DNA of 64,000 nt from Acidovorax sp. HDW3. GTDB lineage: Bacteria; Pseudomonadota; Gammaproteobacteria; Burkholderiales; Burkholderiaceae_C. This document shows, in pieces, positions 1 to 64,000 of this stretch. The position numbers were made by a program, and so were the translations under genes. The stretch covers positions 274,001-338,000 of the forward strand of contig NZ_CP049885.1 in the NCBI RefSeq assembly GCF_011303755.1, in the 5' to 3' direction. Positions within the stretch are counted from its first letter, which is position 1, and each line of letters starts with the position of its first letter. Below the pieces are notes generated by a model. It was not told the DNA's origin, did not search any database, and worked only from the letters and a program-made list of their open reading frames with translations.

Positions 1-897
1 CAGTGCCTGCGGCGGCCATTGCTGCCAGCGCAGCGGCAGGCCCAAGAGGCGCTGCTCAATCCGCAGCCCTTGCTGGCCGAGGAGCACCACGCGGCTGTGC
101 GCCAGGCGAAACAAGGCCAGCAACACCGCGCTGCCCCCAGCCAGGCCAAACACCACGGCAAACCACCCCGGCGTGGCGCCGCGCATCCACTGCTGCATCC
201 CCAGAAAAACCATCCCGGTGAGCGCCAGCGAAAACAAGGGCCGGCGCCCATGGCGGCTCGTCTTTTGCTGCAGCTGCAGGCCGCCGGGGTAGGGCGTGAG
301 TTGGCACAGATCCTCCAGGGCCAAGCCCTGCGCGGTGTACGCTGGCGCCGGTGTGGGGGTGGGTTGATCTTCGGCCTGCTCTGTTGCGTTGTAGCGCCAG
401 GCAAACACCAGTATGGCGATCCCCGCACCGCCAAACATCACCACAAACACCAGCTTGAAGGCCAGCAGCCCGGGGCGCAGGCTGCGGTCGAGCACCGCTT
501 CATGCGGGGCGCTGGGGTTGACCCAGGCCGTCACCGGCGCGCCCTGCGCCAGGGCCTGCTCCAGTCGCTGGCCCAGCTGCTGCTGAAAATTGCCAATGTT
601 GTCCGCCCCGCCGCCAATGGCCACGCGCTGCCCGGCGTAGGGCTGGCCGGCAAAAAGATAGCGGTATTGGGCATGGGCCAGGTAGGTGGTGCTGGACTTG
701 CTCCCGCTCTTTTTGCGCAGCTCGGCCACCAGCAGCTGCGCTGGCACCGGCTCCCAAAATTGCATACGCGCCCAGTCGTACAGCGTGGGCAGCACGCTCA
801 GCAGCAACATGCCCAGGCCAATGGCGGCAAAGGGCAGGGCAAACAGGGTCAGCAGCCAGCGGCCAGTGCGCGAGGCAGTCGGTGGGGTATGGGCCAT
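1..897 (-). CDS. DUF3592-like membrane protein (partial, C-terminus outside window)
   Basis: This is an uninterrupted reading frame of 299 codons from an ATG at 897 running off the left edge, so the C-terminus is missing. Seen: a first hydrophobic segment at about residues 13-38, then a soluble stretch with [20 protein letters not shown] and [17 protein letters not shown], a second hydrophobic segment at about 145-165, and two more hydrophobic segments near 225-265. The order TM, 'Y.Y...G..Y.G.R', 'VNPS.P..AVLDR', TM is what I associate with DUF3592 membrane proteins, whose function is unknown. It diverges from glyQ across a 138-base gap. No clear Shine-Dalgarno precedes the ATG, so the start is the best guess rather than proven. 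Confidence 0.7.
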
Positions 898-964
898 GGC
901 TGCAGAGCTTACGCCGCAGCTGCCATGGCCTGCATGGGGGCGATCGCGGTGGCGCCCGCAGCAG

Positions 965-988
965 AGGGCGCCCAGGGCGCCCTAAAAT
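965..988 (+). promoter_or_regulatory. Candidate glyQ promoter with overlapping inverted repeat
   Basis: An 8-base inverted repeat (AGGGCGCC / GGCGCCCT, 3-base loop, 965-983) runs directly into a TAAAAT hexamer at 983-988 that could be a -10 box about 48 bases before the glyQ ATG. I see no convincing -35 hexamer at the expected distance. It lies in the only gap between the divergent gene at 897 and glyQ. The promoter reading is an inference from position. Confidence 0.3.
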
Positions 989-1035
989 GTCCGGTTCGCG
1001 TGCGTTTTCATGGCACGCCTACCGGATTGCCCGCC

Positions 1036-1989
1036 ATGCTCACCTTCCAACAAATCATCCTCAAACTCCAGTCCTACTGGGCCGACCAGGGTTGCGCGCT
1101 TTTGCAGCCCTACGACATGGAGGTCGGCGCCGGCACTTCGCACACCGCCACCTTTTTGCGCGCCATCGGCCCCGAGCCTTGGCGCGCCGCCTACGTGCAG
1201 CCCAGCCGCCGCCCCAAGGACGGGCGCTACGGCGACAACCCCAACCGCCTGCAGCACTACTACCAGTTCCAGGTGGTCCTGAAGCCCGCGCCGGCCAACA
1301 TCCTGGAGCTGTACCTGGGCAGCCTCGAAGCGCTGGGCTTTGATCTGAAGAAGAACGACATCCGCTTCGTCGAGGACGACTGGGAGAACCCCACGCTCGG
1401 TGCCTGGGGCCTGGGCTGGGAAGTCTGGCTCAACGGCATGGAAGTGACGCAGTTCACCTACTTCCAGCAGGTGGCCGGCATCGACTGCAAGCCCGCCACC
1501 GGCGAGATCACCTACGGTCTGGAACGCCTGGCCATGTACCTGCAGGGCGTGGACAACGTCTACAACCTGACCTGGACGGAAGGGCCTGATGGATCCAAGT
1601 TGAGTTATGGCGACGTGTACCACCAGAACGAGGTCGAGCAGTCCACCTACAACTTCGAGCATTCCGACGCCGACTTTTTGTTCACCGCCTTTGGCGCGTA
1701 TGAGAAGCAGGCCCAGCATTTGATGGCCGAGCAGCTGGCGCTGCCCGCCTACGAGCAGGTCTTGAAGGCCGCGCACACCTTCAACCTGCTCGATGCGCGC
1801 GGGGCGATCAGCGTCACCGAGCGCGCCGCCTACATTGGCCGCATCCGCAACCTGGCGCGCGCCGTGGGCAAGAGCTACCTCGACAGCCGCGCGCGCCTGG
1901 GTTTTCCCATGGCGCCGCGCGCACATGCCGATGAGGTGCTGGCCGAGCTGGCCAAGGCCGCCGAACAACAAAGCAAAAAAGCCGCCTGA
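1036..1989 (+). CDS. glyQ: Glycyl-tRNA synthetase alpha subunit
   Basis: Alpha chain of the bacterial alpha2beta2 glycyl-tRNA synthetase, which charges tRNA-Gly in the cytoplasm; this chain forms the adenylate (class II catalytic) site. The 317-residue product begins [20 protein letters not shown] and carries the characteristic family stretches [40 protein letters not shown] and the class II segment [15 protein letters not shown]. Length is normal for the family (about 300). The frame stays open far upstream, but conservation begins at this ATG. It is followed after 15 bases by glyS, the usual arrangement, so the two are almost certainly co-transcribed. Confidence 0.97.
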
Positions 1990-2004
1990 GCCGGAGAGAA
2001 CCCC

Positions 2005-4173
2005 ATGACCACCGCTAATTTGCTCGTTGAACTGTTCGTTGAAGAACTGCCCCCCAAAGCCCTGCAAAAGCTGGGCGACGCCTTTGCCAGCGTGCTGCAC
2101 GCCCAGCTCGTGGCCCAGGGCCTGGCGGCGCCAGATGCCGCCTGCACCGCCTACGCCTCGCCGCGCCGCCTGGCTGCGCACATCACCGGCGTGCTGGCGC
2201 AGGCGCCGGACAAGGCCGTGTCGCAAAAACTCATGCCCGTGGCCGTGGGCCTGGCTGCCGACGGCCAGGCCACGCCCGCGCTCTTGAAAAAACTCGCCGC
2301 CCTGGGCGCCGATGCCAGCGCCGTGGCGGGCTTGAAGCGCGTGCACGACGGCAAGGCCGAGGTGCTGTACTTTGAAAGCACCGCCCAGGGCGCCACCCTG
2401 GCCGAGGGCCTGCAAAAAGCGCTGGACGAGGCCCTGGCCAAGCTGCCCATCCCCAAGGTCATGCGCTACCAGCTGCAGGACGGCTGGAGCAGCGTGCACT
2501 TCGTGCGCCCGGCGCACGGCCTGGTGGCGCTGCACGGCAGCAGCGTGGTGCCGGTGCAAGCGCTGGGCCTCACGGCGGGCAGCCACACGCAAGGCCACCG
2601 CTTTGAAGCCAAGGCCAGCCCCGTGGTGCTGCAAAACGCCGACAGCTACGCCCAGCAGCTGCGCGATGAGGGCGCCGTGATTGCCAGCTTTGCCGAGCGC
2701 CGCGCCGCCATTGCCGAGCAGCTCCAACAGGCTGCAGCGCAGGTGGGGGGCGGGGTACGTGCTATCGAAGATGAAGCGCTGCTCGATGAAGTGACCGCCC
2801 TGGTTGAGCGCCCCAACGTGCTGGTGTGCCAGTTCGAGGAAGAATTCCTGGCCGTGCCGCAGGAATGCCTGATTCTGACCATGAAGGCCAACCAGAAGTA
2901 CTTCCCGCTGCTGGACGCCGAAGGCAAGCTGACCCACCGCTTCCTCATCGTCAGCAACATCGCACCGCAAGACGCCAGCGCCGTCATTCAGGGCAACGAG
3001 CGCGTGGTGCGCCCGCGCCTGGCGGATGCCAAATTCTTCTTCGACCAGGACCGCAAAAAGACGCTGGTCAGCCGCGTGCCGCAGCTGGCCAAGGTGGTCT
3101 ACCACAACCAGCTGGGCACCCAGGGCGAGCGCGTGGAGCGCGTGCGCGCCATCGCCCAGGCCATTGGCGCGCAGCTGTTCGCGGCCCTGGCCGCGCGCCA
3201 TGCGATTGACGGCACGCAGGACGCCGAGGTGGTGCAGGACTATTTGATGACCTGCGTAGACAACGCCGCGCTGCTGGCCAAGACCGACCTGGTCACCGAC
3301 ATGGTGGGCGAGTTCCCCGAGCTGCAGGGCACCATGGGCGCGTACTACGCCGTCAACGACGGCCTGCCCGACGACGTCGCCCACGCCATTGAAGACCACT
3401 ACAAGCCGCGCTTTGCCGGCGATGCCCTGCCGCGCAACAACGTCGGCCTGGTGGTGGCGCTGGCCGACAAGCTCGAAACCCTGGTGGGCATGTTCGGCAT
3501 CGGCAACCTGCCCACCGGCGACCGCGACCCGTTTGCGCTGCGCCGCCACGCGCTGGGCGTGATCCGTATGCTGGTCGAGAAGGACTTGCCGCTGAACGTA
3601 CCGGCGCTGCTGGCCGCTGCCGTGCCCGCCTTTGGCGACAAAATTCAAGACCCGACGGCGGCGCTGCAGGATTTCATCTACGAGCGCCTGGCCGGCAGCC
3701 TGCGCGAGCAGGGCTACAGCGCACAAGAGGTGGACGCCGTGCTGGCGCTGCGCCCCGAGCAGCTCGCCCTGGTGGGCCAGCAGCTGGCGGCGGTGCGCGC
3801 CTTTGCGCAATTGCCCGAGGCGCCCGCGCTGGCGGCAGCCAACAAGCGCGTGACCAACATCCTGAAAAAAGCCGAGGCCGAAAGCCCGGTGGACGCCCAC
3901 GTCAACCCCGAGCTGCTGCAGGAGCAGGCCGAGCAGGATTTGTACGCCCAGCTGCAGCGCTTCGTGCCCGAGGCCGACGCGCAGTTTGCCGCTGGCGATT
4001 TCACCGCCAGCCTGCAGACCCTGGCCGTGCTGCGCGCGCCGGTCGATGCCTTCTTTGACGACGTCATGGTCAACGCCGAGCAACTGGACGTGCGCCTGAA
4101 CCGCCTGGGCCTGCTCAAGACCCTGCACCAGGCCATGAACCGCGTCGCCGACCTCTCACGCCTGGCGGCCTGA
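2005..4173 (+). CDS. glyS: Glycyl-tRNA synthetase beta subunit
   Basis: Beta chain of the tetrameric glycyl-tRNA synthetase; it contacts the tRNA, including the anticodon, and is needed for aminoacylation. The 722-residue product starts with the family signature LLVELFVEELPPKALQKLG and contains the HD-domain-like segment with KTDLVTDMVGEFPELQGTMG and the ADKLETLVGMFGIGNLPTGD stretch, then an anticodon-binding C-terminal part (ALASLQTLAVLRAPVDAFFD-type sequence). Length is slightly above the E. coli protein (689), normal for Burkholderiales. An AGAGAACC stretch precedes the ATG. A 5-base gap to the next gene suggests one operon through gmhB and plsC. Confidence 0.97.
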   Translation: MTTANLLVELFVEELPPKALQKLGDAFASVLHAQLVAQGLAAPDAACTAYASPRRLAAHITGVLAQAPDKAVSQKLMPVAVGLAADGQATPALLKKLAALGADASAVAGLKRVHDGKAEVLYFESTAQGATLAEGLQKALDEALAKLPIPKVMRYQLQDGWSSVHFVRPAHGLVALHGSSVVPVQALGLTAGSHTQGHRFEAKASPVVLQNADSYAQQLRDEGAVIASFAERRAAIAEQLQQAAAQVGGGVRAIEDEALLDEVTALVERPNVLVCQFEEEFLAVPQECLILTMKANQKYFPLLDAEGKLTHRFLIVSNIAPQDASAVIQGNERVVRPRLADAKFFFDQDRKKTLVSRVPQLAKVVYHNQLGTQGERVERVRAIAQAIGAQLFAALAARHAIDGTQDAEVVQDYLMTCVDNAALLAKTDLVTDMVGEFPELQGTMGAYYAVNDGLPDDVAHAIEDHYKPRFAGDALPRNNVGLVVALADKLETLVGMFGIGNLPTGDRDPFALRRHALGVIRMLVEKDLPLNVPALLAAAVPAFGDKIQDPTAALQDFIYERLAGSLREQGYSAQEVDAVLALRPEQLALVGQQLAAVRAFAQLPEAPALAAANKRVTNILKKAEAESPVDAHVNPELLQEQAEQDLYAQLQRFVPEADAQFAAGDFTASLQTLAVLRAPVDAFFDDVMVNAEQLDVRLNRLGLLKTLHQAMNRVADLSRLAA

Positions 4174-4178
4174 GCACC

Positions 4179-4796
4179 ATGACCGTCCCCACCACCGCCC
4201 CCGAACGCGCGCGCGCGGCGCCGCAGCTGCTGTGGCTGCTCTGGGCGCCGCCGCTGGCGCTGGTGGCGCTGCGCTGGGTGCTCGATTGGCAGGCCGAGCG
4301 CTACCCGAGCGCACCCGTCTGGCGCCTGCAGCCCTTTGTGGGCACGCAAGACCCCTGGGCCTGGGTGGCCCCGCTGGCCGGGGCGCTGGTGGCGCTGGCG
4401 CTGCTGACCCTCTTGTTGCGCGCGCTGGTGCGCCGTGGCCAGGGGCGCTGGGTGCGGCGGGGGCTGCTGGCGGCGTGGTGGCTGGTGTGTGCGCTGGGGG
4501 CGGCGGCGCAGCTCCTGGGGCCGCTCAATCTGCGGGGGCTGCAGCCGCAGGCGCCGCTGCAGGCCGAGATCGTCGGCCGCCATGTGCAGGCGCCGTCGCT
4601 GCGCTCCACGGGTGGCACGCTGCTGGTGCTGCGCCTGGCGGGGCAGGATGCGCAAGATGTGCAAGGGCCGCTGGTGCAGCTGCTGCTCGACGACCCGGCC
4701 GCCGCCGCGCTACCGGTGCACCAGCAGCTGCAGCTGCAGTGGGCGCTGGGGCGCTGGCAGGGGCGCTACGTCACCGCCTGGCAACCGCTTTCCTGA
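4179..4796 (+). CDS. Conserved small membrane protein of unknown function
   Basis: A 205-residue protein I cannot assign. Seen: three hydrophobic segments (about residues 18-36, 64-84 and 96-115) followed by a soluble C-terminal third rich in Leu, Gln and Ala that contains LRSTGGTLLVLRLAGQD. It starts 5 bases after the glyS stop and ends 13 bases before gmhB, so it is translated as part of the glyQ-glyS-gmhB-plsC operon. I recall a hypothetical membrane gene at this position in other Comamonadaceae, which argues that it is a real gene. No catalytic motif is visible. Confidence 0.7.
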   Translation: MTVPTTAPERARAAPQLLWLLWAPPLALVALRWVLDWQAERYPSAPVWRLQPFVGTQDPWAWVAPLAGALVALALLTLLLRALVRRGQGRWVRRGLLAAWWLVCALGAAAQLLGPLNLRGLQPQAPLQAEIVGRHVQAPSLRSTGGTLLVLRLAGQDAQDVQGPLVQLLLDDPAAAALPVHQQLQLQWALGRWQGRYVTAWQPLS

Positions 4797-4809
4797 ATAA
4801 TCGCCGACC

Positions 4810-5376
4810 ATGAAAATCGCCATCTTTGACCGCGACGGTACCCTCAACCAACTGGGCGAGGAGTACATCACCCGGCCCGAAGAATGGCAGGCCGAGGCCG
4901 GCGCCCTGGAGGCCGTGGCGCGCCTGAACCGTGCCGGCTGGCATGTGGTGGTGGCCACCAACCAGCCGGGCCTGGGGCGCGGGCTGCTCGACACCGTCTC
5001 GCTCAACGCCATCCACGCCAAGATGCTGCGCCAGCTCAGCAGCCAGGGCGGGCGCATCGACGCCATCTTCTACTGCCCCCACGTGCCCGACGACGCCTGC
5101 AGCTGCCGCAAGCCCGCCCCCGGCCTGCTGCTGCAGATTGCCGAGCGCTACGGCGTCGAGCCGCGCGAGCTGCGCGTCGTCGGCAGCAACCCCACGCACC
5201 TGCAGGCCGGCGCTGCCATCGGTGCGCAGCTGCACCTGGTGTGCACCGGCCTGTCGGCCCAGCTGGCGCCGGGCCAGCCGCTGCCCAGTGAGGTGCCCGC
5301 TGGCACCCAGGTGCACGCCGACCTGCAGGCCTTTGCCGACAGGCTGCTGCAAACCGCAGCAGCAGACGTGGTTTAA
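4810..5376 (+). CDS. gmhB: D-glycero-beta-D-manno-heptose 1,7-bisphosphate 7-phosphatase (atypical motif IV)
   Basis: HAD-family phosphatase that removes the C7 phosphate of heptose bisphosphate in the ADP-heptose route to the LPS inner core. Seen in 188 residues: motif I FDRDGT (nucleophile Asp near residue 7), motif II region VVVATNQPG, and the GmhB zinc loop CPHVPDDACSCRKPAPG. Odd: where E. coli GmhB has VGDKLED, carrying a metal-binding Asp in HAD motif IV, this protein reads VGSNPTHLQAG, so the acidic residues are absent. The fold and zinc loop fit GmhB well; whether activity is kept is open. It lies between a membrane gene and plsC in an envelope-related operon. Confidence 0.88.
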   Translation: MKIAIFDRDGTLNQLGEEYITRPEEWQAEAGALEAVARLNRAGWHVVVATNQPGLGRGLLDTVSLNAIHAKMLRQLSSQGGRIDAIFYCPHVPDDACSCRKPAPGLLLQIAERYGVEPRELRVVGSNPTHLQAGAAIGAQLHLVCTGLSAQLAPGQPLPSEVPAGTQVHADLQAFADRLLQTAAADVV

Positions 5377-5402
5377 GGTTTGTATTTACTATTTTTACTA
5401 TT

Positions 5403-5450
5403 AAAACAATAGCTGCTAGCGCTTGTCGTTATTGGGCTAGAGGCAAAAAA
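5403..5450 (+). repeat. Dispersed palindromic repeat, copy A
   Basis: Carries the core ATAGCTGCTAGCGCTTG and, after a short spacer, GGGCTAGAGGC and an A run; the flank is AAAACA. The inverted arms GCTAGCGC / GGGCTAG are imperfect. It fills the only gap between gmhB and plsC. The same core recurs near 9010, 16280, 33680, 52660 and 61585, with weaker copies at 14850 and 38450. Confidence 0.75.
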
Positions 5451-5461
5451 CACCCCTATTT

Positions 5462-6202
5462 ATGTCCCTGCTGCGCTCCTTGGCCCATCTGCTGTGGATG
5501 GGCGTCACGATTGTTCCCTATACCCTGGCGATCTTGCTGTGCTCCTGGTGCGGGCTGCGCGGGCCGCGCCTGTACCGCATCGCCCGCGCCTGGCTGGCGC
5601 TGAGCGTCGATGGGGCGCGCTGGATTCTGGGCATCCGCGTGCGCATCAGCGGCATGGAGCAGCTGCCGCAAGACCCGCAGCAGGGCGTGGTGCTGCTGGT
5701 CAAGCACCAGTCCACCTTCGAGACGTTCTTGATGCCGGCCATCATGCCGCGCCCGCTGGCCTACGTGTTCAAGAAAGAGCTGCTCCAGATTCCGTTCTTT
5801 GGCTGGTCGATTGGCAGCCTGGACATGATCCACATCGACCGCAGTCAGCGCGCGCGCGCCTTCGTGCACGTCATCCGGCGCGGCAAGGAGCTGCTGGCGC
5901 AGGGCACCTGGGTCATCATGTTCCCCGAGGGCACGCGCATGGCGCGCGGCACCACTGGCGAGTACCAGGCCAGTGGCGCGCGCCTGGCGATCGAGGCCGG
6001 CGTGCCCGTGGTGCCGGTGGCCGTGACCTCGGCCAAATGCTGGCCGCGCAAGGCTTTCATCAAGACGCCGGGGCTGGTCGATGTCTCTGTTGGCGCGCCC
6101 ATCGCCACCGCCGGGCGCAAGTCCGACGAGCTCATGCGCGAAGTGCAAACCTGGATCGAGGCCGAGATGCGCCGCCTCGACCCCGAGGCCTACCGCGACT
6201 GA
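5462..6202 (+). CDS. plsC: 1-acyl-sn-glycerol-3-phosphate acyltransferase
   Basis: Inner-membrane acyltransferase that makes phosphatidic acid from lysophosphatidic acid for phospholipid synthesis. The 246-residue protein has an N-terminal hydrophobic segment (about 8-30), motif I KHQSTFET (HX4E form, His near residue 81), a motif II region with IDRSQR, motif III FPEGTR (around 158) and a motif IV-like VPVVPVAV. Length is typical. A repeat copy separates it from gmhB. Only one base lies between its stop and the next ATG, so the YgjP-like gene is likely coupled to it. Confidence 0.92.
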   Translation: MSLLRSLAHLLWMGVTIVPYTLAILLCSWCGLRGPRLYRIARAWLALSVDGARWILGIRVRISGMEQLPQDPQQGVVLLVKHQSTFETFLMPAIMPRPLAYVFKKELLQIPFFGWSIGSLDMIHIDRSQRARAFVHVIRRGKELLAQGTWVIMFPEGTRMARGTTGEYQASGARLAIEAGVPVVPVAVTSAKCWPRKAFIKTPGLVDVSVGAPIATAGRKSDELMREVQTWIEAEMRRLDPEAYRD

Positions 6203-6203
6203 C

Positions 6204-7016
6204 ATGGCCAGCTGGGTGCAGCAGGTGCTCGCGTGGCTCGACGCGCCCGCGCCGCCCCCGGCAGCGGGCGTTGGGCCGCGCCCCCAGGCCCGCCGCGAGG
6301 TGCTGCTCGCCGGCCAGCGCGTGCCCTATCGCCTGCAGCGCGCGCGGCGCAAGAGCATTGGCATGACGGTGGGCGCCGACGGCCTGGCCGTGCGCGCGCC
6401 CAGCGGGGTCACGCTCGCCACCATCGACGCCGCCTTGCAGGAAAAAGCCGACTGGATCGTGCGCAAGCTCGGCGAGGTGCAGCAGCGCCAGCGTCTGCAG
6501 GAAGCGGCGCGCATCGTCTGGCAGGCCGGCGCGCAGCTGCCCTACCTGGGCGCGCCGCTGACGCTGCGCCTGGACGCCACGCAGCGCCGGCGCCAGCAGC
6601 TGCTGCACAGCGACGCTGACGGCGGGGCGCAGCTCTTTCTTGGTCTGGCGCAGGACGCGCAGCCGGCGCAAATCCGCGACGCCACCCAGGCCTGGTTCTT
6701 GCGCCAGGCGCGCAGCCACTTTGATGCCCGGCTGGCGCACTTTGCCCCCCAGCTCGGGGTGCAGCACAGCCGCCTGCGCCTGTCGGGCGCGGCCACGCGC
6801 TGGGGCAGCGCGCGCAGCGATGGCAGCATCATGCTCAACTGGCGCCTGCTGCACTACCGCCCGGCGCTGATCGACTACGTGGTGGTGCACGAGCTCTCGC
6901 ACCTGCGCGTGATGGACCACAGCCCGCAGTTCTGGCGCATCGTTGCCACCTTGGTGCCCGATTACGCGCAGCTGCGCCAGCAGCTGCGCGCACAACCCGC
7001 CCCGCCCTGGGATTGA
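6204..7016 (+). CDS. YgjP/SprT-like zinc metallopeptidase domain protein
   Basis: A 270-residue member of the YgjP (DUF45, M48-like) family. Seen: the N-terminal segment YRLQRARRKSIGMTV, where family members have an R.RR.SI stretch, the conserved LRLSGAATRWGSARSDGSIM region, and the zinc motif HELSHLRVMDHSPQFW, supplying HExxH and a distal His. The physiological substrate of this family is not established, so no role is claimed beyond a probable metal-dependent hydrolase. The frame is open upstream, but this ATG, one base after the plsC stop, gives the normal N-terminus. Confidence 0.85.
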   Translation: MASWVQQVLAWLDAPAPPPAAGVGPRPQARREVLLAGQRVPYRLQRARRKSIGMTVGADGLAVRAPSGVTLATIDAALQEKADWIVRKLGEVQQRQRLQEAARIVWQAGAQLPYLGAPLTLRLDATQRRRQQLLHSDADGGAQLFLGLAQDAQPAQIRDATQAWFLRQARSHFDARLAHFAPQLGVQHSRLRLSGAATRWGSARSDGSIMLNWRLLHYRPALIDYVVVHELSHLRVMDHSPQFWRIVATLVPDYAQLRQQLRAQPAPPWD

Positions 7017-7037
7017 CTGTTTTTTGGAGCTTTTGCC

Positions 7038-7445
7038 ATGACCACACCGCACCGCCCGGCCTACGCCGGTGACGTCACCCCCGAGCAAGCCTGGCAGTGG
7101 GTGCAAGCGGGCGCCGCCGTGCTGATCGACGTGCGCACCGACGCCGAGCGCGCCTGGGTCGGCTTCGTGCCCGGCGCCGTCGCCGTGGCCTGGAAGCAGT
7201 GGCCCGGCATGGCGCTCAACCCCGCGTTTGACGACCAGTTGCGCGCCGCCGTGCCCGCCGGCATGAAGGCCGTGCTGCTGTGCCGCAGCGGCGTGCGCTC
7301 GGTGGCGGCGGCCGAGCGCGCCGCTGAGCTGGGCATCAATGCCTACAACATCCTCGAAGGCTTCGAGGGCGAGCGCGACGAGCACGGCCAGCGCGGCCAG
7401 CGCAGCGGCTGGCGCCAGCGCGGCCTGCCCTGGCAGCAGGGCTGA
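7038..7445 (+). CDS. Rhodanese-domain protein
   Basis: Single-domain rhodanese of 135 residues, probably cytoplasmic. Seen: the VLIDVRTDAERAWVGFVPGA start of the domain and the active loop LLCRSGVRS with the catalytic Cys, followed by AAERAAELGINAYNILEGFEG. The last 20 or so residues are Gln/Arg/Gly-rich and not part of the fold. Such proteins move sulfane sulfur, but the donor and acceptor cannot be read from sequence. It follows the YgjP-like gene after 21 bases, with TTTTGGAGCTTTTGCC upstream as a Shine-Dalgarno. Confidence 0.88.
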   Translation: MTTPHRPAYAGDVTPEQAWQWVQAGAAVLIDVRTDAERAWVGFVPGAVAVAWKQWPGMALNPAFDDQLRAAVPAGMKAVLLCRSGVRSVAAAERAAELGINAYNILEGFEGERDEHGQRGQRSGWRQRGLPWQQG

Positions 7446-7553
7446 GCGGCAGGCTCAAGCGCCGGCATTTTTGGCCGATAAGGGGGCAGCGCCTGCCGCC
7501 CTCGTCCTTGCTGTGCCGGTTGCTCTCTTTTTCTTCCCGATAGGAGCCCCGGC

Positions 7554-9008
7554 ATGTCCGCCATCACCCCGGTTTTCAGCAGCCCCCTTGTCGCTCCCAG
7601 TGCGGTTCTGCGCCCGCCTCTGGCGCAGGCCGAGCCGGCACAGGGCAGCGAGGATGGGCGCGCCAGCACCCGCGTCAGCCTCTCGGTCGCCAGTGCGCCC
7701 GTGGTGTACCCCAAACCCAGCCTGCCCCAGCGCAGCACCGAATGGGCGGCGCGCAGCGACGACAGCCTGAGCCGCCAGATCGAGAGCAACGTGCAGGCCG
7801 GCTCCAGCCTGGCGCAGCGCTTCAAGGGCCTGGGCGGGGCGCTCTTGACGCAATTTGCCCGCACCGGCGAGGACTATGCCCAGACCCTGGCGTTCAACGT
7901 CGATCGCCGCCAGGGGCTCGATGCCCAGCTGCAGGGCCTGCGCGAGGGTGCGGCCGAGGTCACGCTGCAGCTCAAGACCCGCGCCGGCCAGAGCGTGGAG
8001 CTGCGCATGAGCTCGCGCGGCAGCGGCGGCGCCGATGGCGTCTTCGGACTGCAGGTGCAAATGAGCAGCCAAGGCCCGCTGGGCAGCAGCGAGCGCCAGG
8101 CCCTGGGGCGCCTGGCCGAGGGCCTGGACAAGGCCCTGGCGGGGCTGGTCCAAGACGGTGGGCCGGAGTTGGCGCTGCAGGATGTGCTCGGTTTTGACCG
8201 CAGCCAGTTCGCCAGCCTGCGCCTGGAGATGAAAGTGCCGCCGGGCGAGGGCCCGCAGCGCAGCTTCAGCCTGCAACTGGGCGAGCGCGAAAACCGCCTG
8301 GCCTTGAAAACCGAAAACGGCGAGGTCAACCTGCGCCTGGACAACGCCGGCACCCTGGCCAACGCCGCGCCGGCGCAGCGCCAGGCGGCCATTGCGCGCC
8401 AGCTGCGCGCGGTGGACGAGGCGGGCGCGCGCGGCCATGCCGACGATGCCACGGTGGCGCTGTTCAAAAGCGCGTTCGCGCAAATGCACGGGGCGGCGCT
8501 GGAGTCGGCCCAGGCCAATGCCCCGGGTGTGCGCGCGGCGCCGCTGCACCTGGCGCCGGCCCTGGCGGCGCGCACGCAGGAGCTGGTCAGCGGCCTGGCC
8601 GATTTCGAGGCCAGCTTCAGCAGCGACGCCTCGCGCCTGAACGACGACGGCGTCCTGACCGAGAAAAGCCACACCGACTACCGCCTGAGCCAGAAAACCG
8701 AAGTCGTGCAGCGCCGCCCTGGCGACGTGCGCGTGCAGCAGGTGCTGGACATGCAGCTCAAGGCCACCCTGATGCAGGCGCGCAACGGTGGGATGCTGAT
8801 CCCCAGCGAGGGCAACTACGACGTGACGCAGATCGACGACCGGCAGACACAGCGCACCACCATCGAGGCCGTGGCCGGCGAGCTGGTGCGCGCTGCGCGC
8901 GACACCGAGCGCCAGCAGCACACGCTGTGGAAGCGACTGGAGCAGCACCGCGCCGTAGAGCAGCGCAGCACGCCCGATCAGCAGCGCTTTGTGGAGCTAT
9001 TGATTTGA
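7554..9008 (+). CDS. Uncharacterised 484-residue protein
   Basis: I do not recognise a family. The product is soluble and polar, has no signal peptide or membrane segment, starts with a Pro/Ala-rich low-complexity stretch (about 1-60), and continues with predicted mixed helix and strand, for example AAEVTLQLKTRAGQSVELRM and LALKTENGEVNLRLDNAGTL. Near the C-terminus a helical Gln/Arg-rich segment follows NYDVTQIDDRQTQRTTIEAV. ATAGGAGCC is a good Shine-Dalgarno 8 bases before the ATG. The last codons and the TGA stop overlap the left edge of repeat copy B, so the present C-terminus (ELLI) may be repeat-derived. It appears to be a single-gene unit. Confidence 0.7.
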   Translation: MSAITPVFSSPLVAPSAVLRPPLAQAEPAQGSEDGRASTRVSLSVASAPVVYPKPSLPQRSTEWAARSDDSLSRQIESNVQAGSSLAQRFKGLGGALLTQFARTGEDYAQTLAFNVDRRQGLDAQLQGLREGAAEVTLQLKTRAGQSVELRMSSRGSGGADGVFGLQVQMSSQGPLGSSERQALGRLAEGLDKALAGLVQDGGPELALQDVLGFDRSQFASLRLEMKVPPGEGPQRSFSLQLGERENRLALKTENGEVNLRLDNAGTLANAAPAQRQAAIARQLRAVDEAGARGHADDATVALFKSAFAQMHGAALESAQANAPGVRAAPLHLAPALAARTQELVSGLADFEASFSSDASRLNDDGVLTEKSHTDYRLSQKTEVVQRRPGDVRVQQVLDMQLKATLMQARNGGMLIPSEGNYDVTQIDDRQTQRTTIEAVAGELVRAARDTERQQHTLWKRLEQHRAVEQRSTPDQQRFVELLI

Positions 9009-9056
9009 TAGCTGCTAGCGCTTGCTGAGTAAGCGCTAGAGCCATTTTTAATCAAA
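9002..9056 (+). repeat. Dispersed palindromic repeat, copy B
   Basis: One of the best copies: GATAGCTGCTAGCGCTTG, a short loop, AAGCGCTAGAGCC, then a T run and ATCAAAG. The arms CTAGCGCTT / AAGCGCTAG pair perfectly over 9 bases with a 7-base loop. Its left edge contains the stop codon of the preceding gene and it precedes coaX, so the hairpin may affect the 3' end of the upstream message. That last point is inference. Confidence 0.8.
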
Positions 9057-9114
9057 GTCAAAGGGCTGGGTTTTTCTCGGGGCGCGGCGGCCAGTCGTGC
9101 TTAAATCGCGCCCT

Positions 9115-9897
9115 ATGACTTTTCTGGCCATCGACGTGGGCAACACCCGCCTGAAATGGGCGTTGTACGAGCAGCCCGGCCCCGGCGCCGCCGTGCTGGC
9201 GCAGGGGGTGGAATTTTTGGAGCACATCGAGCGCCTGGCCGAAGACAGCTGGGGGCACCTGCCCGCGCCGGCGCACATGCTCGGCTGCGTAGTGGCGGGC
9301 GACACCGTCAAGCGCCGTGTGCAGGAGCAGCTCGAACTGCTGCCGCCCTGGGACGTGGTGCCGCAGTGGGTGGTGCCGGCGCTGCAGGAGGCGGGCCTGG
9401 TCAACGGCTACGACCACCCGCTGCGCCTGGGTGCAGACCGTTGGGTGGCCATGATTGGCGCGCGCCACCGCCTGCTCGCGCGCGGCGAGCGCCAGCCGCT
9501 GATCGTCGTCATGGTCGGCACGGCGGTGACGGTGGAGGCGATCGACACCGAAGGGCGCTTTCTTGGCGGCCTGATTTTGCCCGGCCACGGCATCATGCTG
9601 CGCGCGCTCGAATCGGGCACTGCCGGCCTGCACGTGCCCACGGGCGAAGTCACGCTGTTTCCGACCAACACCAGCGACGCGCTCACCAGCGGCGGCACCT
9701 ACGCCATTGCCGGCGCCGTCGAGCGCCTGTTCCAGCACCTGGCGCAGCACTGCGGCCAGGAACCCGCCTGCATGATGACGGGCGGCGCCGGCTGGAAAAT
9801 GGCGCCGAGCATGACGCGGCCGTTCGAGCTGGTCGATAACCTGATCTTCGACGGCCTGCTGGAAATCGCCGCGCGCCGCTTTGGCGCGCCGGCGTAG
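9115..9897 (+). CDS. coaX: Type III pantothenate kinase
   Basis: Phosphorylates pantothenate in the first committed step of coenzyme A synthesis. The 260-residue protein shows the ASKHA-fold motifs of CoaX: the phosphate-1 motif [15 protein letters not shown] at the N-terminus, [12 protein letters not shown] in the middle, the phosphate-2 motif [25 protein letters not shown], and MMTGGAG near the C-terminus. A GTG at 9097 is in frame, but the ATG used here places the first motif at the usual distance from the N-terminus. It ends 8 bases from a convergent gene. Confidence 0.93.
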
Positions 9898-9905
9898 TCA
9901 GCGCT

Positions 9906-10682
9906 TTAATCGTCCGAGAGTTCGGCGCGCGCCAGCTCCACGTCGAGGAACTCCATTGCATCCTGCGGCACGCTGGCAGCGGCCTGCTCGTACAGGGCGG
10001 TGGCTTCTTTCATTTTCTTGTCGCCATCGAGCATGACCAGGGCGTTGGCGTATTCGATCTTGGCAATGGCCGAATCGGGCCGCAGGCGCAGTGCCTCCTT
10101 GAAGTGCTTGAGGCCCAGGTCTTTCTTCGCGCCGTAGGTCATGCCGCCGATGAGCGCGCCCACCTTGTCGATGACCTCGGCATGGAAGGCGCCCAGGGCG
10201 ATGTGCGCCTCGGCATGGTCGGGCGCCAGCGCCAGGGTTTGCTCCAGCGCCTGCTTGATTTTTTGCCCCAGCCCCTGCGCCAGCGCCTTGGCCACGCTGA
10301 TGCCCTGGCTGTAGCGGCCCAGGGCGTAGGCCACCTGGTACCAGGCGTTGGCGTTGCCGGGCTCGCTCTCCGTCAGTGCCTGGGCGCGCTCGGCAATGGC
10401 CTGGAACATCTCCAGGCGCACTTTTTCCTTGGGTTCGAGGTAGGTGGCGTAGATGGCCTGCGCCTTGTTGGCCGCCACTACGCCGGCGTTGCCAGCGGCC
10501 AGGCCGGTGGCGGTGGCCTGCTCGAACTGCCCGCTGTGGAACAGCGCCCAGGCTTCCAGGGCTTTTTTGTCGCTCGGGCAGGGCTCGCAGTCGCCGGCGT
10601 GCAGCTGTGCCCAGTGCTTTTTCACGCTGGCAGCGGTGAAGGGGAAATCGCTGGTCTGGGGAAAGGCGGTCCAGGCGGCCAT
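9906..10682 (-). CDS. TPR-like repeat protein of unknown function
   Basis: A 258-residue soluble, mostly helical protein. Seen: degenerate tetratricopeptide-like units, for example NANAWYQVAYALGRYSQGIS, DHAEAHIALGAFHAEVID and GLKHFKEALRLRPDSAIAKI, the last matching the TPR pattern of small residues with A/L at the usual spacing and Pro at the end. No signal peptide. GACGGAGACTGC before the ATG gives a Shine-Dalgarno. It reads in the same direction as the PhaD-like regulator 25 bases upstream and is probably co-transcribed with it, but no functional link is otherwise visible. Confidence 0.75.
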   Translation of the reverse strand: MAAWTAFPQTSDFPFTAASVKKHWAQLHAGDCEPCPSDKKALEAWALFHSGQFEQATATGLAAGNAGVVAANKAQAIYATYLEPKEKVRLEMFQAIAERAQALTESEPGNANAWYQVAYALGRYSQGISVAKALAQGLGQKIKQALEQTLALAPDHAEAHIALGAFHAEVIDKVGALIGGMTYGAKKDLGLKHFKEALRLRPDSAIAKIEYANALVMLDGDKKMKEATALYEQAAASVPQDAMEFLDVELARAELSDD

Positions 10683-10707
10683 GGTGTGCAGTCTCCGTCG
10701 GTGGTGG

Positions 10708-11370
10708 TTATGGATTCGGGGTCTGGTAGGCGCTCGCCAGGGTCAGCAGGTGCTGGCGCTGGCTGCCTTCGAGGTAGGGCATGAGCAGGTTGAGCACGTG
10801 GTGCGCGCCGCGCAGCAGGGCGGTTTGGGCGCTCTCGGGTTCGAGCGCGCGGCGCGGATCGCGCACGTATTCAAAGCTCAGCCAGTAGGTCAGCACCACC
10901 ACCATGCTGGTGGCGGTGGGTTCGAGTTCGCGCGCTTCGATCTCGATGGCGCCAGCGTGCTGCAGGCCATCGAGCAGCTGGCGCATGGCGCGGGTCTTGT
11001 GCTTGAGCACGGCCTGGAAATGCGTTTCCAGGCGGCGGTTCTTGGACAGCAGGTCGTTGAGGTCGCGGTACAGAAAACGGTACTGCCAGATGAGCTCGAA
11101 CAGGGTGTGCATGAAGAACCAGGCGTCTTCCACATTGCGCACGCTGGAGCTGGCGCCCAGCAGCTCGCCCAGGCTGGCGTCGTAGCGGTCGAACAGGGCG
11201 TTGATGAGTTCGTCCTTGGCCGGGTAGTGGTAGTACAGGTTGCCGGGGCTGATGCGCAGCTCGGCGGAGATCAAGGTGGTGGAGACGTTGGGCTCGCCGA
11301 AGCGATTGAACAGATCGAGCGTGGTTTCCAGAATGCGTTCAGCGGTGCGGCGCGGCGCTTTTTTGACCAT
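10708..11370 (-). CDS. TetR-family regulator, PhaD-like
   Basis: A 220-residue TetR-type repressor/activator. Seen: an N-terminal helix-turn-helix with LFNRFGEPNVSTTLISAEL and RISPGNLYYHYPAKDELI, then an all-helical ligand/dimer domain containing EDAWFFMHTLFELIWQYRFL and YRDLNDLLSKNRRL. These stretches closely resemble, from memory, Pseudomonas PhaD, which controls the PHA cluster and its phasins. The neighbour is a PhaF-like phasin, which supports that reading. CTGAGGACTTCGCCCC provides a Shine-Dalgarno. The ligand is unknown and the name PhaD is an inference. Confidence 0.8.
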   Translation of the reverse strand: MVKKAPRRTAERILETTLDLFNRFGEPNVSTTLISAELRISPGNLYYHYPAKDELINALFDRYDASLGELLGASSSVRNVEDAWFFMHTLFELIWQYRFLYRDLNDLLSKNRRLETHFQAVLKHKTRAMRQLLDGLQHAGAIEIEARELEPTATSMVVVLTYWLSFEYVRDPRRALEPESAQTALLRGAHHVLNLLMPYLEGSQRQHLLTLASAYQTPNP

Positions 11371-11441
11371 GGGGCGAAGTCCTCAGGTTGTTCCCTGGCG
11401 GATAACTCTAACCGACGCTGCGGCGCTGTCAGAAAACTGTC

Positions 11442-11477
11442 AAAAAAACGGCTGCCACACCGCGAGGTGGGCAGCCG
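11442..11477 (-). terminator. Intrinsic terminator after the phasin gene
   Basis: Read on the minus strand, CGGCTGCC pairs with GGCAGCCG (outer arms 11449-11456 and 11470-11477, extended by CAC/GTG) and is followed by seven T residues (11448-11442). It lies 35 bases past the stop of the phasin gene and ahead of the regulator gene, so it probably separates the two transcripts. Confidence 0.75.
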
Positions 11478-11511
11478 CAGGGCAGGGCGGGCCTGCCGGA
11501 TGAGGGCCTAT

Positions 11512-12216
11512 TTAGGCTGCGGCGGCCGGGGTGTCGGCAGCGGCAGCAGCAGCTGGCTCGACCGCGCGCGGTGCCACTTGCGGGAACGGCGGGCGCTTGG
11601 TGGCAGCGGGCTTGGCAGCTGCTTTGGCTGCAGGCTTGGCGGCGGCCTTTTTGGCGGCGGGCTTGGCCGGGGCTTTGTCGGCAGTGGCGGCCTTGGCAAC
11701 AGGCTTGGCAGCGGCTTTGGTGGCAGGCTTCTTCGTGGCAGCGGGCTTTTTGGCAGCGGCGGGCTTGGCAGCAGGCTTGGCACTTTCCTTGGCCGGGGCC
11801 ACGGGCGGGGCCTTGCCCAGGCTCTTGGCCAGGGCGTCGATGCGGGCGTTGAGGGCTTCGATGTCGCGCGAGGTCGGCACGCCCAGGGTGGACAGGGCCT
11901 TGGCGACGCGGTCTTCAAAAATGGATTCGAGCTTGTCCCACTTGCCAGCGGCGCGCGAGCCGATGTCGTTGGCCATGTGCGTCACGCGGCTGGTGGCTTC
12001 GGTGATTTTTTCTTCGGCCACGGCCTGGGTCTTGCGCTGGATCGACAGCCCTTCCTTGACCAGCGATTCAAACACCTTGTTGCCTTCTTCCTGGGCCTTG
12101 GCAAAGGCGCCCAGACCGGCGAGCCAGATTTGCTGTGCGGATTCTTTGATGGCGCGTGGCAGTTCGGCGCTGGGCTTTTTCTTGTCGTCGCTGATTTTTT
12201 GCAATTTTTTAACCAT
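11512..12216 (-). CDS. PhaF/PhaM-like polyhydroxyalkanoate granule protein with histone-H1-like tail
   Basis: A 234-residue, two-part protein. Residues about 20-130 are a phasin domain (PF05597 type) with IWLAGLGAFAKAQEEGNKVF, ESLVKEG and WDKLESIFEDRVAKALSTLG, then VPTSRDIEALNARIDALAKS, a likely coiled coil. From about 135 the chain is built from Ala/Lys/Pro repeats (AAKP, PAAKKA, KPAATKK), like the DNA-binding tail of Pseudomonas PhaF. In known relatives this links PHA granules to the nucleoid and helps segregate them. The ATG is chosen because CGGAGG lies at the right distance. The tail's low-complexity DNA is unlike its neighbours in composition. A terminator follows the gene. Confidence 0.87.
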   Translation of the reverse strand: MVKKLQKISDDKKKPSAELPRAIKESAQQIWLAGLGAFAKAQEEGNKVFESLVKEGLSIQRKTQAVAEEKITEATSRVTHMANDIGSRAAGKWDKLESIFEDRVAKALSTLGVPTSRDIEALNARIDALAKSLGKAPPVAPAKESAKPAAKPAAAKKPAATKKPATKAAAKPVAKAATADKAPAKPAAKKAAAKPAAKAAAKPAATKRPPFPQVAPRAVEPAAAAAADTPAAAA

Positions 12217-12452
12217 GGAAAACCTCCGGGGTAATGTGGATGGTGGATGCCAGATTTTTGTATTCCGGCGCATGGGTTGGCACTGTACGCCGCTGCCCGG
12301 CGCGGGTGTAGGTGACGGTTTCTAAAAACCATAGAGCCGCACCTCTAGGGTGGGGGCAGGCCGGGGCCGCTAGCATCGACGCGGGTTTTTTCTGAAGCTG
12401 GCAGCGCCGCTGCCGGGCAAGAATGCGCGAGTTTAAATAAGGAGCTTTTTCT
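12217..12452. promoter_or_regulatory. Divergent intergenic region between phasin and reductase genes
   Basis: A 236-base gap, the longest in the window, that must hold promoters for both divergent genes. The right edge carries AATAAGGAGC, a strong Shine-Dalgarno for the reductase, and the left edge CGGAGG for the phasin. I find no convincing -35/-10 pair or operator palindrome. A PhaD-type regulator acting here would be plausible but is not shown. Confidence 0.4.
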
Positions 12453-14438
12453 ATGCGGTATTTCGTGACGGGGGCGACGGGTTTTATCGGTAAACGGTTG
12501 GTCAAGAAGCTGCTCGAACGCAAGGGCACGGTGGTGTACTTTTTGCTGCGCCCCGAGAGCGCCGACAAGGCGGCTGAGCTGCGCAAGTATTGGGGCGTGA
12601 CGGCCACCCGGGCGATTGCTGTGGCCGGGGATTTGACGAGCAAGAAACTCGGCGTCAGTGCCGCTGATGTCAAGGCACTCAAAGGGCAGGTCGATCACTT
12701 CTACCACCTCGCTGCAGTCTACGATTTGGCCGCTGGCACGGAGACCCAGGTGGCGGTGAACATCGACGGCACGCGCAACACCCTGGAGCTGGCGCGCGCG
12801 ATCGAGGCCGGGCACTTTCATCACGTTTCCTCGATTGCCGCTGCTGGCCTGTACGAAGGCGTGTTCCGCGAGGACATGTTCGAGGAGGCCGAGGGGCTGG
12901 ATCACCCCTACTTCCAGACCAAGCACGAGAGCGAGAAGCTGGTGCGCCAGGACGCCAAGCTCACCTGGACGGTGTACCGCCCGGCCATGGTGGTGGGCGA
13001 CAGCCAGACCGGCGAGATGGACAAGATCGACGGTCCGTATTACTTTTTCAAGGTCATCCAGCGCATCCGCCAAATCCTGCCGCCGTGGATGCCGTCCATT
13101 GGTCTCGAAGGCGGGCGTGTGAACATCGTGCCGGTGGACTATGTTGTGGATGCAATTGCTGCCATCAGCCACCAGGACAAGATTGCGCAGCGCTGCTTTC
13201 ACCTCGTCGATCCGGTGGGCTACCGCGTGGGCGACGTGCTCGATATTTTTTCGCGTGCCGCCCATGGCCCGCGCATGAGCGTGTTCGTCAACGCCGCGCT
13301 GCTGGGCTTTATCCCCAAGGGCGTGCGCAAGGGCATGATGGCGCTGGCGCCGGTGCGCCGCGTGCGCAACGCCGTCATGAAGGATTTGGGCCTGCCCGAG
13401 GAGATGCTCACCTTCGTCAACTACCCCACGCGCTTTGATTGCCGCGAGACCACGGCGGCGCTCAAGGGCACGGGCGTGTCCTGCCCCAATCTCAAGGACT
13501 ACGCCTGGCGCCTGTGGGACTACTGGGAGCGCCACCTCGACCCTGAGCTGCACATCGACCGCTCGCTCAAGGGCGCGGTGGCGGGCAAGGTGGTGCTGAT
13601 CACCGGTGGCTCCTCGGGCATTGGCCTGGCGGCGGCGCACAAGTTTGCCGAGGCTGGCGCCACCACCCTCATCTGTGGGCGCGACCAGGACAAGCTCGAC
13701 GCCGCCTGCGCCGAGGCGCGGGAGAAAGGCTATGCCTTTGTGGCCTACGCCGTCGATATTGCCGACATGCAGGACTGCGACCGCTTCGTGCAGCAGCTCA
13801 CAGCCGAGCATGGCGGGGTGGATTTCCTGGTGAACAACGCCGGGCGCTCCATCCGCCGCGCCATCGAGGGCAGCTACGAGCGCTTCCACGACTACGAACG
13901 CACCATGCAGCTGAACTACTTTGGCGCCCTGCGCGTGACCATGGGCCTGCTGCCCAAAATGGTGGAAAAGCGCAAGGGCCATGTGGTCAACATCAGCTCC
14001 ATCGGCGTGCTGACCAACGCACCGCGCTTCTCGGCCTACGTCGCCAGCAAGGCCGCGCTCGATTCCTGGACGCGCTGCGCCGCCAGCGAGTTTGCCGACC
14101 AGGGCGTGACGTTCACCACCATCAACATGCCGCTGGTGCGCACGCCCATGATCGCGCCGACCAAAATCTACGACAACGTGCCCACCCTCAGCCCTGAAGA
14201 AGCCGCCGACCTGATCGCCCAGGCCTGCATCTTCAAGCCGGTGCGCATCGCCACCAAGCTGGGCATCACCGGCCAGGTGCTGCACGCGCTGCTGCCGCGC
14301 GTGGCGCAAATCACCATGAACACCAGCTTCCGTATGTTCCCGGATTCGGATGCGGCGCAGGGTGGCAAGGGTGGCAAACCGCAAATCGCCGCTGAAGCCG
14401 AAGCGCTCAAGCACATGATGCGGGGTATTCACTTCTGA
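12453..14438 (+). CDS. Two-domain SDR reductase resembling Marinobacter fatty acyl-CoA reductase
   Basis: A 661-residue fusion of two Rossmann domains. Residues 1-370: extended SDR/NAD-binding domain of the male-sterility type with TGATGFIGKRLVKKLL, HVSSIAAAGLYEGVFREDMF, PYFQTKHESEKLV and MDKIDGPYYFFKVIQRIRQI. Residues about 375-620: classical SDR with ITGGSSGIG, NNAGRSIRRAIEGSYERFHD, ISSIGVLTNAPRFSAY and catalytic YVASK. Length, domain order and the ending (MRGIHF) match my memory of the Marinobacter FAR that reduces fatty acyl-CoA to fatty alcohol for wax esters. Strong Shine-Dalgarno AAGGAGC. The storage-lipid neighbours fit; substrate specificity is inferred. Confidence 0.82.
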   Translation: MRYFVTGATGFIGKRLVKKLLERKGTVVYFLLRPESADKAAELRKYWGVTATRAIAVAGDLTSKKLGVSAADVKALKGQVDHFYHLAAVYDLAAGTETQVAVNIDGTRNTLELARAIEAGHFHHVSSIAAAGLYEGVFREDMFEEAEGLDHPYFQTKHESEKLVRQDAKLTWTVYRPAMVVGDSQTGEMDKIDGPYYFFKVIQRIRQILPPWMPSIGLEGGRVNIVPVDYVVDAIAAISHQDKIAQRCFHLVDPVGYRVGDVLDIFSRAAHGPRMSVFVNAALLGFIPKGVRKGMMALAPVRRVRNAVMKDLGLPEEMLTFVNYPTRFDCRETTAALKGTGVSCPNLKDYAWRLWDYWERHLDPELHIDRSLKGAVAGKVVLITGGSSGIGLAAAHKFAEAGATTLICGRDQDKLDAACAEAREKGYAFVAYAVDIADMQDCDRFVQQLTAEHGGVDFLVNNAGRSIRRAIEGSYERFHDYERTMQLNYFGALRVTMGLLPKMVEKRKGHVVNISSIGVLTNAPRFSAYVASKAALDSWTRCAASEFADQGVTFTTINMPLVRTPMIAPTKIYDNVPTLSPEEAADLIAQACIFKPVRIATKLGITGQVLHALLPRVAQITMNTSFRMFPDSDAAQGGKGGKPQIAAEAEALKHMMRGIHF

Positions 14439-14501
14439 TCGTCGGCGCGGCGGAGGGGATGGGATAATTACGGGTTACCTCGTACCCCCCCTCTGCACAC
14501 C

Positions 14502-15578
14502 ATGATCCTCGTCACCGGCGGCGCCGGCTTCATCGGCGCCAACTTCGTGCTCGACTGGCTCGCCCACAGCGGCGAGCCCGTGCTCAACCTCGACAAGCTC
14601 ACCTACGCGGGCAATCTGCACAACCTCGCCAGCCTGCAGGGCGACGCGCGCCACGTCTTCGTGCAGGGCGACATTGGCGACCGCGCGCTGCTCGACCGCC
14701 TGCTGGCCGAGCACCAACCCCGGGCCATCGTCAACTTCGCCGCCGAGAGCCATGTGGACCGCTCCATCCACGGCCCCGAGGATTTCATCCAGACCAACGT
14801 CGTCGGCACTTTCAGGCTTTTGGAGGCTGCAAGGCACTACTGGAGCGCGCTACCAGCTATCAAAAAAGAAGCGTTCCGCTTCCTGCACGTGAGCACCGAC
14901 GAGGTCTACGGCACGCTCGCGCCCACCGACCCGGCCTTTACCGAAGAGCACAAGACCGAGCCCAACAGCCCCTACAGCGCCAGCAAGGCCGCCAGCGACC
15001 ACCTGGTGCGCGCCTGGCACCACACCTACGGCCTGCCGGTGCTGACCACCAACTGCAGCAACAACTACGGCCCGCTGCACTTCCCGGAAAAACTCATCCC
15101 GCTGATGATCGTCAACGCCCTGGCCGGCAAAAGCCTGCCGGTGTATGGCGACGGTATGCAGGTGCGCGACTGGCTCTATGTGCGCGACCACTGCCGGGCG
15201 ATTGCCCGCGTGCTCGACGCTGGCCGCCTGGGCGAGACCTACAACGTCGGCGGCTGGAACGAAAAGCCCAACATCGAGATCGTGCAGACCATCTGCGCCC
15301 TGCTCGACGAACTGCGCCCGCGTGCCGACGGCGCGAAGTACGCCAGCCAGATCACCTACGTCAAAGACCGCCCCGGCCACGATCGCCGCTACGCCATCGA
15401 CGCCCGCAAGATCGAGCGCGAACTGGGCTGGAAGCCTGCAGAAACCTTCGACACCGGCATCCGCAAAACCGTGCAGTGGTACCTGGACAACCCCGGCTGG
15501 GTGGCCACCGTGCAGTCCGGCGCCTACCGCGACTGGGTGGCCAAGCAATACGACGAAACCGACGGGGCTGGCGCATGA
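14502..15578 (+). CDS. rfbB: dTDP-glucose 4,6-dehydratase
   Basis: Second enzyme of dTDP-L-rhamnose synthesis, converting dTDP-glucose to the 4-keto-6-deoxy sugar with bound NAD. The 358-residue extended SDR has the glycine-rich [36 protein letters not shown], the active-site [11 protein letters not shown], catalytic [12 protein letters not shown], and [19 protein letters not shown]. Length is normal. A GATAAT at 14463-14468 may be the -10 box of the rfb operon, without a clear -35. Residues about 107-124 lie over a weak copy of the dispersed repeat. It overlaps rfbD by 4 bases (ATGA). Confidence 0.96.
14820..14872 (-). repeat. Possible dispersed repeat, degenerate copy C inside rfbB
   Basis: On the minus strand this reads TTTTTTGATAGCTGGTAGCG, then a spacer, TGCCTTGCAGCCTCC and AAAAGCCTGA. 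GATAGCTG-TAGCG and the distal TTGCAGCC match better copies of the family, but the arms hardly pair. It encodes RfbB residues about 107-124 in a region that aligns normally with other RfbB proteins, so chance similarity cannot be ruled out. Confidence 0.35.
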
Positions 15579-16465
15579 ACATCCTGTTGCTGGGCAAGGG
15601 CGGCCAGGTCGGCTGGGAGCTGCAGCGCAGCCTGGCCGTGCTCGGTGCGGTGACGGCGCTGGACTTTGACAGCCAGGAGCACTGCGGCGATTTTTCCAAT
15701 CCCGAGGGTGTGCGCGAGACCGTGCGCGCGCTCAAGCCCGACGTCATCGTCAACGCTGCCGCCCACACCGCCGTCGATAAGGCCGAGAGCGAGCCCGAGC
15801 TGGCCCGCTTGCTCAACGCCACCACCCCCGGCGTGCTGGCCGAAGAAGCGGCCCGCCTGGGCGCCTGGTTGGTGCACTACAGCACCGACTACGTGTTCGA
15901 CGGCAGCGGCAGCCGCCCCTGGCAGGAAACCGACACGCCCGCCCCGCTGTCGGTCTACGGCCGCACCAAGTGGGAGGGCGAGCAGGCCATCCAGCAATCG
16001 GGCTGCCAGCACCTGATTTTGCGCACCAGCTGGGTGTACGCCGCACGCGGCGGCAACTTTGCCAAGACCATGCTGCGCCTGGCCCAGGAGCACGAGCGCC
16101 TGACGGTGATCGACGACCAATGGGGCGCGCCCACCAGCGCCGAACTGCTGGCCGACGTGACCGCGCACGCCATTCGCCACCTGCAGCGCCACCCGCAAGA
16201 CGGTGGCCTGTACCACTGCGCCGCCGCAGGTGAAACCAACTGGCATTTGTATGCAAAACACGTGCTGGCGCTTGCCAGTCAAGCGCCAGCAGCTATCAAA
16301 ATCAAAGCAACCGACATCGCCCCCATCCCCACCAGCGCCTACCCCACGCCGGCCCAGCGCCCGCACAATTCGCGCCTGGACTGCAGCAAACTGCAAACCA
16401 CCTTCGGCCTGACACAGCCGCACTGGCAGCAGGGCGTGGCGCGCATGTTGACCGAAATTCTCTAA
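15575..16465 (+). CDS. rfbD: dTDP-4-dehydrorhamnose reductase
   Basis: Last enzyme of dTDP-L-rhamnose synthesis, reducing dTDP-4-keto-rhamnose with NAD(P)H. Seen in 296 residues: N-terminal [47 protein letters not shown], catalytic [28 protein letters not shown], and C-terminal [20 protein letters not shown]. The ATG overlaps the rfbB stop, showing translational coupling. Odd: residues about 230-245 ([16 protein letters not shown]) are encoded by a near-perfect copy of the dispersed palindrome, in the variable linker before the conserved PIPTS motif. Confidence 0.95.
16263..16307 (-). repeat. Dispersed palindromic repeat, copy D inside rfbD
   Basis: The clearest palindrome in the window: GCTGGCGCTTG and CAAGCGCCAGC are perfect 11-base arms around a 5-base loop, followed by AGCTATCAAAATCAAAG. 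On the minus strand it reads TTTTGATAGCTGCTGGCGCT, the standard orientation. It lies wholly inside rfbD and keeps the frame open. Confidence 0.85.
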
Positions 16466-16471
16466 AGCACC

Positions 16472-17359
16472 ATGACACAGCAACGCAAAGGCATCATCCT
16501 CGCCGGCGGCTCCGGCACCCGCCTGCACCCGGCCACGCTCGCCATCAGCAAGCAACTGCTGCCGGTGTACGACAAGCCCATGATTTACTACCCGCTCAGC
16601 ACCCTGATGCTGGCGGGCATCCGCGAGATCCTCATCATCAGCACGCCGCAGGACACGCCGCGCTTTGAACAACTGCTGGGCGACGGCAGCCAGTGGGGCC
16701 TCCACCTGCAATACGCCGTGCAGCCCAGCCCGGACGGGCTGGCGCAGGCCTTCCTGATCGGCGAGCAGTTCTTGAACGGCGCCCCCAGCGCTCTGGTGCT
16801 GGGCGACAACATTTTCTACGGCCATGACTTCCAGCCGCTGCTGCAGTCCGCCAATGCCCAGGCCAGCGGCGCCACCGTGTTCGCCTACCACGTGCACGAC
16901 CCCGAGCGCTACGGCGTGGTTGCCTTTGATGGCCAGGGCAAGGCCGTCAGCATCGAGGAAAAGCCCAAGGCGCCGCAATCGAACTACGCCGTCACCGGAC
17001 TGTACTTCTACGACAGCCAGGTGGTCGATATTGCCAAGGCCGTCAAGCCCAGCGCACGTGGCGAGCTGGAGATCACCAGCGTCAACCAGACCTACCTGGA
17101 GCAGGGGCAGCTGACGGTGAAAACCATGGGCCGGGGCTACGCCTGGCTTGACACCGGCACGCACGAGAGCCTGCTCGAAGCGAGCCAGTTCATTGCCACG
17201 CTGGAAAACCGCCAAGGGCTCAAGGTCGCCTGCCCCGAGGAAATCGCCTGGCGCAGCGGTTGGATTGATGCTGCCCGGCTCGAACGCCTGGCCCAGCCCC
17301 TGGCCAAGAACCGCTACGGCCAATACCTGCTGCAACTGCTTCAACACAAGGTCTACTGA
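16472..17359 (+). CDS. rfbA: Glucose-1-phosphate thymidylyltransferase
   Basis: First enzyme of the dTDP-L-rhamnose route: glucose-1-phosphate plus dTTP gives dTDP-glucose. The 295-residue protein opens with [20 protein letters not shown], the nucleotidyl-transferase signature, and continues with [52 protein letters not shown] and [17 protein letters not shown]. Length and motifs are canonical. It starts 6 bases after rfbD, and its stop codon overlaps the rfbC start. Confidence 0.97.
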
Positions 17360-17904
17360 TGCGCGCCACCCCCTTGGCCATTCCCGACGTGCTGCTGATC
17401 GAGCCCAAGGTGTTCGGCGACGCACGCGGCTTTTTCTTTGAGAGCTTTAATCAAAAAGCCTTCAACGAAGCCACCGACACCAATTACCAGTTTGTGCAAG
17501 ACAACCACAGCCGTAGCAGCCGTGGCGTGCTGCGCGGCCTGCATTACCAAATTCAGCAGCCCCAGGGCAAGCTCGTGCGCGTGGCGCGCGGTGCCGTGTG
17601 GGACGTGGCGGTAGACATCCGCAAAAGCTCGCCCACCTTTGGGCAGTGGGTGGGTGCGGAACTGAGTGAGGACAACCAGCACCAACTCTGGGTTCCGCCC
17701 GGTTTTGCCCATGGTTTCGTGGTGCAGAGCGAATCGGCTGATTTTTTGTACAAAACCACGGATTACTACGCACCGCAGTTTGAGCGCTGCATCGCGTGGA
17801 ATGATCCGCAGCTAAAAATTGAATGGCCCCTTGCCGAGCCGCCCCAATTGTCGGCCAAGGATGCACAGGGGGTGTTGCTGGCGCAGGCGCATCTGTTTGT
17901 TTGA
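17359..17904 (+). CDS. rfbC: dTDP-4-dehydrorhamnose 3,5-epimerase
   Basis: Third step of the rhamnose route, epimerising the keto-sugar at C3 and C5. The 181-residue cupin shows DVLLIEPKVFGDARGFFFES, VQDNHSRSSRGVLRGLHYQI, VRVARGAVWDVAVDIRKSSP, LWVPPGFAHGFVV and YKTTDYY, with the catalytic His in LHYQ. It is the last gene of rfbBDAC, which is therefore complete. A convergent gene ends 25 bases downstream; no clear terminator lies between them. Confidence 0.96.
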   Translation: MRATPLAIPDVLLIEPKVFGDARGFFFESFNQKAFNEATDTNYQFVQDNHSRSSRGVLRGLHYQIQQPQGKLVRVARGAVWDVAVDIRKSSPTFGQWVGAELSEDNQHQLWVPPGFAHGFVVQSESADFLYKTTDYYAPQFERCIAWNDPQLKIEWPLAEPPQLSAKDAQGVLLAQAHLFV

Positions 17905-17928
17905 TGGGGTGAGCCTCCAGGCGTGCAT

Positions 17929-19788
17929 CTACGGCTGGATGCTTTGAATCGATCGATACAGCGCGGCCGATCCAAACTTGTCATTGCTGGGGTCGAAGGA
18001 AAACAGGTTATGGCTGCGCGCCACGGCCTGCCCCTGCCAATAAGGCTCTAGAAAGAACGATAAAAACTGCGCGCCCCGTGCCGCATGGGTGTCGAACACC
18101 TGCTGCAGCGCGGGTGCATCGAGTGCCTTGAGCGGGTGAAACTCCGTAATGCCGTAGCTGCTACGTCCCGTTCCCCGGTACCAACGACTAAAGCCAGAAC
18201 CGTAAGCGGCGTCGCCATACAAACTCACGCCCAGACGGATGGTGCCTGTGTCGCGCAGTGAGGCATCAATGGCAAATTTATTGCTATCCCAACCCGGGTT
18301 GGTAAACGGAATGATCTGGTGTGTGTAGCGCGGTGTGTTTGCCAGGCAGGATGTGCTGAGCGCGCCATCAAAAAAGTGCAGGTAGTCCACCACCTGCTGG
18401 TTGCGAAATGCGTGCCATAGCGGTACCAGCGGGTTGTAGTAATAGGACTGCAGTGGCGCAGGCATGTCGATATATGCTTGCAAGTGCAGGGGGGCGGGAG
18501 TGCTCGGCGGTAGCGGGCGCTGCGGCTGCAGCACTGGCTGCCTTTGGTCTTGGCCCATGATGGCAATATCGCGCTGCCCCAGAGGCATGAGTTTGCCGGG
18601 TGCAGTTTCCAGAAAAAGATCCAGGCGATGCAGCCCGCTGGGCAGTTGTCGAAAATCCATGTCCAGGCGCCAGCCGGTATTGGCGTCGCCAAACTCCGGC
18701 TTTGCCTGTAGCACATCCTGGCGCCCCTGGTTGACCGCCGCCTTGCCGATGAAAGTGCCATTGCGGTACACATGCACCCAGGCTTTGCGCCCACCCGGTA
18801 CATAGGCCCAGCCTGCAATGGGCAGGCTGCCGTGGGCGTAGGGATCGATATGTTCGCTATAGCGCTGCAGGGGCTCGCTGCGAATGTCGCGGGAGGGCGG
18901 TTGTACCGCCCCAAAGTGGGGGTAGTCGCTCCCCAGGACGCGGTTGAGTTGATCAATCGTATGAAATTGGGTTTTCAGATACTGCTGAAATCCTGTGGCT
19001 GAGGCTTGGCTGTAATCCGTAATGCGGTATGGTGGCGCATAGCCCATACCGGCTTGAAAATCTGGAAACAACTGGTGCAGCTCGCCCAGCAGGGTGATGC
19101 CTCGGATTTTGGCGCGATCCTGCGCCGGCAACTGGCACAGAGCGTTCAGCAGCGCCGTGGTGGCCTGCACGCGCCGCACGGACAGCGTGTTGTCGGCGCG
19201 CGCCACGCTCCAGGGATAGACCGGATCGCCGTAATAGCTGTCAATCGGTAGTGGGCCGTCGCGCGTCTGCGCGAGGTTGCTCCGATCGCGGGCCAGTACG
19301 GGCTCAATGGGCGCGTGTTGTCCAAAATGCGTGGAAAACAAATACAGGATCAGTGGCCTGGCGCTGTCTTGTACGGTACGTGCCAGCCGCTGCACGCGCT
19401 CTGCATCAATCACCCAATCCTCGCCTTGGGCGCGAAACAACTGCAGCAACGGCACTGGGAGGGTGTAGCCCAGTGGGTAATGGCCGGAGGATGCGGCATG
19501 GGGCTGTAGCTGTGCCAAGGTGGCGTCGATCAGCGCTGCAGCCGAGCCCTGCTCACCCGTGCAGCGCTGCGCGAGCGAACCTGGCGCAGGCTGCGTGCTG
19601 GGGGCTGGTAGTGCAATGCAGGTGTCGATGACGCCCATCATGGGTGCCAGCAGCATCGTGCCTGCAGGGGTAGCCGTTACCGGCAGGGTTTGGCGAAACC
19701 ACCACGCGCCAGCGGCGCCTGCCACCAGAACGGCGCAGGCGGTGGCTAGGCAGACGAGAGGGCTGCGTTGAGGATCAGACGATGACAT
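17929..19788 (-). CDS. Membrane-anchored clan GH-A glycosidase-like protein (paralog of 52965-54815)
   Basis: A 619-residue protein with a single N-terminal membrane anchor (about 11-30) and a large, presumably periplasmic, remainder. Seen: ITLLGELHQLFPDF (Glu236), then a GH42-like helix pattern TDYSQASATGFQQYLKTQF, an inserted Ig-like module at about 320-410 (GWAYV...GRQDV...TGWRLD), AYIDMPAPLQSYYYNP, THQIIPF, and YGITEF (Glu549). The paralog at 53-54.8 kb keeps both glutamates (E227, E542) and all these stretches. Two invariant Glu at the ends of strands fit the acid/base and nucleophile of clan GH-A TIM barrels. Substrate unknown. It converges on rfbC and diverges from gspE. Function is inference. 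Confidence 0.65.
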   Translation of the reverse strand: MSSSDPQRSPLVCLATACAVLVAGAAGAWWFRQTLPVTATPAGTMLLAPMMGVIDTCIALPAPSTQPAPGSLAQRCTGEQGSAAALIDATLAQLQPHAASSGHYPLGYTLPVPLLQLFRAQGEDWVIDAERVQRLARTVQDSARPLILYLFSTHFGQHAPIEPVLARDRSNLAQTRDGPLPIDSYYGDPVYPWSVARADNTLSVRRVQATTALLNALCQLPAQDRAKIRGITLLGELHQLFPDFQAGMGYAPPYRITDYSQASATGFQQYLKTQFHTIDQLNRVLGSDYPHFGAVQPPSRDIRSEPLQRYSEHIDPYAHGSLPIAGWAYVPGGRKAWVHVYRNGTFIGKAAVNQGRQDVLQAKPEFGDANTGWRLDMDFRQLPSGLHRLDLFLETAPGKLMPLGQRDIAIMGQDQRQPVLQPQRPLPPSTPAPLHLQAYIDMPAPLQSYYYNPLVPLWHAFRNQQVVDYLHFFDGALSTSCLANTPRYTHQIIPFTNPGWDSNKFAIDASLRDTGTIRLGVSLYGDAAYGSGFSRWYRGTGRSSYGITEFHPLKALDAPALQQVFDTHAARGAQFLSFFLEPYWQGQAVARSHNLFSFDPSNDKFGSAALYRSIQSIQP

Positions 19789-19948
19789 GAAACAGACGGG
19801 GTGCAGCAGGGTACAGCGGGCGGCACGGTGTGCAAACCAAGCATCCTACCAAGCGGCGTGCATGGTTCTGGGCGCTTCTGCGGCGCTGCGTTGCCGGGCA
19901 TTACACTCTCGCCCATTCATGCCTCCATCGTGTGTGAGGCGGTTTCCC

Positions 19949-21682
19949 ATGACGACACAATTTTTATCCGACCCGACGCCCGCGCAGGCGGAACCGGTCG
20001 CCAGCCTGCGTCCCTATCTGGGCGAGTTGCTGGTGCAGGCCGGCAAGCTCAGTGCCCGCGATCTCGATCGCGCCCTCTCCGCCCAGCAGGAAATGGGTGG
20101 AATGCTCGGGCGCGTGCTGGTGCGCCTAGGGTTGGTGTCCGAGCTGGACGTGGCACAGACCCTGTCGCGCCAGTTGAACGTGCCGTTGGTAGCGGCGGAG
20201 TCATTCCCCGAACTGATGCCCGAGGTGGACGGCCTACTGCCTGAATTCCTGCACGCCCATGCTGCATTCCCGCTGCGACAAGAGGGCCAGGAGCTGCATG
20301 TGGCGCTGGCGGTGCCGCAAGATGCGTTTGTGCTCAAGGCGCTGCACCTGGCCACCGGTTGCACCATCCGGCCCTACCTGGCGCTCGAAGGTGACATTGA
20401 AAAAGCCCTGGCCGAGCCCGAGGAGCAGGAGCAGCAAGAGGAAGAGGGCGGGTTCTCCGACGGCCTCGATGGTGGTGATTTCGTCGAGCACCTGAAAGAT
20501 CTGGCCAGCGAGGCACCTGTCATCCGCCTGGTCAATACCATCGTTGGTCGCGTCACCGATTTGCGCGCCTCCGACATTCACCTCGAACCCTTCGATGACG
20601 GCCTGCACGTGCGCTACCGTGTCGATGGCGTCATTCACCCCGGTGAAATTGTGCCCCCGCGCCTGTCCGCTGCTGTGGGCTCGCGCGTCAAGCTGCTGGC
20701 ACACCTGGACATCGCCGAGCGTCGCCTGCCGCAAGATGGCCGCATCAAAACCCGTGTCAAGGGCCGCGAACTCGATCTGCGCGTCTCCACCGTGCCGACC
20801 GTGCACGGTGAGAGCATCGTCATGCGTGTGCTCGACCGTGCCAGCGTGCGCCTGAACCTCGACACCATGGGCTTTGCCCCCGATACGCTGGCACGTTTTA
20901 ATGCCCTGTTGGCGCGGCCCCACGGCATTGTCCTCGTCACTGGCCCCACCGGCTCGGGCAAAACCACTACCTTGTACGCAGCGCTGTCCAAGATCGATGC
21001 CCAGGCCAACAAAATCATTACCGTGGAAGACCCGGTCGAGTACCAGCTCGAAGGCATCAACCAGATCCAGGTGCACCCGCAGATCAACCTGACCTTTGCG
21101 AACGCGCTACGCTCCATCCTGCGCCAGGATCCCGACATCATCATGATCGGCGAAATGCGCGACGGCGAAACCGCGCAGATCGCCGTGCAATCGGCCCTGA
21201 CCGGGCACCTGGTGTTGTCCACGCTGCACACCAATACGGCCGCAGGCGCCGTGATTCGAATGCAGGACATGGGGGTCGAGAGCTACCTTATCACCTCCTC
21301 GGTCAACGGCGTGCTGGCGCAGCGCCTGGTTCGTACTCTGTGCAACCATTGCAAAGAGGCTTACACCCCCGATGAGGAGCTTCGCCAGCGCACCGGCTTG
21401 GCACGCTTTACCGCTCCGGGGCAGGCCATTTACCGCGCAGTGGGCTGCGAGCATTGCCGCCAGTCGGGCTACCGGGGGCGAACCGGCATCCATGAGCTAT
21501 TTGTGCTCGACGAGCCTATGCGCCGCGCCATCATTGATGGCAAAGACGCCAACGCCCTCAATGCACTCGCTGCCCAGGGTGGAATGCTGAGCTTGTTCGA
21601 AGACGGTTTGCGCAAGGTGACCGCTGGCGTCACCACGCTCGATGAACTCGCCCGCGTGACCCAGGACCAGTCCGATGCCTGA
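19949..21682 (+). CDS. gspE: Type II secretion ATPase GspE
   Basis: Hexameric cytoplasmic ATPase that drives the type II secretion pseudopilus. The 577-residue protein has an N1E-type domain (RPYLGELLVQAGKLSARDLD), an unusually acidic linker near residues 155-170 (EPEEQEQQEEEGG), the N2E/catalytic part with ASDIHLEP, Walker A GPTGSGKTTTLYAAL, the Asp box ITVEDPVEYQLEGINQIQV, Walker B ILRQDPDIIMIGEMRDGETA, and the zinc CxxC pair CNHCKEA...CEHCRQSGYRGR. The start has GTGAGGCGG upstream; an in-frame ATG lies 30 bases earlier. It opens the gsp operon and overlaps gspF by 8 bases. Confidence 0.95.
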   Translation: MTTQFLSDPTPAQAEPVASLRPYLGELLVQAGKLSARDLDRALSAQQEMGGMLGRVLVRLGLVSELDVAQTLSRQLNVPLVAAESFPELMPEVDGLLPEFLHAHAAFPLRQEGQELHVALAVPQDAFVLKALHLATGCTIRPYLALEGDIEKALAEPEEQEQQEEEGGFSDGLDGGDFVEHLKDLASEAPVIRLVNTIVGRVTDLRASDIHLEPFDDGLHVRYRVDGVIHPGEIVPPRLSAAVGSRVKLLAHLDIAERRLPQDGRIKTRVKGRELDLRVSTVPTVHGESIVMRVLDRASVRLNLDTMGFAPDTLARFNALLARPHGIVLVTGPTGSGKTTTLYAALSKIDAQANKIITVEDPVEYQLEGINQIQVHPQINLTFANALRSILRQDPDIIMIGEMRDGETAQIAVQSALTGHLVLSTLHTNTAAGAVIRMQDMGVESYLITSSVNGVLAQRLVRTLCNHCKEAYTPDEELRQRTGLARFTAPGQAIYRAVGCEHCRQSGYRGRTGIHELFVLDEPMRRAIIDGKDANALNALAAQGGMLSLFEDGLRKVTAGVTTLDELARVTQDQSDA

Positions 21683-22946
21683 TTACGCCTGGCGGGCCGC
21701 CACAGCGGCGGGCAAGGTCGAAGAAGGCCACCTGAGTGCTGCCAGTGAGGCTGCAGCCCTCAAACAGTTGCGCACCCAGGGGCTCACCCCGCTGCGGCTG
21801 GAAGTGGCGACTGCCGTGGGCGCTACTGGCATGGCAGCGCCTGCGCAAACGGCGCGTGGTAATGCATCTCCCGTTTTACCGGCATCATCCCCATCACGGA
21901 TAGACAAGGGGCCGGTCACTGCGGCCGATGTGCACGCACTCACCGCCGAGCTGGCCATCATGCTACGTGCCGGCCTGGCACTCGATAACGCGCTGCGCGT
22001 GCTCATCGACATGGCGCACAAGCCGCGCCTGCGTGAGCTGGTGCAGGGCATCCTCGATGCCGTCAAAGGCGGCACACCGCTGTCGCGTGCGCTGGGCTCA
22101 CACCGGGAATTGTTTGGCGATTTTTATATCAACATGGTGCGCTCGGGCGAGATCAGCGGCCAGATGTCTGCTGTGCTTGACCGCCTGGTCGAGCACCTCG
22201 AACGCCAGCGTGCGCTGCGCGAGAGCGTCGTCTCAGCCACCATCTACCCGGCCATCTTGCTTGGCGTGGCCGTGCTCTCGCTCGTGGTCATGCTCGGCTT
22301 TGTCGTGCCGCAGTTTGAAAAACTCTTCACCGACATGGGCGATGCCCTGCCCCTGCCCACCCGCATCGTCATGGAAATGGGCCACGCCTTTCGGCGGTAT
22401 GGCCTGGTCATGGCCATCACTGCGGCAGGGGTCGTTATGCTGTTACTGCGCTGGCTGCGCTCCCCTTCCGGTTTGCAGTGGTGGCAAACGCGGCTGTTGC
22501 GCTTGCCGCTGGTGGGGCGGCTGACCCTCCGGTACCAACTCACACTGTTCTCGCGCTCACTGGGCACGCTGCTGGGCAATGGGGTGCCCATGCTGACAGC
22601 GCTGCACATCGCCACCGACACCGTGAGCAACACCGTTTTACAGCAGGCCCTGGCCAAGGTGGCCCCCATCGTCAAAGAAGGCGGCAAGGTGGTGCACGCC
22701 ATTGCTGCAACGGGCATTTTTGAACCTTTGGCCATCAACCTGATCCGAGTAGGCGAGGAGACGGGCCGCGTTGGCCCCATGATGCTGGAGCTGTCGAACA
22801 TCCTCAACCGTGAGGTCGAAACTGGTATCAAGCGCCTGCTCACCCTGGTCGAGCCCGTGCTCATCCTGGTGCTGGGTGTGCTCATTGCCGCCATCATCAT
22901 CTCCATCTTGCTCGGTATTCTGTCGATCAATGACCTCGCCGTATAA
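21675..22946 (+). CDS. gspF: Type II secretion inner-membrane platform protein GspF
   Basis: Polytopic platform protein that couples GspE to pseudopilus assembly. In 423 residues there are two T2SSF domains: the first about 90-210 (LTAELAIMLRAGLALDNALR, NMVRSGEISGQMSAVLDRLV) and the second about 290-415 (FSRSLGTLLGNGVPMLTALH, NLIRVGEETGRVGPMMLELS). Three hydrophobic segments are visible near 195, 240 and 400. Residues 45-80 form an Ala/Pro-rich linker. It begins within the end of gspE, indicating translational coupling. Confidence 0.95.
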   Translation: MPDYAWRAATAAGKVEEGHLSAASEAAALKQLRTQGLTPLRLEVATAVGATGMAAPAQTARGNASPVLPASSPSRIDKGPVTAADVHALTAELAIMLRAGLALDNALRVLIDMAHKPRLRELVQGILDAVKGGTPLSRALGSHRELFGDFYINMVRSGEISGQMSAVLDRLVEHLERQRALRESVVSATIYPAILLGVAVLSLVVMLGFVVPQFEKLFTDMGDALPLPTRIVMEMGHAFRRYGLVMAITAAGVVMLLLRWLRSPSGLQWWQTRLLRLPLVGRLTLRYQLTLFSRSLGTLLGNGVPMLTALHIATDTVSNTVLQQALAKVAPIVKEGGKVVHAIAATGIFEPLAINLIRVGEETGRVGPMMLELSNILNREVETGIKRLLTLVEPVLILVLGVLIAAIIISILLGILSINDLAV

Positions 22947-22974
22947 TTTTCGTTTGCCCAAGAAAGACCGTTCC

Positions 22975-23397
22975 ATGGTGAGTACCCGCTCCCGTCGCCG
23001 CGCGCGCGGCTTCACGCTGATTGAACTGCTGGTCGTGCTTGCCATCCTCACGCTGCTTGCGGGCCTGGTGGGGCCGCGCGTGCTCGGTCAACTCGGTGGC
23101 GCCAAATCGAAAACGGCGGCAGTGCAAATTGCCGACCTGGATAAATCGCTCGAACTCTTCAAACTCGACGTAGGCCGCTACCCGACGACAGAAGAAGGGC
23201 TCGACGCCCTGGTCAAAAAACCTGGCAGTGCCAATGCCTGGAACGGCCCCTACCTCAAAGGTGGTGTGCCGACCGACCCCTGGGGCCGCGTCTACCAGTA
23301 TGCGAACACCGGCGGCAAAATCGCCATCGTCTCGCTCGGTGCGGATGGCGCCGTGGGCGGCGAGGGTGAGGACGCTGATATTCGTAACATTCCTTGA
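22975..23397 (+). CDS. gspG: Major pseudopilin GspG
   Basis: Main subunit of the type II secretion pseudopilus. The 140-residue precursor has a basic leader ending RARG before FTLIELLVVLAILTLLAGLV, the prepilin-peptidase site with Glu at +5 of the mature protein. The C-terminal part carries GRYPTTEEGLDALVKKP, WNGPYLKGGVPTDPWGRVYQ and SLGADGAVGGEGEDADI, the calcium-binding GspG signature. The open frame extends upstream into gspF, but the ATG 28 bases after gspF gives the normal leader. The processing peptidase GspO/PilD is not encoded in the window. Confidence 0.95.
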   Translation: MVSTRSRRRARGFTLIELLVVLAILTLLAGLVGPRVLGQLGGAKSKTAAVQIADLDKSLELFKLDVGRYPTTEEGLDALVKKPGSANAWNGPYLKGGVPTDPWGRVYQYANTGGKIAIVSLGADGAVGGEGEDADIRNIP

Positions 23398-23456
23398 TGT
23401 CTTATCCTGTCTGGTAGGTGCGACTAAGGCCGTTCGTACGATGGGGAGATAGCACC

Positions 23457-23906
23457 ATGCGACGCGTCCAAGGCTTCACGCTGATCGAGCTGCTGGTAGT
23501 GTTTGTCATCATGGCGCTGCTCGTTTCGGTCGTACCTGCTGCATTCGATCGGATGCGCGAGGCTGTGCAATACCGCGACACCTTGCGCACTATCCAGGCG
23601 GATATGCGAAAGGCACGCCGCGAGGCATTGATGACCGGCAAAGAAACACGCTTCACCGTGGACATGCGCCAAAGGGTTTATGGACTGCAAGGGGAGCAGC
23701 GGCACGAGGTGCCTTCATCGCTGGAGTTGCGTGCCATTGTCGCGGGTGTCGAATCGAGCCCCTCGGGCATCGCTTCGATTCGTTTCCTGCCGCGCGGCGG
23801 AGCGACGGGTGGCAGCATCGATGTCCTGCGCGCGTCGGGATCGGGGGTGCGTCTGCGCGTTGATTGGCTCTCGGGTCTGGTTGCCCAAGAGGCGCTAACC
23901 CCATGA
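23457..23906 (+). CDS. gspH: Minor pseudopilin GspH
   Basis: Minor pseudopilin of 149 residues: short leader MRRVQG before FTLIELLVVFVIMALLVSVV, with the conserved Glu+5. The globular domain has RDTLRTIQADMRKARREALM, matching the GspH/FimT pattern, and ends in SIRFLPRGGATGGSIDVLRA. It lies 59 bases after gspG, and its stop overlaps the gspI start. Low sequence conservation in this family means the H assignment rests largely on the order G-H-I-J-K. Confidence 0.87.
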   Translation: MRRVQGFTLIELLVVFVIMALLVSVVPAAFDRMREAVQYRDTLRTIQADMRKARREALMTGKETRFTVDMRQRVYGLQGEQRHEVPSSLELRAIVAGVESSPSGIASIRFLPRGGATGGSIDVLRASGSGVRLRVDWLSGLVAQEALTP

Positions 23907-24322
23907 TGGGAGGCTGCGCTCGCCGAAGTCGTGGCATGACCTTGTTGGAGCTCTTGGTGGCTGTCGCAATCATGGCCATGTCCTTGGGTATGCTGTACCG
24001 CGCCTTGGGCGGCAGCGCCCGTGCTGCGGGTGATGTCGGTCGCTACCAGGAGGCGGTTTTCGTGGCTGAGAGTTTGTTGTACGCGAACGCCGACCTCCCT
24101 GAGGGCGGCTGGAATGAACAAGGCCAGTCTGGGGTTTTTCGCTGGAGCGTGCATTCCCGGCCCTATGCGACGGTGGTGCAGAGCAGCAGCCCGGATGCTG
24201 TGCCGTTGCACGCTCTGCAAGTCACGGTTGATTGGGAAGAGCAGGGCCGTGCGCGTTCGGTCGTATTGGGTATCCTAGTTCCGCAGCGGCCGCCACCATT
24301 GGTCAACGGAGGTGCGCGATGA
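23903..24322 (+). CDS. gspI: Minor pseudopilin GspI
   Basis: A 139-residue minor pseudopilin. Seen: leader MMGGCARRSRG followed by MTLLELLVAVAIMAMSLGML, so the residue after the cleavage Gly is Met rather than Phe, while Glu+5 is kept. The globular part is short and strand-rich. GspI with J and K is thought to form the tip of the pseudopilus. Start and stop overlap gspH and gspJ by 4 bases each. Two adjacent ATG codons are possible starts. Confidence 0.85.
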   Translation: MMGGCARRSRGMTLLELLVAVAIMAMSLGMLYRALGGSARAAGDVGRYQEAVFVAESLLYANADLPEGGWNEQGQSGVFRWSVHSRPYATVVQSSSPDAVPLHALQVTVDWEEQGRARSVVLGILVPQRPPPLVNGGAR

Positions 24323-24975
24323 GGCGTGCGGATCACCAGTCCGGTTTCACGCTGATCGAAATGTTGATCGCAATGGCACTGCTGTCCTTGCTTGCGCTGG
24401 GTATGGTTTTCGCGATGCGCACCATGGGCCAAACGCAAGACCGCATTGATCAGCGTTTCGCACGTGCCGATGAACTTCAGTCGGTCACTGCTTTTGTCCA
24501 GACCGTCTTGGAGCGTCTTTCGAGCAGGCGTGCAGGTTTGCAAGAACCGGGCAAAGCACTGCTTTTGTTCAGCGGCACGCAGCAGTCGATCGAATGGTTG
24601 GGCATCATGCCCGCCCGACATGGCATGGGCGGTCGGTATTTTTTTCGGCTCGCCGTCGAGCCGGCGGCATCAGCCCAGGCCCTGGTGCTGCGCTACCAAC
24701 CCTGGCAGGGCGAGGTATCCCTGCCCGACTGGTCGGCCGCCCGTTCGCGCATTCTTGTGTCCGACGTAGTAGGCATGGACATCGGCTACGGTGGCAAGGA
24801 GATGGCGCCTCAGCAATGGGTGCCCGTTTGGGCGCAGACAGAGTCATTGCCCGTGCGCATACGGCTAGGCGTGACTACGCGCGATGGGGCCTGGCCGTTG
24901 TGGATCGTCGGGACACGCGCCCTGTCGCCGGGTGGGGGGCGTTCAAGTATGTATTCCCATGGGCCAGGAAGCTAG
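24319..24975 (+). CDS. gspJ: Minor pseudopilin GspJ
   Basis: A 218-residue minor pseudopilin with leader MRRADHQSG and mature start FTLIEMLIAMALLSLLALGM (Glu+5 kept). The C-terminal domain of about 180 residues is typical in size for GspJ. Start overlaps gspI; GGAGGTGCGCG upstream serves as Shine-Dalgarno. It would form the I-J-K tip complex. Identity follows from length, leader and operon position rather than from a diagnostic motif. Confidence 0.85.
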   Translation: MRRADHQSGFTLIEMLIAMALLSLLALGMVFAMRTMGQTQDRIDQRFARADELQSVTAFVQTVLERLSSRRAGLQEPGKALLLFSGTQQSIEWLGIMPARHGMGGRYFFRLAVEPAASAQALVLRYQPWQGEVSLPDWSAARSRILVSDVVGMDIGYGGKEMAPQQWVPVWAQTESLPVRIRLGVTTRDGAWPLWIVGTRALSPGGGRSSMYSHGPGS

Positions 24976-24994
24976 CGTGCATGGGGTGTATTCC

Positions 24995-25837
24995 ATGGTG
25001 ATGTACGCATTTCACCGATCCACGCAGCGGGGCATGGCACTCATCATGGTGCTATGGGTCACCGCTGCGTTGGCTATCGTCGTCACCAGCATCGGGTATA
25101 TGGTGAAGGGCGAGCTGCGCCAGGTCGCCGCCGTGCGCACCGGCGCTGCAGACAGGGCCATGGGTCGGGCCGCGATGGCGCTGGCGCTCCAGGAACTGGA
25201 CGCCAGCAACCGCAGAAGGCTGGAGCGCCCCGAGCGACACACTTACTTGTTCGAGGGCACCGCCGTGGACGTTTTGGCGCTGCCGCTCAATGGTCTGCTG
25301 GACATCAACCGGGCGCCGGTAGCACTCCTGGCCGCGCTGTTTCAACATGCGGGCGGCTTGGCGCCGGACGCTGCCCAGAACCTTGCAGCAGCGCTGATCG
25401 AAATACGCTCGGCACGTACGCCACAGGGCGCAACCGCCCAGTTTGACGCCATTGAAGACCTGCTCCAGCTACCGGGAGTGGACTACGAGCTTTATGCTAG
25501 ACTCGCGCCGCTCATAACAGTCAATGCGGGAGGCAGCAGTCAGGTCAATCCCTATGCCGCTCCCCCAGCATTGCTGAGAGTTCTAGCAGAGGGAAATCAG
25601 GCGGCGGTCGCAGCCTTCGAGGCGGGCAGAGACTCTGGCACTGCCGACCAGTCTGGATTCAACCCCGCATTCCTCACTTCCAGCGGTTCCAACAGGTTGC
25701 GACTGTATGCCCAGCCAGCTGAGAGTGCGCAAGCTATTTCCACGGTGGCTTGTGACGTGACTTTTTTCGGTCGCAGATCTGGTGCGCTACCGTGGGAAAG
25801 CCAGCAGTGCGATGCCCCAACAACTCCGATGTGGTGA
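24995..25837 (+). CDS. gspK: Minor pseudopilin GspK
   Basis: A 280-residue GspK. Seen: basic leader ending STQRG before MALIMVLWVTAALAIVVTSI; the +5 position is Met rather than Glu, as is usual for GspK, which caps the pseudopilus. The large domain has LNGLLDINRAPVALLAALFQ and QFDAIEDLLQLPGVDYELYA, the helix-hairpin-helix-like parts of the family. The ATG at 24995 is preferred because GGGGTG lies upstream; 24959, overlapping gspJ, is also in frame. Confidence 0.87.
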   Translation: MVMYAFHRSTQRGMALIMVLWVTAALAIVVTSIGYMVKGELRQVAAVRTGAADRAMGRAAMALALQELDASNRRRLERPERHTYLFEGTAVDVLALPLNGLLDINRAPVALLAALFQHAGGLAPDAAQNLAAALIEIRSARTPQGATAQFDAIEDLLQLPGVDYELYARLAPLITVNAGGSSQVNPYAAPPALLRVLAEGNQAAVAAFEAGRDSGTADQSGFNPAFLTSSGSNRLRLYAQPAESAQAISTVACDVTFFGRRSGALPWESQQCDAPTTPMW

Positions 25838-25858
25838 ACAGTCTCCCTTGCGCACATA

Positions 25859-26938
25859 ATGGCAGAAAATATGGAAAACGACCGCTTTCTAGGTCTGCGC
25901 TGGCGCAGCGTCTGGGCTGCGGTAGCCAAACCTTGGCAGCAGGCCCCCGGTTGGTTTTGGGTGCGCGCGTTGACCCCCTCGGTTCCAGTTACTTTGGTGG
26001 GGGTAGATGGCGGGAAGGTGCTGTGGGTAGCATCTTTGCATGGGGATATAACCGGCCCGCAGTCACAGGGCCGTGCAGACCATGCCGCTGTGGAATTGCC
26101 ACAGGCATTGGTATTGCACAGGTGCGTGACGCTGCCGCAGCTGGAAGAGAGTGAGCTGCAGCGTGCCATCGAGCTCGAAGCCATCGCCAGTAGTCCTTTC
26201 CCGGCGGGGGATCTGTGCTGGGGGCATCGTGCTATTCACCTCGTCCAGGGAGCGGTTAGCCAAGTAGAAGTAGAACTTGTGCTCGCATCGCGTCGTCAGG
26301 TTGAGGAGTATCTTGCTGGCCGTGGAGCGTTGTTGCCCGACGTCAGGTGTGCGCCTGAAGTTTGGGCGAGGTCGGAGGCGACACCGGGGCAATATTTGGT
26401 TTTTCAGGGGTTTGGTGAACAGGCCCGACGGGCGCAACACCGTTTGGGTCGCACCCTGAATCTGATGATTGTTGGGTTCATCGTGGTACTTGTGGTATTG
26501 ATTGCGATCACCCCCACCTTGCAGCTGCGTGCACGTGCCATTGAGGCCGTGAAGGCGTACGACGATCTCCATACCCGATCGCGCAATGCGGTCGCTAGCC
26601 GCGAAGCTCTGGTGCGCTCGTCCGAGCGTGTTCAGCAGATAGAAAACCTGCTCCACGAAACGCTTGATCCAGTGCAGGCCCTGAATCTGCTGACTCGGGC
26701 GCTGCGCGACGACACCAGCCTTACAGCTCTATATTTCAAGGGGCGGAAGGTGACGTTGGAGGGACAGACCACCAATGCCGCAGAGCTTATGCAACTACTG
26801 GGCAAGCAGCCAGGCTTCGAGGATGTGGTCGCACCCGTTCCGGCTACACGGGGTTTTGGTAGCAACAAGGATAATTTCAAGATTGAATTCATGCTCGATG
26901 CATCGCGTGCTGCCGCGTCCGAAAGGGCTACGCCATGA
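25859..26938 (+). CDS. gspL: Type II secretion protein GspL-like (PilN-type C-terminus)
   Basis: Inner-membrane assembly protein expected to join GspE to GspM. The 359-residue chain has a cytoplasmic N-terminal part of about 200 residues, one membrane segment (LMIVGFIVVLVVLIAI, about 206-222), a helical stretch, and a ferredoxin-like periplasmic part with DPVQALNLLTRALRDDTSLT. The cytoplasmic part is shorter than classical GspL (about 240), and I cannot see a clear actin-like motif, so it resembles the PilM/PilN-like GspL of other Burkholderiales. An ATG at 25871 is an alternative start. It overlaps gspM by 4 bases. Confidence 0.8.
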   Translation: MAENMENDRFLGLRWRSVWAAVAKPWQQAPGWFWVRALTPSVPVTLVGVDGGKVLWVASLHGDITGPQSQGRADHAAVELPQALVLHRCVTLPQLEESELQRAIELEAIASSPFPAGDLCWGHRAIHLVQGAVSQVEVELVLASRRQVEEYLAGRGALLPDVRCAPEVWARSEATPGQYLVFQGFGEQARRAQHRLGRTLNLMIVGFIVVLVVLIAITPTLQLRARAIEAVKAYDDLHTRSRNAVASREALVRSSERVQQIENLLHETLDPVQALNLLTRALRDDTSLTALYFKGRKVTLEGQTTNAAELMQLLGKQPGFEDVVAPVPATRGFGSNKDNFKIEFMLDASRAAASERATP

Positions 26939-27489
26939 ACCTGCAGGTCGTCAAAAGCAATTGGGTTCTTGTTGCCACCGCGCTGGTGTTGCTCGCGTCG
27001 ATCATTGGCGGGGGCGTTTATGTATATCAAAAGCACCAGTGGGCCACTGTCCGGCTAGCAGAACTCGAGCCTCGCTATGCGCGCTTGGCGGGTATCTTGG
27101 CTGCTGAATCCGGGCTTGAGCAGGCGAACCAGCAAGCCGACGCTATGCTGGGCGCTTACCTGTATCCAGCTGACAAAGTGCTCAATCAGGCCGGCAACGA
27201 AATGCAGCAGCAGGTGCGCGATGTGTTGTCCGCAGGTGGTTTGCGTGTGGGCAGTAGTCAGGTGCTGCCGCCGAAAGCGGACAGCACCAGCCTTGATCGT
27301 ATCCAGTTAACCATCAAGGCTGAAGGTGAATTGTTGGCCCTGCAAACGGCCATGATCGGCCTCAAGAGCATTAAACCGGCAGTTTTCGTCGACAGCCTGT
27401 CGGTAAGTGTGATGGGCGCCGCGCGCGTGGAAGTGCCGCAAAATCTTTCCATACAAATGGAGCTTTCTGCGTGGCGGGTACATCCATGA
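26935..27489 (+). CDS. gspM: Type II secretion protein GspM-like
   Basis: Bitopic inner-membrane protein of 184 residues: membrane segment about 10-28 (WVLVATALVLLASIIGGGVY), coiled region with LAELEPRYARLAGILAAESG, and a ferredoxin-like C-terminal domain (QVRDVLSAGGLRVGSSQVLP, LQTAMIGLKSIKPAVFVDSL). This is the GspM/PilO-like fold that pairs with GspL. It overlaps gspL at its start and the next gene at its end. Assignment rests on topology and position. Confidence 0.82.
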   Translation: MNLQVVKSNWVLVATALVLLASIIGGGVYVYQKHQWATVRLAELEPRYARLAGILAAESGLEQANQQADAMLGAYLYPADKVLNQAGNEMQQQVRDVLSAGGLRVGSSQVLPPKADSTSLDRIQLTIKAEGELLALQTAMIGLKSIKPAVFVDSLSVSVMGAARVEVPQNLSIQMELSAWRVHP

Positions 27490-28121
27490 GGCCGCATATG
27501 CTTCGGACGAGCTTACTATTGTTGGGTCTCGCACTACTGGTGATCCTGCTAACCCTATGGGTCGATACCCAGGGGAAGATACGCCATATCCATTGGGCGC
27601 AGCCTGAACCTAAGAGCCTGGACGTTGCAGGCCTGATTACGCCCCTGCCGGTGCGTAATTTTGAGCAGGGCCAGTTTCTTGAAACCTTGGACAGGCCTTT
27701 GTTTTCTCCATCGCGCCGCCCGCCACCGCCGCCACAGCCGTCCGCACCCCCAGAAGAAGCAGCCTCGCCCTTGACGGGTGTCCATATTTATGGAATTTAC
27801 GGCACAGGCAGCCAGGGCGGCGCAATCCTCGGCGTTGACGGCAAGAATCTTCGCCTTGCCGTGAATCAGGCCGTCAAAGGTTGGCAGCTCGTTTCCATTG
27901 ATGGCAATCGCCTGACATTCCGTCGTGGTACGCGTCAGCATGTGCTTGAACTCGTGCACTACATACCGCCCAAAGGTGCTAAGGTTACTAGCGTTGCGCC
28001 GGCACAGTCCGTGCCGCAAATTTCAGTACAGGCGCCTGCTCAGCCTGAGCAGCCGGTTGCGTCAACGCCACCCACGCCGGCATCCCCGCCGCAATACGGC
28101 GGAATTCAATCCCGAAAATGA
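27486..28121 (+). CDS. Type II secretion GspC-like protein lacking a PDZ domain
   Basis: A 211-residue protein with one N-terminal membrane segment (LLLLGLALLVILLTLWV), a Pro-rich linker (PPPPPQPSAPP, about 75-90), an HR-like beta domain (GVHIYGIYGTGSQGGAILGV, LVSIDGNRLTFRRGTRQHVL) and a Pro/Ala-rich tail. Membrane segment, linker, then a small beta domain is the layout of GspC, which docks the inner-membrane platform to the secretin, but a C-terminal PDZ or coiled coil is missing. Relatives are sometimes labelled GspN, so I leave the symbol empty. It overlaps gspM and directly precedes gspD. Confidence 0.75.
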   Translation: MRPHMLRTSLLLLGLALLVILLTLWVDTQGKIRHIHWAQPEPKSLDVAGLITPLPVRNFEQGQFLETLDRPLFSPSRRPPPPPQPSAPPEEAASPLTGVHIYGIYGTGSQGGAILGVDGKNLRLAVNQAVKGWQLVSIDGNRLTFRRGTRQHVLELVHYIPPKGAKVTSVAPAQSVPQISVQAPAQPEQPVASTPPTPASPPQYGGIQSRK

Positions 28122-28184
28122 TGGATTGCGTTGCAATCATGCGCTGCTGCATGCTCACCCGCAGTTGATAAAAGATTTAAAGTC

Positions 28185-30620
28185 ATGACATTCAAGCGAC
28201 CTGCCATCCCATTGGCCGTGCTGGCCCTAGCTGCCTGCGCCGCACCTGCCGACAAGTCGGCAACGCCGGCTGAGGCGTCACCGCCCCCGATTGTTGTCAA
28301 GGCCGCTCCCGAGCCGGCCCCTGCGCCGCAACAGCCTGCGAGCCCGGCTGCGGCGAAAGAGGGTGCAGTTGATACTGGTGTGCCAAACAAGCAGGAATCG
28401 CGGCTTGAACCCCGCATCATCAAGGGTGACGATCAGGTTATTGCGCCGCCTCGTAACGTGCCCAGCCTCGAAGGGCCTGCCAGCGCTTTCAAATTTGAAG
28501 ACGCCCCAATCAGTGAAGTCGTGCACGTGATGATGCGAGACATTTTGAAGGTGGGCTACGAGTTGCATCATCCTGTAGCCGGCTCTATTACGCTGGATAC
28601 TCGTGTTCCCGTCACACCTGATAATGCCGTCGCTATGCTGGAATCGGCCTTGTTGGCCAACGGGTTGATCCTGGTGCGCGATACGCGCGGCGTATTCCAT
28701 GTGGGCAAGCCCGATGTGCTGCGCAACATCGGCACTTCGGTGCGCCAGCCTTACAAGGGCGGTCTGCCCCCGGGTTATGGGGCCATCGTTGTGCCGCTGC
28801 AGTACATTGGCGCCTCGGAGATGGCAACGATTCTTAAGCCTCTGATGCCTACCGAGGCACTTGTGCGGGTAGACAACGTACGCAATCTTCTGGTGCTGGC
28901 GGGCACGCGCGTACAGGCTGAAGGCTGGCTTGATTTGGTCAACACCTTCGATGTGAACATGCTCAAGGGCATGTCGGTAGGTGTATTTCCCCTGAAACAC
29001 GCCAGCATCGCCGAAGTCGAAGCGGCTCTGCAATTACTTGGTTCGGCCAGTGGTGCTGGCTCAGCTGCTGGCGGTGCGCCGGCCGTTGCACGAACTGGCG
29101 CTGCGCAGCCAGCGGGTGCAGTCACCCCGGCACCGGCTGCCAGTCCTGTTGTCGCGATTGATGGCGATAGTTTTCCGCTGCGCGGCGCGCTGCGCATTCT
29201 GCCCATTGCGCGGATTAACAGCATCCTCGTGGTAACGCCGCGTGCTGCGTACTTGGAAGAGGCGCGTCGCTGGATTGAGAAATTGGATCAACCGAGCGAC
29301 AACGGTGCCGATCCACAACTGCACATTTACAAGGTGGAAAACGGCAATGCCAAACACCTTGCGGGCGTGCTTGCCGGTATCTTTGGCGGTACTGCGGCCG
29401 GCGGTACACAACCCACGGGTGTGGCACCTGGTCTCAACAGTGCGGCCAGCAATACCTTTGGCCAGTTCGGTAACAACTTTGGTGGGAATTGGGGTAACAA
29501 TTCCGGTGGCACTTTCGGGACTAGTGCTGGCAACTCCTTTGGTCGTCTGAACTCGGGGGGCGGTGGGCTCGCCTCGCAGAACCGCCAAGGCCTGGGTGGC
29601 ACCGCTGGATTCCCGGCTGGTACTACGGCCACCCCGATTGTCGCCAACATCGGTAGCGTCCGAGTTATGGCTGACGAACTCAATAACTCCATCCTCGTCT
29701 GGAGCACGCGCGCCGAATTTTTGAAGATCGAATCTACCCTCAAGCGCCTGGATCTACCGCCCACACAGGTGCTCATAGACGCCTCCATCATTGAAGTCAC
29801 CCTCAACGACAGCCTGCAATACGGCCTGCAATGGGCCTTTAGTGGCGGTACTGGCGGCGGGCGTACGGGCATTGGCCAGCTATCCACCGGCAGTAACAAC
29901 CCGAATAACAGCGGCAGCCTCAACGTCGCGGCGGGCAGTGGCTTTTCCTACTCACTCATCAACTCGGCGGGCAATGTGCGCGTTGTGCTCAACGCCTTGG
30001 CCAGCCAGGATTTGCTTAAGGTCATCTCTAGCCCTTCATTGATGGTGTTGGACAATCACACCGCCACTATGGCCGTGGGCGACCAAGTGCCAGTTCTCAC
30101 CAGCACTACCGACATTCTCACCACCACCGGCGCCGTCACCAGCACCGTGCAATACCGCGACACCGGCGTCAGCCTGGCGGTGACGCCCTCGGTGAACTCT
30201 GGCAACTTGGTCACTATGCAGATTGACCAGACCATGACCGATCAGTCAGCCAGTGTGGGCGCTAACAACCAGCCCATCTTCCTGCAGCGCCAGATTGGCA
30301 GCAAAGTCGCGGTGCGCAGCGGCGAGACCATCGTGCTCGGTGGCCTCATCAAGGACAATCGCACCTCGGGCAAGGCCGGCGTTCCGGTTCTCAAGGACGT
30401 CCCGTTGCTCGGCAACTTGTTTAGTAACACCAACGACACTGGCAAGCGCACCGAGCTGCTCGTTGTCATCACCCCCAAGGTGGTGCGTACCGACCCTGAG
30501 ATCCGCGAGGTCAGTGAAGAGTTACGAGATCGCCTCAAGGGTTTAGGCATCATTGAAATGCGTGATCGTGCCAAATCAACACCCGCTAGCTCGGCCCTCC
30601 AGCCCTCGCCACCGCAGTGA
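28185..30620 (+). CDS. gspD: Type II secretion secretin GspD
   Basis: Outer-membrane secretin of 811 residues forming the exit channel. It has a lipoprotein-like signal with LAVLALAAC, then a Pro/Ala-rich spacer, an N0 domain (FKFEDAPISEVVHVMMRDIL, about 100-170), N1-N3 domains (VPLQYIGASEMATILKPLMP; VFPLKHASIAEVEAALQLLG; YKVENGNAKHLAGVLAGIFG), interrupted by Ala- and Gly/Asn-rich inserts (about 285-325 and 420-480), and the C-terminal secretin domain with VGDQVPVLTSTT, QIGSKVAVRSGETIVLGGLI and VPVLKDVPLLGNLFSNTNDT. The chosen ATG gives the lipobox; the frame is open further upstream. It closes the gsp operon; gspO and a classical pilotin are not nearby. Confidence 0.94.
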   Translation: MTFKRPAIPLAVLALAACAAPADKSATPAEASPPPIVVKAAPEPAPAPQQPASPAAAKEGAVDTGVPNKQESRLEPRIIKGDDQVIAPPRNVPSLEGPASAFKFEDAPISEVVHVMMRDILKVGYELHHPVAGSITLDTRVPVTPDNAVAMLESALLANGLILVRDTRGVFHVGKPDVLRNIGTSVRQPYKGGLPPGYGAIVVPLQYIGASEMATILKPLMPTEALVRVDNVRNLLVLAGTRVQAEGWLDLVNTFDVNMLKGMSVGVFPLKHASIAEVEAALQLLGSASGAGSAAGGAPAVARTGAAQPAGAVTPAPAASPVVAIDGDSFPLRGALRILPIARINSILVVTPRAAYLEEARRWIEKLDQPSDNGADPQLHIYKVENGNAKHLAGVLAGIFGGTAAGGTQPTGVAPGLNSAASNTFGQFGNNFGGNWGNNSGGTFGTSAGNSFGRLNSGGGGLASQNRQGLGGTAGFPAGTTATPIVANIGSVRVMADELNNSILVWSTRAEFLKIESTLKRLDLPPTQVLIDASIIEVTLNDSLQYGLQWAFSGGTGGGRTGIGQLSTGSNNPNNSGSLNVAAGSGFSYSLINSAGNVRVVLNALASQDLLKVISSPSLMVLDNHTATMAVGDQVPVLTSTTDILTTTGAVTSTVQYRDTGVSLAVTPSVNSGNLVTMQIDQTMTDQSASVGANNQPIFLQRQIGSKVAVRSGETIVLGGLIKDNRTSGKAGVPVLKDVPLLGNLFSNTNDTGKRTELLVVITPKVVRTDPEIREVSEELRDRLKGLGIIEMRDRAKSTPASSALQPSPPQ

Positions 30621-30686
30621 GCCCTTCGTGGTTAAAGCTACCTTCTATGGTTAGCTAAATCATCATCCTTGACACAGAAGAAAACT

Positions 30687-31106
30687 ATGCCGATGAGCCT
30701 CCTTTCCTCTTCCGCGTTGCGCCTTATTGCAGCCCTTGCTGTCGGAACACTATTTGCTGGTTGCGCATCCTTCCAGCCTGCTACGCCAGAACAAGCCGTT
30801 ACTGCGCGTGCCGACCAACGTTGGAAGGCACTCATGGCGGCGGACTGGGCGAAAGCGCACACCTTCCTCACGCCAGCTTTCCGTACCACCATGCCGGTCG
30901 AGCGCTACCGGGAACGCTTCGTGGGCGTGCCGCGCTGGAAGAACGTCATCGTCCAATCTGCGAAATGCGAACCCGAAAAATGCACGGTCGTCGTGCGTAT
31001 CGAAGCACAGTACGGTGGACGCGCTGGTCTGGAGACCCTGAGCACGGACATGCCTGAAACCTGGCTGCAAGAAGACGGCCAGTGGTACAAGTACGAACCC
31101 ATGTGA
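30687..31106 (+). CDS. Small putative lipoprotein of unknown function
   Basis: A 139-residue protein with signal peptide and lipobox LFAGC, giving a mature protein of about 115 residues. Seen: ADQRWKALMAADWAKAHTFL near the start, reminiscent of NTF2-like folds, and two cysteines in AKCEPEKCTVVVRIEAQYGG that could form a disulfide. A TTG 18 bases upstream is in frame, but the ATG gives a normal signal peptide. It follows gspD by 66 bases in the same direction, so it may belong to the secretion operon, perhaps as a secretin-helper lipoprotein; that is speculation. Confidence 0.72.
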   Translation: MPMSLLSSSALRLIAALAVGTLFAGCASFQPATPEQAVTARADQRWKALMAADWAKAHTFLTPAFRTTMPVERYRERFVGVPRWKNVIVQSAKCEPEKCTVVVRIEAQYGGRAGLETLSTDMPETWLQEDGQWYKYEPM

Positions 31107-31171
31107 CGCCAGAAGAGGCCATCCCTCTTCTTCTTCAGCGGGGGCTATCGTGTGGCCGACAATGCCGCCTC

Positions 31172-33637
31172 ATGAGCTCCGTAACGACAAACCGCTGGCT
31201 TCTGTGCCTTGCGGCCCTCCTGGTATCCCTGATCTGCAACATGCCCACCATGGCGTCCGTCCTAGGCGGGCAGGGTATGGTGGACGCCGCCACCCTTGAT
31301 GCCGAACGGCGCGAGCTGACTGTTTTGGGCTGGATGGGTTCGGAACAGCCGCAGGTTTTCATCACCAATCTCAGGATTGCTCTGGCGGAACGCACCATCT
31401 ACCGTGGGCGCTGGCAAGGTGCACAGCGCCCCGATGTGGTTCAGGCGACACAGCGTCCGGACTGGTTGGAATCGGGGTTTCGAATTGTGGCACGCATACC
31501 CTGGGATATGCCGTCCGGTACTTATCCTGTGCGGGTTTTCGCCCATCTGGGTGATGGGAAGGAATTTGAGCTTCGTCATACCGAGGCGGTACGCACCGTC
31601 ACCATCGGCGATGCAAGCCCGTGGTTGCTGCCTGTTTGGGCCATCTTTGGGCTGCTCGCCCTGCCTGTCGGGGTGGTGTTGCTGCATCTGGCCCTACCTC
31701 AGCACACATCGGCCCGTCGCTGTTGCTCGCCTGGGGTGTTCGCCAGCACGGTCGCGTTGGCGTTTTGCGCACTCGTACTCAGCGGTACCACCGGCTCATC
31801 TTTGCCACTGTTACTCCAAAATGCGGGGCCCGTGGCCGCTGATGCACCTCTATGGATGGGGCAGGCACGCTCCGTGCGTAGCGACGAGTGGGAAGTCATC
31901 ACACCCATGGCCCTGAGTCAGCGGGCGCATCAGCCGCCCTATCCCGTCGAGAACCAGAACCTGGGTACCGGCGGGCACAACATGCTCGTTGTGGGCATGA
32001 GTGGTGTGCCTGTCGCCCATGTCAGTAGCTTGGCAAAGCCTGCTACCTGGGGGTTTTTCCTGTTGCCGCTGCCTCAGGCTCTGGCCTGGTACTGGTGGTT
32101 TCCCTTCTTCGGTTGTTTTGCTGTCCTCTGGCTCCTGTTGCAGAGGGCTGCTGCGATGGACTGGCGGGCTGCTGCCGCATGGTCAGCGGCCGTCGCGTAT
32201 TCGCCCTATAGCGTGGCATTCTCGGGCTGGCCCGCTTACCTGGTGTTTTTCGGTGCGGCCGGTGTGCTGTGCAGCATGTACATCTTGCAGACGGCCCATA
32301 GGCGATCCGCCGTGCTATGGGGCTGCGGTCTGGGCATCGCGTTCACCGGCTACGTCCTCATCCTGTACCCTGCTTGGCAGATTTCGGTCGGTTACCTGCT
32401 GGCTGCGTACCTGGCAGCCTGGGCCTGGAACAATAGACATACGCTTCAATGGGGCATTGCCCAATGCTTGGCGTGCGCAGCCGCCCTCGGGGGGAGCGCC
32501 GTGCTGCTCGGTGCGTGGTGGCATGGCGCCGCACCAGCCGTGCACGCTATACAGGCCACCATTTACCCCGGTCAGCGCAGCACCAGCGTGGGCGGCGACA
32601 TAGACCCCTGGTACATGATCAAGGGCCTGCTGAGCACCAGCACCATGTACCAGACGCCGGTGCTTATGGACGCCAGCGACGCCGGCGCCATTATCTGCCT
32701 GCTTATCGCGCTGCTTGCCTGCGTGGCCTTGCACTGGTGGCAGCGTAAGCGTACCGACGCTATCACTCTGGCCCTGGCGAGTTATCTGACCTTCCTTATG
32801 TACTACCTGTACGTTGGCCTGCCCGAGCCGCTGGCCCGCATCAGCCAGTGGGGCCGCGCCACCAGCTATCGCATGGATCTTGCATTGGGGCTGGCGCAGG
32901 TTCTGCTGCTGGCCACCCTGTGGCGTGCAGCCTATACGGGCTCGCGTTGGTTGGGCATGGTTGCCGCCGCGTTGAGTTTTGCAGCCGTGGCTTGGTGCTA
33001 TCAAGCACTGCCCGCCCTCATTGCTGACGCACTGTCGCCCGCCTTCCTGTGGCTATCGGCCCTGGCATGGGGTTGGGCCGCCTACTGGCTGACTGCGGGA
33101 CGTTTCCCCGTAGCGACGGCGCTGCTCACTGTGTGGACGCTGGCCACCGCCATCCCCTTTCACCCTATGGTAAGGGCCCCCCAGCGCCCCATCTTGACTC
33201 CCGCAATCGCAGGCCAGATAGCGGCAGATGACCGGGTCGCCGTCATCGGCCAGCGTCGCTGGTCGCTGCTGTTGCCCGCTGCCGGTGTAGCCGTCGTTAA
33301 TAGCGTGCACTATCACCCGCCGCAGGCGCTATGGCGGCAACTCGACCCTGAAGGCCGCGATGCCACCATTCACAACCGCTATCAGCGCCTGTTGCTGCGC
33401 CTGCAAAGCCAGCCGGCCCATGCTCGACCGTTCGCGCTTGAAACCCCACGCCTGGACGAAGTGGTGTTATCACTCGATCCCGCCCGATTCCCATTTGAAA
33501 CCCTGCAGGCCAGTTTGGTTCTGGCCCCGCTGGGCGATATGCCTGCTTTGCAGGCGAACCCCGGCCTCACGGCGGTGGCCAGTGGGGCGGATTGGGTGCT
33601 GATGCGAGTCACCCCGGCGGCGCCAGGAAGCAGATGA
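31172..33637 (+). CDS. Large polytopic membrane protein, GT-C-like, with periplasmic Ig-like module (paralog of 33703-36264)
   Basis: An 821-residue protein. Seen: N-terminal signal or anchor (RWLLCLAALLVSLI), a periplasmic beta module at about 30-140 with LTVLGWMGSE, QRPDVVQ and ESGFRIVARI, a hydrophobic segment, then the motif VRSDEWEVITPMA and about ten further membrane segments, with IYPGQRSTSVGGD in a middle loop and a periplasmic tail containing VVNSVHYHPPQALW. The convergent neighbour shares all of these. Acidic RSDEW in an early outside loop plus many helices fits a GT-C glycosyltransferase using a lipid-linked sugar, but this is inference. The start is chosen at an ATG giving a signal-like N-terminus; the frame is open 90 bases upstream. 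Confidence 0.7.
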   Translation: MSSVTTNRWLLCLAALLVSLICNMPTMASVLGGQGMVDAATLDAERRELTVLGWMGSEQPQVFITNLRIALAERTIYRGRWQGAQRPDVVQATQRPDWLESGFRIVARIPWDMPSGTYPVRVFAHLGDGKEFELRHTEAVRTVTIGDASPWLLPVWAIFGLLALPVGVVLLHLALPQHTSARRCCSPGVFASTVALAFCALVLSGTTGSSLPLLLQNAGPVAADAPLWMGQARSVRSDEWEVITPMALSQRAHQPPYPVENQNLGTGGHNMLVVGMSGVPVAHVSSLAKPATWGFFLLPLPQALAWYWWFPFFGCFAVLWLLLQRAAAMDWRAAAAWSAAVAYSPYSVAFSGWPAYLVFFGAAGVLCSMYILQTAHRRSAVLWGCGLGIAFTGYVLILYPAWQISVGYLLAAYLAAWAWNNRHTLQWGIAQCLACAAALGGSAVLLGAWWHGAAPAVHAIQATIYPGQRSTSVGGDIDPWYMIKGLLSTSTMYQTPVLMDASDAGAIICLLIALLACVALHWWQRKRTDAITLALASYLTFLMYYLYVGLPEPLARISQWGRATSYRMDLALGLAQVLLLATLWRAAYTGSRWLGMVAAALSFAAVAWCYQALPALIADALSPAFLWLSALAWGWAAYWLTAGRFPVATALLTVWTLATAIPFHPMVRAPQRPILTPAIAGQIAADDRVAVIGQRRWSLLLPAAGVAVVNSVHYHPPQALWRQLDPEGRDATIHNRYQRLLLRLQSQPAHARPFALETPRLDEVVLSLDPARFPFETLQASLVLAPLGDMPALQANPGLTAVASGADWVLMRVTPAAPGSR

Positions 33638-33639
33638 AA

Positions 33640-33693
33640 ATTGCCTGTAAGGCTTGTATAGCAAGCGTAGACAGCTATCAAATATGAATTTTT
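33640..33693 (-). repeat. Dispersed palindromic repeat, copy E between convergent genes
   Basis: On the minus strand: TATTTGATAGCTGTCTACGC, then TTGCTATACAAGCC and a TACAGGCAATTTTC tail. GCTTG and CAAGC pair around a 5-base loop (33652-33666), and a T-rich stretch follows on the plus strand at 33688-33693. It fills the gap between two convergent paralogous genes and could serve as their shared terminator. Confidence 0.65.
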
Positions 33694-33702
33694 TCGCCGC
33701 CC

Positions 33703-36264
33703 TCAGCGCACCGCAAACCATGTGAAGCCCGCGTGCGAGCCCAGCTCTTGTAGGCCAGGGTTACCGCGCAACAGCCCTGCCGATTCTTCTTGCGCAGTCA
33801 CGCGGCTTGCGCCTGTGCTTGTAAAGTCAAAGCGCAAGGCGTCAATGGTGACTCGCACAAAATCCATGTTTCCTTGCGCCTTGAACGGAGCCTCGTCCGG
33901 GGGGTGTTTGCCTACCGTAAAAATCAGATGCTGGTAACGGTTCACTTCGCTCCAATCTTTTTGCGTCAGGCCCATGCGTTGCCACAGCTGCGGGTGTGGG
34001 TAGTACAAGACGCTGTTCACCACCGGCACCCCGGCGGCTACCAGCGTCACGGCCGCCTTGGCGTCGTCGCTGATGACTAGCGTACGCTGCAGCCGGCCCT
34101 GGTCTGCTGCCAGGGCAGTCACGCCGGGCGCCAGCTGCATCGAATGCGGCGCCAGTGACCAGGGGTTGAAGCCCAGCGTTGCCACTAGGTTCAGCAGCAG
34201 TAGCAGCCCAGCCGCAGGCCGCATACGCCCGTGCATCACCCACCATGCGCTATAGCCTATCGCCAGTGCGATGGCCCAGTGCAAGGGTGCGCTGTCGACC
34301 GGCAGCAAGCCCCGGGGCATCCAGCTGAATTCCAGGGCCACTAGGCCTGCGCTGGACAGGGCTATGCCAGCGTACCCCAGCCGGCGCAGCAGCACGCGCC
34401 GAGGTGACGAATCTGTTGGCGCGGCTGGCCTATCCATCCACAGCAGCGCGAACAGGGCCGTGCAGGTCAGGCCCAGAGCCAGATCCAGCCGAATCGACGG
34501 CACATAGCTCCACAGCGTGGACTGGGCCAGCCACAGCGGCACCCCGGCAAAACGAAACACCAGCCAGAACAAGACAAACACCATGCAGGCCCGCAGCGTC
34601 CAGCGGTGACGCTGTGGCCGCACACTGCGCCACAACCCCAGCAGCAGCAATGGCAAGGGCAGCAGGATGTAGGAGCTCATCTCGCTCTCGTTCACATTCA
34701 CCGAAGGCGTGAGGATCTGTGCGTCTGTTCCCAGCCCAAAGGTCAGCGTCTCGGTATTCAGGTAGCCGCGCAACGTCCACCAAGGCGCGCCGGTAATCTC
34801 TGCCCCTTGCAGGGCTGTGCGGGCGCCGGGGTAGACCGTGGCCCGCATACGTGCGATAGCGTCACTGGTATCCAGCCACCAGCTGGCCAGCAAGGCCGTT
34901 GCCACGGCCAGCATCAGCGCTAACGCGAGCCACTGCGGCGTGCGCCACTGCAATTGGGCACGGTGATCCAGCACCCAGCCCAGCGTCAGCAAGGTCATGC
35001 ATGTGCCCACCGTGATCTGCCAGGGCGGGTATAGCACCAGCACCCAACCCGCCAGCAAAAAACCCATCGCCGTACCCAGCGCTAGCGCTCGCCCGGTCTT
35101 GTTGCTCTGCAGCAGCGCTGCCAGGGCAACGAACAGCGCCACGGGAAAGAAGGAGGCATACAGCGGCCACAGCGACCAGCCCGCCGCGTAGGGCGCAACG
35201 CAGAACGTCACCGCCAGTGCCAGGTTGAACCCTGGTCGGCCCGGCAGCAGCAGGGCCAGCGCCCGCCACAGCGCCAGCAGACAGGCAAAAAATGGCAGCT
35301 GCCAGTGCCAAGCCATGGCTTGCGACAAGGGCAGGAAAAAATACCCCCAGGTTGCCGGGCGCGCCAACGCTGCCCACTGTGCAATGGGTACGCCCGTCAT
35401 CCCGATCACGCCCATGTTCTGCCCCTCGGGGCCCAGATTGGCATTGACCACCGGGAAGGGCGGCAGGTGGTTCCACTGTGCAAGCACATTCGTGGTCAGA
35501 ATGGCCCACTCGTCGGATCGGATGTAGCGCGGTGCAAACATATGCAAGGCATTTGCCTGGAATTGCACCAGCCCCCCTTCAATCCCCTGGGCCAGTAATT
35601 GCCATGAGCTGCCCGTAACGCCCAGAGCCACCAGCAGCACGAACAGTGCCACCAGCGCGGCCGCCGTCCGCTGCGTGTGGCGTGCCACGGCCGCACCCAG
35701 ACGCTCGCCCCAGGAAACCGTCTGGGGCATCCAGGCGAACGCAATCCAGACCACCACCAGAACCAGCAGCATCCAGTGGCGTGTCGGTGTGACAGCTGCC
35801 TGCACGCGCACCTGGCCCGCCTGGGCTGTGGGCAGCAGCAGCTGTGTGCCATCGGGCCATACGGCGGTCACCGCCACCGGGTAAACACCCTCGGACCAAT
35901 CCGTCGGCAAGGGTAATGAGGCTGCAAAACCTGCTTGTCCAACCGAAGGCCCCAAGGCTGCGCGTACGTCGACGCGGTTTGTGCGGGTCAGTACGTCCAC
36001 AGCGTAGCGCTGGTTGCCCACCACTACCTGCAGGTCGGCTGCAGGCTGTCCGCTTGCGATATCCCAGGCCCAGCCCTGCACCTGCAAGCGTTGTGTTGCC
36101 GGCATATAGGCCAGTGCATCCACATGGCCGACTGGTTCGACTGTAACAACCTCGGCCGCGCCGGCCGTACGTCCATGTAGTGCCAAGGCTAACAGTGCCA
36201 CACACGCCAGCCAGTGCAGGACAAGCGGCAACCGCCGTGGGCGTACGCTGGCCCGGCGCATCAT
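33703..36264 (-). CDS. Large polytopic membrane protein, GT-C-like, with periplasmic Ig-like module (paralog of 31172-33637)
   Basis: An 853-residue protein with a signal-like N-terminus (VLHWLACVALLALALHGRTA), a beta module at about 50-150 (VQGWAWDIASGQ, TNRVDVRAALG, AGFAASLPLP, PDGTQLLLP), then YIRSDEWAILTTNV, ten or so membrane segments, VYPGARTALQG in a middle loop, and a periplasmic C-terminal domain with VVNSVLYYPHPQLW. It aligns along its whole length with the convergent gene at 31172-33637. A GT-C transferase role is inferred from topology and the glycan neighbours. Its start overlaps the stop of the acyltransferase gene upstream (TGATG), so it belongs to the wzm-wzt transcript. Confidence 0.7.
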   Translation of the reverse strand: MMRRASVRPRRLPLVLHWLACVALLALALHGRTAGAAEVVTVEPVGHVDALAYMPATQRLQVQGWAWDIASGQPAADLQVVVGNQRYAVDVLTRTNRVDVRAALGPSVGQAGFAASLPLPTDWSEGVYPVAVTAVWPDGTQLLLPTAQAGQVRVQAAVTPTRHWMLLVLVVVWIAFAWMPQTVSWGERLGAAVARHTQRTAAALVALFVLLVALGVTGSSWQLLAQGIEGGLVQFQANALHMFAPRYIRSDEWAILTTNVLAQWNHLPPFPVVNANLGPEGQNMGVIGMTGVPIAQWAALARPATWGYFFLPLSQAMAWHWQLPFFACLLALWRALALLLPGRPGFNLALAVTFCVAPYAAGWSLWPLYASFFPVALFVALAALLQSNKTGRALALGTAMGFLLAGWVLVLYPPWQITVGTCMTLLTLGWVLDHRAQLQWRTPQWLALALMLAVATALLASWWLDTSDAIARMRATVYPGARTALQGAEITGAPWWTLRGYLNTETLTFGLGTDAQILTPSVNVNESEMSSYILLPLPLLLLGLWRSVRPQRHRWTLRACMVFVLFWLVFRFAGVPLWLAQSTLWSYVPSIRLDLALGLTCTALFALLWMDRPAAPTDSSPRRVLLRRLGYAGIALSSAGLVALEFSWMPRGLLPVDSAPLHWAIALAIGYSAWWVMHGRMRPAAGLLLLLNLVATLGFNPWSLAPHSMQLAPGVTALAADQGRLQRTLVISDDAKAAVTLVAAGVPVVNSVLYYPHPQLWQRMGLTQKDWSEVNRYQHLIFTVGKHPPDEAPFKAQGNMDFVRVTIDALRFDFTSTGASRVTAQEESAGLLRGNPGLQELGSHAGFTWFAVR

Positions 36265-37154
36265 GGGTTGTGAAAGAAACGCGGGGCCTCGCCCCAGAAA
36301 TGCCAGGCGGCGGGCTCCGCCTGGATGGCGTGATCCAGCGTCTGGAATACTTCCCGCGCCAGTGTGCCCACGTCATCGCGCACGCCCAGGGTCTGAACGC
36401 GCACAAAGCGCTTGCCGGTGGCGAAATCCAGGCCAGTCAGGTACAGCGTCATGGGAATGCGTTGCTCCACCGCCAGTCGCAGCAGCGCTTTTGGCATGAG
36501 GGCGCGCAAGCCTAGTAGCGTTACAGGCTCGGATGCTGCTACTTGGTCTGATGGTACGTCGATGGCCGCCAGCACCTGTTCGTCCTGGCGCAGCGCGCGC
36601 AGCGCTGGACGTAGGCTGGCGGATACATCCAGCGTTGGACAACCCAGGGCACGGGCCACTTCTGCCGTGCGTGCACGGGCATACCAGTGCAGTACCGCGC
36701 GGCCCTTGAAATGGGCGCCCTCCAGTGCGGCCACCAGTGCATGGGCGACAAGCCCTTGGGCATGTGCATGGCGCAGGCCCCACATGCCGGCCCCCCAGTG
36801 AAAGGTACACAGCAGGCCGCTGGCGCCGGGGGCCGGCCAGGTACCCTCCACACGCAGGTGGCGCGCCATCCAGGCATCGCTGCGTGTGCGCCCCAGATAA
36901 AAGTCCGCATGATCCACGAGCGTTATCAACCGGCGCTTGAGTAGCCAGTCCGCTTCGTCCAGTGCCCAGCCGTGTGCGCGAGCCTGCGCGAGCGCGGTAT
37001 GGCAGGCGTTGTGGTACAGCCAGTCCCAGCGTGCCAGGCGCCGGAAGATGCGAAAGCACAGCGGCCAGGGCAGCACCGCTGCCAGGCCCGGCAGCAATAT
37101 CAGCTCCAGCAGATCGCGCAACTCCGTGCGCAGGCGGCTAGTGGCGCGCGCCAT
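36261..37154 (-). CDS. LpxL/HtrB-like acyltransferase, divergent
   Basis: A 297-residue protein related to lipid A late acyltransferases and other LPLAT enzymes. Seen: N-terminal hydrophobic segment (LILLPGLAAVLPWPLCFRIF), HADFYLGRTRSDAWMARHL, the expected motif I region LLCTFHWGAGMWGLRHA, the downstream IDVPSD, and the C-terminal WHFWGEAPRFF, as in the family. Odd: the HX4D/E dyad reads HWGAGM, with Met where Asp or Glu is expected. ATG is taken two bases after the Wzt stop. Between an exporter ATPase and a GT-C-like gene it may acylate a glycan or lipid carrier, which is inference. Confidence 0.72.
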   Translation of the reverse strand: MARATSRLRTELRDLLELILLPGLAAVLPWPLCFRIFRRLARWDWLYHNACHTALAQARAHGWALDEADWLLKRRLITLVDHADFYLGRTRSDAWMARHLRVEGTWPAPGASGLLCTFHWGAGMWGLRHAHAQGLVAHALVAALEGAHFKGRAVLHWYARARTAEVARALGCPTLDVSASLRPALRALRQDEQVLAAIDVPSDQVAASEPVTLLGLRALMPKALLRLAVEQRIPMTLYLTGLDFATGKRFVRVQTLGVRDDVGTLAREVFQTLDHAIQAEPAAWHFWGEAPRFFHNP

Positions 37155-37156
37155 CG

Positions 37157-38395
37157 TCAATCCCACTCGTGGGGTAGGCGCACCAGGCCCGGCATACTCT
37201 GCGCATACACATGGCGGAAATGTACGCAGCGCATCCACTGCTCATACACCACAAGTCCCTGCGAATCGAACAGATACACGCTTAGCACATACTCGCCTGT
37301 GTGCACCGCCAGGGCGGGAAAGCGTACGCGGGCACGCCACAGGCCCTGGCCCAGCGGCTGAGGGGTGGCGCCATCGTTGTGCGTGGTGACCGAGGTAATT
37401 CCCACCCCATGCGCCTGCTCCAGCATTACGCCAATGCTCGGACATTCGCCGTCCGGCGCTTGTGCCACCACCGTCACCTCTAGGTCGGGGCCTTGCAGTA
37501 TGGGCACAGCGCTGCTGTCGAGCTGCGCCACATCCACCGACACGATACCAGCCGTACCCGGTGCGGGCTGGCCGCTGGTGCGCGGGGCGTCGCCCTGGGC
37601 GGCTGCAGCAGCAGCTCCGGCTGAAGGCGCTGCGTCACCGCCTTCCTGCGCGCGCACGAAAGCCTCATAGGCGGCCAGCACCTCTTCGGTCGGGCCGAAG
37701 GCCTGCTGCGCGCCCTTGTCCAGCCACAGCGTCGCATCGCACAGCTGGCGCACGTGGTACAGACTGTGCGAGCAAAACAAAATCGTGCAGCCGTTGCGCC
37801 GGAACTGCTCGATGCGCTCCACGCATTTTTTCTGGAAATGCTGGTCGCCCACGGCCAGCGCCTCATCGATGATGAGCAGGTCAGGCTCCACCGCCGTTAC
37901 CAGCGCAAACGCCAGGCGCACCGCCATACCCGATGAATAGGTTTTCACCGGCCGATCTATAGCCTCGCCCAGCTCAGAGAACGCCACGATCTCCGACTCC
38001 AGCGCGCGCATGGCCTGTGCGTCGATGCCGATCAGGCTGCCGCCGAAGTACAGGTTGTCGCGTCCCGTGAAGTCGGGGTGAAAGCCTGCGCCGAGCTCAA
38101 GGATCGCCGTCACACGCCCTTGGCGCTGCAGCAGGCCGGTGGAAGGGTGCATGGTACCCGCCAGCATCTTGAGCAGTGAACTCTTGCCTGCCCCATTGTT
38201 GCCAATCACGCCCAGGCACTGACCGCGTCGTAGCTCAAACGAAACGCCGCGTAGGGCCCAGTGGCTGCGGTGCGTGGGGCGCCCCGTCAGCAGGGCCTTC
38301 AGGCGGCTGCGTGGCGAGGCATACAGGCGGTATTCTTTGCCCAAATCTTGCACTTGAAGCACGGAAACCTGTGTTGGTTGCAGGGATGCGTTCAT
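37157..38395 (-). CDS. wzt: O-antigen ABC exporter ATPase with C-terminal glycan-binding domain
   Basis: ATPase of the ABC transporter that moves completed lipid-linked polysaccharide across the inner membrane. The 412-residue chain has an ABC domain at about 15-245 with Walker A GVIGNNGAGKSSLLKML, GRDNLYFGGSLIG, signature YSSGMAVRLAFAL, Walker B LLIIDEAL and the H-loop SHSLYHV, a Gly/Ala-rich linker, then a beta-rich domain (about 275-412) with IGVMLEQAHGVGITSVTTHN and GEYVLSVYLFDSQG, typical of Wzt carbohydrate-binding domains that recognise the chain end. The ATG overlaps the wzm stop (ATGA). An upstream TTG at 38401 is less likely. Confidence 0.93.
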   Translation of the reverse strand: MNASLQPTQVSVLQVQDLGKEYRLYASPRSRLKALLTGRPTHRSHWALRGVSFELRRGQCLGVIGNNGAGKSSLLKMLAGTMHPSTGLLQRQGRVTAILELGAGFHPDFTGRDNLYFGGSLIGIDAQAMRALESEIVAFSELGEAIDRPVKTYSSGMAVRLAFALVTAVEPDLLIIDEALAVGDQHFQKKCVERIEQFRRNGCTILFCSHSLYHVRQLCDATLWLDKGAQQAFGPTEEVLAAYEAFVRAQEGGDAAPSAGAAAAAAQGDAPRTSGQPAPGTAGIVSVDVAQLDSSAVPILQGPDLEVTVVAQAPDGECPSIGVMLEQAHGVGITSVTTHNDGATPQPLGQGLWRARVRFPALAVHTGEYVLSVYLFDSQGLVVYEQWMRCVHFRHVYAQSMPGLVRLPHEWD

Positions 38396-39207
38396 AGCCA
38401 ATCCACCAGCTGCTCATGGCTGCGCCGCAACAAGATTTCTAAAACAATAGCGCCTAGCGCAAGCCAGGCAAGGGCTGCAAGCCAATTTTGCATCAAAGGC
38501 CATGCTCCCTGGAGCAACACATCCTGGTAGGCTGTGACCCAGGGCGTCATAGGGTTGAGCCAGAGTACCCAACGCCAGTCTTGCGGAAACATGGTCATGG
38601 GAAACAGCACGGGTGAGACAAAAATACCGACTGACAAGGTAAATCCCACCAGCTGCGCCGTGTCGCGCAGCGCTGCCGCCAAGATGGCGAGCACATAGCC
38701 CCACAGCAGGCACAGCGCGAGCTGCAGCAACAACAGCGCCGGCAGCGTCACCAGCGCGGGGTGGAAGTGGTGCAGAGGCCCGTAAAACAACGCCAGCGCT
38801 AGCAACAGTGGCGCATGGATGACCGTGCTGGCCAACACCGAGCGGGCCACAAACAGCACCGGAGGCAAGGCATTTTTTTGTAGCACGCTACCCGCTTCCA
38901 ATAGGCTGTTCATGCCGCGCGACAGCGCTTCGCAAAAGGCCATCCAGGGCAACATGCCGGCAATCAGGTAGGTGCCGACGGCGCGTGTCGGTGCATGTTC
39001 GCCCAGGCGCATGGCGAACACCACGTCGAATACCAAGTAATACGCTGCCGCCGTGAGCAGCGGCTGGGCATAGGCCCAGGCTACGCCGGCGGCTGTGCCA
39101 GCGTAGCGCGCTGTTACCTCGCGTTGCGCCATGACCCACAGCAGGCGGCGCGAACTCCAGAGCGACTGCAGGTCGCGGGTGAGCCAATGCATTGGATCGG
39201 GCGCCAT
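38392..39207 (-). CDS. wzm: O-antigen ABC exporter permease
   Basis: Membrane subunit of the polysaccharide exporter, 271 residues with about six hydrophobic segments. Seen: the family N-terminus LLWVMAQREVTARYAGTAAG, GTYLIAGMLPWMAFCEALSR, VLQKNALPPVLFVARS, and the C-terminal LNPMTPWVTAYQDVLLQG. A TTG at 39216 is also open, but ATG 39207 gives a normal N-terminus. It leads the minus-strand run wzm-wzt-acyltransferase-GT-C-like, all overlapping or within 3 bases. Residues about 238-256, the last membrane helix, are encoded over a degenerate copy of the dispersed repeat. The 98 bases upstream of it should hold the operon promoter. Confidence 0.92.
   Translation of the reverse strand: MAPDPMHWLTRDLQSLWSSRRLLWVMAQREVTARYAGTAAGVAWAYAQPLLTAAAYYLVFDVVFAMRLGEHAPTRAVGTYLIAGMLPWMAFCEALSRGMNSLLEAGSVLQKNALPPVLFVARSVLASTVIHAPLLLALALFYGPLHHFHPALVTLPALLLLQLALCLLWGYVLAILAAALRDTAQLVGFTLSVGIFVSPVLFPMTMFPQDWRWVLWLNPMTPWVTAYQDVLLQGAWPLMQNWLAALAWLALGAIVLEILLRRSHEQLVDWL
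38440..38497 (+). repeat. Dispersed palindromic repeat, copy F inside wzm (degenerate)
   Basis: Reads TAAAACAATAGCGCCTAGCG, then CAAGCCAGGCAAGGGCTGC and AAGCCAATTTTGCATCAAAG. The AAAACAATAG flank matches copy A, and the distal GCTGCAAGCC..ATTTT matches copies G and H. It lies near the 3' end of wzm and encodes the last membrane helix. The family match is moderate because the central arms are eroded. Confidence 0.5.
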
Positions 39208-39305
39208 GACGTTCAAATTGGGTGTTTTTTAACCAGAATTCACGGCTAAAGCCGCTCTGGCCTGTGGCAAGCGGCGCGCAGGAATAATTTCAGCTGCCAA
39301 CCGCT

Positions 39306-40226
39306 TCAGTTGCGGTAGCTGGCAGAAAATGCCTCAATGGCCTCCACATGCGGCGTGGCCGACTCCAGAATGGGGCGTGCCAATTCTTGGCGTGCGGCTA
39401 CGCCTACGCCACCGGCGGCTTCTTCTACCAGCCTGTCCTTGACTTCGTCGAACGGCTGCAGCCCGGCGGGGCGCTTTTCCACCAGCTCGATGACGTGAAA
39501 GCCAAACTGCGTTTCCACCACGCCGCTCAGCTGGCCGGGCTGTTCCAGCGCGAAGGCGGCCTCTTCAAAGGGCGCCACCATCTTGCCGCGTGTAACGAAA
39601 CCCAGGTCGCCGCCTTTGGCAGCCGAGCCTGGATCCTTGGAATGCTCGCGCGCCAGCACCTCGAAGCTCGCGCCCTGCTGTAGCTGCTGGCGCAGGGTTT
39701 CGGCTTGGGCGTGTGCATCGGTGGCGTCGGCAGGAATCAGGATATGGCGCAGGTGCAGGCGCTCGGGCTGCTGAAAGCGCTGCGGCATGGCCTTGTAGTT
39801 TTGTTCAGCCAGTTTTTCCAGTACCGATTTTGGCTGCGCTGCGCGGGCTTGCGCTTCAACTTCGCGTGTCAAGGCGTCGGCGAGCACGCGCTCGCGCACA
39901 ATCTGCAGCACGCGCTGTACCTCGGTTTTTTCGTCGATTTTTTGTTCAATAGCGCGCGCACTCAGACTGCGGCGCAGGTAAATGTCGGTTGCCATGCGCT
40001 GCACGGATGCCGGCGACGACAGCACACTGGCCCGGTTGGCGGCATTCAGGGGCTGGGTCTCGGCAAGTATGTCGGCTGCCGTTACGGCCTGCGGGCCTTC
40101 GCCCAGCAGCGCAGGGGCGGCCTGGGCTGTTGCTGCTCCGTGTAGTCCTAAGAGGGCTGCGGCCAGGCAGGCGCTGCGCGCGGCATAAGATGCACAAAGG
40201 GACAGGGGCTGGAGCAGGGCGGACAT
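39306..40226 (-). CDS. Periplasmic parvulin-type peptidyl-prolyl isomerase
   Basis: A 306-residue secreted foldase. Seen: signal peptide (about 1-35, ACLAAALLGLHGAATAQA), a helical N-terminal chaperone-like part, and a parvulin domain at about 165-265 with LRHILIP, DPGSAAKGGDLGFVTRGKMV, PFEEAAFALEQPGQLSGVVE and GFHVIEL. The start gives the signal peptide; the frame stays open 33 bases further. It resembles the EpsD-type isomerases of exopolysaccharide loci only in general form. Same direction as wzm, 98 bases upstream, so it may assist envelope proteins of this locus, for instance the surface protein encoded just upstream of it. Confidence 0.88.
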   Translation of the reverse strand: MSALLQPLSLCASYAARSACLAAALLGLHGAATAQAAPALLGEGPQAVTAADILAETQPLNAANRASVLSSPASVQRMATDIYLRRSLSARAIEQKIDEKTEVQRVLQIVRERVLADALTREVEAQARAAQPKSVLEKLAEQNYKAMPQRFQQPERLHLRHILIPADATDAHAQAETLRQQLQQGASFEVLAREHSKDPGSAAKGGDLGFVTRGKMVAPFEEAAFALEQPGQLSGVVETQFGFHVIELVEKRPAGLQPFDEVKDRLVEEAAGGVGVAARQELARPILESATPHVEAIEAFSASYRN

Positions 40227-40280
40227 AGTAGATACAAGGCGCGATAGGCGCGGAAACAAAACTCAGAATGCTGAGCAGAA

Positions 40281-40307
40281 AAAAAGGGCGGAAGTTCCGC
40301 CCTTTTT
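40281..40307. terminator. Strong bidirectional intrinsic terminator
   Basis: GGGCGGA and TCCGCCC form a 7-base stem with a 3-base loop (40286-40302), flanked by AAAAA on the left and TTTTT on the right, so it can end transcription in either direction. It lies 22 bases beyond the stop of the surface protein gene (minus strand), which suggests that gene is strongly expressed and set apart from the isomerase gene. Confidence 0.88.
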
Positions 40308-40329
40308 CAGCTAAACCGCAAAAAGCGGA

Positions 40330-41865
40330 TTAGGGTGCAACGACGATGTTCGTCTTGCTGGTGCGGTGCTTCCAGATGCCGCCCAGGCTGACGCTGTTGC
40401 TGGTCAGGGCCTTGGCGAAGGCATGGCCGATCACCGGCAGGCCCAGGGTGCCGCCGGCGACGGCGTTGCCCGGAGTCTTCAAGGCCATCCAGCCGTCGGT
40501 GTACACGTCGGTCGAATTGGCTTTGCTGGTCATTTGCAGGCTTTGGCGTGCAATCATTGCGCCCAGCACAGGTGTGCCATCAGCGTCAACCAGAGTCTTG
40601 TTGAACGTCAGCACACTGGTTTCACCGCAGAATGCCAGGGTGGGCGTTGTGCCAGGTTTCTGGGGCGAAATCACATAACCGCCAGGCGTCGCAACCTTAA
40701 CGTTTTCGCTGGTATCGAAGTAAGACAGGTCGTCAAACTTGGAGCCCACGCAAATTTGTTGCTTGACGCTATCCCAGCTGGTATTGGCGATCGTGAAGTA
40801 GGCACCGCCAGTAGCAAACACACGCTTGTCGCCCGACGCAGCATAGTCTACAGCCACGTTGTAGCGGCGCGCAGGCATGGAGAAAGTCCAGTCGGTGGCG
40901 AAACCAACGTCAGGGCTGGTCATGTATTCGTTGGTAACCGATGCCGTAGCCAGTGCGTTCGACAGGAAGTGTGCCTGGGCCAATGCAGCGCCTGCGCCGG
41001 AAGCGGTGACATAAGGCGTGGACAGGTCGGGGAAATCGTAGTTCTTCGCGATCAGCTTGCCTTGGGCCAGCAGCGGATCTGCCGTCAGGAGGGCGGCCTG
41101 TGCTGGCGTGACGACAGCATCCTCCTCCTGGGGCGAGAACACGATATTGGCTGCTTTGCCAGGGCCCGTTGCCTCGATAGCTGTTGCTTCGCCGGTAAAC
41201 GAACCAGCCTTGCCCAGGTTCATAATCATCCAGTTGGCCATCAGACCACCGGTGGGGTTGGCGTAACCACGTGCAGCGGCATCCGAGCCATCAGCAGCCA
41301 AGTCTGTCTTTTGGCTAGGCATGTTAGCGCAGGGAGCAACGCCGTTGACGTGCTTGATCGAGTTATACAGGGCCGAACCTGAAGGGATGTCGGCCATGTT
41401 CAGGATTTCGATATAGCCTTCGAGCGTACCGGCACCAGTGTCAGTGGGGGCTAGACGGGCCGTACCAAAGCTGGCATTGACGTTGGCGGGCAGCGTGCAG
41501 CTGTTGTCCTTGGTCACCAGGGTGGAAACGCCGTCCTTTTGGCTCACGTTCGCCGACCACATGTCGCCAGGCGACAGGAAAATGGTGATGTCGTAGATAT
41601 CGTCAGAGTTGGCGGCGCCACGGTAGCGCAGCTTGACGGCCTTGCCGTTGACTGTGTCGGTGTTGGTAATGTTCAGCAACGAGACGTTGCCGTTTTGCGT
41701 GCTGAAATAAGGCACCAGCAGAATGTGACCTACGCCCGTGGGGCTCACCTGCAGCGTGTTGGCGGTTGTGCCAGCTGTGATAACGGTGCCGGCGGATGCA
41801 ACGCCGGCGAGGCCCAGGCCGCCGATCATGGCAGCAATGCTCACGGCGAGAACGTTCTTTTTCAT
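40330..41865 (-). CDS. Secreted surface protein of unknown function
   Basis: A 511-residue protein with a clean signal peptide (MKKNVLAVSIAAMIGGLGLA, cleavage after VASA). The mature chain is Thr/Ser/Ala/Gly-rich with few charged residues. N-terminal part: VGHILLVPYFSTQNGNVSLL, NITNTDTVNGKAVKLRYRGA and FLSPGDMWSANVSQ, a pattern I remember from gammaproteobacterial hypothetical surface proteins of similar length. Three Cys pairs may form disulfides. The ATG is preceded by CTGGAGTG. A strong terminator follows. Codon use and isolation suggest high expression, possibly as an S-layer-like or outer surface component, but no anchoring motif is seen and the role is unknown. Confidence 0.75.
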   Translation of the reverse strand: MKKNVLAVSIAAMIGGLGLAGVASAGTVITAGTTANTLQVSPTGVGHILLVPYFSTQNGNVSLLNITNTDTVNGKAVKLRYRGAANSDDIYDITIFLSPGDMWSANVSQKDGVSTLVTKDNSCTLPANVNASFGTARLAPTDTGAGTLEGYIEILNMADIPSGSALYNSIKHVNGVAPCANMPSQKTDLAADGSDAAARGYANPTGGLMANWMIMNLGKAGSFTGEATAIEATGPGKAANIVFSPQEEDAVVTPAQAALLTADPLLAQGKLIAKNYDFPDLSTPYVTASGAGAALAQAHFLSNALATASVTNEYMTSPDVGFATDWTFSMPARRYNVAVDYAASGDKRVFATGGAYFTIANTSWDSVKQQICVGSKFDDLSYFDTSENVKVATPGGYVISPQKPGTTPTLAFCGETSVLTFNKTLVDADGTPVLGAMIARQSLQMTSKANSTDVYTDGWMALKTPGNAVAGGTLGLPVIGHAFAKALTSNSVSLGGIWKHRTSKTNIVVAP

Positions 41866-41909
41866 AAACACTCCAGATAAAAGTTGATAAGCGCAACTAC
41901 CAAGATCGA

Positions 41910-44900
41910 TTACGCTGATAAATCGTAGCACAGCACTCTAGGAGAGAGGTTGTATGGATGCATAAGGGGAAGGGGCTGTTGAAGAAATACAACATGCCAA
42001 CCTAAGGCGCACTCAACCTCGACTCCTTCGTCGCTGGGGTGCGAGTGTATGCGAAACTGCCCAGGGTTCCTAGCTACTTGAGTAGCCAATTCTTTACCTT
42101 GCGCTGCCAGTGCGTGGGAATGGCTTGGGCAGCATGGCTCAGTACAGGCATTCCTCGTAAGTAGCTCAAGGCACCTACCGTGCGGGCTTGCAGAGGAGGG
42201 GGGCGCGATGTGCAGGGATAGGCGCTGTGCATCGGGCAGCATGTCGGTACTGGGGTGGTGTTGTGGGAATCCTGCAAGGTAGTGATGAAGGTAGCTCCAG
42301 CCATCTGCTGCTTTAAAGCTGGGGGGGGCGAGTGGCTGCTTTGGTGCGTTGCCAGTGCAAAAGTGCTGGCTGCGGATGTGGTTAAAGAAATCAATCCATG
42401 TCGTAGGCGCTCCGCTCCAGGGGCAGACCCAACTCCAGGGGCGTCCTGTAACGCGTTCGGCAAAGGCGCCGATATCGGGCACCACCACAGGCAAGCCGGC
42501 CTGCAGTACTGCGCTCAGGGTGTAGCTATAGGTTTCGGGCCACTGGGCGGGGAACCACACCGCATCGGGTTGTAGCCACTGCAGCAGGCCGGGCAGGTCT
42601 TCATCCTGGTATTCGCCGTGCACCGTCAGGCGTGCGCGGGGCTGGGTTTGCAGGTGGCGGTAGCAGTAGCCCAGCAGGTGCAGCTCCAGAGGGGTGTTGC
42701 GCTTGGCGGCTTCGAGGGCCACGGCTTCGAGGACATCGGCGCCCTTGATGACGCTGAGCGCGCCAATGACGACGATTTTGAGGGGGCGTGCACCTTGGAG
42801 GGGGGCTGGCTGGGGTTCGGGCAGCTGTGTGTCGGGGGTGATGTCGGTGTGCGGAGCGGTCAATACCTTGGCTGCTGGCGCAAAGGCGGCAATGCGCCGG
42901 GCGCAGTCGTGGCTGGGGGCGAATACGTGGCGTGCGCCATTCAGTAGTTCGGCGTTGGCGCCGCGCCATTGGGCGACGGTGCCAAAAAGCGGCTCTGTCA
43001 TGCTGGGGGGGCAGCAGCCGCATTGGCCTGGGGCGGGTTCGGTCACCAGGTGGCCGCTGTTGCCTGTGAGGCTGATGTGGGTGCAGTAGCTGTAATAGTC
43101 GTGTGCCGTGAAGTCGTAGGGTACGCCTAGCAGTGCGGCGAGTTCACGTACTTCGGTACCGTGGCCGAGCAGGTGGTGGTAGTGCACGTGGCAGATGCCC
43201 AGGGTGCGCAGTATGTGCAGCAGGTCGTCGAACTGGTCTGCCAGGCGGAAGGTGAGCTCAAAGCCTTCGTTTGCAGCGGTCATGCGCAGCAGCACGCTGG
43301 CGTTAGGCGCTGGCGTGAGCGTGAGAAATTGTGCCTGTGCCGCCAGGTGCTGCGCCAGTTCCCGTACGTGGCGCAGCGTGCCACCTGCGCGGTTGTGCAG
43401 CACGGCAAGAATGGTGGGCAGGCCACTTGTTTGCAGGCGTGCCATGTCCAGCCGCAGGCGGTAGGGGCGGGCCGGATCGGCTTGTACGAATTGGTGGACT
43501 TGGTGTGCGTAGCGTGGGTGCAGGCGTGCCAGTGTAGCCATGGCGGCTTGCTCGCGTGGGCTTTTACTGTCGCCAAAGCTCACGCCCCCGGTGTGCAGCA
43601 CAAAGGTGTCGAGCAAGTGCAGGTTGCGCCAGCCTTTGCTGGCAGCGCGTTGGCAGAAGTCGTTTTCCTCGCCGTAGCCTTTGCCGAAATTTTCCGTGTC
43701 GAACAGACCCACTTCGAGCAGACTGTCGCGGCGGATGTACATGCAAAAGCCTACGCCGGTGGGCACATCCACCACCACGCCGGGGTTGGTGTGGGCGCAC
43801 AAGGCATCGAGGTGCGCCGTGTCGTAACCGGGGGGCAGGGGATTGTCCTGGCAAAAGCGTGGGTAGCTGCAAATGGTGGCGTTGGTCGAGAGGGGGGTGA
43901 CGCTGGCGATGCGCTGGTCGCCGTAGGCGGCGGCACGGATGCGGTCGAGCCAGTCGTTGGCGACTTCGGTGTCGCTGTTGAGCAATAAAACGTCGTTGTC
44001 GCCAGACAGTGCCATCCCCCGGTTGACGGTGCCGACAAAGCCCAGGTTTTCGGTGTTTTCCAGCAGGGTGATGCGCTGGTCTTGCGCTGCGCGTTCGCGC
44101 AGCCAGGCGGTGACTTCGGGTTCCGGGCTGCAATCGTTGATGACGATGAGGCGATACGGCGTACGTGTGGGTGCCGCCAGGACGGAGTCTATGCACAGGC
44201 GGGTATCGCTCAGGCTGCGATAGACCGGCACGATGATGTCCACCGGGTGTGGGGGGCAGGGCAGGGGCGTGGCCGGTGGAGCCGATGGGGCCGGGGCGGG
44301 GCTGCGGCCCAGTAGGCGGTCGAGGCGCATCTTGGCGTGTACCAGTGGGCGCGTGGCCCGAAAGATGGTGGAGTTTTCGAGGTTTTGCAGGTGCTGCGCC
44401 AGTTGCTGGTATTCCGTTTGCAGGCGGGTATGGGCCTGGGTGAGGGTGTGGCGGTGCTGGCGGAGCTCCTGGTTTTGGGCTTGGGCAGCAGAAAGAGCCG
44501 CACCAAGTGATGTATTGGCGTGTTGTAGTTGTGCCTGGGTGTTGGCGAGCCGCTCGTGTGTATCAGCCTGGGAGCTCTCTAGAGTCAGGATGCGGTCTTG
44601 TAGTGGCTTGACGGTGCTAGACAATATGGCGTAATCGGCTGACATCGGCCAGCCAAGCTCTACCTCCAGGTGGGTGCTGCTTGCCACTTGGGCGGGGGGG
44701 GCTGCGAGGATAAACCAGGGGTCGTCACCGGTGAGCAGAAGCAGCAGTGCGTCACTTACGCTGGGCAAGAGGGCCTGCGCAACGATCTGGCTGGGAGGGG
44801 CTGGAGACCACAGGGCAGAGGGGCCATCGCTGGCTTGCCAGTGCCAGCAGATGTCGCCACCTGCGGTGCGCAAGGTCAGGCGATGCAGGTGTAGGAACCC

Positions 44901-45800
44901 CGGGCGATCCGCTGGATCGAGCCGGAGTTGGGTGGTGGGGCCTGGTGGTAGTTCAAAGCGCAGGATTTGTCGCGCTTGGCCGATGGTGCCGGTGCAGGTG
45001 AGTTTGCGCTCTTCGTCGAAGCCATCAGCCTGGCCGAGGTACAGCTGAGCGGTGAAATGTGCGGTGCCAGGCCAGGGGGGGGCGTCGGCCAGGGGCGGCT
45101 CTACCTGTGCTGCTGGCTGGGCGCAGCCGATGAATTGGTAGGTGAGCGCATCGGGACTCGCAAGCAGGTGCCGTGCCATGGCTGGCGGCAGGCTGTCGAA
45201 TGCGACGCGAAATTCCGATTCCGGCAGGGTGCGCTCGATGGTGTCGATTTGGGTGATTTTCCAGCGCTGGCTGCCTAAAAAACGGCTGAGGGAGCGGCGG
45301 GTGAAAAAGCGCAGGTGGGTGCGGTCAAGAATACCTTCGTTACGGTATTCGAATTCGCCCAAAAGAAGTTCCGCCAGTAAGCCGCTATAGCCGGCGTTGG
45401 GGACGGAAAAGAACAGTTGGCCATCGGGCGCGAGCAGCTCGCGGCAGGCTTGGAGTATGCGTTCGGGATGGCTCAGGTGCTCCAGCACATCGGCGCAGAC
45501 GATGGCTGTGTAGCTTTTGCGAGGGAACAGTTGCAGCAGGTCGGCGGTTTCCAGGTCGGCGACGATCATCTGGCGGTAGTGTGGGCGTGCCTGTGCCGCT
45601 TCGGCTTCGCTCCAGGTCAAGCCGTCACTGGTGCAATTGCGGGTGCGTGCCAGATACTCGCCCAGGGCGCCGCTGCCGCAGCCCAGGTCAAGCACCTGGG
45701 CTGCCGGGGGGATCAGCTGCGCCAGCACCGTCAGCGAAGTGCGGTCGTGGGCATCGATGGTGCGGGAATAAACATGCAACTCGTCATTGTTCTGCGTCAT
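41910..45800 (-). CDS. Trifunctional methyltransferase-GT2-GT4 fusion for polysaccharide synthesis
   Basis: A 1296-residue multidomain enzyme. Residues about 10-215: class I SAM methyltransferase (VLDLGCGSGALGEYL, VCADVLEHLSHPERIL, FFSVPNAGY). About 245-395: beta-rich module (AQLYLGQADGFDEERKLTCT, LRLDPADRPGFLHLHRLTL) seen in other large bacterial glycan enzymes. About 395-480: coiled coil, Gln/Leu heptads. About 515-770: GT2 glycosyltransferase (VDIIVPVYRSLSDTRLCIDS, LLLNSDTEV as DxD-like, GYGEENDFCQRA). About 795-1180: GT4-like domain (VLHNRAGGTLRHVRELAQHL, IGALSVIKGADVLEAVALEA, PAQWPETYSYTLSAVLQAGL). The tail is unassigned. Methyltransferase plus coiled coil recalls WbdD-type chain terminators; a capping role is inferred. 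Confidence 0.87.
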   Translation of the reverse strand: MTQNNDELHVYSRTIDAHDRTSLTVLAQLIPPAAQVLDLGCGSGALGEYLARTRNCTSDGLTWSEAEAAQARPHYRQMIVADLETADLLQLFPRKSYTAIVCADVLEHLSHPERILQACRELLAPDGQLFFSVPNAGYSGLLAELLLGEFEYRNEGILDRTHLRFFTRRSLSRFLGSQRWKITQIDTIERTLPESEFRVAFDSLPPAMARHLLASPDALTYQFIGCAQPAAQVEPPLADAPPWPGTAHFTAQLYLGQADGFDEERKLTCTGTIGQARQILRFELPPGPTTQLRLDPADRPGFLHLHRLTLRTAGGDICWHWQASDGPSALWSPAPPSQIVAQALLPSVSDALLLLLTGDDPWFILAAPPAQVASSTHLEVELGWPMSADYAILSSTVKPLQDRILTLESSQADTHERLANTQAQLQHANTSLGAALSAAQAQNQELRQHRHTLTQAHTRLQTEYQQLAQHLQNLENSTIFRATRPLVHAKMRLDRLLGRSPAPAPSAPPATPLPCPPHPVDIIVPVYRSLSDTRLCIDSVLAAPTRTPYRLIVINDCSPEPEVTAWLRERAAQDQRITLLENTENLGFVGTVNRGMALSGDNDVLLLNSDTEVANDWLDRIRAAAYGDQRIASVTPLSTNATICSYPRFCQDNPLPPGYDTAHLDALCAHTNPGVVVDVPTGVGFCMYIRRDSLLEVGLFDTENFGKGYGEENDFCQRAASKGWRNLHLLDTFVLHTGGVSFGDSKSPREQAAMATLARLHPRYAHQVHQFVQADPARPYRLRLDMARLQTSGLPTILAVLHNRAGGTLRHVRELAQHLAAQAQFLTLTPAPNASVLLRMTAANEGFELTFRLADQFDDLLHILRTLGICHVHYHHLLGHGTEVRELAALLGVPYDFTAHDYYSYCTHISLTGNSGHLVTEPAPGQCGCCPPSMTEPLFGTVAQWRGANAELLNGARHVFAPSHDCARRIAAFAPAAKVLTAPHTDITPDTQLPEPQPAPLQGARPLKIVVIGALSVIKGADVLEAVALEAAKRNTPLELHLLGYCYRHLQTQPRARLTVHGEYQDEDLPGLLQWLQPDAVWFPAQWPETYSYTLSAVLQAGLPVVVPDIGAFAERVTGRPWSWVCPWSGAPTTWIDFFNHIRSQHFCTGNAPKQPLAPPSFKAADGWSYLHHYLAGFPQHHPSTDMLPDAQRLSLHIAPPSSASPHGRCLELLTRNACTEPCCPSHSHALAAQGKELATQVARNPGQFRIHSHPSDEGVEVECALGWHVVFLQQPLPLMHPYNLSPRVLCYDLSA

Positions 45801-45860
45801 CCCTGAATTATCCCCAATGCAGGGATGATGTACGCGCTCTATCTGGCGGGCTGCATTTCC

Positions 45861-46742
45861 TTACTGCGCTTGGATCATCGTCCCGCAAGCCTGCGCCGTC
45901 AGAATCGTCAGCAGCATCGCGTGCGGCACGCGGCCATCGACGATGTGCACGGTTTTTACCCCGGCCTTGGCGGCGTCCATGGCGCCGGCGAGCTTGGGCA
46001 ACATGCCGCCTGAGATGGTGCCGTCGGCCACCAGGGCGTCGATGTGGGCTGGGGTCAGCTGCGTCAGCAACTGGCCTTGCTTGTCGAGCACGCCCGGAAT
46101 GTTGGTCAGAAGCAGGAGTTTTTCGGCCTGCAGCGTGGTTGCCAGTTGGCTGGCGACGACGTCGGCGTTGATGTTGTAGCTTTCATTGTCAGTGCCGAAG
46201 CCGATGGGGCTGATGACGGGGATGAAGCCGCTTTGTTGCAGCGTCTGGATCACGCCGGGGTTGATGGCGACGATGTCGCCAACCTGGCCGACGTCGTGTT
46301 CGATGTTCGGATCCTGGAGGTCGCGCAGCCGTAGTTTTTGTGCCTGGATGAGGGCGCCGTCGCGGCCACTCAGGCCCACGGCCTTGCCGCCAGCCTGGTG
46401 GATGAGGCCGACGATTTCTTGTTGCACCTCGCCGGCCAGCACCCATTGCACCACGCCCATGGTTTCGGCGTCGGTCACGCGCATTCCCTGGATGAACTGG
46501 CCTTTTTTCCCCAGGCGCTGCAGGGCGTTTTCAATCTGCGGGCCGCCGCCGTGCACCACCACCGGGCGAATGCCCAGCACCTGCAGCAGCACGATGTCGT
46601 GCGCAAAGGCGCGCTGCAAGGCCGGCTCGGTCATGGCGTTGCCGCCGTACTTGATGACCATGGTTTTACCCTGGTACTGCTGGAGGTAGGGCAGGGCCTG
46701 GGCCAGGATGGCGGCGTGGTCTTGGGGGGCGATGGTGTTCAT
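45861..46742 (-). CDS. argB: Acetylglutamate kinase
   Basis: Second step of arginine synthesis, phosphorylating N-acetyl-L-glutamate in the cytoplasm. The 293-residue amino-acid kinase shows [92 protein letters not shown] and [14 protein letters not shown]. Length is normal. Oddly placed between a WecA-like transferase 31 bases upstream and the glycan fusion enzyme 60 bases downstream, on the same strand, so it is probably carried in their transcript rather than functionally tied to them. Confidence 0.96.
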
Positions 46743-46773
46743 GGGCAGACTCGCAGGATGGGTGGGCGGTGTT

Positions 46774-47873
46774 TCAAGGCTGGAACCAACCGGGTACTTT
46801 AAAACGAATGATGGCCAGGTAGGCCAGCACGTAGCAGACGATGAACAGCAGCGTCAGGGCAATCAAGACCACGGTGTTGCCGCGAAAAATGACGGCGGGT
46901 ACGACGGTGAATAGGGCAAAGGCCCAGAGGTAGGGCGAGGTGCGGTTGTTGCGCTTGAGCATACGCCGTGCGATGTCTTCGTCGAAGGTGCGGCGCACGA
47001 TGCGGCGGTAGATCAGCTGATGGAAGTGCAGTGCGTCGGCAACGCCGGGGGAGATGCCGCGCGCCAGCTTGCGGTAGGCGGAAAAACAGGTTTCCCAAAT
47101 CGGATAGATCAGCAGCAGGACGGGGAACCAGGGCGAGATGCCGGCGTTGCGCTGCACCAGGTACAGGCAGGCCATGGCGATCACCGTACCCCAGATGTAG
47201 GCGCCGCCGTCGCCGGCGAACAGCAGGCCTTTGGGATAATTCCAGAGCAGGAAGCCGCCGGTGGCAGCGGCGGTACTGAGCAGCAGGGCTGCCAGGGTGC
47301 GGTCGCCCACCTGCAGGGCGACGTGGGCCAGGGCCAGGCAGATGATGAGGGCCACCATGCCGGCGAGGCCGTTGTAGCCATCGATGATGTTGAAGGCGTG
47401 GGGCAGGCCCGCCACGGCCAGCAGGGCAATGCCGATGCCGAGCCAGGGCAGGGGCTGCAGCAGGTATTGGTCGATCCAGGGAATGTCGAGTTCTGTCACG
47501 CGCAGCTGCAGCAGCAGCACGGCGAGCAGGCCGCTGAGCGCGGTGAGGAGCAGGCGGTAACGCACAGACAGGCGCTGCGTGATGTCTTCGGCGATACCGC
47601 CGCAGGCGCTGGGCAGCAGGGCGATGAACCAAAAAACCGCCCACTCCCCCATGCGCAGCGAGGCGGGATCGTCCCACAGGGTGGAGGCGATGCCCAGCAG
47701 CCAGCTCAAACCCATGCCGAACACGATGGCGAGCCCGCCGAGCCGGGGTACGTGGCCGTGGTGAAAACGCTGGGGCATATCGTGCCCGTACTGCCGTGCG
47801 TGATGGCGTGCAAACCGGATGATGGCCCCTGCTACAAGCGCAGCGGTCAAAAAGGCGATGAGTGAAAGCCAGA

Positions 47874-47877
<4 letters not shown>
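46774..47877 (-). CDS. WecA/MraY-family undecaprenyl-phosphate sugar-1-phosphate transferase
   Basis: Polytopic initiating enzyme, 367 residues with about 11 hydrophobic segments, that would transfer a HexNAc-1-phosphate from UDP-sugar to undecaprenyl phosphate. Seen: [39 protein letters not shown] with the DD-like ED site, [27 protein letters not shown], and the cytoplasmic [13 protein letters not shown]. These are the family's metal- and substrate-binding motifs. It starts inside the stop of the GT2 gene (ATGA). It most likely primes the polysaccharide exported by Wzm/Wzt; the exact sugar is not readable. Confidence 0.9.
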
Positions 47878-50367
<2,490 letters not shown>

Positions 50368-50376
50368 GCACCCAGG

Positions 50377-51393
50377 TCAGCGCAGGGCGCGGAACAAGTC
50401 CTTGGGCCCGCCCGCGCTGGGCACCAGGGCGATGTCGTGGCCCAGCTGCCATTCCTGGGCCAGGCGCTGCACCAGGCACAGGGCGGCGTGGTCTTCCAGG
50501 GCAAAGCCCACCGAATCGAACAGCGTGATGTCGGCCGCACTCTGGCGCCCTGGTGCCTGGCCCGAGAGCACCTGCCAGAGTTCGGTCACTGGGTGCTCGG
50601 CGGGTAGCTGCTGGATTTCGCCCTCGATGCGCGTTTGCGGCGCGTATTCGACGAAGATGCGCGCCGCCCGCAGCACCTCGGGCGGCAGCTCGGTCTTGCC
50701 GGGGCAGTCGCCGCCAATGGCGTTCAGGTGCTGGCCGGGCGTGAGCTGGGCGGTGCCGAACAGGGCCGCGTGCGCCTTGGCCGCCGTGGCGGTGGTGATG
50801 ATGTCGGCGCCCGCGATGGCCTCGTCAATGCTGGCCGCGAGGGTGATGTGCACTGGCAGCCCCAGCGCTGCCAGGTTGCGCTGCAGCTTGGCGCTGGCCT
50901 GCGGGTCCGGGTCGTACAGGCGCAGCTGCGTGATGCCCAGCAGGGTGTGAAACGCCAGGGCCTGGAATTCGCCCTGGGCGCCGTTGCCGATCAGGGCCAT
51001 GCAGCGGCTGTCCGGGCGCGCCAGAACCCGTGCCGCCAGGGCCGAGGTGGCGGCGGTGCGCAGGGCGGTGAGCAAGGTGGCCTCGGCCAGCAGCAGCGGC
51101 GTGCCGGTGGCCATGTCGGCGAGCACGCCAAAGGCCATCACCGTGGGCAGGCCCTGCGCCGGGTTGCCGGGGTGGCCGTTGACGAATTTGAAGCTGTAGC
51201 GGGCGCCGTCGGAGATCGGCATCAGCTCGATCACGCCCTGGGCGCAGTGGTGCGCCAGGCGGGCGTTTTTCTCGAACGCCGGCCAGCGCTGAAAATCTGC
51301 CTCGATCTGCGCCGCCAGCTGGCGCAGGAAGTCGGCTGGGCCAACGTTGCGAACGAGTTGGGCGAGGGTGGGGAGGTCGAGCAGGCGGGTCAT
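50377..51393 (-). CDS. Ornithine cyclodeaminase / mu-crystallin family protein
   Basis: A 338-residue NAD(P)-dependent enzyme of the OCD family. Seen: RYSFKFVNGHPGNPAQGLPT in the substrate region, LLAEATLLTALRTAATSALA, Rossmann MALIGNGAQGEFQALAFHTL, IITTATAAK, LNAIGGDCPGKTELPPEVL with the Asp that is catalytic in ornithine cyclodeaminase, and ITLFDSVGFALEDHAAL. Members also act as alanine dehydrogenases or imine reductases, so ornithine to proline is only one possibility. The ATG is chosen 33 bases inside the open frame, at the family's usual N-terminus. Confidence 0.88.
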   Translation of the reverse strand: MTRLLDLPTLAQLVRNVGPADFLRQLAAQIEADFQRWPAFEKNARLAHHCAQGVIELMPISDGARYSFKFVNGHPGNPAQGLPTVMAFGVLADMATGTPLLLAEATLLTALRTAATSALAARVLARPDSRCMALIGNGAQGEFQALAFHTLLGITQLRLYDPDPQASAKLQRNLAALGLPVHITLAASIDEAIAGADIITTATAAKAHAALFGTAQLTPGQHLNAIGGDCPGKTELPPEVLRAARIFVEYAPQTRIEGEIQQLPAEHPVTELWQVLSGQAPGRQSAADITLFDSVGFALEDHAALCLVQRLAQEWQLGHDIALVPSAGGPKDLFRALR

Positions 51394-51445
51394 GGCGGCA
51401 GGGGCGGAAGTCCATCCTGCGGCCATTGTGGCCCCGGGGCGCGCT

Positions 51446-52093
51446 TTATGGCATGGAAGACACGTAGGCCACCAGGGCTTCGATGTCCTGGTCGCTCAGC
51501 AGCTTGACGTTGGGCGTCATGATGGAGTTCACGCGCACGTTGGTGCCGGCGCGGTAGCGCTGCAAAGTGGTGCGCAGGTATTCGTCTTGCTGGCCGGCGA
51601 TGCGCGCCACCTGGTCGCTGCCGCGCCCGGCGTTGCCGTGGCAGCGAAAGCAGTTCTTGTTGAAGATGTCTGCGCCCCGGTCGGCCAGGGGTTTGTTGCT
51701 GCTGGGCTTGTGGACCACTTCCTGCGCTGCGTAGAACAAGACCATGCCGATTTTTTCGTCGTTGTTCATGGCGCGGATCATGCCTTCCATGAACTCGTAG
51801 CGGCGCCGGCCATCGCTGAACTGGCGGATCTGCTCCATCAGGTAGGCGGGGTTCTGCCCGGCCAGATTGGGCACGCTCGATTTGGTGCTGTTGCCGCCCT
51901 CGCCATGGCAGTTGGCGCACACGGCGGCCACCTTGCGCCCGGTTTTGTACAGCTGGTCAGCCAGCTGCGGGTTGCTCATGGCCTCTTTGAAGCGGGTGTC
52001 CAGGTCGGGTTTGGGGCCTGCTGCTGCGGCCGGCTGCCACACCGCCACCGCCATCAATGCCGCCGCCAAAACCCCTCGTATCCGCTGGACCAT
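51446..52093 (-). CDS. Periplasmic dihaem cytochrome c (c4-like)
   Basis: A 215-residue secreted cytochrome. Seen: signal peptide ending AAAA near residue 25, two haem sites CANCH (about 59-63) and CFRCH (about 148-152), and downstream Met candidates MIRAMNNDE and IMTPNVKLLSDQDIEALVAY for axial ligation. The two-domain layout and length match cytochrome c4-type electron carriers, which feed terminal oxidases. It stands alone between the OCD-family and HAD genes. Confidence 0.9.
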   Translation of the reverse strand: MVQRIRGVLAAALMAVAVWQPAAAAGPKPDLDTRFKEAMSNPQLADQLYKTGRKVAAVCANCHGEGGNSTKSSVPNLAGQNPAYLMEQIRQFSDGRRRYEFMEGMIRAMNNDEKIGMVLFYAAQEVVHKPSSNKPLADRGADIFNKNCFRCHGNAGRGSDQVARIAGQQDEYLRTTLQRYRAGTNVRVNSIMTPNVKLLSDQDIEALVAYVSSMP

Positions 52094-52122
52094 GGTGAAA
52101 CCCTTTTGAAAAAAAGGGGATT

Positions 52123-52968
52123 CTAGTCCTGGCTGCGGTGGGTTCTGGCTTCGAGTAGAGCCTGGGCCAGCTCGGCAAACCCGGCGCCGCGCGCGCTCGG
52201 CGTGACGTAGCGCGGCAGATGGGCCAGTTGCGGCACAAAGCGTGCAATGTTGGCCACGCCCACGCTGTGCGGGAAGCGCTCGAACATCTTCTGGTCGTTG
52301 GTCGAGTCGCCGATGTACACCCAGCGCTCGATCTCGGCCGCCAGGTCACGCCCGAGCAGCTCGCGCACGAGCCACTCGGCACCCACCCATTTGTCGTGCG
52401 CGCCGAACCAGCCGTTGATGTGGATGCTGCTGACGGTGGCGTTCATGCCGGCGGCGCGCATGATGTGCACGCAGGCGTCGATGGCAGCTTGCGGCAGCTG
52501 GGTGAATTCGCTGTGGTCGATGGCGATGTCGCACTCGCGCCCGGGTGAATCCGTGGCGCGGTGCGCGCCCGGCACCTGGGCCTCGATGGTGGCCAGCACC
52601 TGCTGCATCCGCGTGTACTGCGCGGCGCGCGTGGCGGCATCCTGTTGGTATATTTTTGATAGCTGCTCGCGCTTGTCTGGTGCGCCTTGCAGCCCATTTT
52701 GGCTTGAATTTTGTGGCAGCAGCGCGCAGGCCCCGTTCTCGGCCACGATGGCGTCCACCGGCCAGCTCGTGGCAAAGGGCGCACTCCAACCCACCGGGCG
52801 GCCGGTAATGGGGATGACGTGCAGGCCGGCGGCCTTTAAATCGGCTAATGCCTGCAGCGCATCGGGCGTGATGGCGCCGTCGGTGGTCAGGGTGTCGTCG
52901 ATGTCGGTGAGCACGCCTTGTATCGGTGTGCGGGTGTTTTCGGGCCACTGGCTGAGGGCTTGCATCAT
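52123..52968 (-). CDS. HAD-superfamily (IIB) hydrolase with repeat-derived insert
   Basis: A 281-residue Cof/MPGP-type phosphatase. Seen: motif I VLTDIDDTLTTDG, motif II VIPITGRPVG, AENGA at the start of the cap, an IDHSEF cap segment, Lys in AHDKWVGAEWLV and motif IV YIGDSTNDQKMFERFPHSVG. Substrate unknown; relatives act on sugar phosphates. Odd: residues about 86-107 (QNSSQNGLQGAPDKREQLSK and on), just after the cap begins, are encoded by a copy of the dispersed palindrome. It starts inside the end of the glycosidase-like gene (ATGA), so it is the last gene of that glycan operon. Confidence 0.87.
   Translation of the reverse strand: MMQALSQWPENTRTPIQGVLTDIDDTLTTDGAITPDALQALADLKAAGLHVIPITGRPVGWSAPFATSWPVDAIVAENGACALLPQNSSQNGLQGAPDKREQLSKIYQQDAATRAAQYTRMQQVLATIEAQVPGAHRATDSPGRECDIAIDHSEFTQLPQAAIDACVHIMRAAGMNATVSSIHINGWFGAHDKWVGAEWLVRELLGRDLAAEIERWVYIGDSTNDQKMFERFPHSVGVANIARFVPQLAHLPRYVTPSARGAGFAELAQALLEARTHRSQD
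52650..52712 (+). repeat. Dispersed palindromic repeat, copy G inside the HAD gene
   Basis: Reads TATTTTTGATAGCTGCTCGC, GCTTGTCTGGTGCGCCTTGC, AGCCCATTTTGGCTTGAATT. The TTTTGATAGCTGCT.GCGCTTG half is near consensus; the distal half resembles copies C, F and H. The gene is read on the other strand and stays in frame through it. Confidence 0.75.
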
Positions 52969-54815
52969 TGTTTCGCCAACTCGATGATGGCTCGGTAAAA
53001 CTTGTCGGATCCGTCTTTTGGGTTGTCCGGTGCCAGTTCCATGCGATTTACGTCTTGCTCTACATTGGCCTTAAAGCGCTGCGGCACTACGGAAAAATAG
53101 TATGGGGCAATGAAACGTGCGCCGGCATTCATGTGGGTCTGCATGGCGGCAAGATGCACGCCTTCACGTTTCCATTGCTGTGGGTTGAACTCAGGCACAC
53201 CATAGCCGGTAATTTTGCGCTGGGCGATGAAGGAATTCATCCATGGGCTGTTGGTGGCTCCGCCATACATGTTCAATCCTTGTTTCCATCGGGTATTGCC
53301 TTGCAGGGTGGTGTCGACAGCAAATAGCTGATGGTTCCAGGATGAATTCACATTGGGGACGATCTGATGTGAGTACAGCTTGTCTGCCGGTAGCCCTGCT
53401 TTCACGGCGCGCTCGTAAAACCCATCCAGGAAGGCATAGACCTGAGCTGCGCGGTAGGCATTCCAGTCGCGCGCTAGCGGGTTGTAGTAGACGTCCTGCA
53501 GGGGCTTGGGCATGTCCATGTACGTACGGATGCCGGGCAGTATTTTTTCAGTTGAGTTCAGGTTCTTCAGCCCCGTCGGTGTGCGCGAGCTGGTACGCGA
53601 CTGGTCGCGCGGAACGACCACGAATTCGCGCTCAGCCAGCAGGGAGCGGCCCTGCTGCGAGTGGGCAATAACCTGCGCAATATGCCTGCCGGGGCGCAGG
53701 CCGGTGTAGTCGTAGTCGATGCGGTAGCCCGTGTTGGGCGATGTGACCTCGGCCAGGGCACGATAGACGTCCAGTCGGTTCAGGTAGCGGCCGATGGTGT
53801 CCGACGGCTTGCCATCGACATACAGCTCCAGCCGCTGGATGGCGTTGTCGGGATCCCAGAGCCAGCCGCCCAGCGGCAGGGTGCCAGCGGCATAGGTGTC
53901 GTAATGCTCTCCAAAGCTCTGTAGTGTCTCGGTGCGGATGTCCTTGGAGGGTGCGGGAACATCACCAAAGCTGCCGTAACGTAATCCGGTACGCTGGTGC
54001 AGCTCATCCGTCGTTTGGTACTTGGCCTGCAGCCACTGTCTAAAACCGGCGACTGACTGCGGGCTGTAGTCGGTCGTGCGCATCGTGACGGCCATGCCCA
54101 TGCCGTTTTCGAAGTCGGGGAACATCTGGTGCAGTTCGCCCAGGAGGTTGATGGCGACGATGCGTCGCTGCACTGCAGTAGGTAGTGATGCAATGCGTTT
54201 GGCAACCAGCTCTAGTGCCTCGAATCGGTATTTGTTGACGGGTATTGTTGGGTCAGTGGACAGGGTGTAAGGCAGGATGGGGTAGCCGAAGTAGCCCAGC
54301 TGTGGCACTGTGCCATCGCGCAACTGCATCAGATTTTGCGGGTCTTGTGCCAAGGTTTTTGACAACGGTCCGACGGTGTCGAAATGATCTGCGGCCAGAT
54401 AGATCACCACCGGACGCTTAATGTCGCGGACGAGCTGTAGGGCTGCATCAATCCGGTTTGCGTCGATGTGCCAACTGCCATTAGGTGCTTTTTGGTAGAG
54501 GCCCAGCAGTTGCAGCGTCAGGGTGAAGCCCACCTGCGTTCGCCCCTTGGGGCCGCCGGGCTCCAGGGTATCGAGTAGGCGCATGACGGCAGCTGCCCCG
54601 TTGCGTTTATGCGAACGACAGAACGACTCCGCTGCGTGGATGTCAGTGATGCGTGCATTTTTCGTAGCCTCATCGCAGAGATACATGCCCTCGATGGTGG
54701 GGGCGATGATGAATGGCTGGTGGGCTGGTTGCTGGGGTGGCTGTGCCCATGCGGGCGCTACCGCCAGGAGGGCGGCGAACAATGCTGCGGGGATAGCGGA
54801 AGGCTGGAGGGTCAT
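52965..54815 (-). CDS. Secreted clan GH-A glycosidase-like protein (paralog of 17929-19788)
   Basis: A 616-residue protein with a cleavable signal peptide (ALFAALLAVAPAWAQ, about 10-25). Seen: IAPTIEGMYLCDEATKN, a first barrel half, INLLGELHQMFPDFENGMG (Glu227), TDYSPQSVAGFRQWLQAKYQ resembling GH42, an inserted beta module at about 312-402 (GGWLWDPDN, LNRLDVYRA, NTGYRIDYDY), YMDMPKPLQDVYYNPLARDW, SHQIVPNVNSSWNHQLFAVD and YGVPEFNPQQW (Glu542). It aligns along its whole length with the protein at 17.9-19.8 kb. Both Glu fit the acid/base and nucleophile of a TIM-barrel glycosidase. It overlaps the GT2 gene upstream and the HAD gene downstream by 4 bases each. Substrate unknown; function is inferred. 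Confidence 0.68.
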   Translation of the reverse strand: MTLQPSAIPAALFAALLAVAPAWAQPPQQPAHQPFIIAPTIEGMYLCDEATKNARITDIHAAESFCRSHKRNGAAAVMRLLDTLEPGGPKGRTQVGFTLTLQLLGLYQKAPNGSWHIDANRIDAALQLVRDIKRPVVIYLAADHFDTVGPLSKTLAQDPQNLMQLRDGTVPQLGYFGYPILPYTLSTDPTIPVNKYRFEALELVAKRIASLPTAVQRRIVAINLLGELHQMFPDFENGMGMAVTMRTTDYSPQSVAGFRQWLQAKYQTTDELHQRTGLRYGSFGDVPAPSKDIRTETLQSFGEHYDTYAAGTLPLGGWLWDPDNAIQRLELYVDGKPSDTIGRYLNRLDVYRALAEVTSPNTGYRIDYDYTGLRPGRHIAQVIAHSQQGRSLLAEREFVVVPRDQSRTSSRTPTGLKNLNSTEKILPGIRTYMDMPKPLQDVYYNPLARDWNAYRAAQVYAFLDGFYERAVKAGLPADKLYSHQIVPNVNSSWNHQLFAVDTTLQGNTRWKQGLNMYGGATNSPWMNSFIAQRKITGYGVPEFNPQQWKREGVHLAAMQTHMNAGARFIAPYYFSVVPQRFKANVEQDVNRMELAPDNPKDGSDKFYRAIIELAKQ

Positions 54816-55786
54816 TGGGCGTCTTGCTCCTGCGTTTGCAGCGACAGACTTAGCGGCTCCGTGGGCACGTTGCTCACGTCGTAGTGCAGAAAGGCAATGA
54901 GGAACTGGATGCCGACCAGAACCGGCAAGGCGGCCAGCATCACGGTGCCGCTGGTGGCCGGGCTGTGGGTCAGTGAACTGTCCAGCCAGCGGGCAACGCC
55001 AAACGCAGTGCCCGCGATCACCAGCAGCACGCCGCAGATGCTGTAGAGCGAGCCCACGTTGAAGTCGCGCACCAGGTAGTTGTAGACATACCTGCGCCAT
55101 AGCCGCGAGCAATGCTTGCGCAAGAATTCGGGCAGCACCTTGCCGACCTTCAGGTTGGATTCCTCGTCGGCATAGACCGAATCCATGGGCACGTCCCTGA
55201 CCACGGCGCGCAGCGTGTTCAGGCGGAACAGCATGTCGCTCTCGAAGAAATAGCGGCGCTCCAGCTTGTCCAGCGGCAGTTCTGCCAGCACGCAGGTGCG
55301 CACCGCGGTGTAGCCATTGGTTGGATCCATCACGTTCCAGTAGCCGCAGCTGAGCTTGGTCAGGAAGGACAGCACTGCGTTCCCGAAGAGCCGTACGGGC
55401 GGCATGCCCTGGACCGATTCGGGGCGGAAGAAGCGGTTGCCCTTGGTGTAGTCCGCCCTGCCTTGCAGCAGCGGACGCACGAACAGGGGCAGCAAGGCGG
55501 GATCCATCTGCCCATCGCCGTCGATCTTGACGACGATGTCCATGCCGTCCTCGACCGCCGCCTTGTAGGCTGTGACGATGGCGCCGCCGACGCCGCGGTT
55601 CTCCGGGTTGTAGAGCACACGCACGCGCGGGTCGCGGTTGTGTTCCTCGATGAAGCGGCCACTGCCGTCTGGGCAGGCATCGTCCACGGCGTAGATGGTC
55701 TCCACCTCGGGGCCGATGGCGGAAATCACCCACAGCACATGCTGGGTGACTTTGTAGCAGGGGATGGCGACGGCAATACGCATCAT
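54812..55786 (-). CDS. GT2 polyprenyl-phosphate glycosyltransferase (DPM1/ArnC/GtrB-like)
   Basis: A 324-residue enzyme expected to make a polyprenyl-phosphate-linked sugar at the inner face of the membrane. Seen: IAVAIPCYKVTQHVLWVISA, IYAVDDACPDGSG, LYNPENRGVGGAIVTAYKAA, VVKIDGDGQMDPALLPLFVR with DGDG as the DxD site, DPTNGYTAVRTCVL, RRYFFESDMLFRLNTLRA, and two C-terminal hydrophobic segments (about 245-265 and 282-304). Domain order matches dolichol-phosphate mannose synthase-like enzymes. Thirteen bases upstream lies the EamA-type gene, and the glycosidase-like gene overlaps its stop. Confidence 0.9.
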   Translation of the reverse strand: MMRIAVAIPCYKVTQHVLWVISAIGPEVETIYAVDDACPDGSGRFIEEHNRDPRVRVLYNPENRGVGGAIVTAYKAAVEDGMDIVVKIDGDGQMDPALLPLFVRPLLQGRADYTKGNRFFRPESVQGMPPVRLFGNAVLSFLTKLSCGYWNVMDPTNGYTAVRTCVLAELPLDKLERRYFFESDMLFRLNTLRAVVRDVPMDSVYADEESNLKVGKVLPEFLRKHCSRLWRRYVYNYLVRDFNVGSLYSICGVLLVIAGTAFGVARWLDSSLTHSPATSGTVMLAALPVLVGIQFLIAFLHYDVSNVPTEPLSLSLQTQEQDAQ

Positions 55787-55799
55787 CAGGTTCGAATCC

Positions 55800-56147
55800 T
55801 CAACTCGTGGAGGCCAGCGCCACGCCGGCCATGATCAGTACGCCGCCCGCCAACGTGCGCCAGTGCAGGGGTTCGCCCAGGAATGCCCAGGCCAGTGTGG
55901 GCACGATCAGGAAGGCCAGCCCCATGAAGGGGTAGGCCAGGTGCAGTGGCGCGTGGCGCAGCACCCAGACCCAGCCAAGGGTTGTGAAGCCGTACAGGGC
56001 CAGCGAGGCGATCAGCCAGCCGTTGGTCACCAGCGCCATGAGGGAAAGTGTTTCGGGTAGGGCGGCGGCGGCTTTTTTGAACAGGAGTTGGCCGATGGAA
56101 ATGCAAATAACACAGGCCAGGGTTTGGAGAGTGAGGATTAGGGGCAT
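55800..56147 (-). CDS. Small EamA/SMR-type half transporter (ArnE/F-like)
   Basis: A 115-residue four-helix membrane protein. Seen: LILTLQTLACVICISIGQLL, FKKAA, LALYGFTTLGWVWVLRHAPL, LAYPFMGLAFLIVPTLAWAF and a final LAGGVLIMAGVAL helix, the DMT/SMR pattern with GEPLHWR before the last helix. ArnE/ArnF-like proteins of this size flip undecaprenyl-phosphate sugars. Beside a GtrB-like GT2 that is the likeliest role. The ATG is chosen because residues encoded upstream are polar and unrelated to the family. Confidence 0.82.
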   Translation of the reverse strand: MPLILTLQTLACVICISIGQLLFKKAAAALPETLSLMALVTNGWLIASLALYGFTTLGWVWVLRHAPLHLAYPFMGLAFLIVPTLAWAFLGEPLHWRTLAGGVLIMAGVALASTS

Positions 56148-56241
56148 GTGGGATGGGTAAGACGGCTTAGCGTCAGGCTCGGGTCTGATGGTGCAGCATG
56201 AGCGTGGGGAATAGGTGTGTAGATTTTTGGTATGGGGTGTT

Positions 56242-58209
56242 TCACCGAATGTCATCTGCCCTGTAGGGGTTGATGGGGCGGCCATTTGTGATCAAGGCGT
56301 GCGTGGCCTCTGGCATGCTTGAGCGCAGCAATTGCGCGCCATGCCACTGCACTAACGTACCTGCCGGGCAGTGGAACACAAGGTTCAGATTGCCTGATGC
56401 GGCAGGGCGCAGCGCGCCGTTGCCCCGGATGGCGTACATGTGCGGTTTGCCGTCCAGATTTATATGAAGAATGGGGCGGGGCACATACCAACTGGTTTCT
56501 GGTGCAGGCTGTTCCAGGGAGATGTTGACAGCCATGCATTGGTGGCTGGATTTGGGTGCGGCGACGGTGAGCTTGAGCCGCCAGATGCCATCTATGAAAT
56601 TCAGTGACTGATTCACGGTCAGTGGAATGGATAGCGTGCCGGGGGTGGCGGTGAGCACCCAGGTGTCTTCCGCCGCCATCCGGGCATTCGACATGCTCGG
56701 TGCGCCTACGGCGTCGCGGCCCAGCACCAACTCGGTGGGGCCGGGGCGCGCCGGATCCATGGACCAGGACATGTTTCTGGCAGCCGAACGGCTGAGCGCT
56801 CCTGTCGCGGCCATGAGTACGCCGACCAGGGTTATAGCGGCCAGGGCTTGCAGCATGTGGCGCAGGCCGGGGCGCTGAATGCGGGTGCAGATCAGTCGAG
56901 CCATGATGGCGATGCCGACAGCGGCAAGCGGCATCAGCAGCCAATCCATCAAAAATATGTTGTAGCGGATGTTGTAGAGCACCGGCAGCAGTTGCCCGGC
57001 CATACCCAATGCGAGCAGCAGGATGAAGGCGCTCATGCCCAGGCGTCGCGCTGCGCCGCCGTCTTCGTTGGGCAATGCTGCGTTCAGGTGCTGATGTTGT
57101 TGGGCAGACCATCGTCGCCAGGCAAGGCAGGCAGCGGCACCCAAGATGCTCAGCCATTCAAATACGCGGAACTGCCGCAGCTTGGGGCGCATGAAAGTGT
57201 CTTCAGGGCCGTAGAACATCCAGGCTTTGAATTTGAACCAGAAGAACGCCACGTTGTCCTGCAGCGAGGTGGACTGGACGATGCTGAGCGCTGCGCGGGA
57301 CTGAATATGGTCGGAACGGGCGCGTAGCGGATGGCCTGCGGTAGTCGGGTCGGCCTCTTGGGTGACGATGCCTGCGTCGTATTCAAAGCCGCTAAATACC
57401 GGCTCCAGCCCCATCTTGAATGGGCTTATGCCATAGAGCAGGCCAGAACCAGCGCCAGTGCTGATACCCCAGTGGTTAAAGTACACCCCGTTTTTCACCA
57501 CGGTCAATGCTGGCGGCAACAGGGCTAGAGCCAGGGCAAGCACGGCGTGTCGATTGACAACCCGATCCCAGCCAGCAAGCCGGTACGGCTTGATGTGACG
57601 CACCATGAGCAGGCCCAGCAGGCCGACGAATGTCAGGATGGCATACAACTGGAGCACGGGCCTTACGAGCAGCGTTGCGGCCAGCCCTGTGGCCGCCAGG
57701 GCCAGCCAGCACAGGCACCGATGATCGGTCAGTACATATTCCGTCAGTCCTGTCAAGAACAGCAATAGCCCGAACATGTAGGGTGGTTCGGTCAGCACCT
57801 GGGGGATGTAGCTTGCCAGTTCGGGAAAGTGAACCAGCAGACCCGTGGCCACCATGCCTGCAATCAAACCGCCCAGGCGGGAGGCTAGCTGCCACATTAA
57901 GGGGACGGCCAGCAGGTAAAGGGCGCTGTTGGCCACTTGTGTGATGACAGGGTTGGCTCCCCAAATGGCTGGCCAGATGTAGCCTAGCGGCGCGACGTGG
58001 ATGCTTGACGCATCGGCAGTCATGAACGACCAAGGGTCGGACAGGAAAAGGCGTGCGCTGGGCAGGTACGTCCAATAGGCATCGCCATTGAGTTCCGCTC
58101 CCGGCGGCGGGAAGTAGCGGATGACCTGCCGCATGGCTGTCGTTAGCATCCAGGCCAGCCAGACGGTTGAAAATAAAAGTCGCAGTTGCTCCTGCGGGCG
58201 CTGAGCCAT
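56242..58209 (-). CDS. GT-C family membrane glycosyltransferase with periplasmic C-terminal domain
   Basis: A 655-residue protein with about eleven membrane segments in the first 460 residues and a periplasmic beta-rich domain from about 490. Seen: an early outside loop with GAELNGDAYWTYLPSARLFL, where GT39-like enzymes carry their catalytic acidic residue, IHVAPLGYIWPAIWGA, LTEPPYMFGLLLFLTGLTEY and LYNIRYNIFLMDWLLMPLAA. The tail includes NFIDGIWRLKLTV and RPILHINLDGKPHMYAI. It would use the lipid-linked sugar made and flipped by its neighbours. The ATG is 8 bases after the prfC stop; 94 bases separate it from the EamA-type gene. Confidence 0.82.
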   Translation of the reverse strand: MAQRPQEQLRLLFSTVWLAWMLTTAMRQVIRYFPPPGAELNGDAYWTYLPSARLFLSDPWSFMTADASSIHVAPLGYIWPAIWGANPVITQVANSALYLLAVPLMWQLASRLGGLIAGMVATGLLVHFPELASYIPQVLTEPPYMFGLLLFLTGLTEYVLTDHRCLCWLALAATGLAATLLVRPVLQLYAILTFVGLLGLLMVRHIKPYRLAGWDRVVNRHAVLALALALLPPALTVVKNGVYFNHWGISTGAGSGLLYGISPFKMGLEPVFSGFEYDAGIVTQEADPTTAGHPLRARSDHIQSRAALSIVQSTSLQDNVAFFWFKFKAWMFYGPEDTFMRPKLRQFRVFEWLSILGAAACLAWRRWSAQQHQHLNAALPNEDGGAARRLGMSAFILLLALGMAGQLLPVLYNIRYNIFLMDWLLMPLAAVGIAIMARLICTRIQRPGLRHMLQALAAITLVGVLMAATGALSRSAARNMSWSMDPARPGPTELVLGRDAVGAPSMSNARMAAEDTWVLTATPGTLSIPLTVNQSLNFIDGIWRLKLTVAAPKSSHQCMAVNISLEQPAPETSWYVPRPILHINLDGKPHMYAIRGNGALRPAASGNLNLVFHCPAGTLVQWHGAQLLRSSMPEATHALITNGRPINPYRADDIR

Positions 58210-58217
58210 AGATGGCT

Positions 58218-59843
<1,626 letters not shown>

Positions 59844-59935
59844 AGTGGCAAGAATTTGGGTGGGCGCGCACGGCCGGGTGGGGCGCGGCTTTTTGAGGGT
59901 GAAGGTGCGCGATTTTACCGGTAGGGCCCTCTCGG

Positions 59936-59941
59936 TATAAT
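59936..59941 (+). promoter_or_regulatory. Promoter -10 box for the SAH riboswitch-ahcY transcript
   Basis: A perfect TATAAT lies 9 bases before the first paired base of the riboswitch, so transcription would begin at about 59948 with the aptamer as the first structure of the RNA. The -35 region is weak (TTTTAC at 59913-59918, spacing 17). Confidence 0.7.
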
Positions 59942-59950
59942 TGCCGGCTC

Positions 59951-60026
59951 CTCCCGAGGAGCGTTGCAGCGTCCCCAGCACAGCGGGGCGTGAGGCTCGG
60001 GAGACTTGCATTCGCAACGACGCTCA
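59951..60026 (+). ncRNA. S-adenosylhomocysteine (SAH) riboswitch
   Basis: Matches the SAH riboswitch layout. P1 is a perfect 8-base helix, CTCCCGAG (59951-59958) with CTCGGGAG (59996-60003). Inside it, GCGTCCCC and GGGGCGT form P2. GAGCGTTGC near the 5' side can pair with GCAACGACGCTC (60014-60025) as the pseudoknot, and the conserved GAGGAGCG..GC, TGAGGCTCGG and CAACG..GCTC strings are present. Known members bind SAH and switch on SAH recycling genes. The position directly upstream of ahcY is the classic one. Confidence 0.93.
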
Positions 60027-60027
60027 C

Positions 60028-60083
60028 CCACGCCTGTCCTGTGCGGTGAACCGTGAACTCTCCCCCAGGCGCGTGGCTTTTTT
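60028..60083 (+). terminator. Terminator-like hairpin between riboswitch and ahcY
   Basis: CCACGCCTG (60028-60036) can pair with CAGGCGCGTGG (60066-60076), leaving a 2-base bulge, and is followed by C and six T residues (60078-60083). The loop of about 29 bases is long, so efficiency is uncertain. It lies after the aptamer and 26 bases before the ahcY ATG, where an expression platform would be expected. Confidence 0.5.
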
Positions 60084-60108
60084 CATTCTTCTTCATGAGG
60101 ACGCCACC

Positions 60109-61536
<1,428 letters not shown>

Positions 61537-61574
61537 GGTATTGCTCCCTCCCCCGAAGGGGGAAGGGGTGAATG

Positions 61575-61631
61575 CAAAAAACATAGCTGCACGCGTTTGC
61601 TGGATAAGCATTGCAGCCCTATTTGATTGAT
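61575..61631 (+). repeat. Dispersed palindromic repeat, copy H between ahcY and tlyA
   Basis: Reads AAAAAACATAGCTGCACGCG, TTTGCTGGATAAGCATTGCA, GCCCTATTTGATTGATA. The ATAGCTGC half and the TTGCAGCCC..ATTTGATTGA tail match copies C, F and G. Just before it, CCCTCCCCCGAAGGGGGAAG (from 61549) can form a GC hairpin that may slow or end transcription after ahcY, though no T run follows. Confidence 0.65.
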
Positions 61632-61644
61632 AAAGGAAAGCGCC

Positions 61645-62646
61645 ATGCGCGCCGATGTATTCCTGGTCGAAGGCGGCCACGCCGCCACCCGCTCGCAGGC
61701 CCAGCGCCTGATTGCCGCTGGCGTGCAGTGGCGCCTGGCGCCTACGCTGCCGTGGAACAAGGTGGCCAAGAACGGCGACGAGATTCCCTTGGGCGCCGAG
61801 CTGCAGCTGCTCGACGCGGCCGAGGCCAAGTATTTGTCGCGCGGCGGGCTCAAGCTCGAAGGTGCGCTGGCCGCCAGCGGCGTCAAGGTGGCCGGCCTGC
61901 GCTGCCTGGACGTGGGCCAAAGCACGGGCGGCTTTACCGACTGCCTGCTGCAGGCGGGCGCCGCCCAGGTGATTGGCGTGGACGTGGGCCAGGCCCAGTT
62001 GCACGAGCGCCTGCGCCAGGACGCGCGGGTGATCGGCTGCGAGGGCGTGAACGCGCGCCACCTGACGGCAGATGGCCTGGCCGAGGCCTGCGAGGAGGCA
62101 ATCTCGGAACGTGTCGAGGCCGAGGTCGAGGACAACGACACCCAGCCCGAGGCGCCCTACGCCTGGATGCGCAACGGCGGCATGATCGACATCGAGTACG
62201 ACGACAGCGCTGACGCCAAGGAGCACGAGATCGAGGCCTTCAAGGCCGAGCGCAGCGCCAAGGCCCGTGCCCGCGCTGCAGGCCAGGTGGCCACCGTGCG
62301 CCGCCGCCTGCCTGGGCGCGAGGGTGACGACCTGACACCGTCCTTTCCTCTCATCACCGGCGACCTGTCCTTCATTTCGCTGACCCTGGTGCTGCCGGCG
62401 TTGGTGCCGCTGCTGGCGCCGGGCGGCGCGCTGCTGATGCTGGTCAAGCCCCAGTTCGAGCTGCAGCCCGGCCAGGTGGGCAAGGGCGGCATCGTGCGCG
62501 ACGCGGCGCTTTACCCGCTGGTCGAGCAGCGCCTGCGCGACTGCTGCAAGGAGCTGGGCCTGGAGGTAGTGGGCTGGCACGACAGCGCCATCGAGGGCGG
62601 CGACGGCAACCGCGAATTCTTCATCCACGCAAGGAGGGCGGCATGA
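61645..62646 (+). CDS. tlyA: TlyA-family rRNA 2'-O-methyltransferase/haemolysin-like protein with large insert
   Basis: A 333-residue S4-domain plus FtsJ-like methyltransferase. Seen: S4 domain MRADVFLVEGGHAATRSQAQ and RLIAAGVQW, KYLSRGGLKLEGAL, SAM motif I CLDVGQSTGGFTDCLLQ, VIGVDVGQAQLHERLRQD, then GDLSFISLTLVLPALVPLL and LVKPQFELQPGQVGKGGIVR. Known TlyA enzymes 2'-O-methylate 16S/23S rRNA cytidines. Odd: about 80 residues (about 149-232, acidic EAEVEDND then KAERSAKARARAAG) are inserted between two core strands, making it longer than the usual 250-270. Start follows AAAGGAAAG. It overlaps metF by 4 bases. Confidence 0.88.
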   Translation: MRADVFLVEGGHAATRSQAQRLIAAGVQWRLAPTLPWNKVAKNGDEIPLGAELQLLDAAEAKYLSRGGLKLEGALAASGVKVAGLRCLDVGQSTGGFTDCLLQAGAAQVIGVDVGQAQLHERLRQDARVIGCEGVNARHLTADGLAEACEEAISERVEAEVEDNDTQPEAPYAWMRNGGMIDIEYDDSADAKEHEIEAFKAERSAKARARAAGQVATVRRRLPGREGDDLTPSFPLITGDLSFISLTLVLPALVPLLAPGGALLMLVKPQFELQPGQVGKGGIVRDAALYPLVEQRLRDCCKELGLEVVGWHDSAIEGGDGNREFFIHARRAA

Positions 62647-63470
62647 GCCTGCCGATCAGCTTCGAGTTCTTCCCGCCCAAGACGCCCGAGGGCGCTGAAA
62701 AATTGCGCGCCGTGCGTGCGCAGCTCTACGCCCAGCGGCCGCAGTTTTGCTCCGTCACCTACGGCGCGGGCGGCTCCACGCAGGCCGGTACTTTTGCCAC
62801 GGTGCGCGAGATCATTGCCGAGGGCCAGCAGGCGGCCTCGCACTTCTCCTGCATCGGCGCCACCAAGGACAGCGTGCGCCAGCAGCTCGCCGAATTGAAG
62901 GCCATGGGCGTCAAGCGCCTGGTGGCGCTGCGCGGCGACCTGCCCAGCGGCTACGGCCTGGGCGGCGAGTTCCACTACGCCAGCGACCTGGTGGCCTTCA
63001 TCCGCGAGGAAACCGGGCGCGACTTCCACATCGAAGTCGCGGCCTACCCCGAGATGCACCCGCAGGCGCGGTCGTTCGAGGCGGATTTGCAAGCCTTTGC
63101 CACCAAGGTGCGCGCGGGCGCGGATGCGGCCATCACCCAGTATTTTTTCAACGCCGACGCCTACAGCCGCTTCGTCGATGAGGCGCAGCGCCTGGGGGCT
63201 GATGTGCCCATCGTGCCCGGCATCATGCCGATCACCGGCGCCACGCAGCTCATGCGCTTTTCCGACGCCTGCGGCGCCGAGATTCCGCGCTGGATCCGCC
63301 TGCGCCTGCAAGGCTTTGGCGACGACACGGCCAGCATCCGCGCCTTTGGCCTGGACGTGATCGCGCGCCTGTGCGAGCAGCTCGTGGCTGCCGGCGCGCC
63401 GGGCCTGCACTTCTACACCATGAACCAGAGCGCCGCCACGCTGGCGCTGTGCCAGCGCCTGGGGCGCTGA
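62643..63470 (+). CDS. metF: Methylenetetrahydrofolate reductase
   Basis: FAD-dependent TIM-barrel enzyme making 5-methyl-THF for methionine synthesis. The 275-residue product has ISFEFFPPKTPEGAEKL with the catalytic Glu, FCSVTYGAGGSTQAGTFATV, RLVALRGDLPSGYG, VAAYPEMHPQA, AAITQYFFNADAYSRFVDEA, IVPGIMPITGATQLMRFSDA and GLHFYTMNQS. Length is normal. It shares ATGA with tlyA. Together with ahcY it puts homocysteine production and its remethylation cofactor under one transcript, possibly under the SAH riboswitch. Confidence 0.97.
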   Translation: MSLPISFEFFPPKTPEGAEKLRAVRAQLYAQRPQFCSVTYGAGGSTQAGTFATVREIIAEGQQAASHFSCIGATKDSVRQQLAELKAMGVKRLVALRGDLPSGYGLGGEFHYASDLVAFIREETGRDFHIEVAAYPEMHPQARSFEADLQAFATKVRAGADAAITQYFFNADAYSRFVDEAQRLGADVPIVPGIMPITGATQLMRFSDACGAEIPRWIRLRLQGFGDDTASIRAFGLDVIARLCEQLVAAGAPGLHFYTMNQSAATLALCQRLGR

Positions 63471-63484
63471 GGTGGGGCGCTGAG

Positions 63485-64000
63485 ATGGGCTGGCACCTGC
63501 GCTGTTTCGGATGGCTGGCGCTGTGCCTGGTGCTGCCGCTGGCGCAGGCCAACGAAGGTTTGCAGCCCAAGGCGCAGGACTTTGCCCCGCTGGTGCTGAC
63601 GCCGCCGGGCGAGGCCATGCTGCTCGACCCCGAGGGCAGCGCCACCGATGCCGATGCGGACGACGACAGCGCACCCGACCTGCCCGCGCCGCCGTCCTAC
63701 GGGCTGCGCGAAACCGAGCGCGGTGCGGCCTCCTGGTATGGCGCGCGCTTTCACAAAAAACGCACGGCCAGTGGTGAGCGTTTTGACATGCGCGGCTTTA
63801 CGGCGGCGCACCGCACCCTGCCGTTTGGCACCCGGGTGTGCGTGCGCAGCCTGCTCAACGGGCGCGCGGTGGAGGTGCGCATCAACGACCGGGGGCCGTT
63901 CCATGCCGAACGGGTGATCGACCTGAGCCAGGCGGCGGCAGAAAAAATCGGCGGCAAGGGCCTGGGCATCAAACAGGTGTCGCTCGCGCCCCTGGACGCG
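63485..64000 (+). CDS. RlpA-like septal ring lytic transglycosylase family protein (partial)
   Basis: A frame open to the right edge gives 172 residues; the C-terminus lies outside the window. Seen: signal peptide FGWLALCLVLPLAQA, an acidic/Pro-rich spacer (DPEGSATDADADDDSAPDLP), then a double-psi beta-barrel with GAASWYGARFHKKRTASGER, AAHRTLPFGTRVCVRSLLNG and VRINDRGPFHAERVIDLSQA. This is the RlpA pattern; E. coli and Pseudomonas RlpA act on cell-wall glycan. No lipobox Cys follows the signal, so it is likely soluble. It starts 14 bases after metF. Confidence 0.88.
   Translation, partial: MGWHLRCFGWLALCLVLPLAQANEGLQPKAQDFAPLVLTPPGEAMLLDPEGSATDADADDDSAPDLPAPPSYGLRETERGAASWYGARFHKKRTASGERFDMRGFTAAHRTLPFGTRVCVRSLLNGRAVEVRINDRGPFHAERVIDLSQAAAEKIGGKGLGIKQVSLAPLDA

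Follow-up and report, generated by a model that had tools for sequence, protein, structure and literature searches.

The window analyzed here is a stretch of 64,000 nucleotides from Acidovorax sp. HDW3 (contig NZ_CP049885.1, positions 274,001 to 338,000). It raises the question of what a glycosidase-like protein, P0001, is doing between a set of dTDP-rhamnose genes and a T2SS operon, and on which sugar chain it might act. The features of the window are collected in Table 1.

Paralogous Proteins P0001 and P0002

An earlier note on this DNA had described P0001 as a singly anchored protein with the motifs GELHQLFPDF (containing E236), TDYS...FQQYL, and YGITEF (containing E549), and this reading of the motifs is borne out by the open reading frame and the sequence. 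A single anchor is plausible. P0001 has one N-terminal hydrophobic segment (residues about 10–30), a candidate membrane anchor, with a hydropathy maximum of 2.06 for the 19-residue window starting at residue 11, and all windows past residue 60 reach at most 0.73. The paralog that the note had placed at 53–54.8 kb is indeed present as P0002, the N-terminus of which resembles a signal peptide. The two proteins are 34% identical over 548 residues (E = 1e-95), and a search of the whole host genome returned these two copies only.

Table 1. Features of the window referred to in the text
Feature	Coordinates	Strand	Remark
rfbB-rfbD-rfbA-rfbC, dTDP-rhamnose genes	14502..17904	+	convergent with paralog A
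Paralog A (P0001), GH-A-like barrel protein, 619 aa	17929..19788	-	ORF list and sequence
E549 codon, predicted nucleophile, end of β-7 (YGITEF)	18142..18144	-	49/49 invariant; strand order
β-sandwich inserted after α-4, residues 318–411	18556..18837	-	model
GH42-like TDYS...LN...Y..F stretch, residues 257–300	18889..19020	-	profile matches
E236 codon, predicted acid/base, directly past β-4 (LLGELH)	19081..19083	-	49/49 invariant; aligned with GH42 acid/base Glu
T2SS operon gspE, F, G ... M, D, second non-canonical class	19949..30620	+	divergent from paralog A
Wzt (weak Wzt_C) and Wzm, O-polysaccharide ABC exporter	37157..39216	-	
PPIC-type prolyl isomerase	39306..40259	-	adjoins S-layer-like gene
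S-layer protein candidate P0003, NpdA-like, 511 aa	40330..41865	-	no domain in Pfam; signal peptide assigned by eye
Methyltransferase + GT2 + GT4 multimodule protein, probable O-polysaccharide polymerase/terminator	41910..45800	-	role inferred
HAD-IIB phosphatase, operon partner of paralog B	52123..52968	-	
Paralog B (P0002 plus its start Met), 616 aa	52965..54815	-	signal-peptide-like N-terminus
GT2, GtrB/polyprenyl-phosphate-sugar-synthase-like, operon partner of paralog B	54812..55786	-	
EamA/SMR-like small transporter, candidate flippase	55800..56285	-	just under Pfam cutoff
Large membrane protein, candidate GT-C enzyme	56242..58317	-	no Pfam match; inferred from position and composition

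Predicted Fold and Catalytic Glutamates

An AlphaFold2 model of P0001 (pLDDT 76, pTM 0.73) was built from 11 sequences taken from the window and from genome contigs. The strand order of the model is that of a (β/α)8 barrel, in which β-4 (residues 228–232) is followed by E236 and β-7 (residues 545–551) bears E549. A fold search with VIA-align 2 returned the GH42 structure 5xb7_E as the top match (Z 23.6, rmsd 3.7, 345 residues aligned) and GH35 and GH14 structures next, with Z near 21–23. The structural alignment to GH42 runs through residue 619. A model with P0002 as the query was of lower confidence (64.7) and matched the β-galactosidase 5e9a_A with a Z of 20.3. The TIM barrel postulated in the earlier note is thus supported by both the model and the fold search. 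The active-site loops 242–254 and 496–506 of the P0001 model are of low confidence.

E236 and E549 are invariant in alignments of 11, 30, and 49 sequences (49/49 in the largest). This invariance does not reflect mere closeness of the sequences, because identity within the family reaches down to about 26% and just 49 columns of the 49-sequence alignment have one exception or none. The conserved glutamate pair therefore holds in a wide alignment, with its members at β-4 and β-7 as expected, and we infer from these positions a retaining reaction in which E236 may act as the acid/base and E549 as the nucleophile. In a profile-profile comparison with 13 GH42 sequences, residues 131–304 of P0001 were matched with E = 2.3e-10 and E236 fell on the acid/base Glu; an hmmsearch to the GH35 enzyme IaSGT gave E = 3.7e-7 over profile positions 256–302. 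With these two values, the GH42-like stretch of P0001 is beyond chance.

The residue preceding the acid/base is Asn in clan GH-A, but in this family the position is an invariant glycine (Gly235, 49/49). Of the clan GH-A assignment made earlier, the barrel and the glutamates after β-4 and at β-7 stand, but the Asn of the clan is missing. For this reason P0001 and P0002 are better described, on present sequences and models, as GH-A-like than as proven members of the clan. The β-sandwich module inserted in the barrel (window positions 18541–18846 with its margins) has relatives in GT2 and PMT-type glycosyltransferases, some of which match Big_7. Relatives of the module are carried by two other loci, L047 and L050, the former with several repeats.

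Relation to Known Glycosidase Families

The best Pfam match of P0001 and P0002 is PF02449 (GH42), with 15.1 and 17.8 bits against a curated cutoff of 21 bits. Neither protein has a match in NCBIfam, and neither has a Pfam match to GH39, the family of PslG, at E up to 10. As the earlier note had concluded, the protein could not be placed in a known GH family with these two libraries; no Pfam or NCBIfam model names P0001, and GH42 falls under its cutoff. With GH42 it shares the barrel fold, the position of the acid/base, and the motif of helix α-4 (SYS..F..W....Y..I..LN.). It differs in its score, in the Gly that replaces Asn, in the β-sandwich inside the barrel, and in leaving no space for the C-terminal domains of GH42; moreover, the second half of the barrel has no sequence similarity to GH42 (residues 430–619, hhalign probability 0.3%). 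The identification of P0001 as a GH42 enzyme or β-galactosidase was rejected because of the score below cutoff, the missing Asn, and the unmatched second half.

The GH14 β-amylases 1b90 and 1veo align with the model at Z of about 22. There is a weak profile match of 1b90 to P0001 over residues 234–299, which covers the same GE motif and is not significant (E 0.07), and no Pfam match to GH14. The GH14 β-amylases are inverting α-glucan exo-enzymes. IaSGT (7vkx) and the GlmA-type GH35 structure 6jow match the model with Z of 22–23, and IaSGT is the best sequence-profile match of the family in the PDB, but that likeness is confined to 47 residues. These GH35 proteins also differ in that IaSGT is a transferase without a signal peptide and GlmA is an exo-glucosaminidase. 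IaSGT transfers glycosyl units and has no hydrolytic activity (PMC8861115). We have used PslG of P. aeruginosa, a retaining endo-β-glucosidase whose gene is part of the Psl cluster (PMC11912335), as a working analog, in that it is a glycosidase encoded beside the biosynthesis genes of the organism's own polysaccharide. The polysaccharide and the locus are different, however, and PslG, absent from the fold and sequence matches listed, is taken as an analog and not as a relative. P0001 and P0002 belong to a genuine GH-A-like family that has as yet no name. The earlier reading was largely right on the fold and the catalytic pair, overconfident on the clan, and incomplete on the genomic context.

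Distribution and Two Clades

The family was found in 36 of 401 genomes of the same bacterial family, representing 15 of 141 genera. Outside this bacterial family, samples of 369 (class), 300 (order), and 398 (phylum) genomes contained no full-length homologs, and the matches in them were short and limited to the GH42 motif or the β-sandwich. A phage search gave no homolog. In a tree of 49 sequences, clade A (with P0001) and clade B (with P0002) are separated with full support.

The clade A genes are mostly found between rfbBDAC and a T2SS operon in which gspE is divergent, and in four genomes they are near Wzm/Wzt genes. A reading of the 19.9–30.6 kb genes of the window as type IV pilus genes was rejected; the NCBIfam matches are gspF, gspG, gspM, and gspD, with gspE as the best fit, and the junction beside clade A is therefore rfbC | gspE. 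Most clade B genes have prfC on one side and a HAD gene on the other, and share this interval with a GT2, large membrane proteins, and a transporter of the GtrA or EamA-like type. A second copy of the family is present in 20 of the 23 clade B carriers, one such copy being a remnant. In five genomes of genus g20 (L096–L099 and L088), the rfbC | gspE site holds a clade B protein rather than a clade A one, as though some family member were required there. At one locus (L093:6866-10965), a clade A and a clade B gene form a tandem pair overlapping by 4 bp, away from rfb and S-layer-like genes. At another (L115, G150:C1:643978-644169), all that is left of the clade B gene is a 65-aa remnant (75% identity), and its Gtr-type neighbors persist.

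The P0002 gene overlaps the stop of the GT2 gene and the start of the HAD gene by 4 bp each. At L083, 4-bp overlaps join the clade B gene to a GT2 on one side and to a GtrA (PF04138, 1.3e-17) on the other, and all clade B neighbor pairs of the overlapping kind, among those listed, are on one strand. The Gtr-type parts found around clade B are a GtrB-type GT2, GtrA in L081 and L083, the EamA-like protein in the window, and the large membrane protein of the window, which has no family match. Three-component Gtr systems (PMC11127046) resemble this arrangement in the GtrB-like GT2, the GtrA/EamA-like flippase, and the large membrane GT candidate; a glycosidase component is absent from the portion of that description consulted. 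Judged by its neighbors' sequences, paralog B appears to sit in a GtrA/GtrB-type operon.

Genomic Partners of the Family

Co-occurrence was measured in 80 genomes of the same bacterial family, composed of the 36 carriers and 44 non-carriers from 44 genera. Of the carriers, 35/36 have a match to P0003, against 0/44 of the non-carriers (Fisher 6e-22; by genus 14/15 versus 0/44, 1e-12), and Wzt_C is present in 33/36 versus 5/44 (Fisher 8e-14; by genus 13/15 versus 5/44, 2e-7). These p-values are inflated, because the carriers cluster in 15 genera and share descent of the locus. RmlC, used as a control, does not discriminate (36/36 versus 42/44). T2SS in general was rejected as the explanation: GspD-type secretins match in 80/80 genomes, and, among the matches listed, only a second GspD class discriminates (390–460 bits, a bit-score class that includes the GspD of the window; 34/36 carriers versus 2/44 non-carriers). 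The non-carriers G004 and G019, which have a second T2SS among the matches listed, contain Wzt_C and lack both the P0003 match and the glycosidase. From these two genomes only, the glycosidase gene tracks the S-layer-like protein and not the T2SS alone.

The nearest Wzt_C is within 20 kb in 18 of 24 contigs that hold both genes. The S-layer-like gene is within 25 kb in 23 of 27 contigs and adjacent in two genomes of the same genus; at L109, from that genus, the glycosidase and P0003-like genes are divergent neighbors. G390, a fragmented assembly, has a glycosidase gene and none of the partners. The earlier note had asked about co-occurrence with wzm/wzt or rfb genes, and both parts hold, Wzt by the counts above and rfb by its linkage to clade A. 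What it had left out was the larger locus (second T2SS, S-layer-like protein, and Wzm/Wzt) and the Gtr-type operon of paralog B.

P0003 has a 25-aa signal peptide (assigned by eye) and a mature chain of 486 residues and 50.3 kDa, no domain was found in a Pfam search, and gsp genes are clustered at its locus. The S-layer/nanopod protein NpdA of the Comamonadaceae is described as having a 25-aa signal peptide, a mass of 52.4 kDa, and no domains, and as adjoining a cluster of 12 gsp genes (PMC10765051). The NpdA S-layer is reported to assemble only with LPS (PMC3110197). The four species named in our list of homologs are Simplicispira metamorpha, S. psychrophila, Ottowia beijingensis, and Comamonas badia, and all are in the published npdA table (PMC10765051). 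The two loci are thus alike in having a T2SS cluster next to a protein that bears a 25-aa signal peptide and has no known domain, and their species overlap; the passages of PMC3110197 and PMC10765051 consulted make no mention of a glycosidase or Wzm/Wzt. P0003 is an NpdA-like S-layer candidate, likened to NpdA (WP_011797163) by these described features. In G022 (C1:3193760-3200361), several P0003-like genes lie in tandem far from the T2SS locus, which suggests an expansion of S-layer-like proteins.

Broken Copies in Enterobacteriaceae

A tblastn search of plasmids returned one outsider, a 30% homolog on a K. pneumoniae replicon that is split over several reading frames. It lies between the his operon and genes for an 1188-aa GT, Wzt, Wzm, GT2, and rfbC/D/A; the K. 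pneumoniae fragment is annotated as β-galactosidase, and the region read contains no S-layer-like gene. The same locus is found on the chromosome of E. coli A27 (L118, 1503994-1518064), where the big protein is named GT99 family; of the glycosidase gene, no more than a 71-bp remnant is left beside IS1, with IS26 also nearby. WbbB, which adds the terminal β-Kdo, and WbbL are part of the O12 O-polysaccharide pathway of K. pneumoniae (PMC11231755), and the term GT99 is also used in a WbbB paper (PMC9587256). We call the locus O12-like because GT99/WbbB and WbbL belong to the O12 pathway. The presence of the gene in an O-polysaccharide locus with no S-layer-like gene in the region read argues for the polysaccharide as the substrate, rather than the S-layer protein.

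Proposed Function and Alternatives

The family is almost confined to bacteria with an S-layer candidate and the exporter, and it therefore probably edits the sugar chains under the coat. We somewhat favor a catalytically active GH-A-like glycosidase or transglycosidase of the envelope that edits the exported O-polysaccharide by which the S-layer would be anchored. In the proposed sequence, Wzm/Wzt would export an O-polysaccharide that probably contains rhamnose, and the membrane-held P0001 and soluble P0002 would then trim or edit the chain in the periplasm by a retaining reaction using E236 and E549. Clade B may work alongside the Gtr-type side-chain system. The finished chain would reach the surface and anchor an NpdA-like S-layer exported by the adjoining T2SS. 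Counting against this are the Gly in place of Asn, the second half of the barrel that is unlike GH42, the low-confidence loops, the broken copies in K. pneumoniae and E. coli, and G390.

A strict transglycosidase, which would transfer a glycosyl unit to the exported O-polysaccharide or between chains rather than hydrolyze the polysaccharide, and would work with the GtrB/flippase/GT-C operon, has a modest chance of being correct. The nearest sequence match with a structure is the non-hydrolyzing transferase IaSGT (PMC8861115) and paralog B lies within a Gtr-type operon, but the likeness to IaSGT spans 47 residues only, and Gtr-type systems already have a transferase of their own. It is rather improbable that the protein is secreted by the T2SS and acts at the surface on an S-layer protein glycan or an extracellular polysaccharide. 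The place of paralog A beside the T2SS, with gspE running divergently in the majority of loci, would also fit secretion to the surface; the N-terminus of paralog B is of the cleavable type, and the S-layer-like gene is the strongest genomic partner. Paralog A, however, retains its anchor, clade B is tied to a Gtr operon elsewhere, and the K. pneumoniae copy is at an O-antigen locus with no S-layer gene in the stretch read.

We regard a carbohydrate-binding relative of the glycosidases with no catalytic activity as quite unlikely. The Asn before the acid/base is missing and a β-sandwich module is inserted, but both glutamates at the catalytic positions are invariant in 49 sequences with identities down to about 26%. 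A β-galactosidase-like enzyme for nutrient scavenging would agree with the annotation of the K. pneumoniae fragment and with a fold nearest to GH42 and GH35, but it is hardly credible next to neighbors that are O-polysaccharide, T2SS, and S-layer-like genes, with no conserved uptake or catabolic genes nearby.

The editing of O-polysaccharide, which remains our preferred reading, can be extended. It is plausible, though we propose this tentatively, that these proteins are an undescribed GH family whose specific task is the maturation of an O-polysaccharide on which an S-layer exported by the T2SS is anchored, and that the family is common to these bacteria and the O12-like loci of Enterobacteriaceae. 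Such an envelope-editing step is absent from the parts of the NpdA/nanopod descriptions consulted, and a text search of the literature returned no paper joining glycosidase, S-layer, and O-polysaccharide. What is new here is the genomic context of the family, namely, its co-occurrence with the S-layer candidate and Wzt_C. If the proposal is true, it supplies an enzyme for a step to which we found none assigned, the editing of O-polysaccharide before S-layer attachment, and the GH-A-like barrels gain a family in which the Asn of the clan is, unusually, replaced by Gly. With co-occurrence this close to perfect, the connection of that LPS with its exporter and this enzyme can be tested directly. 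The window also contains, bordering the O-polysaccharide cluster, a convergent pair of paralogs with DUF7657 and DUF7654, at 31082–33637 (+) and 33703–36264 (-).
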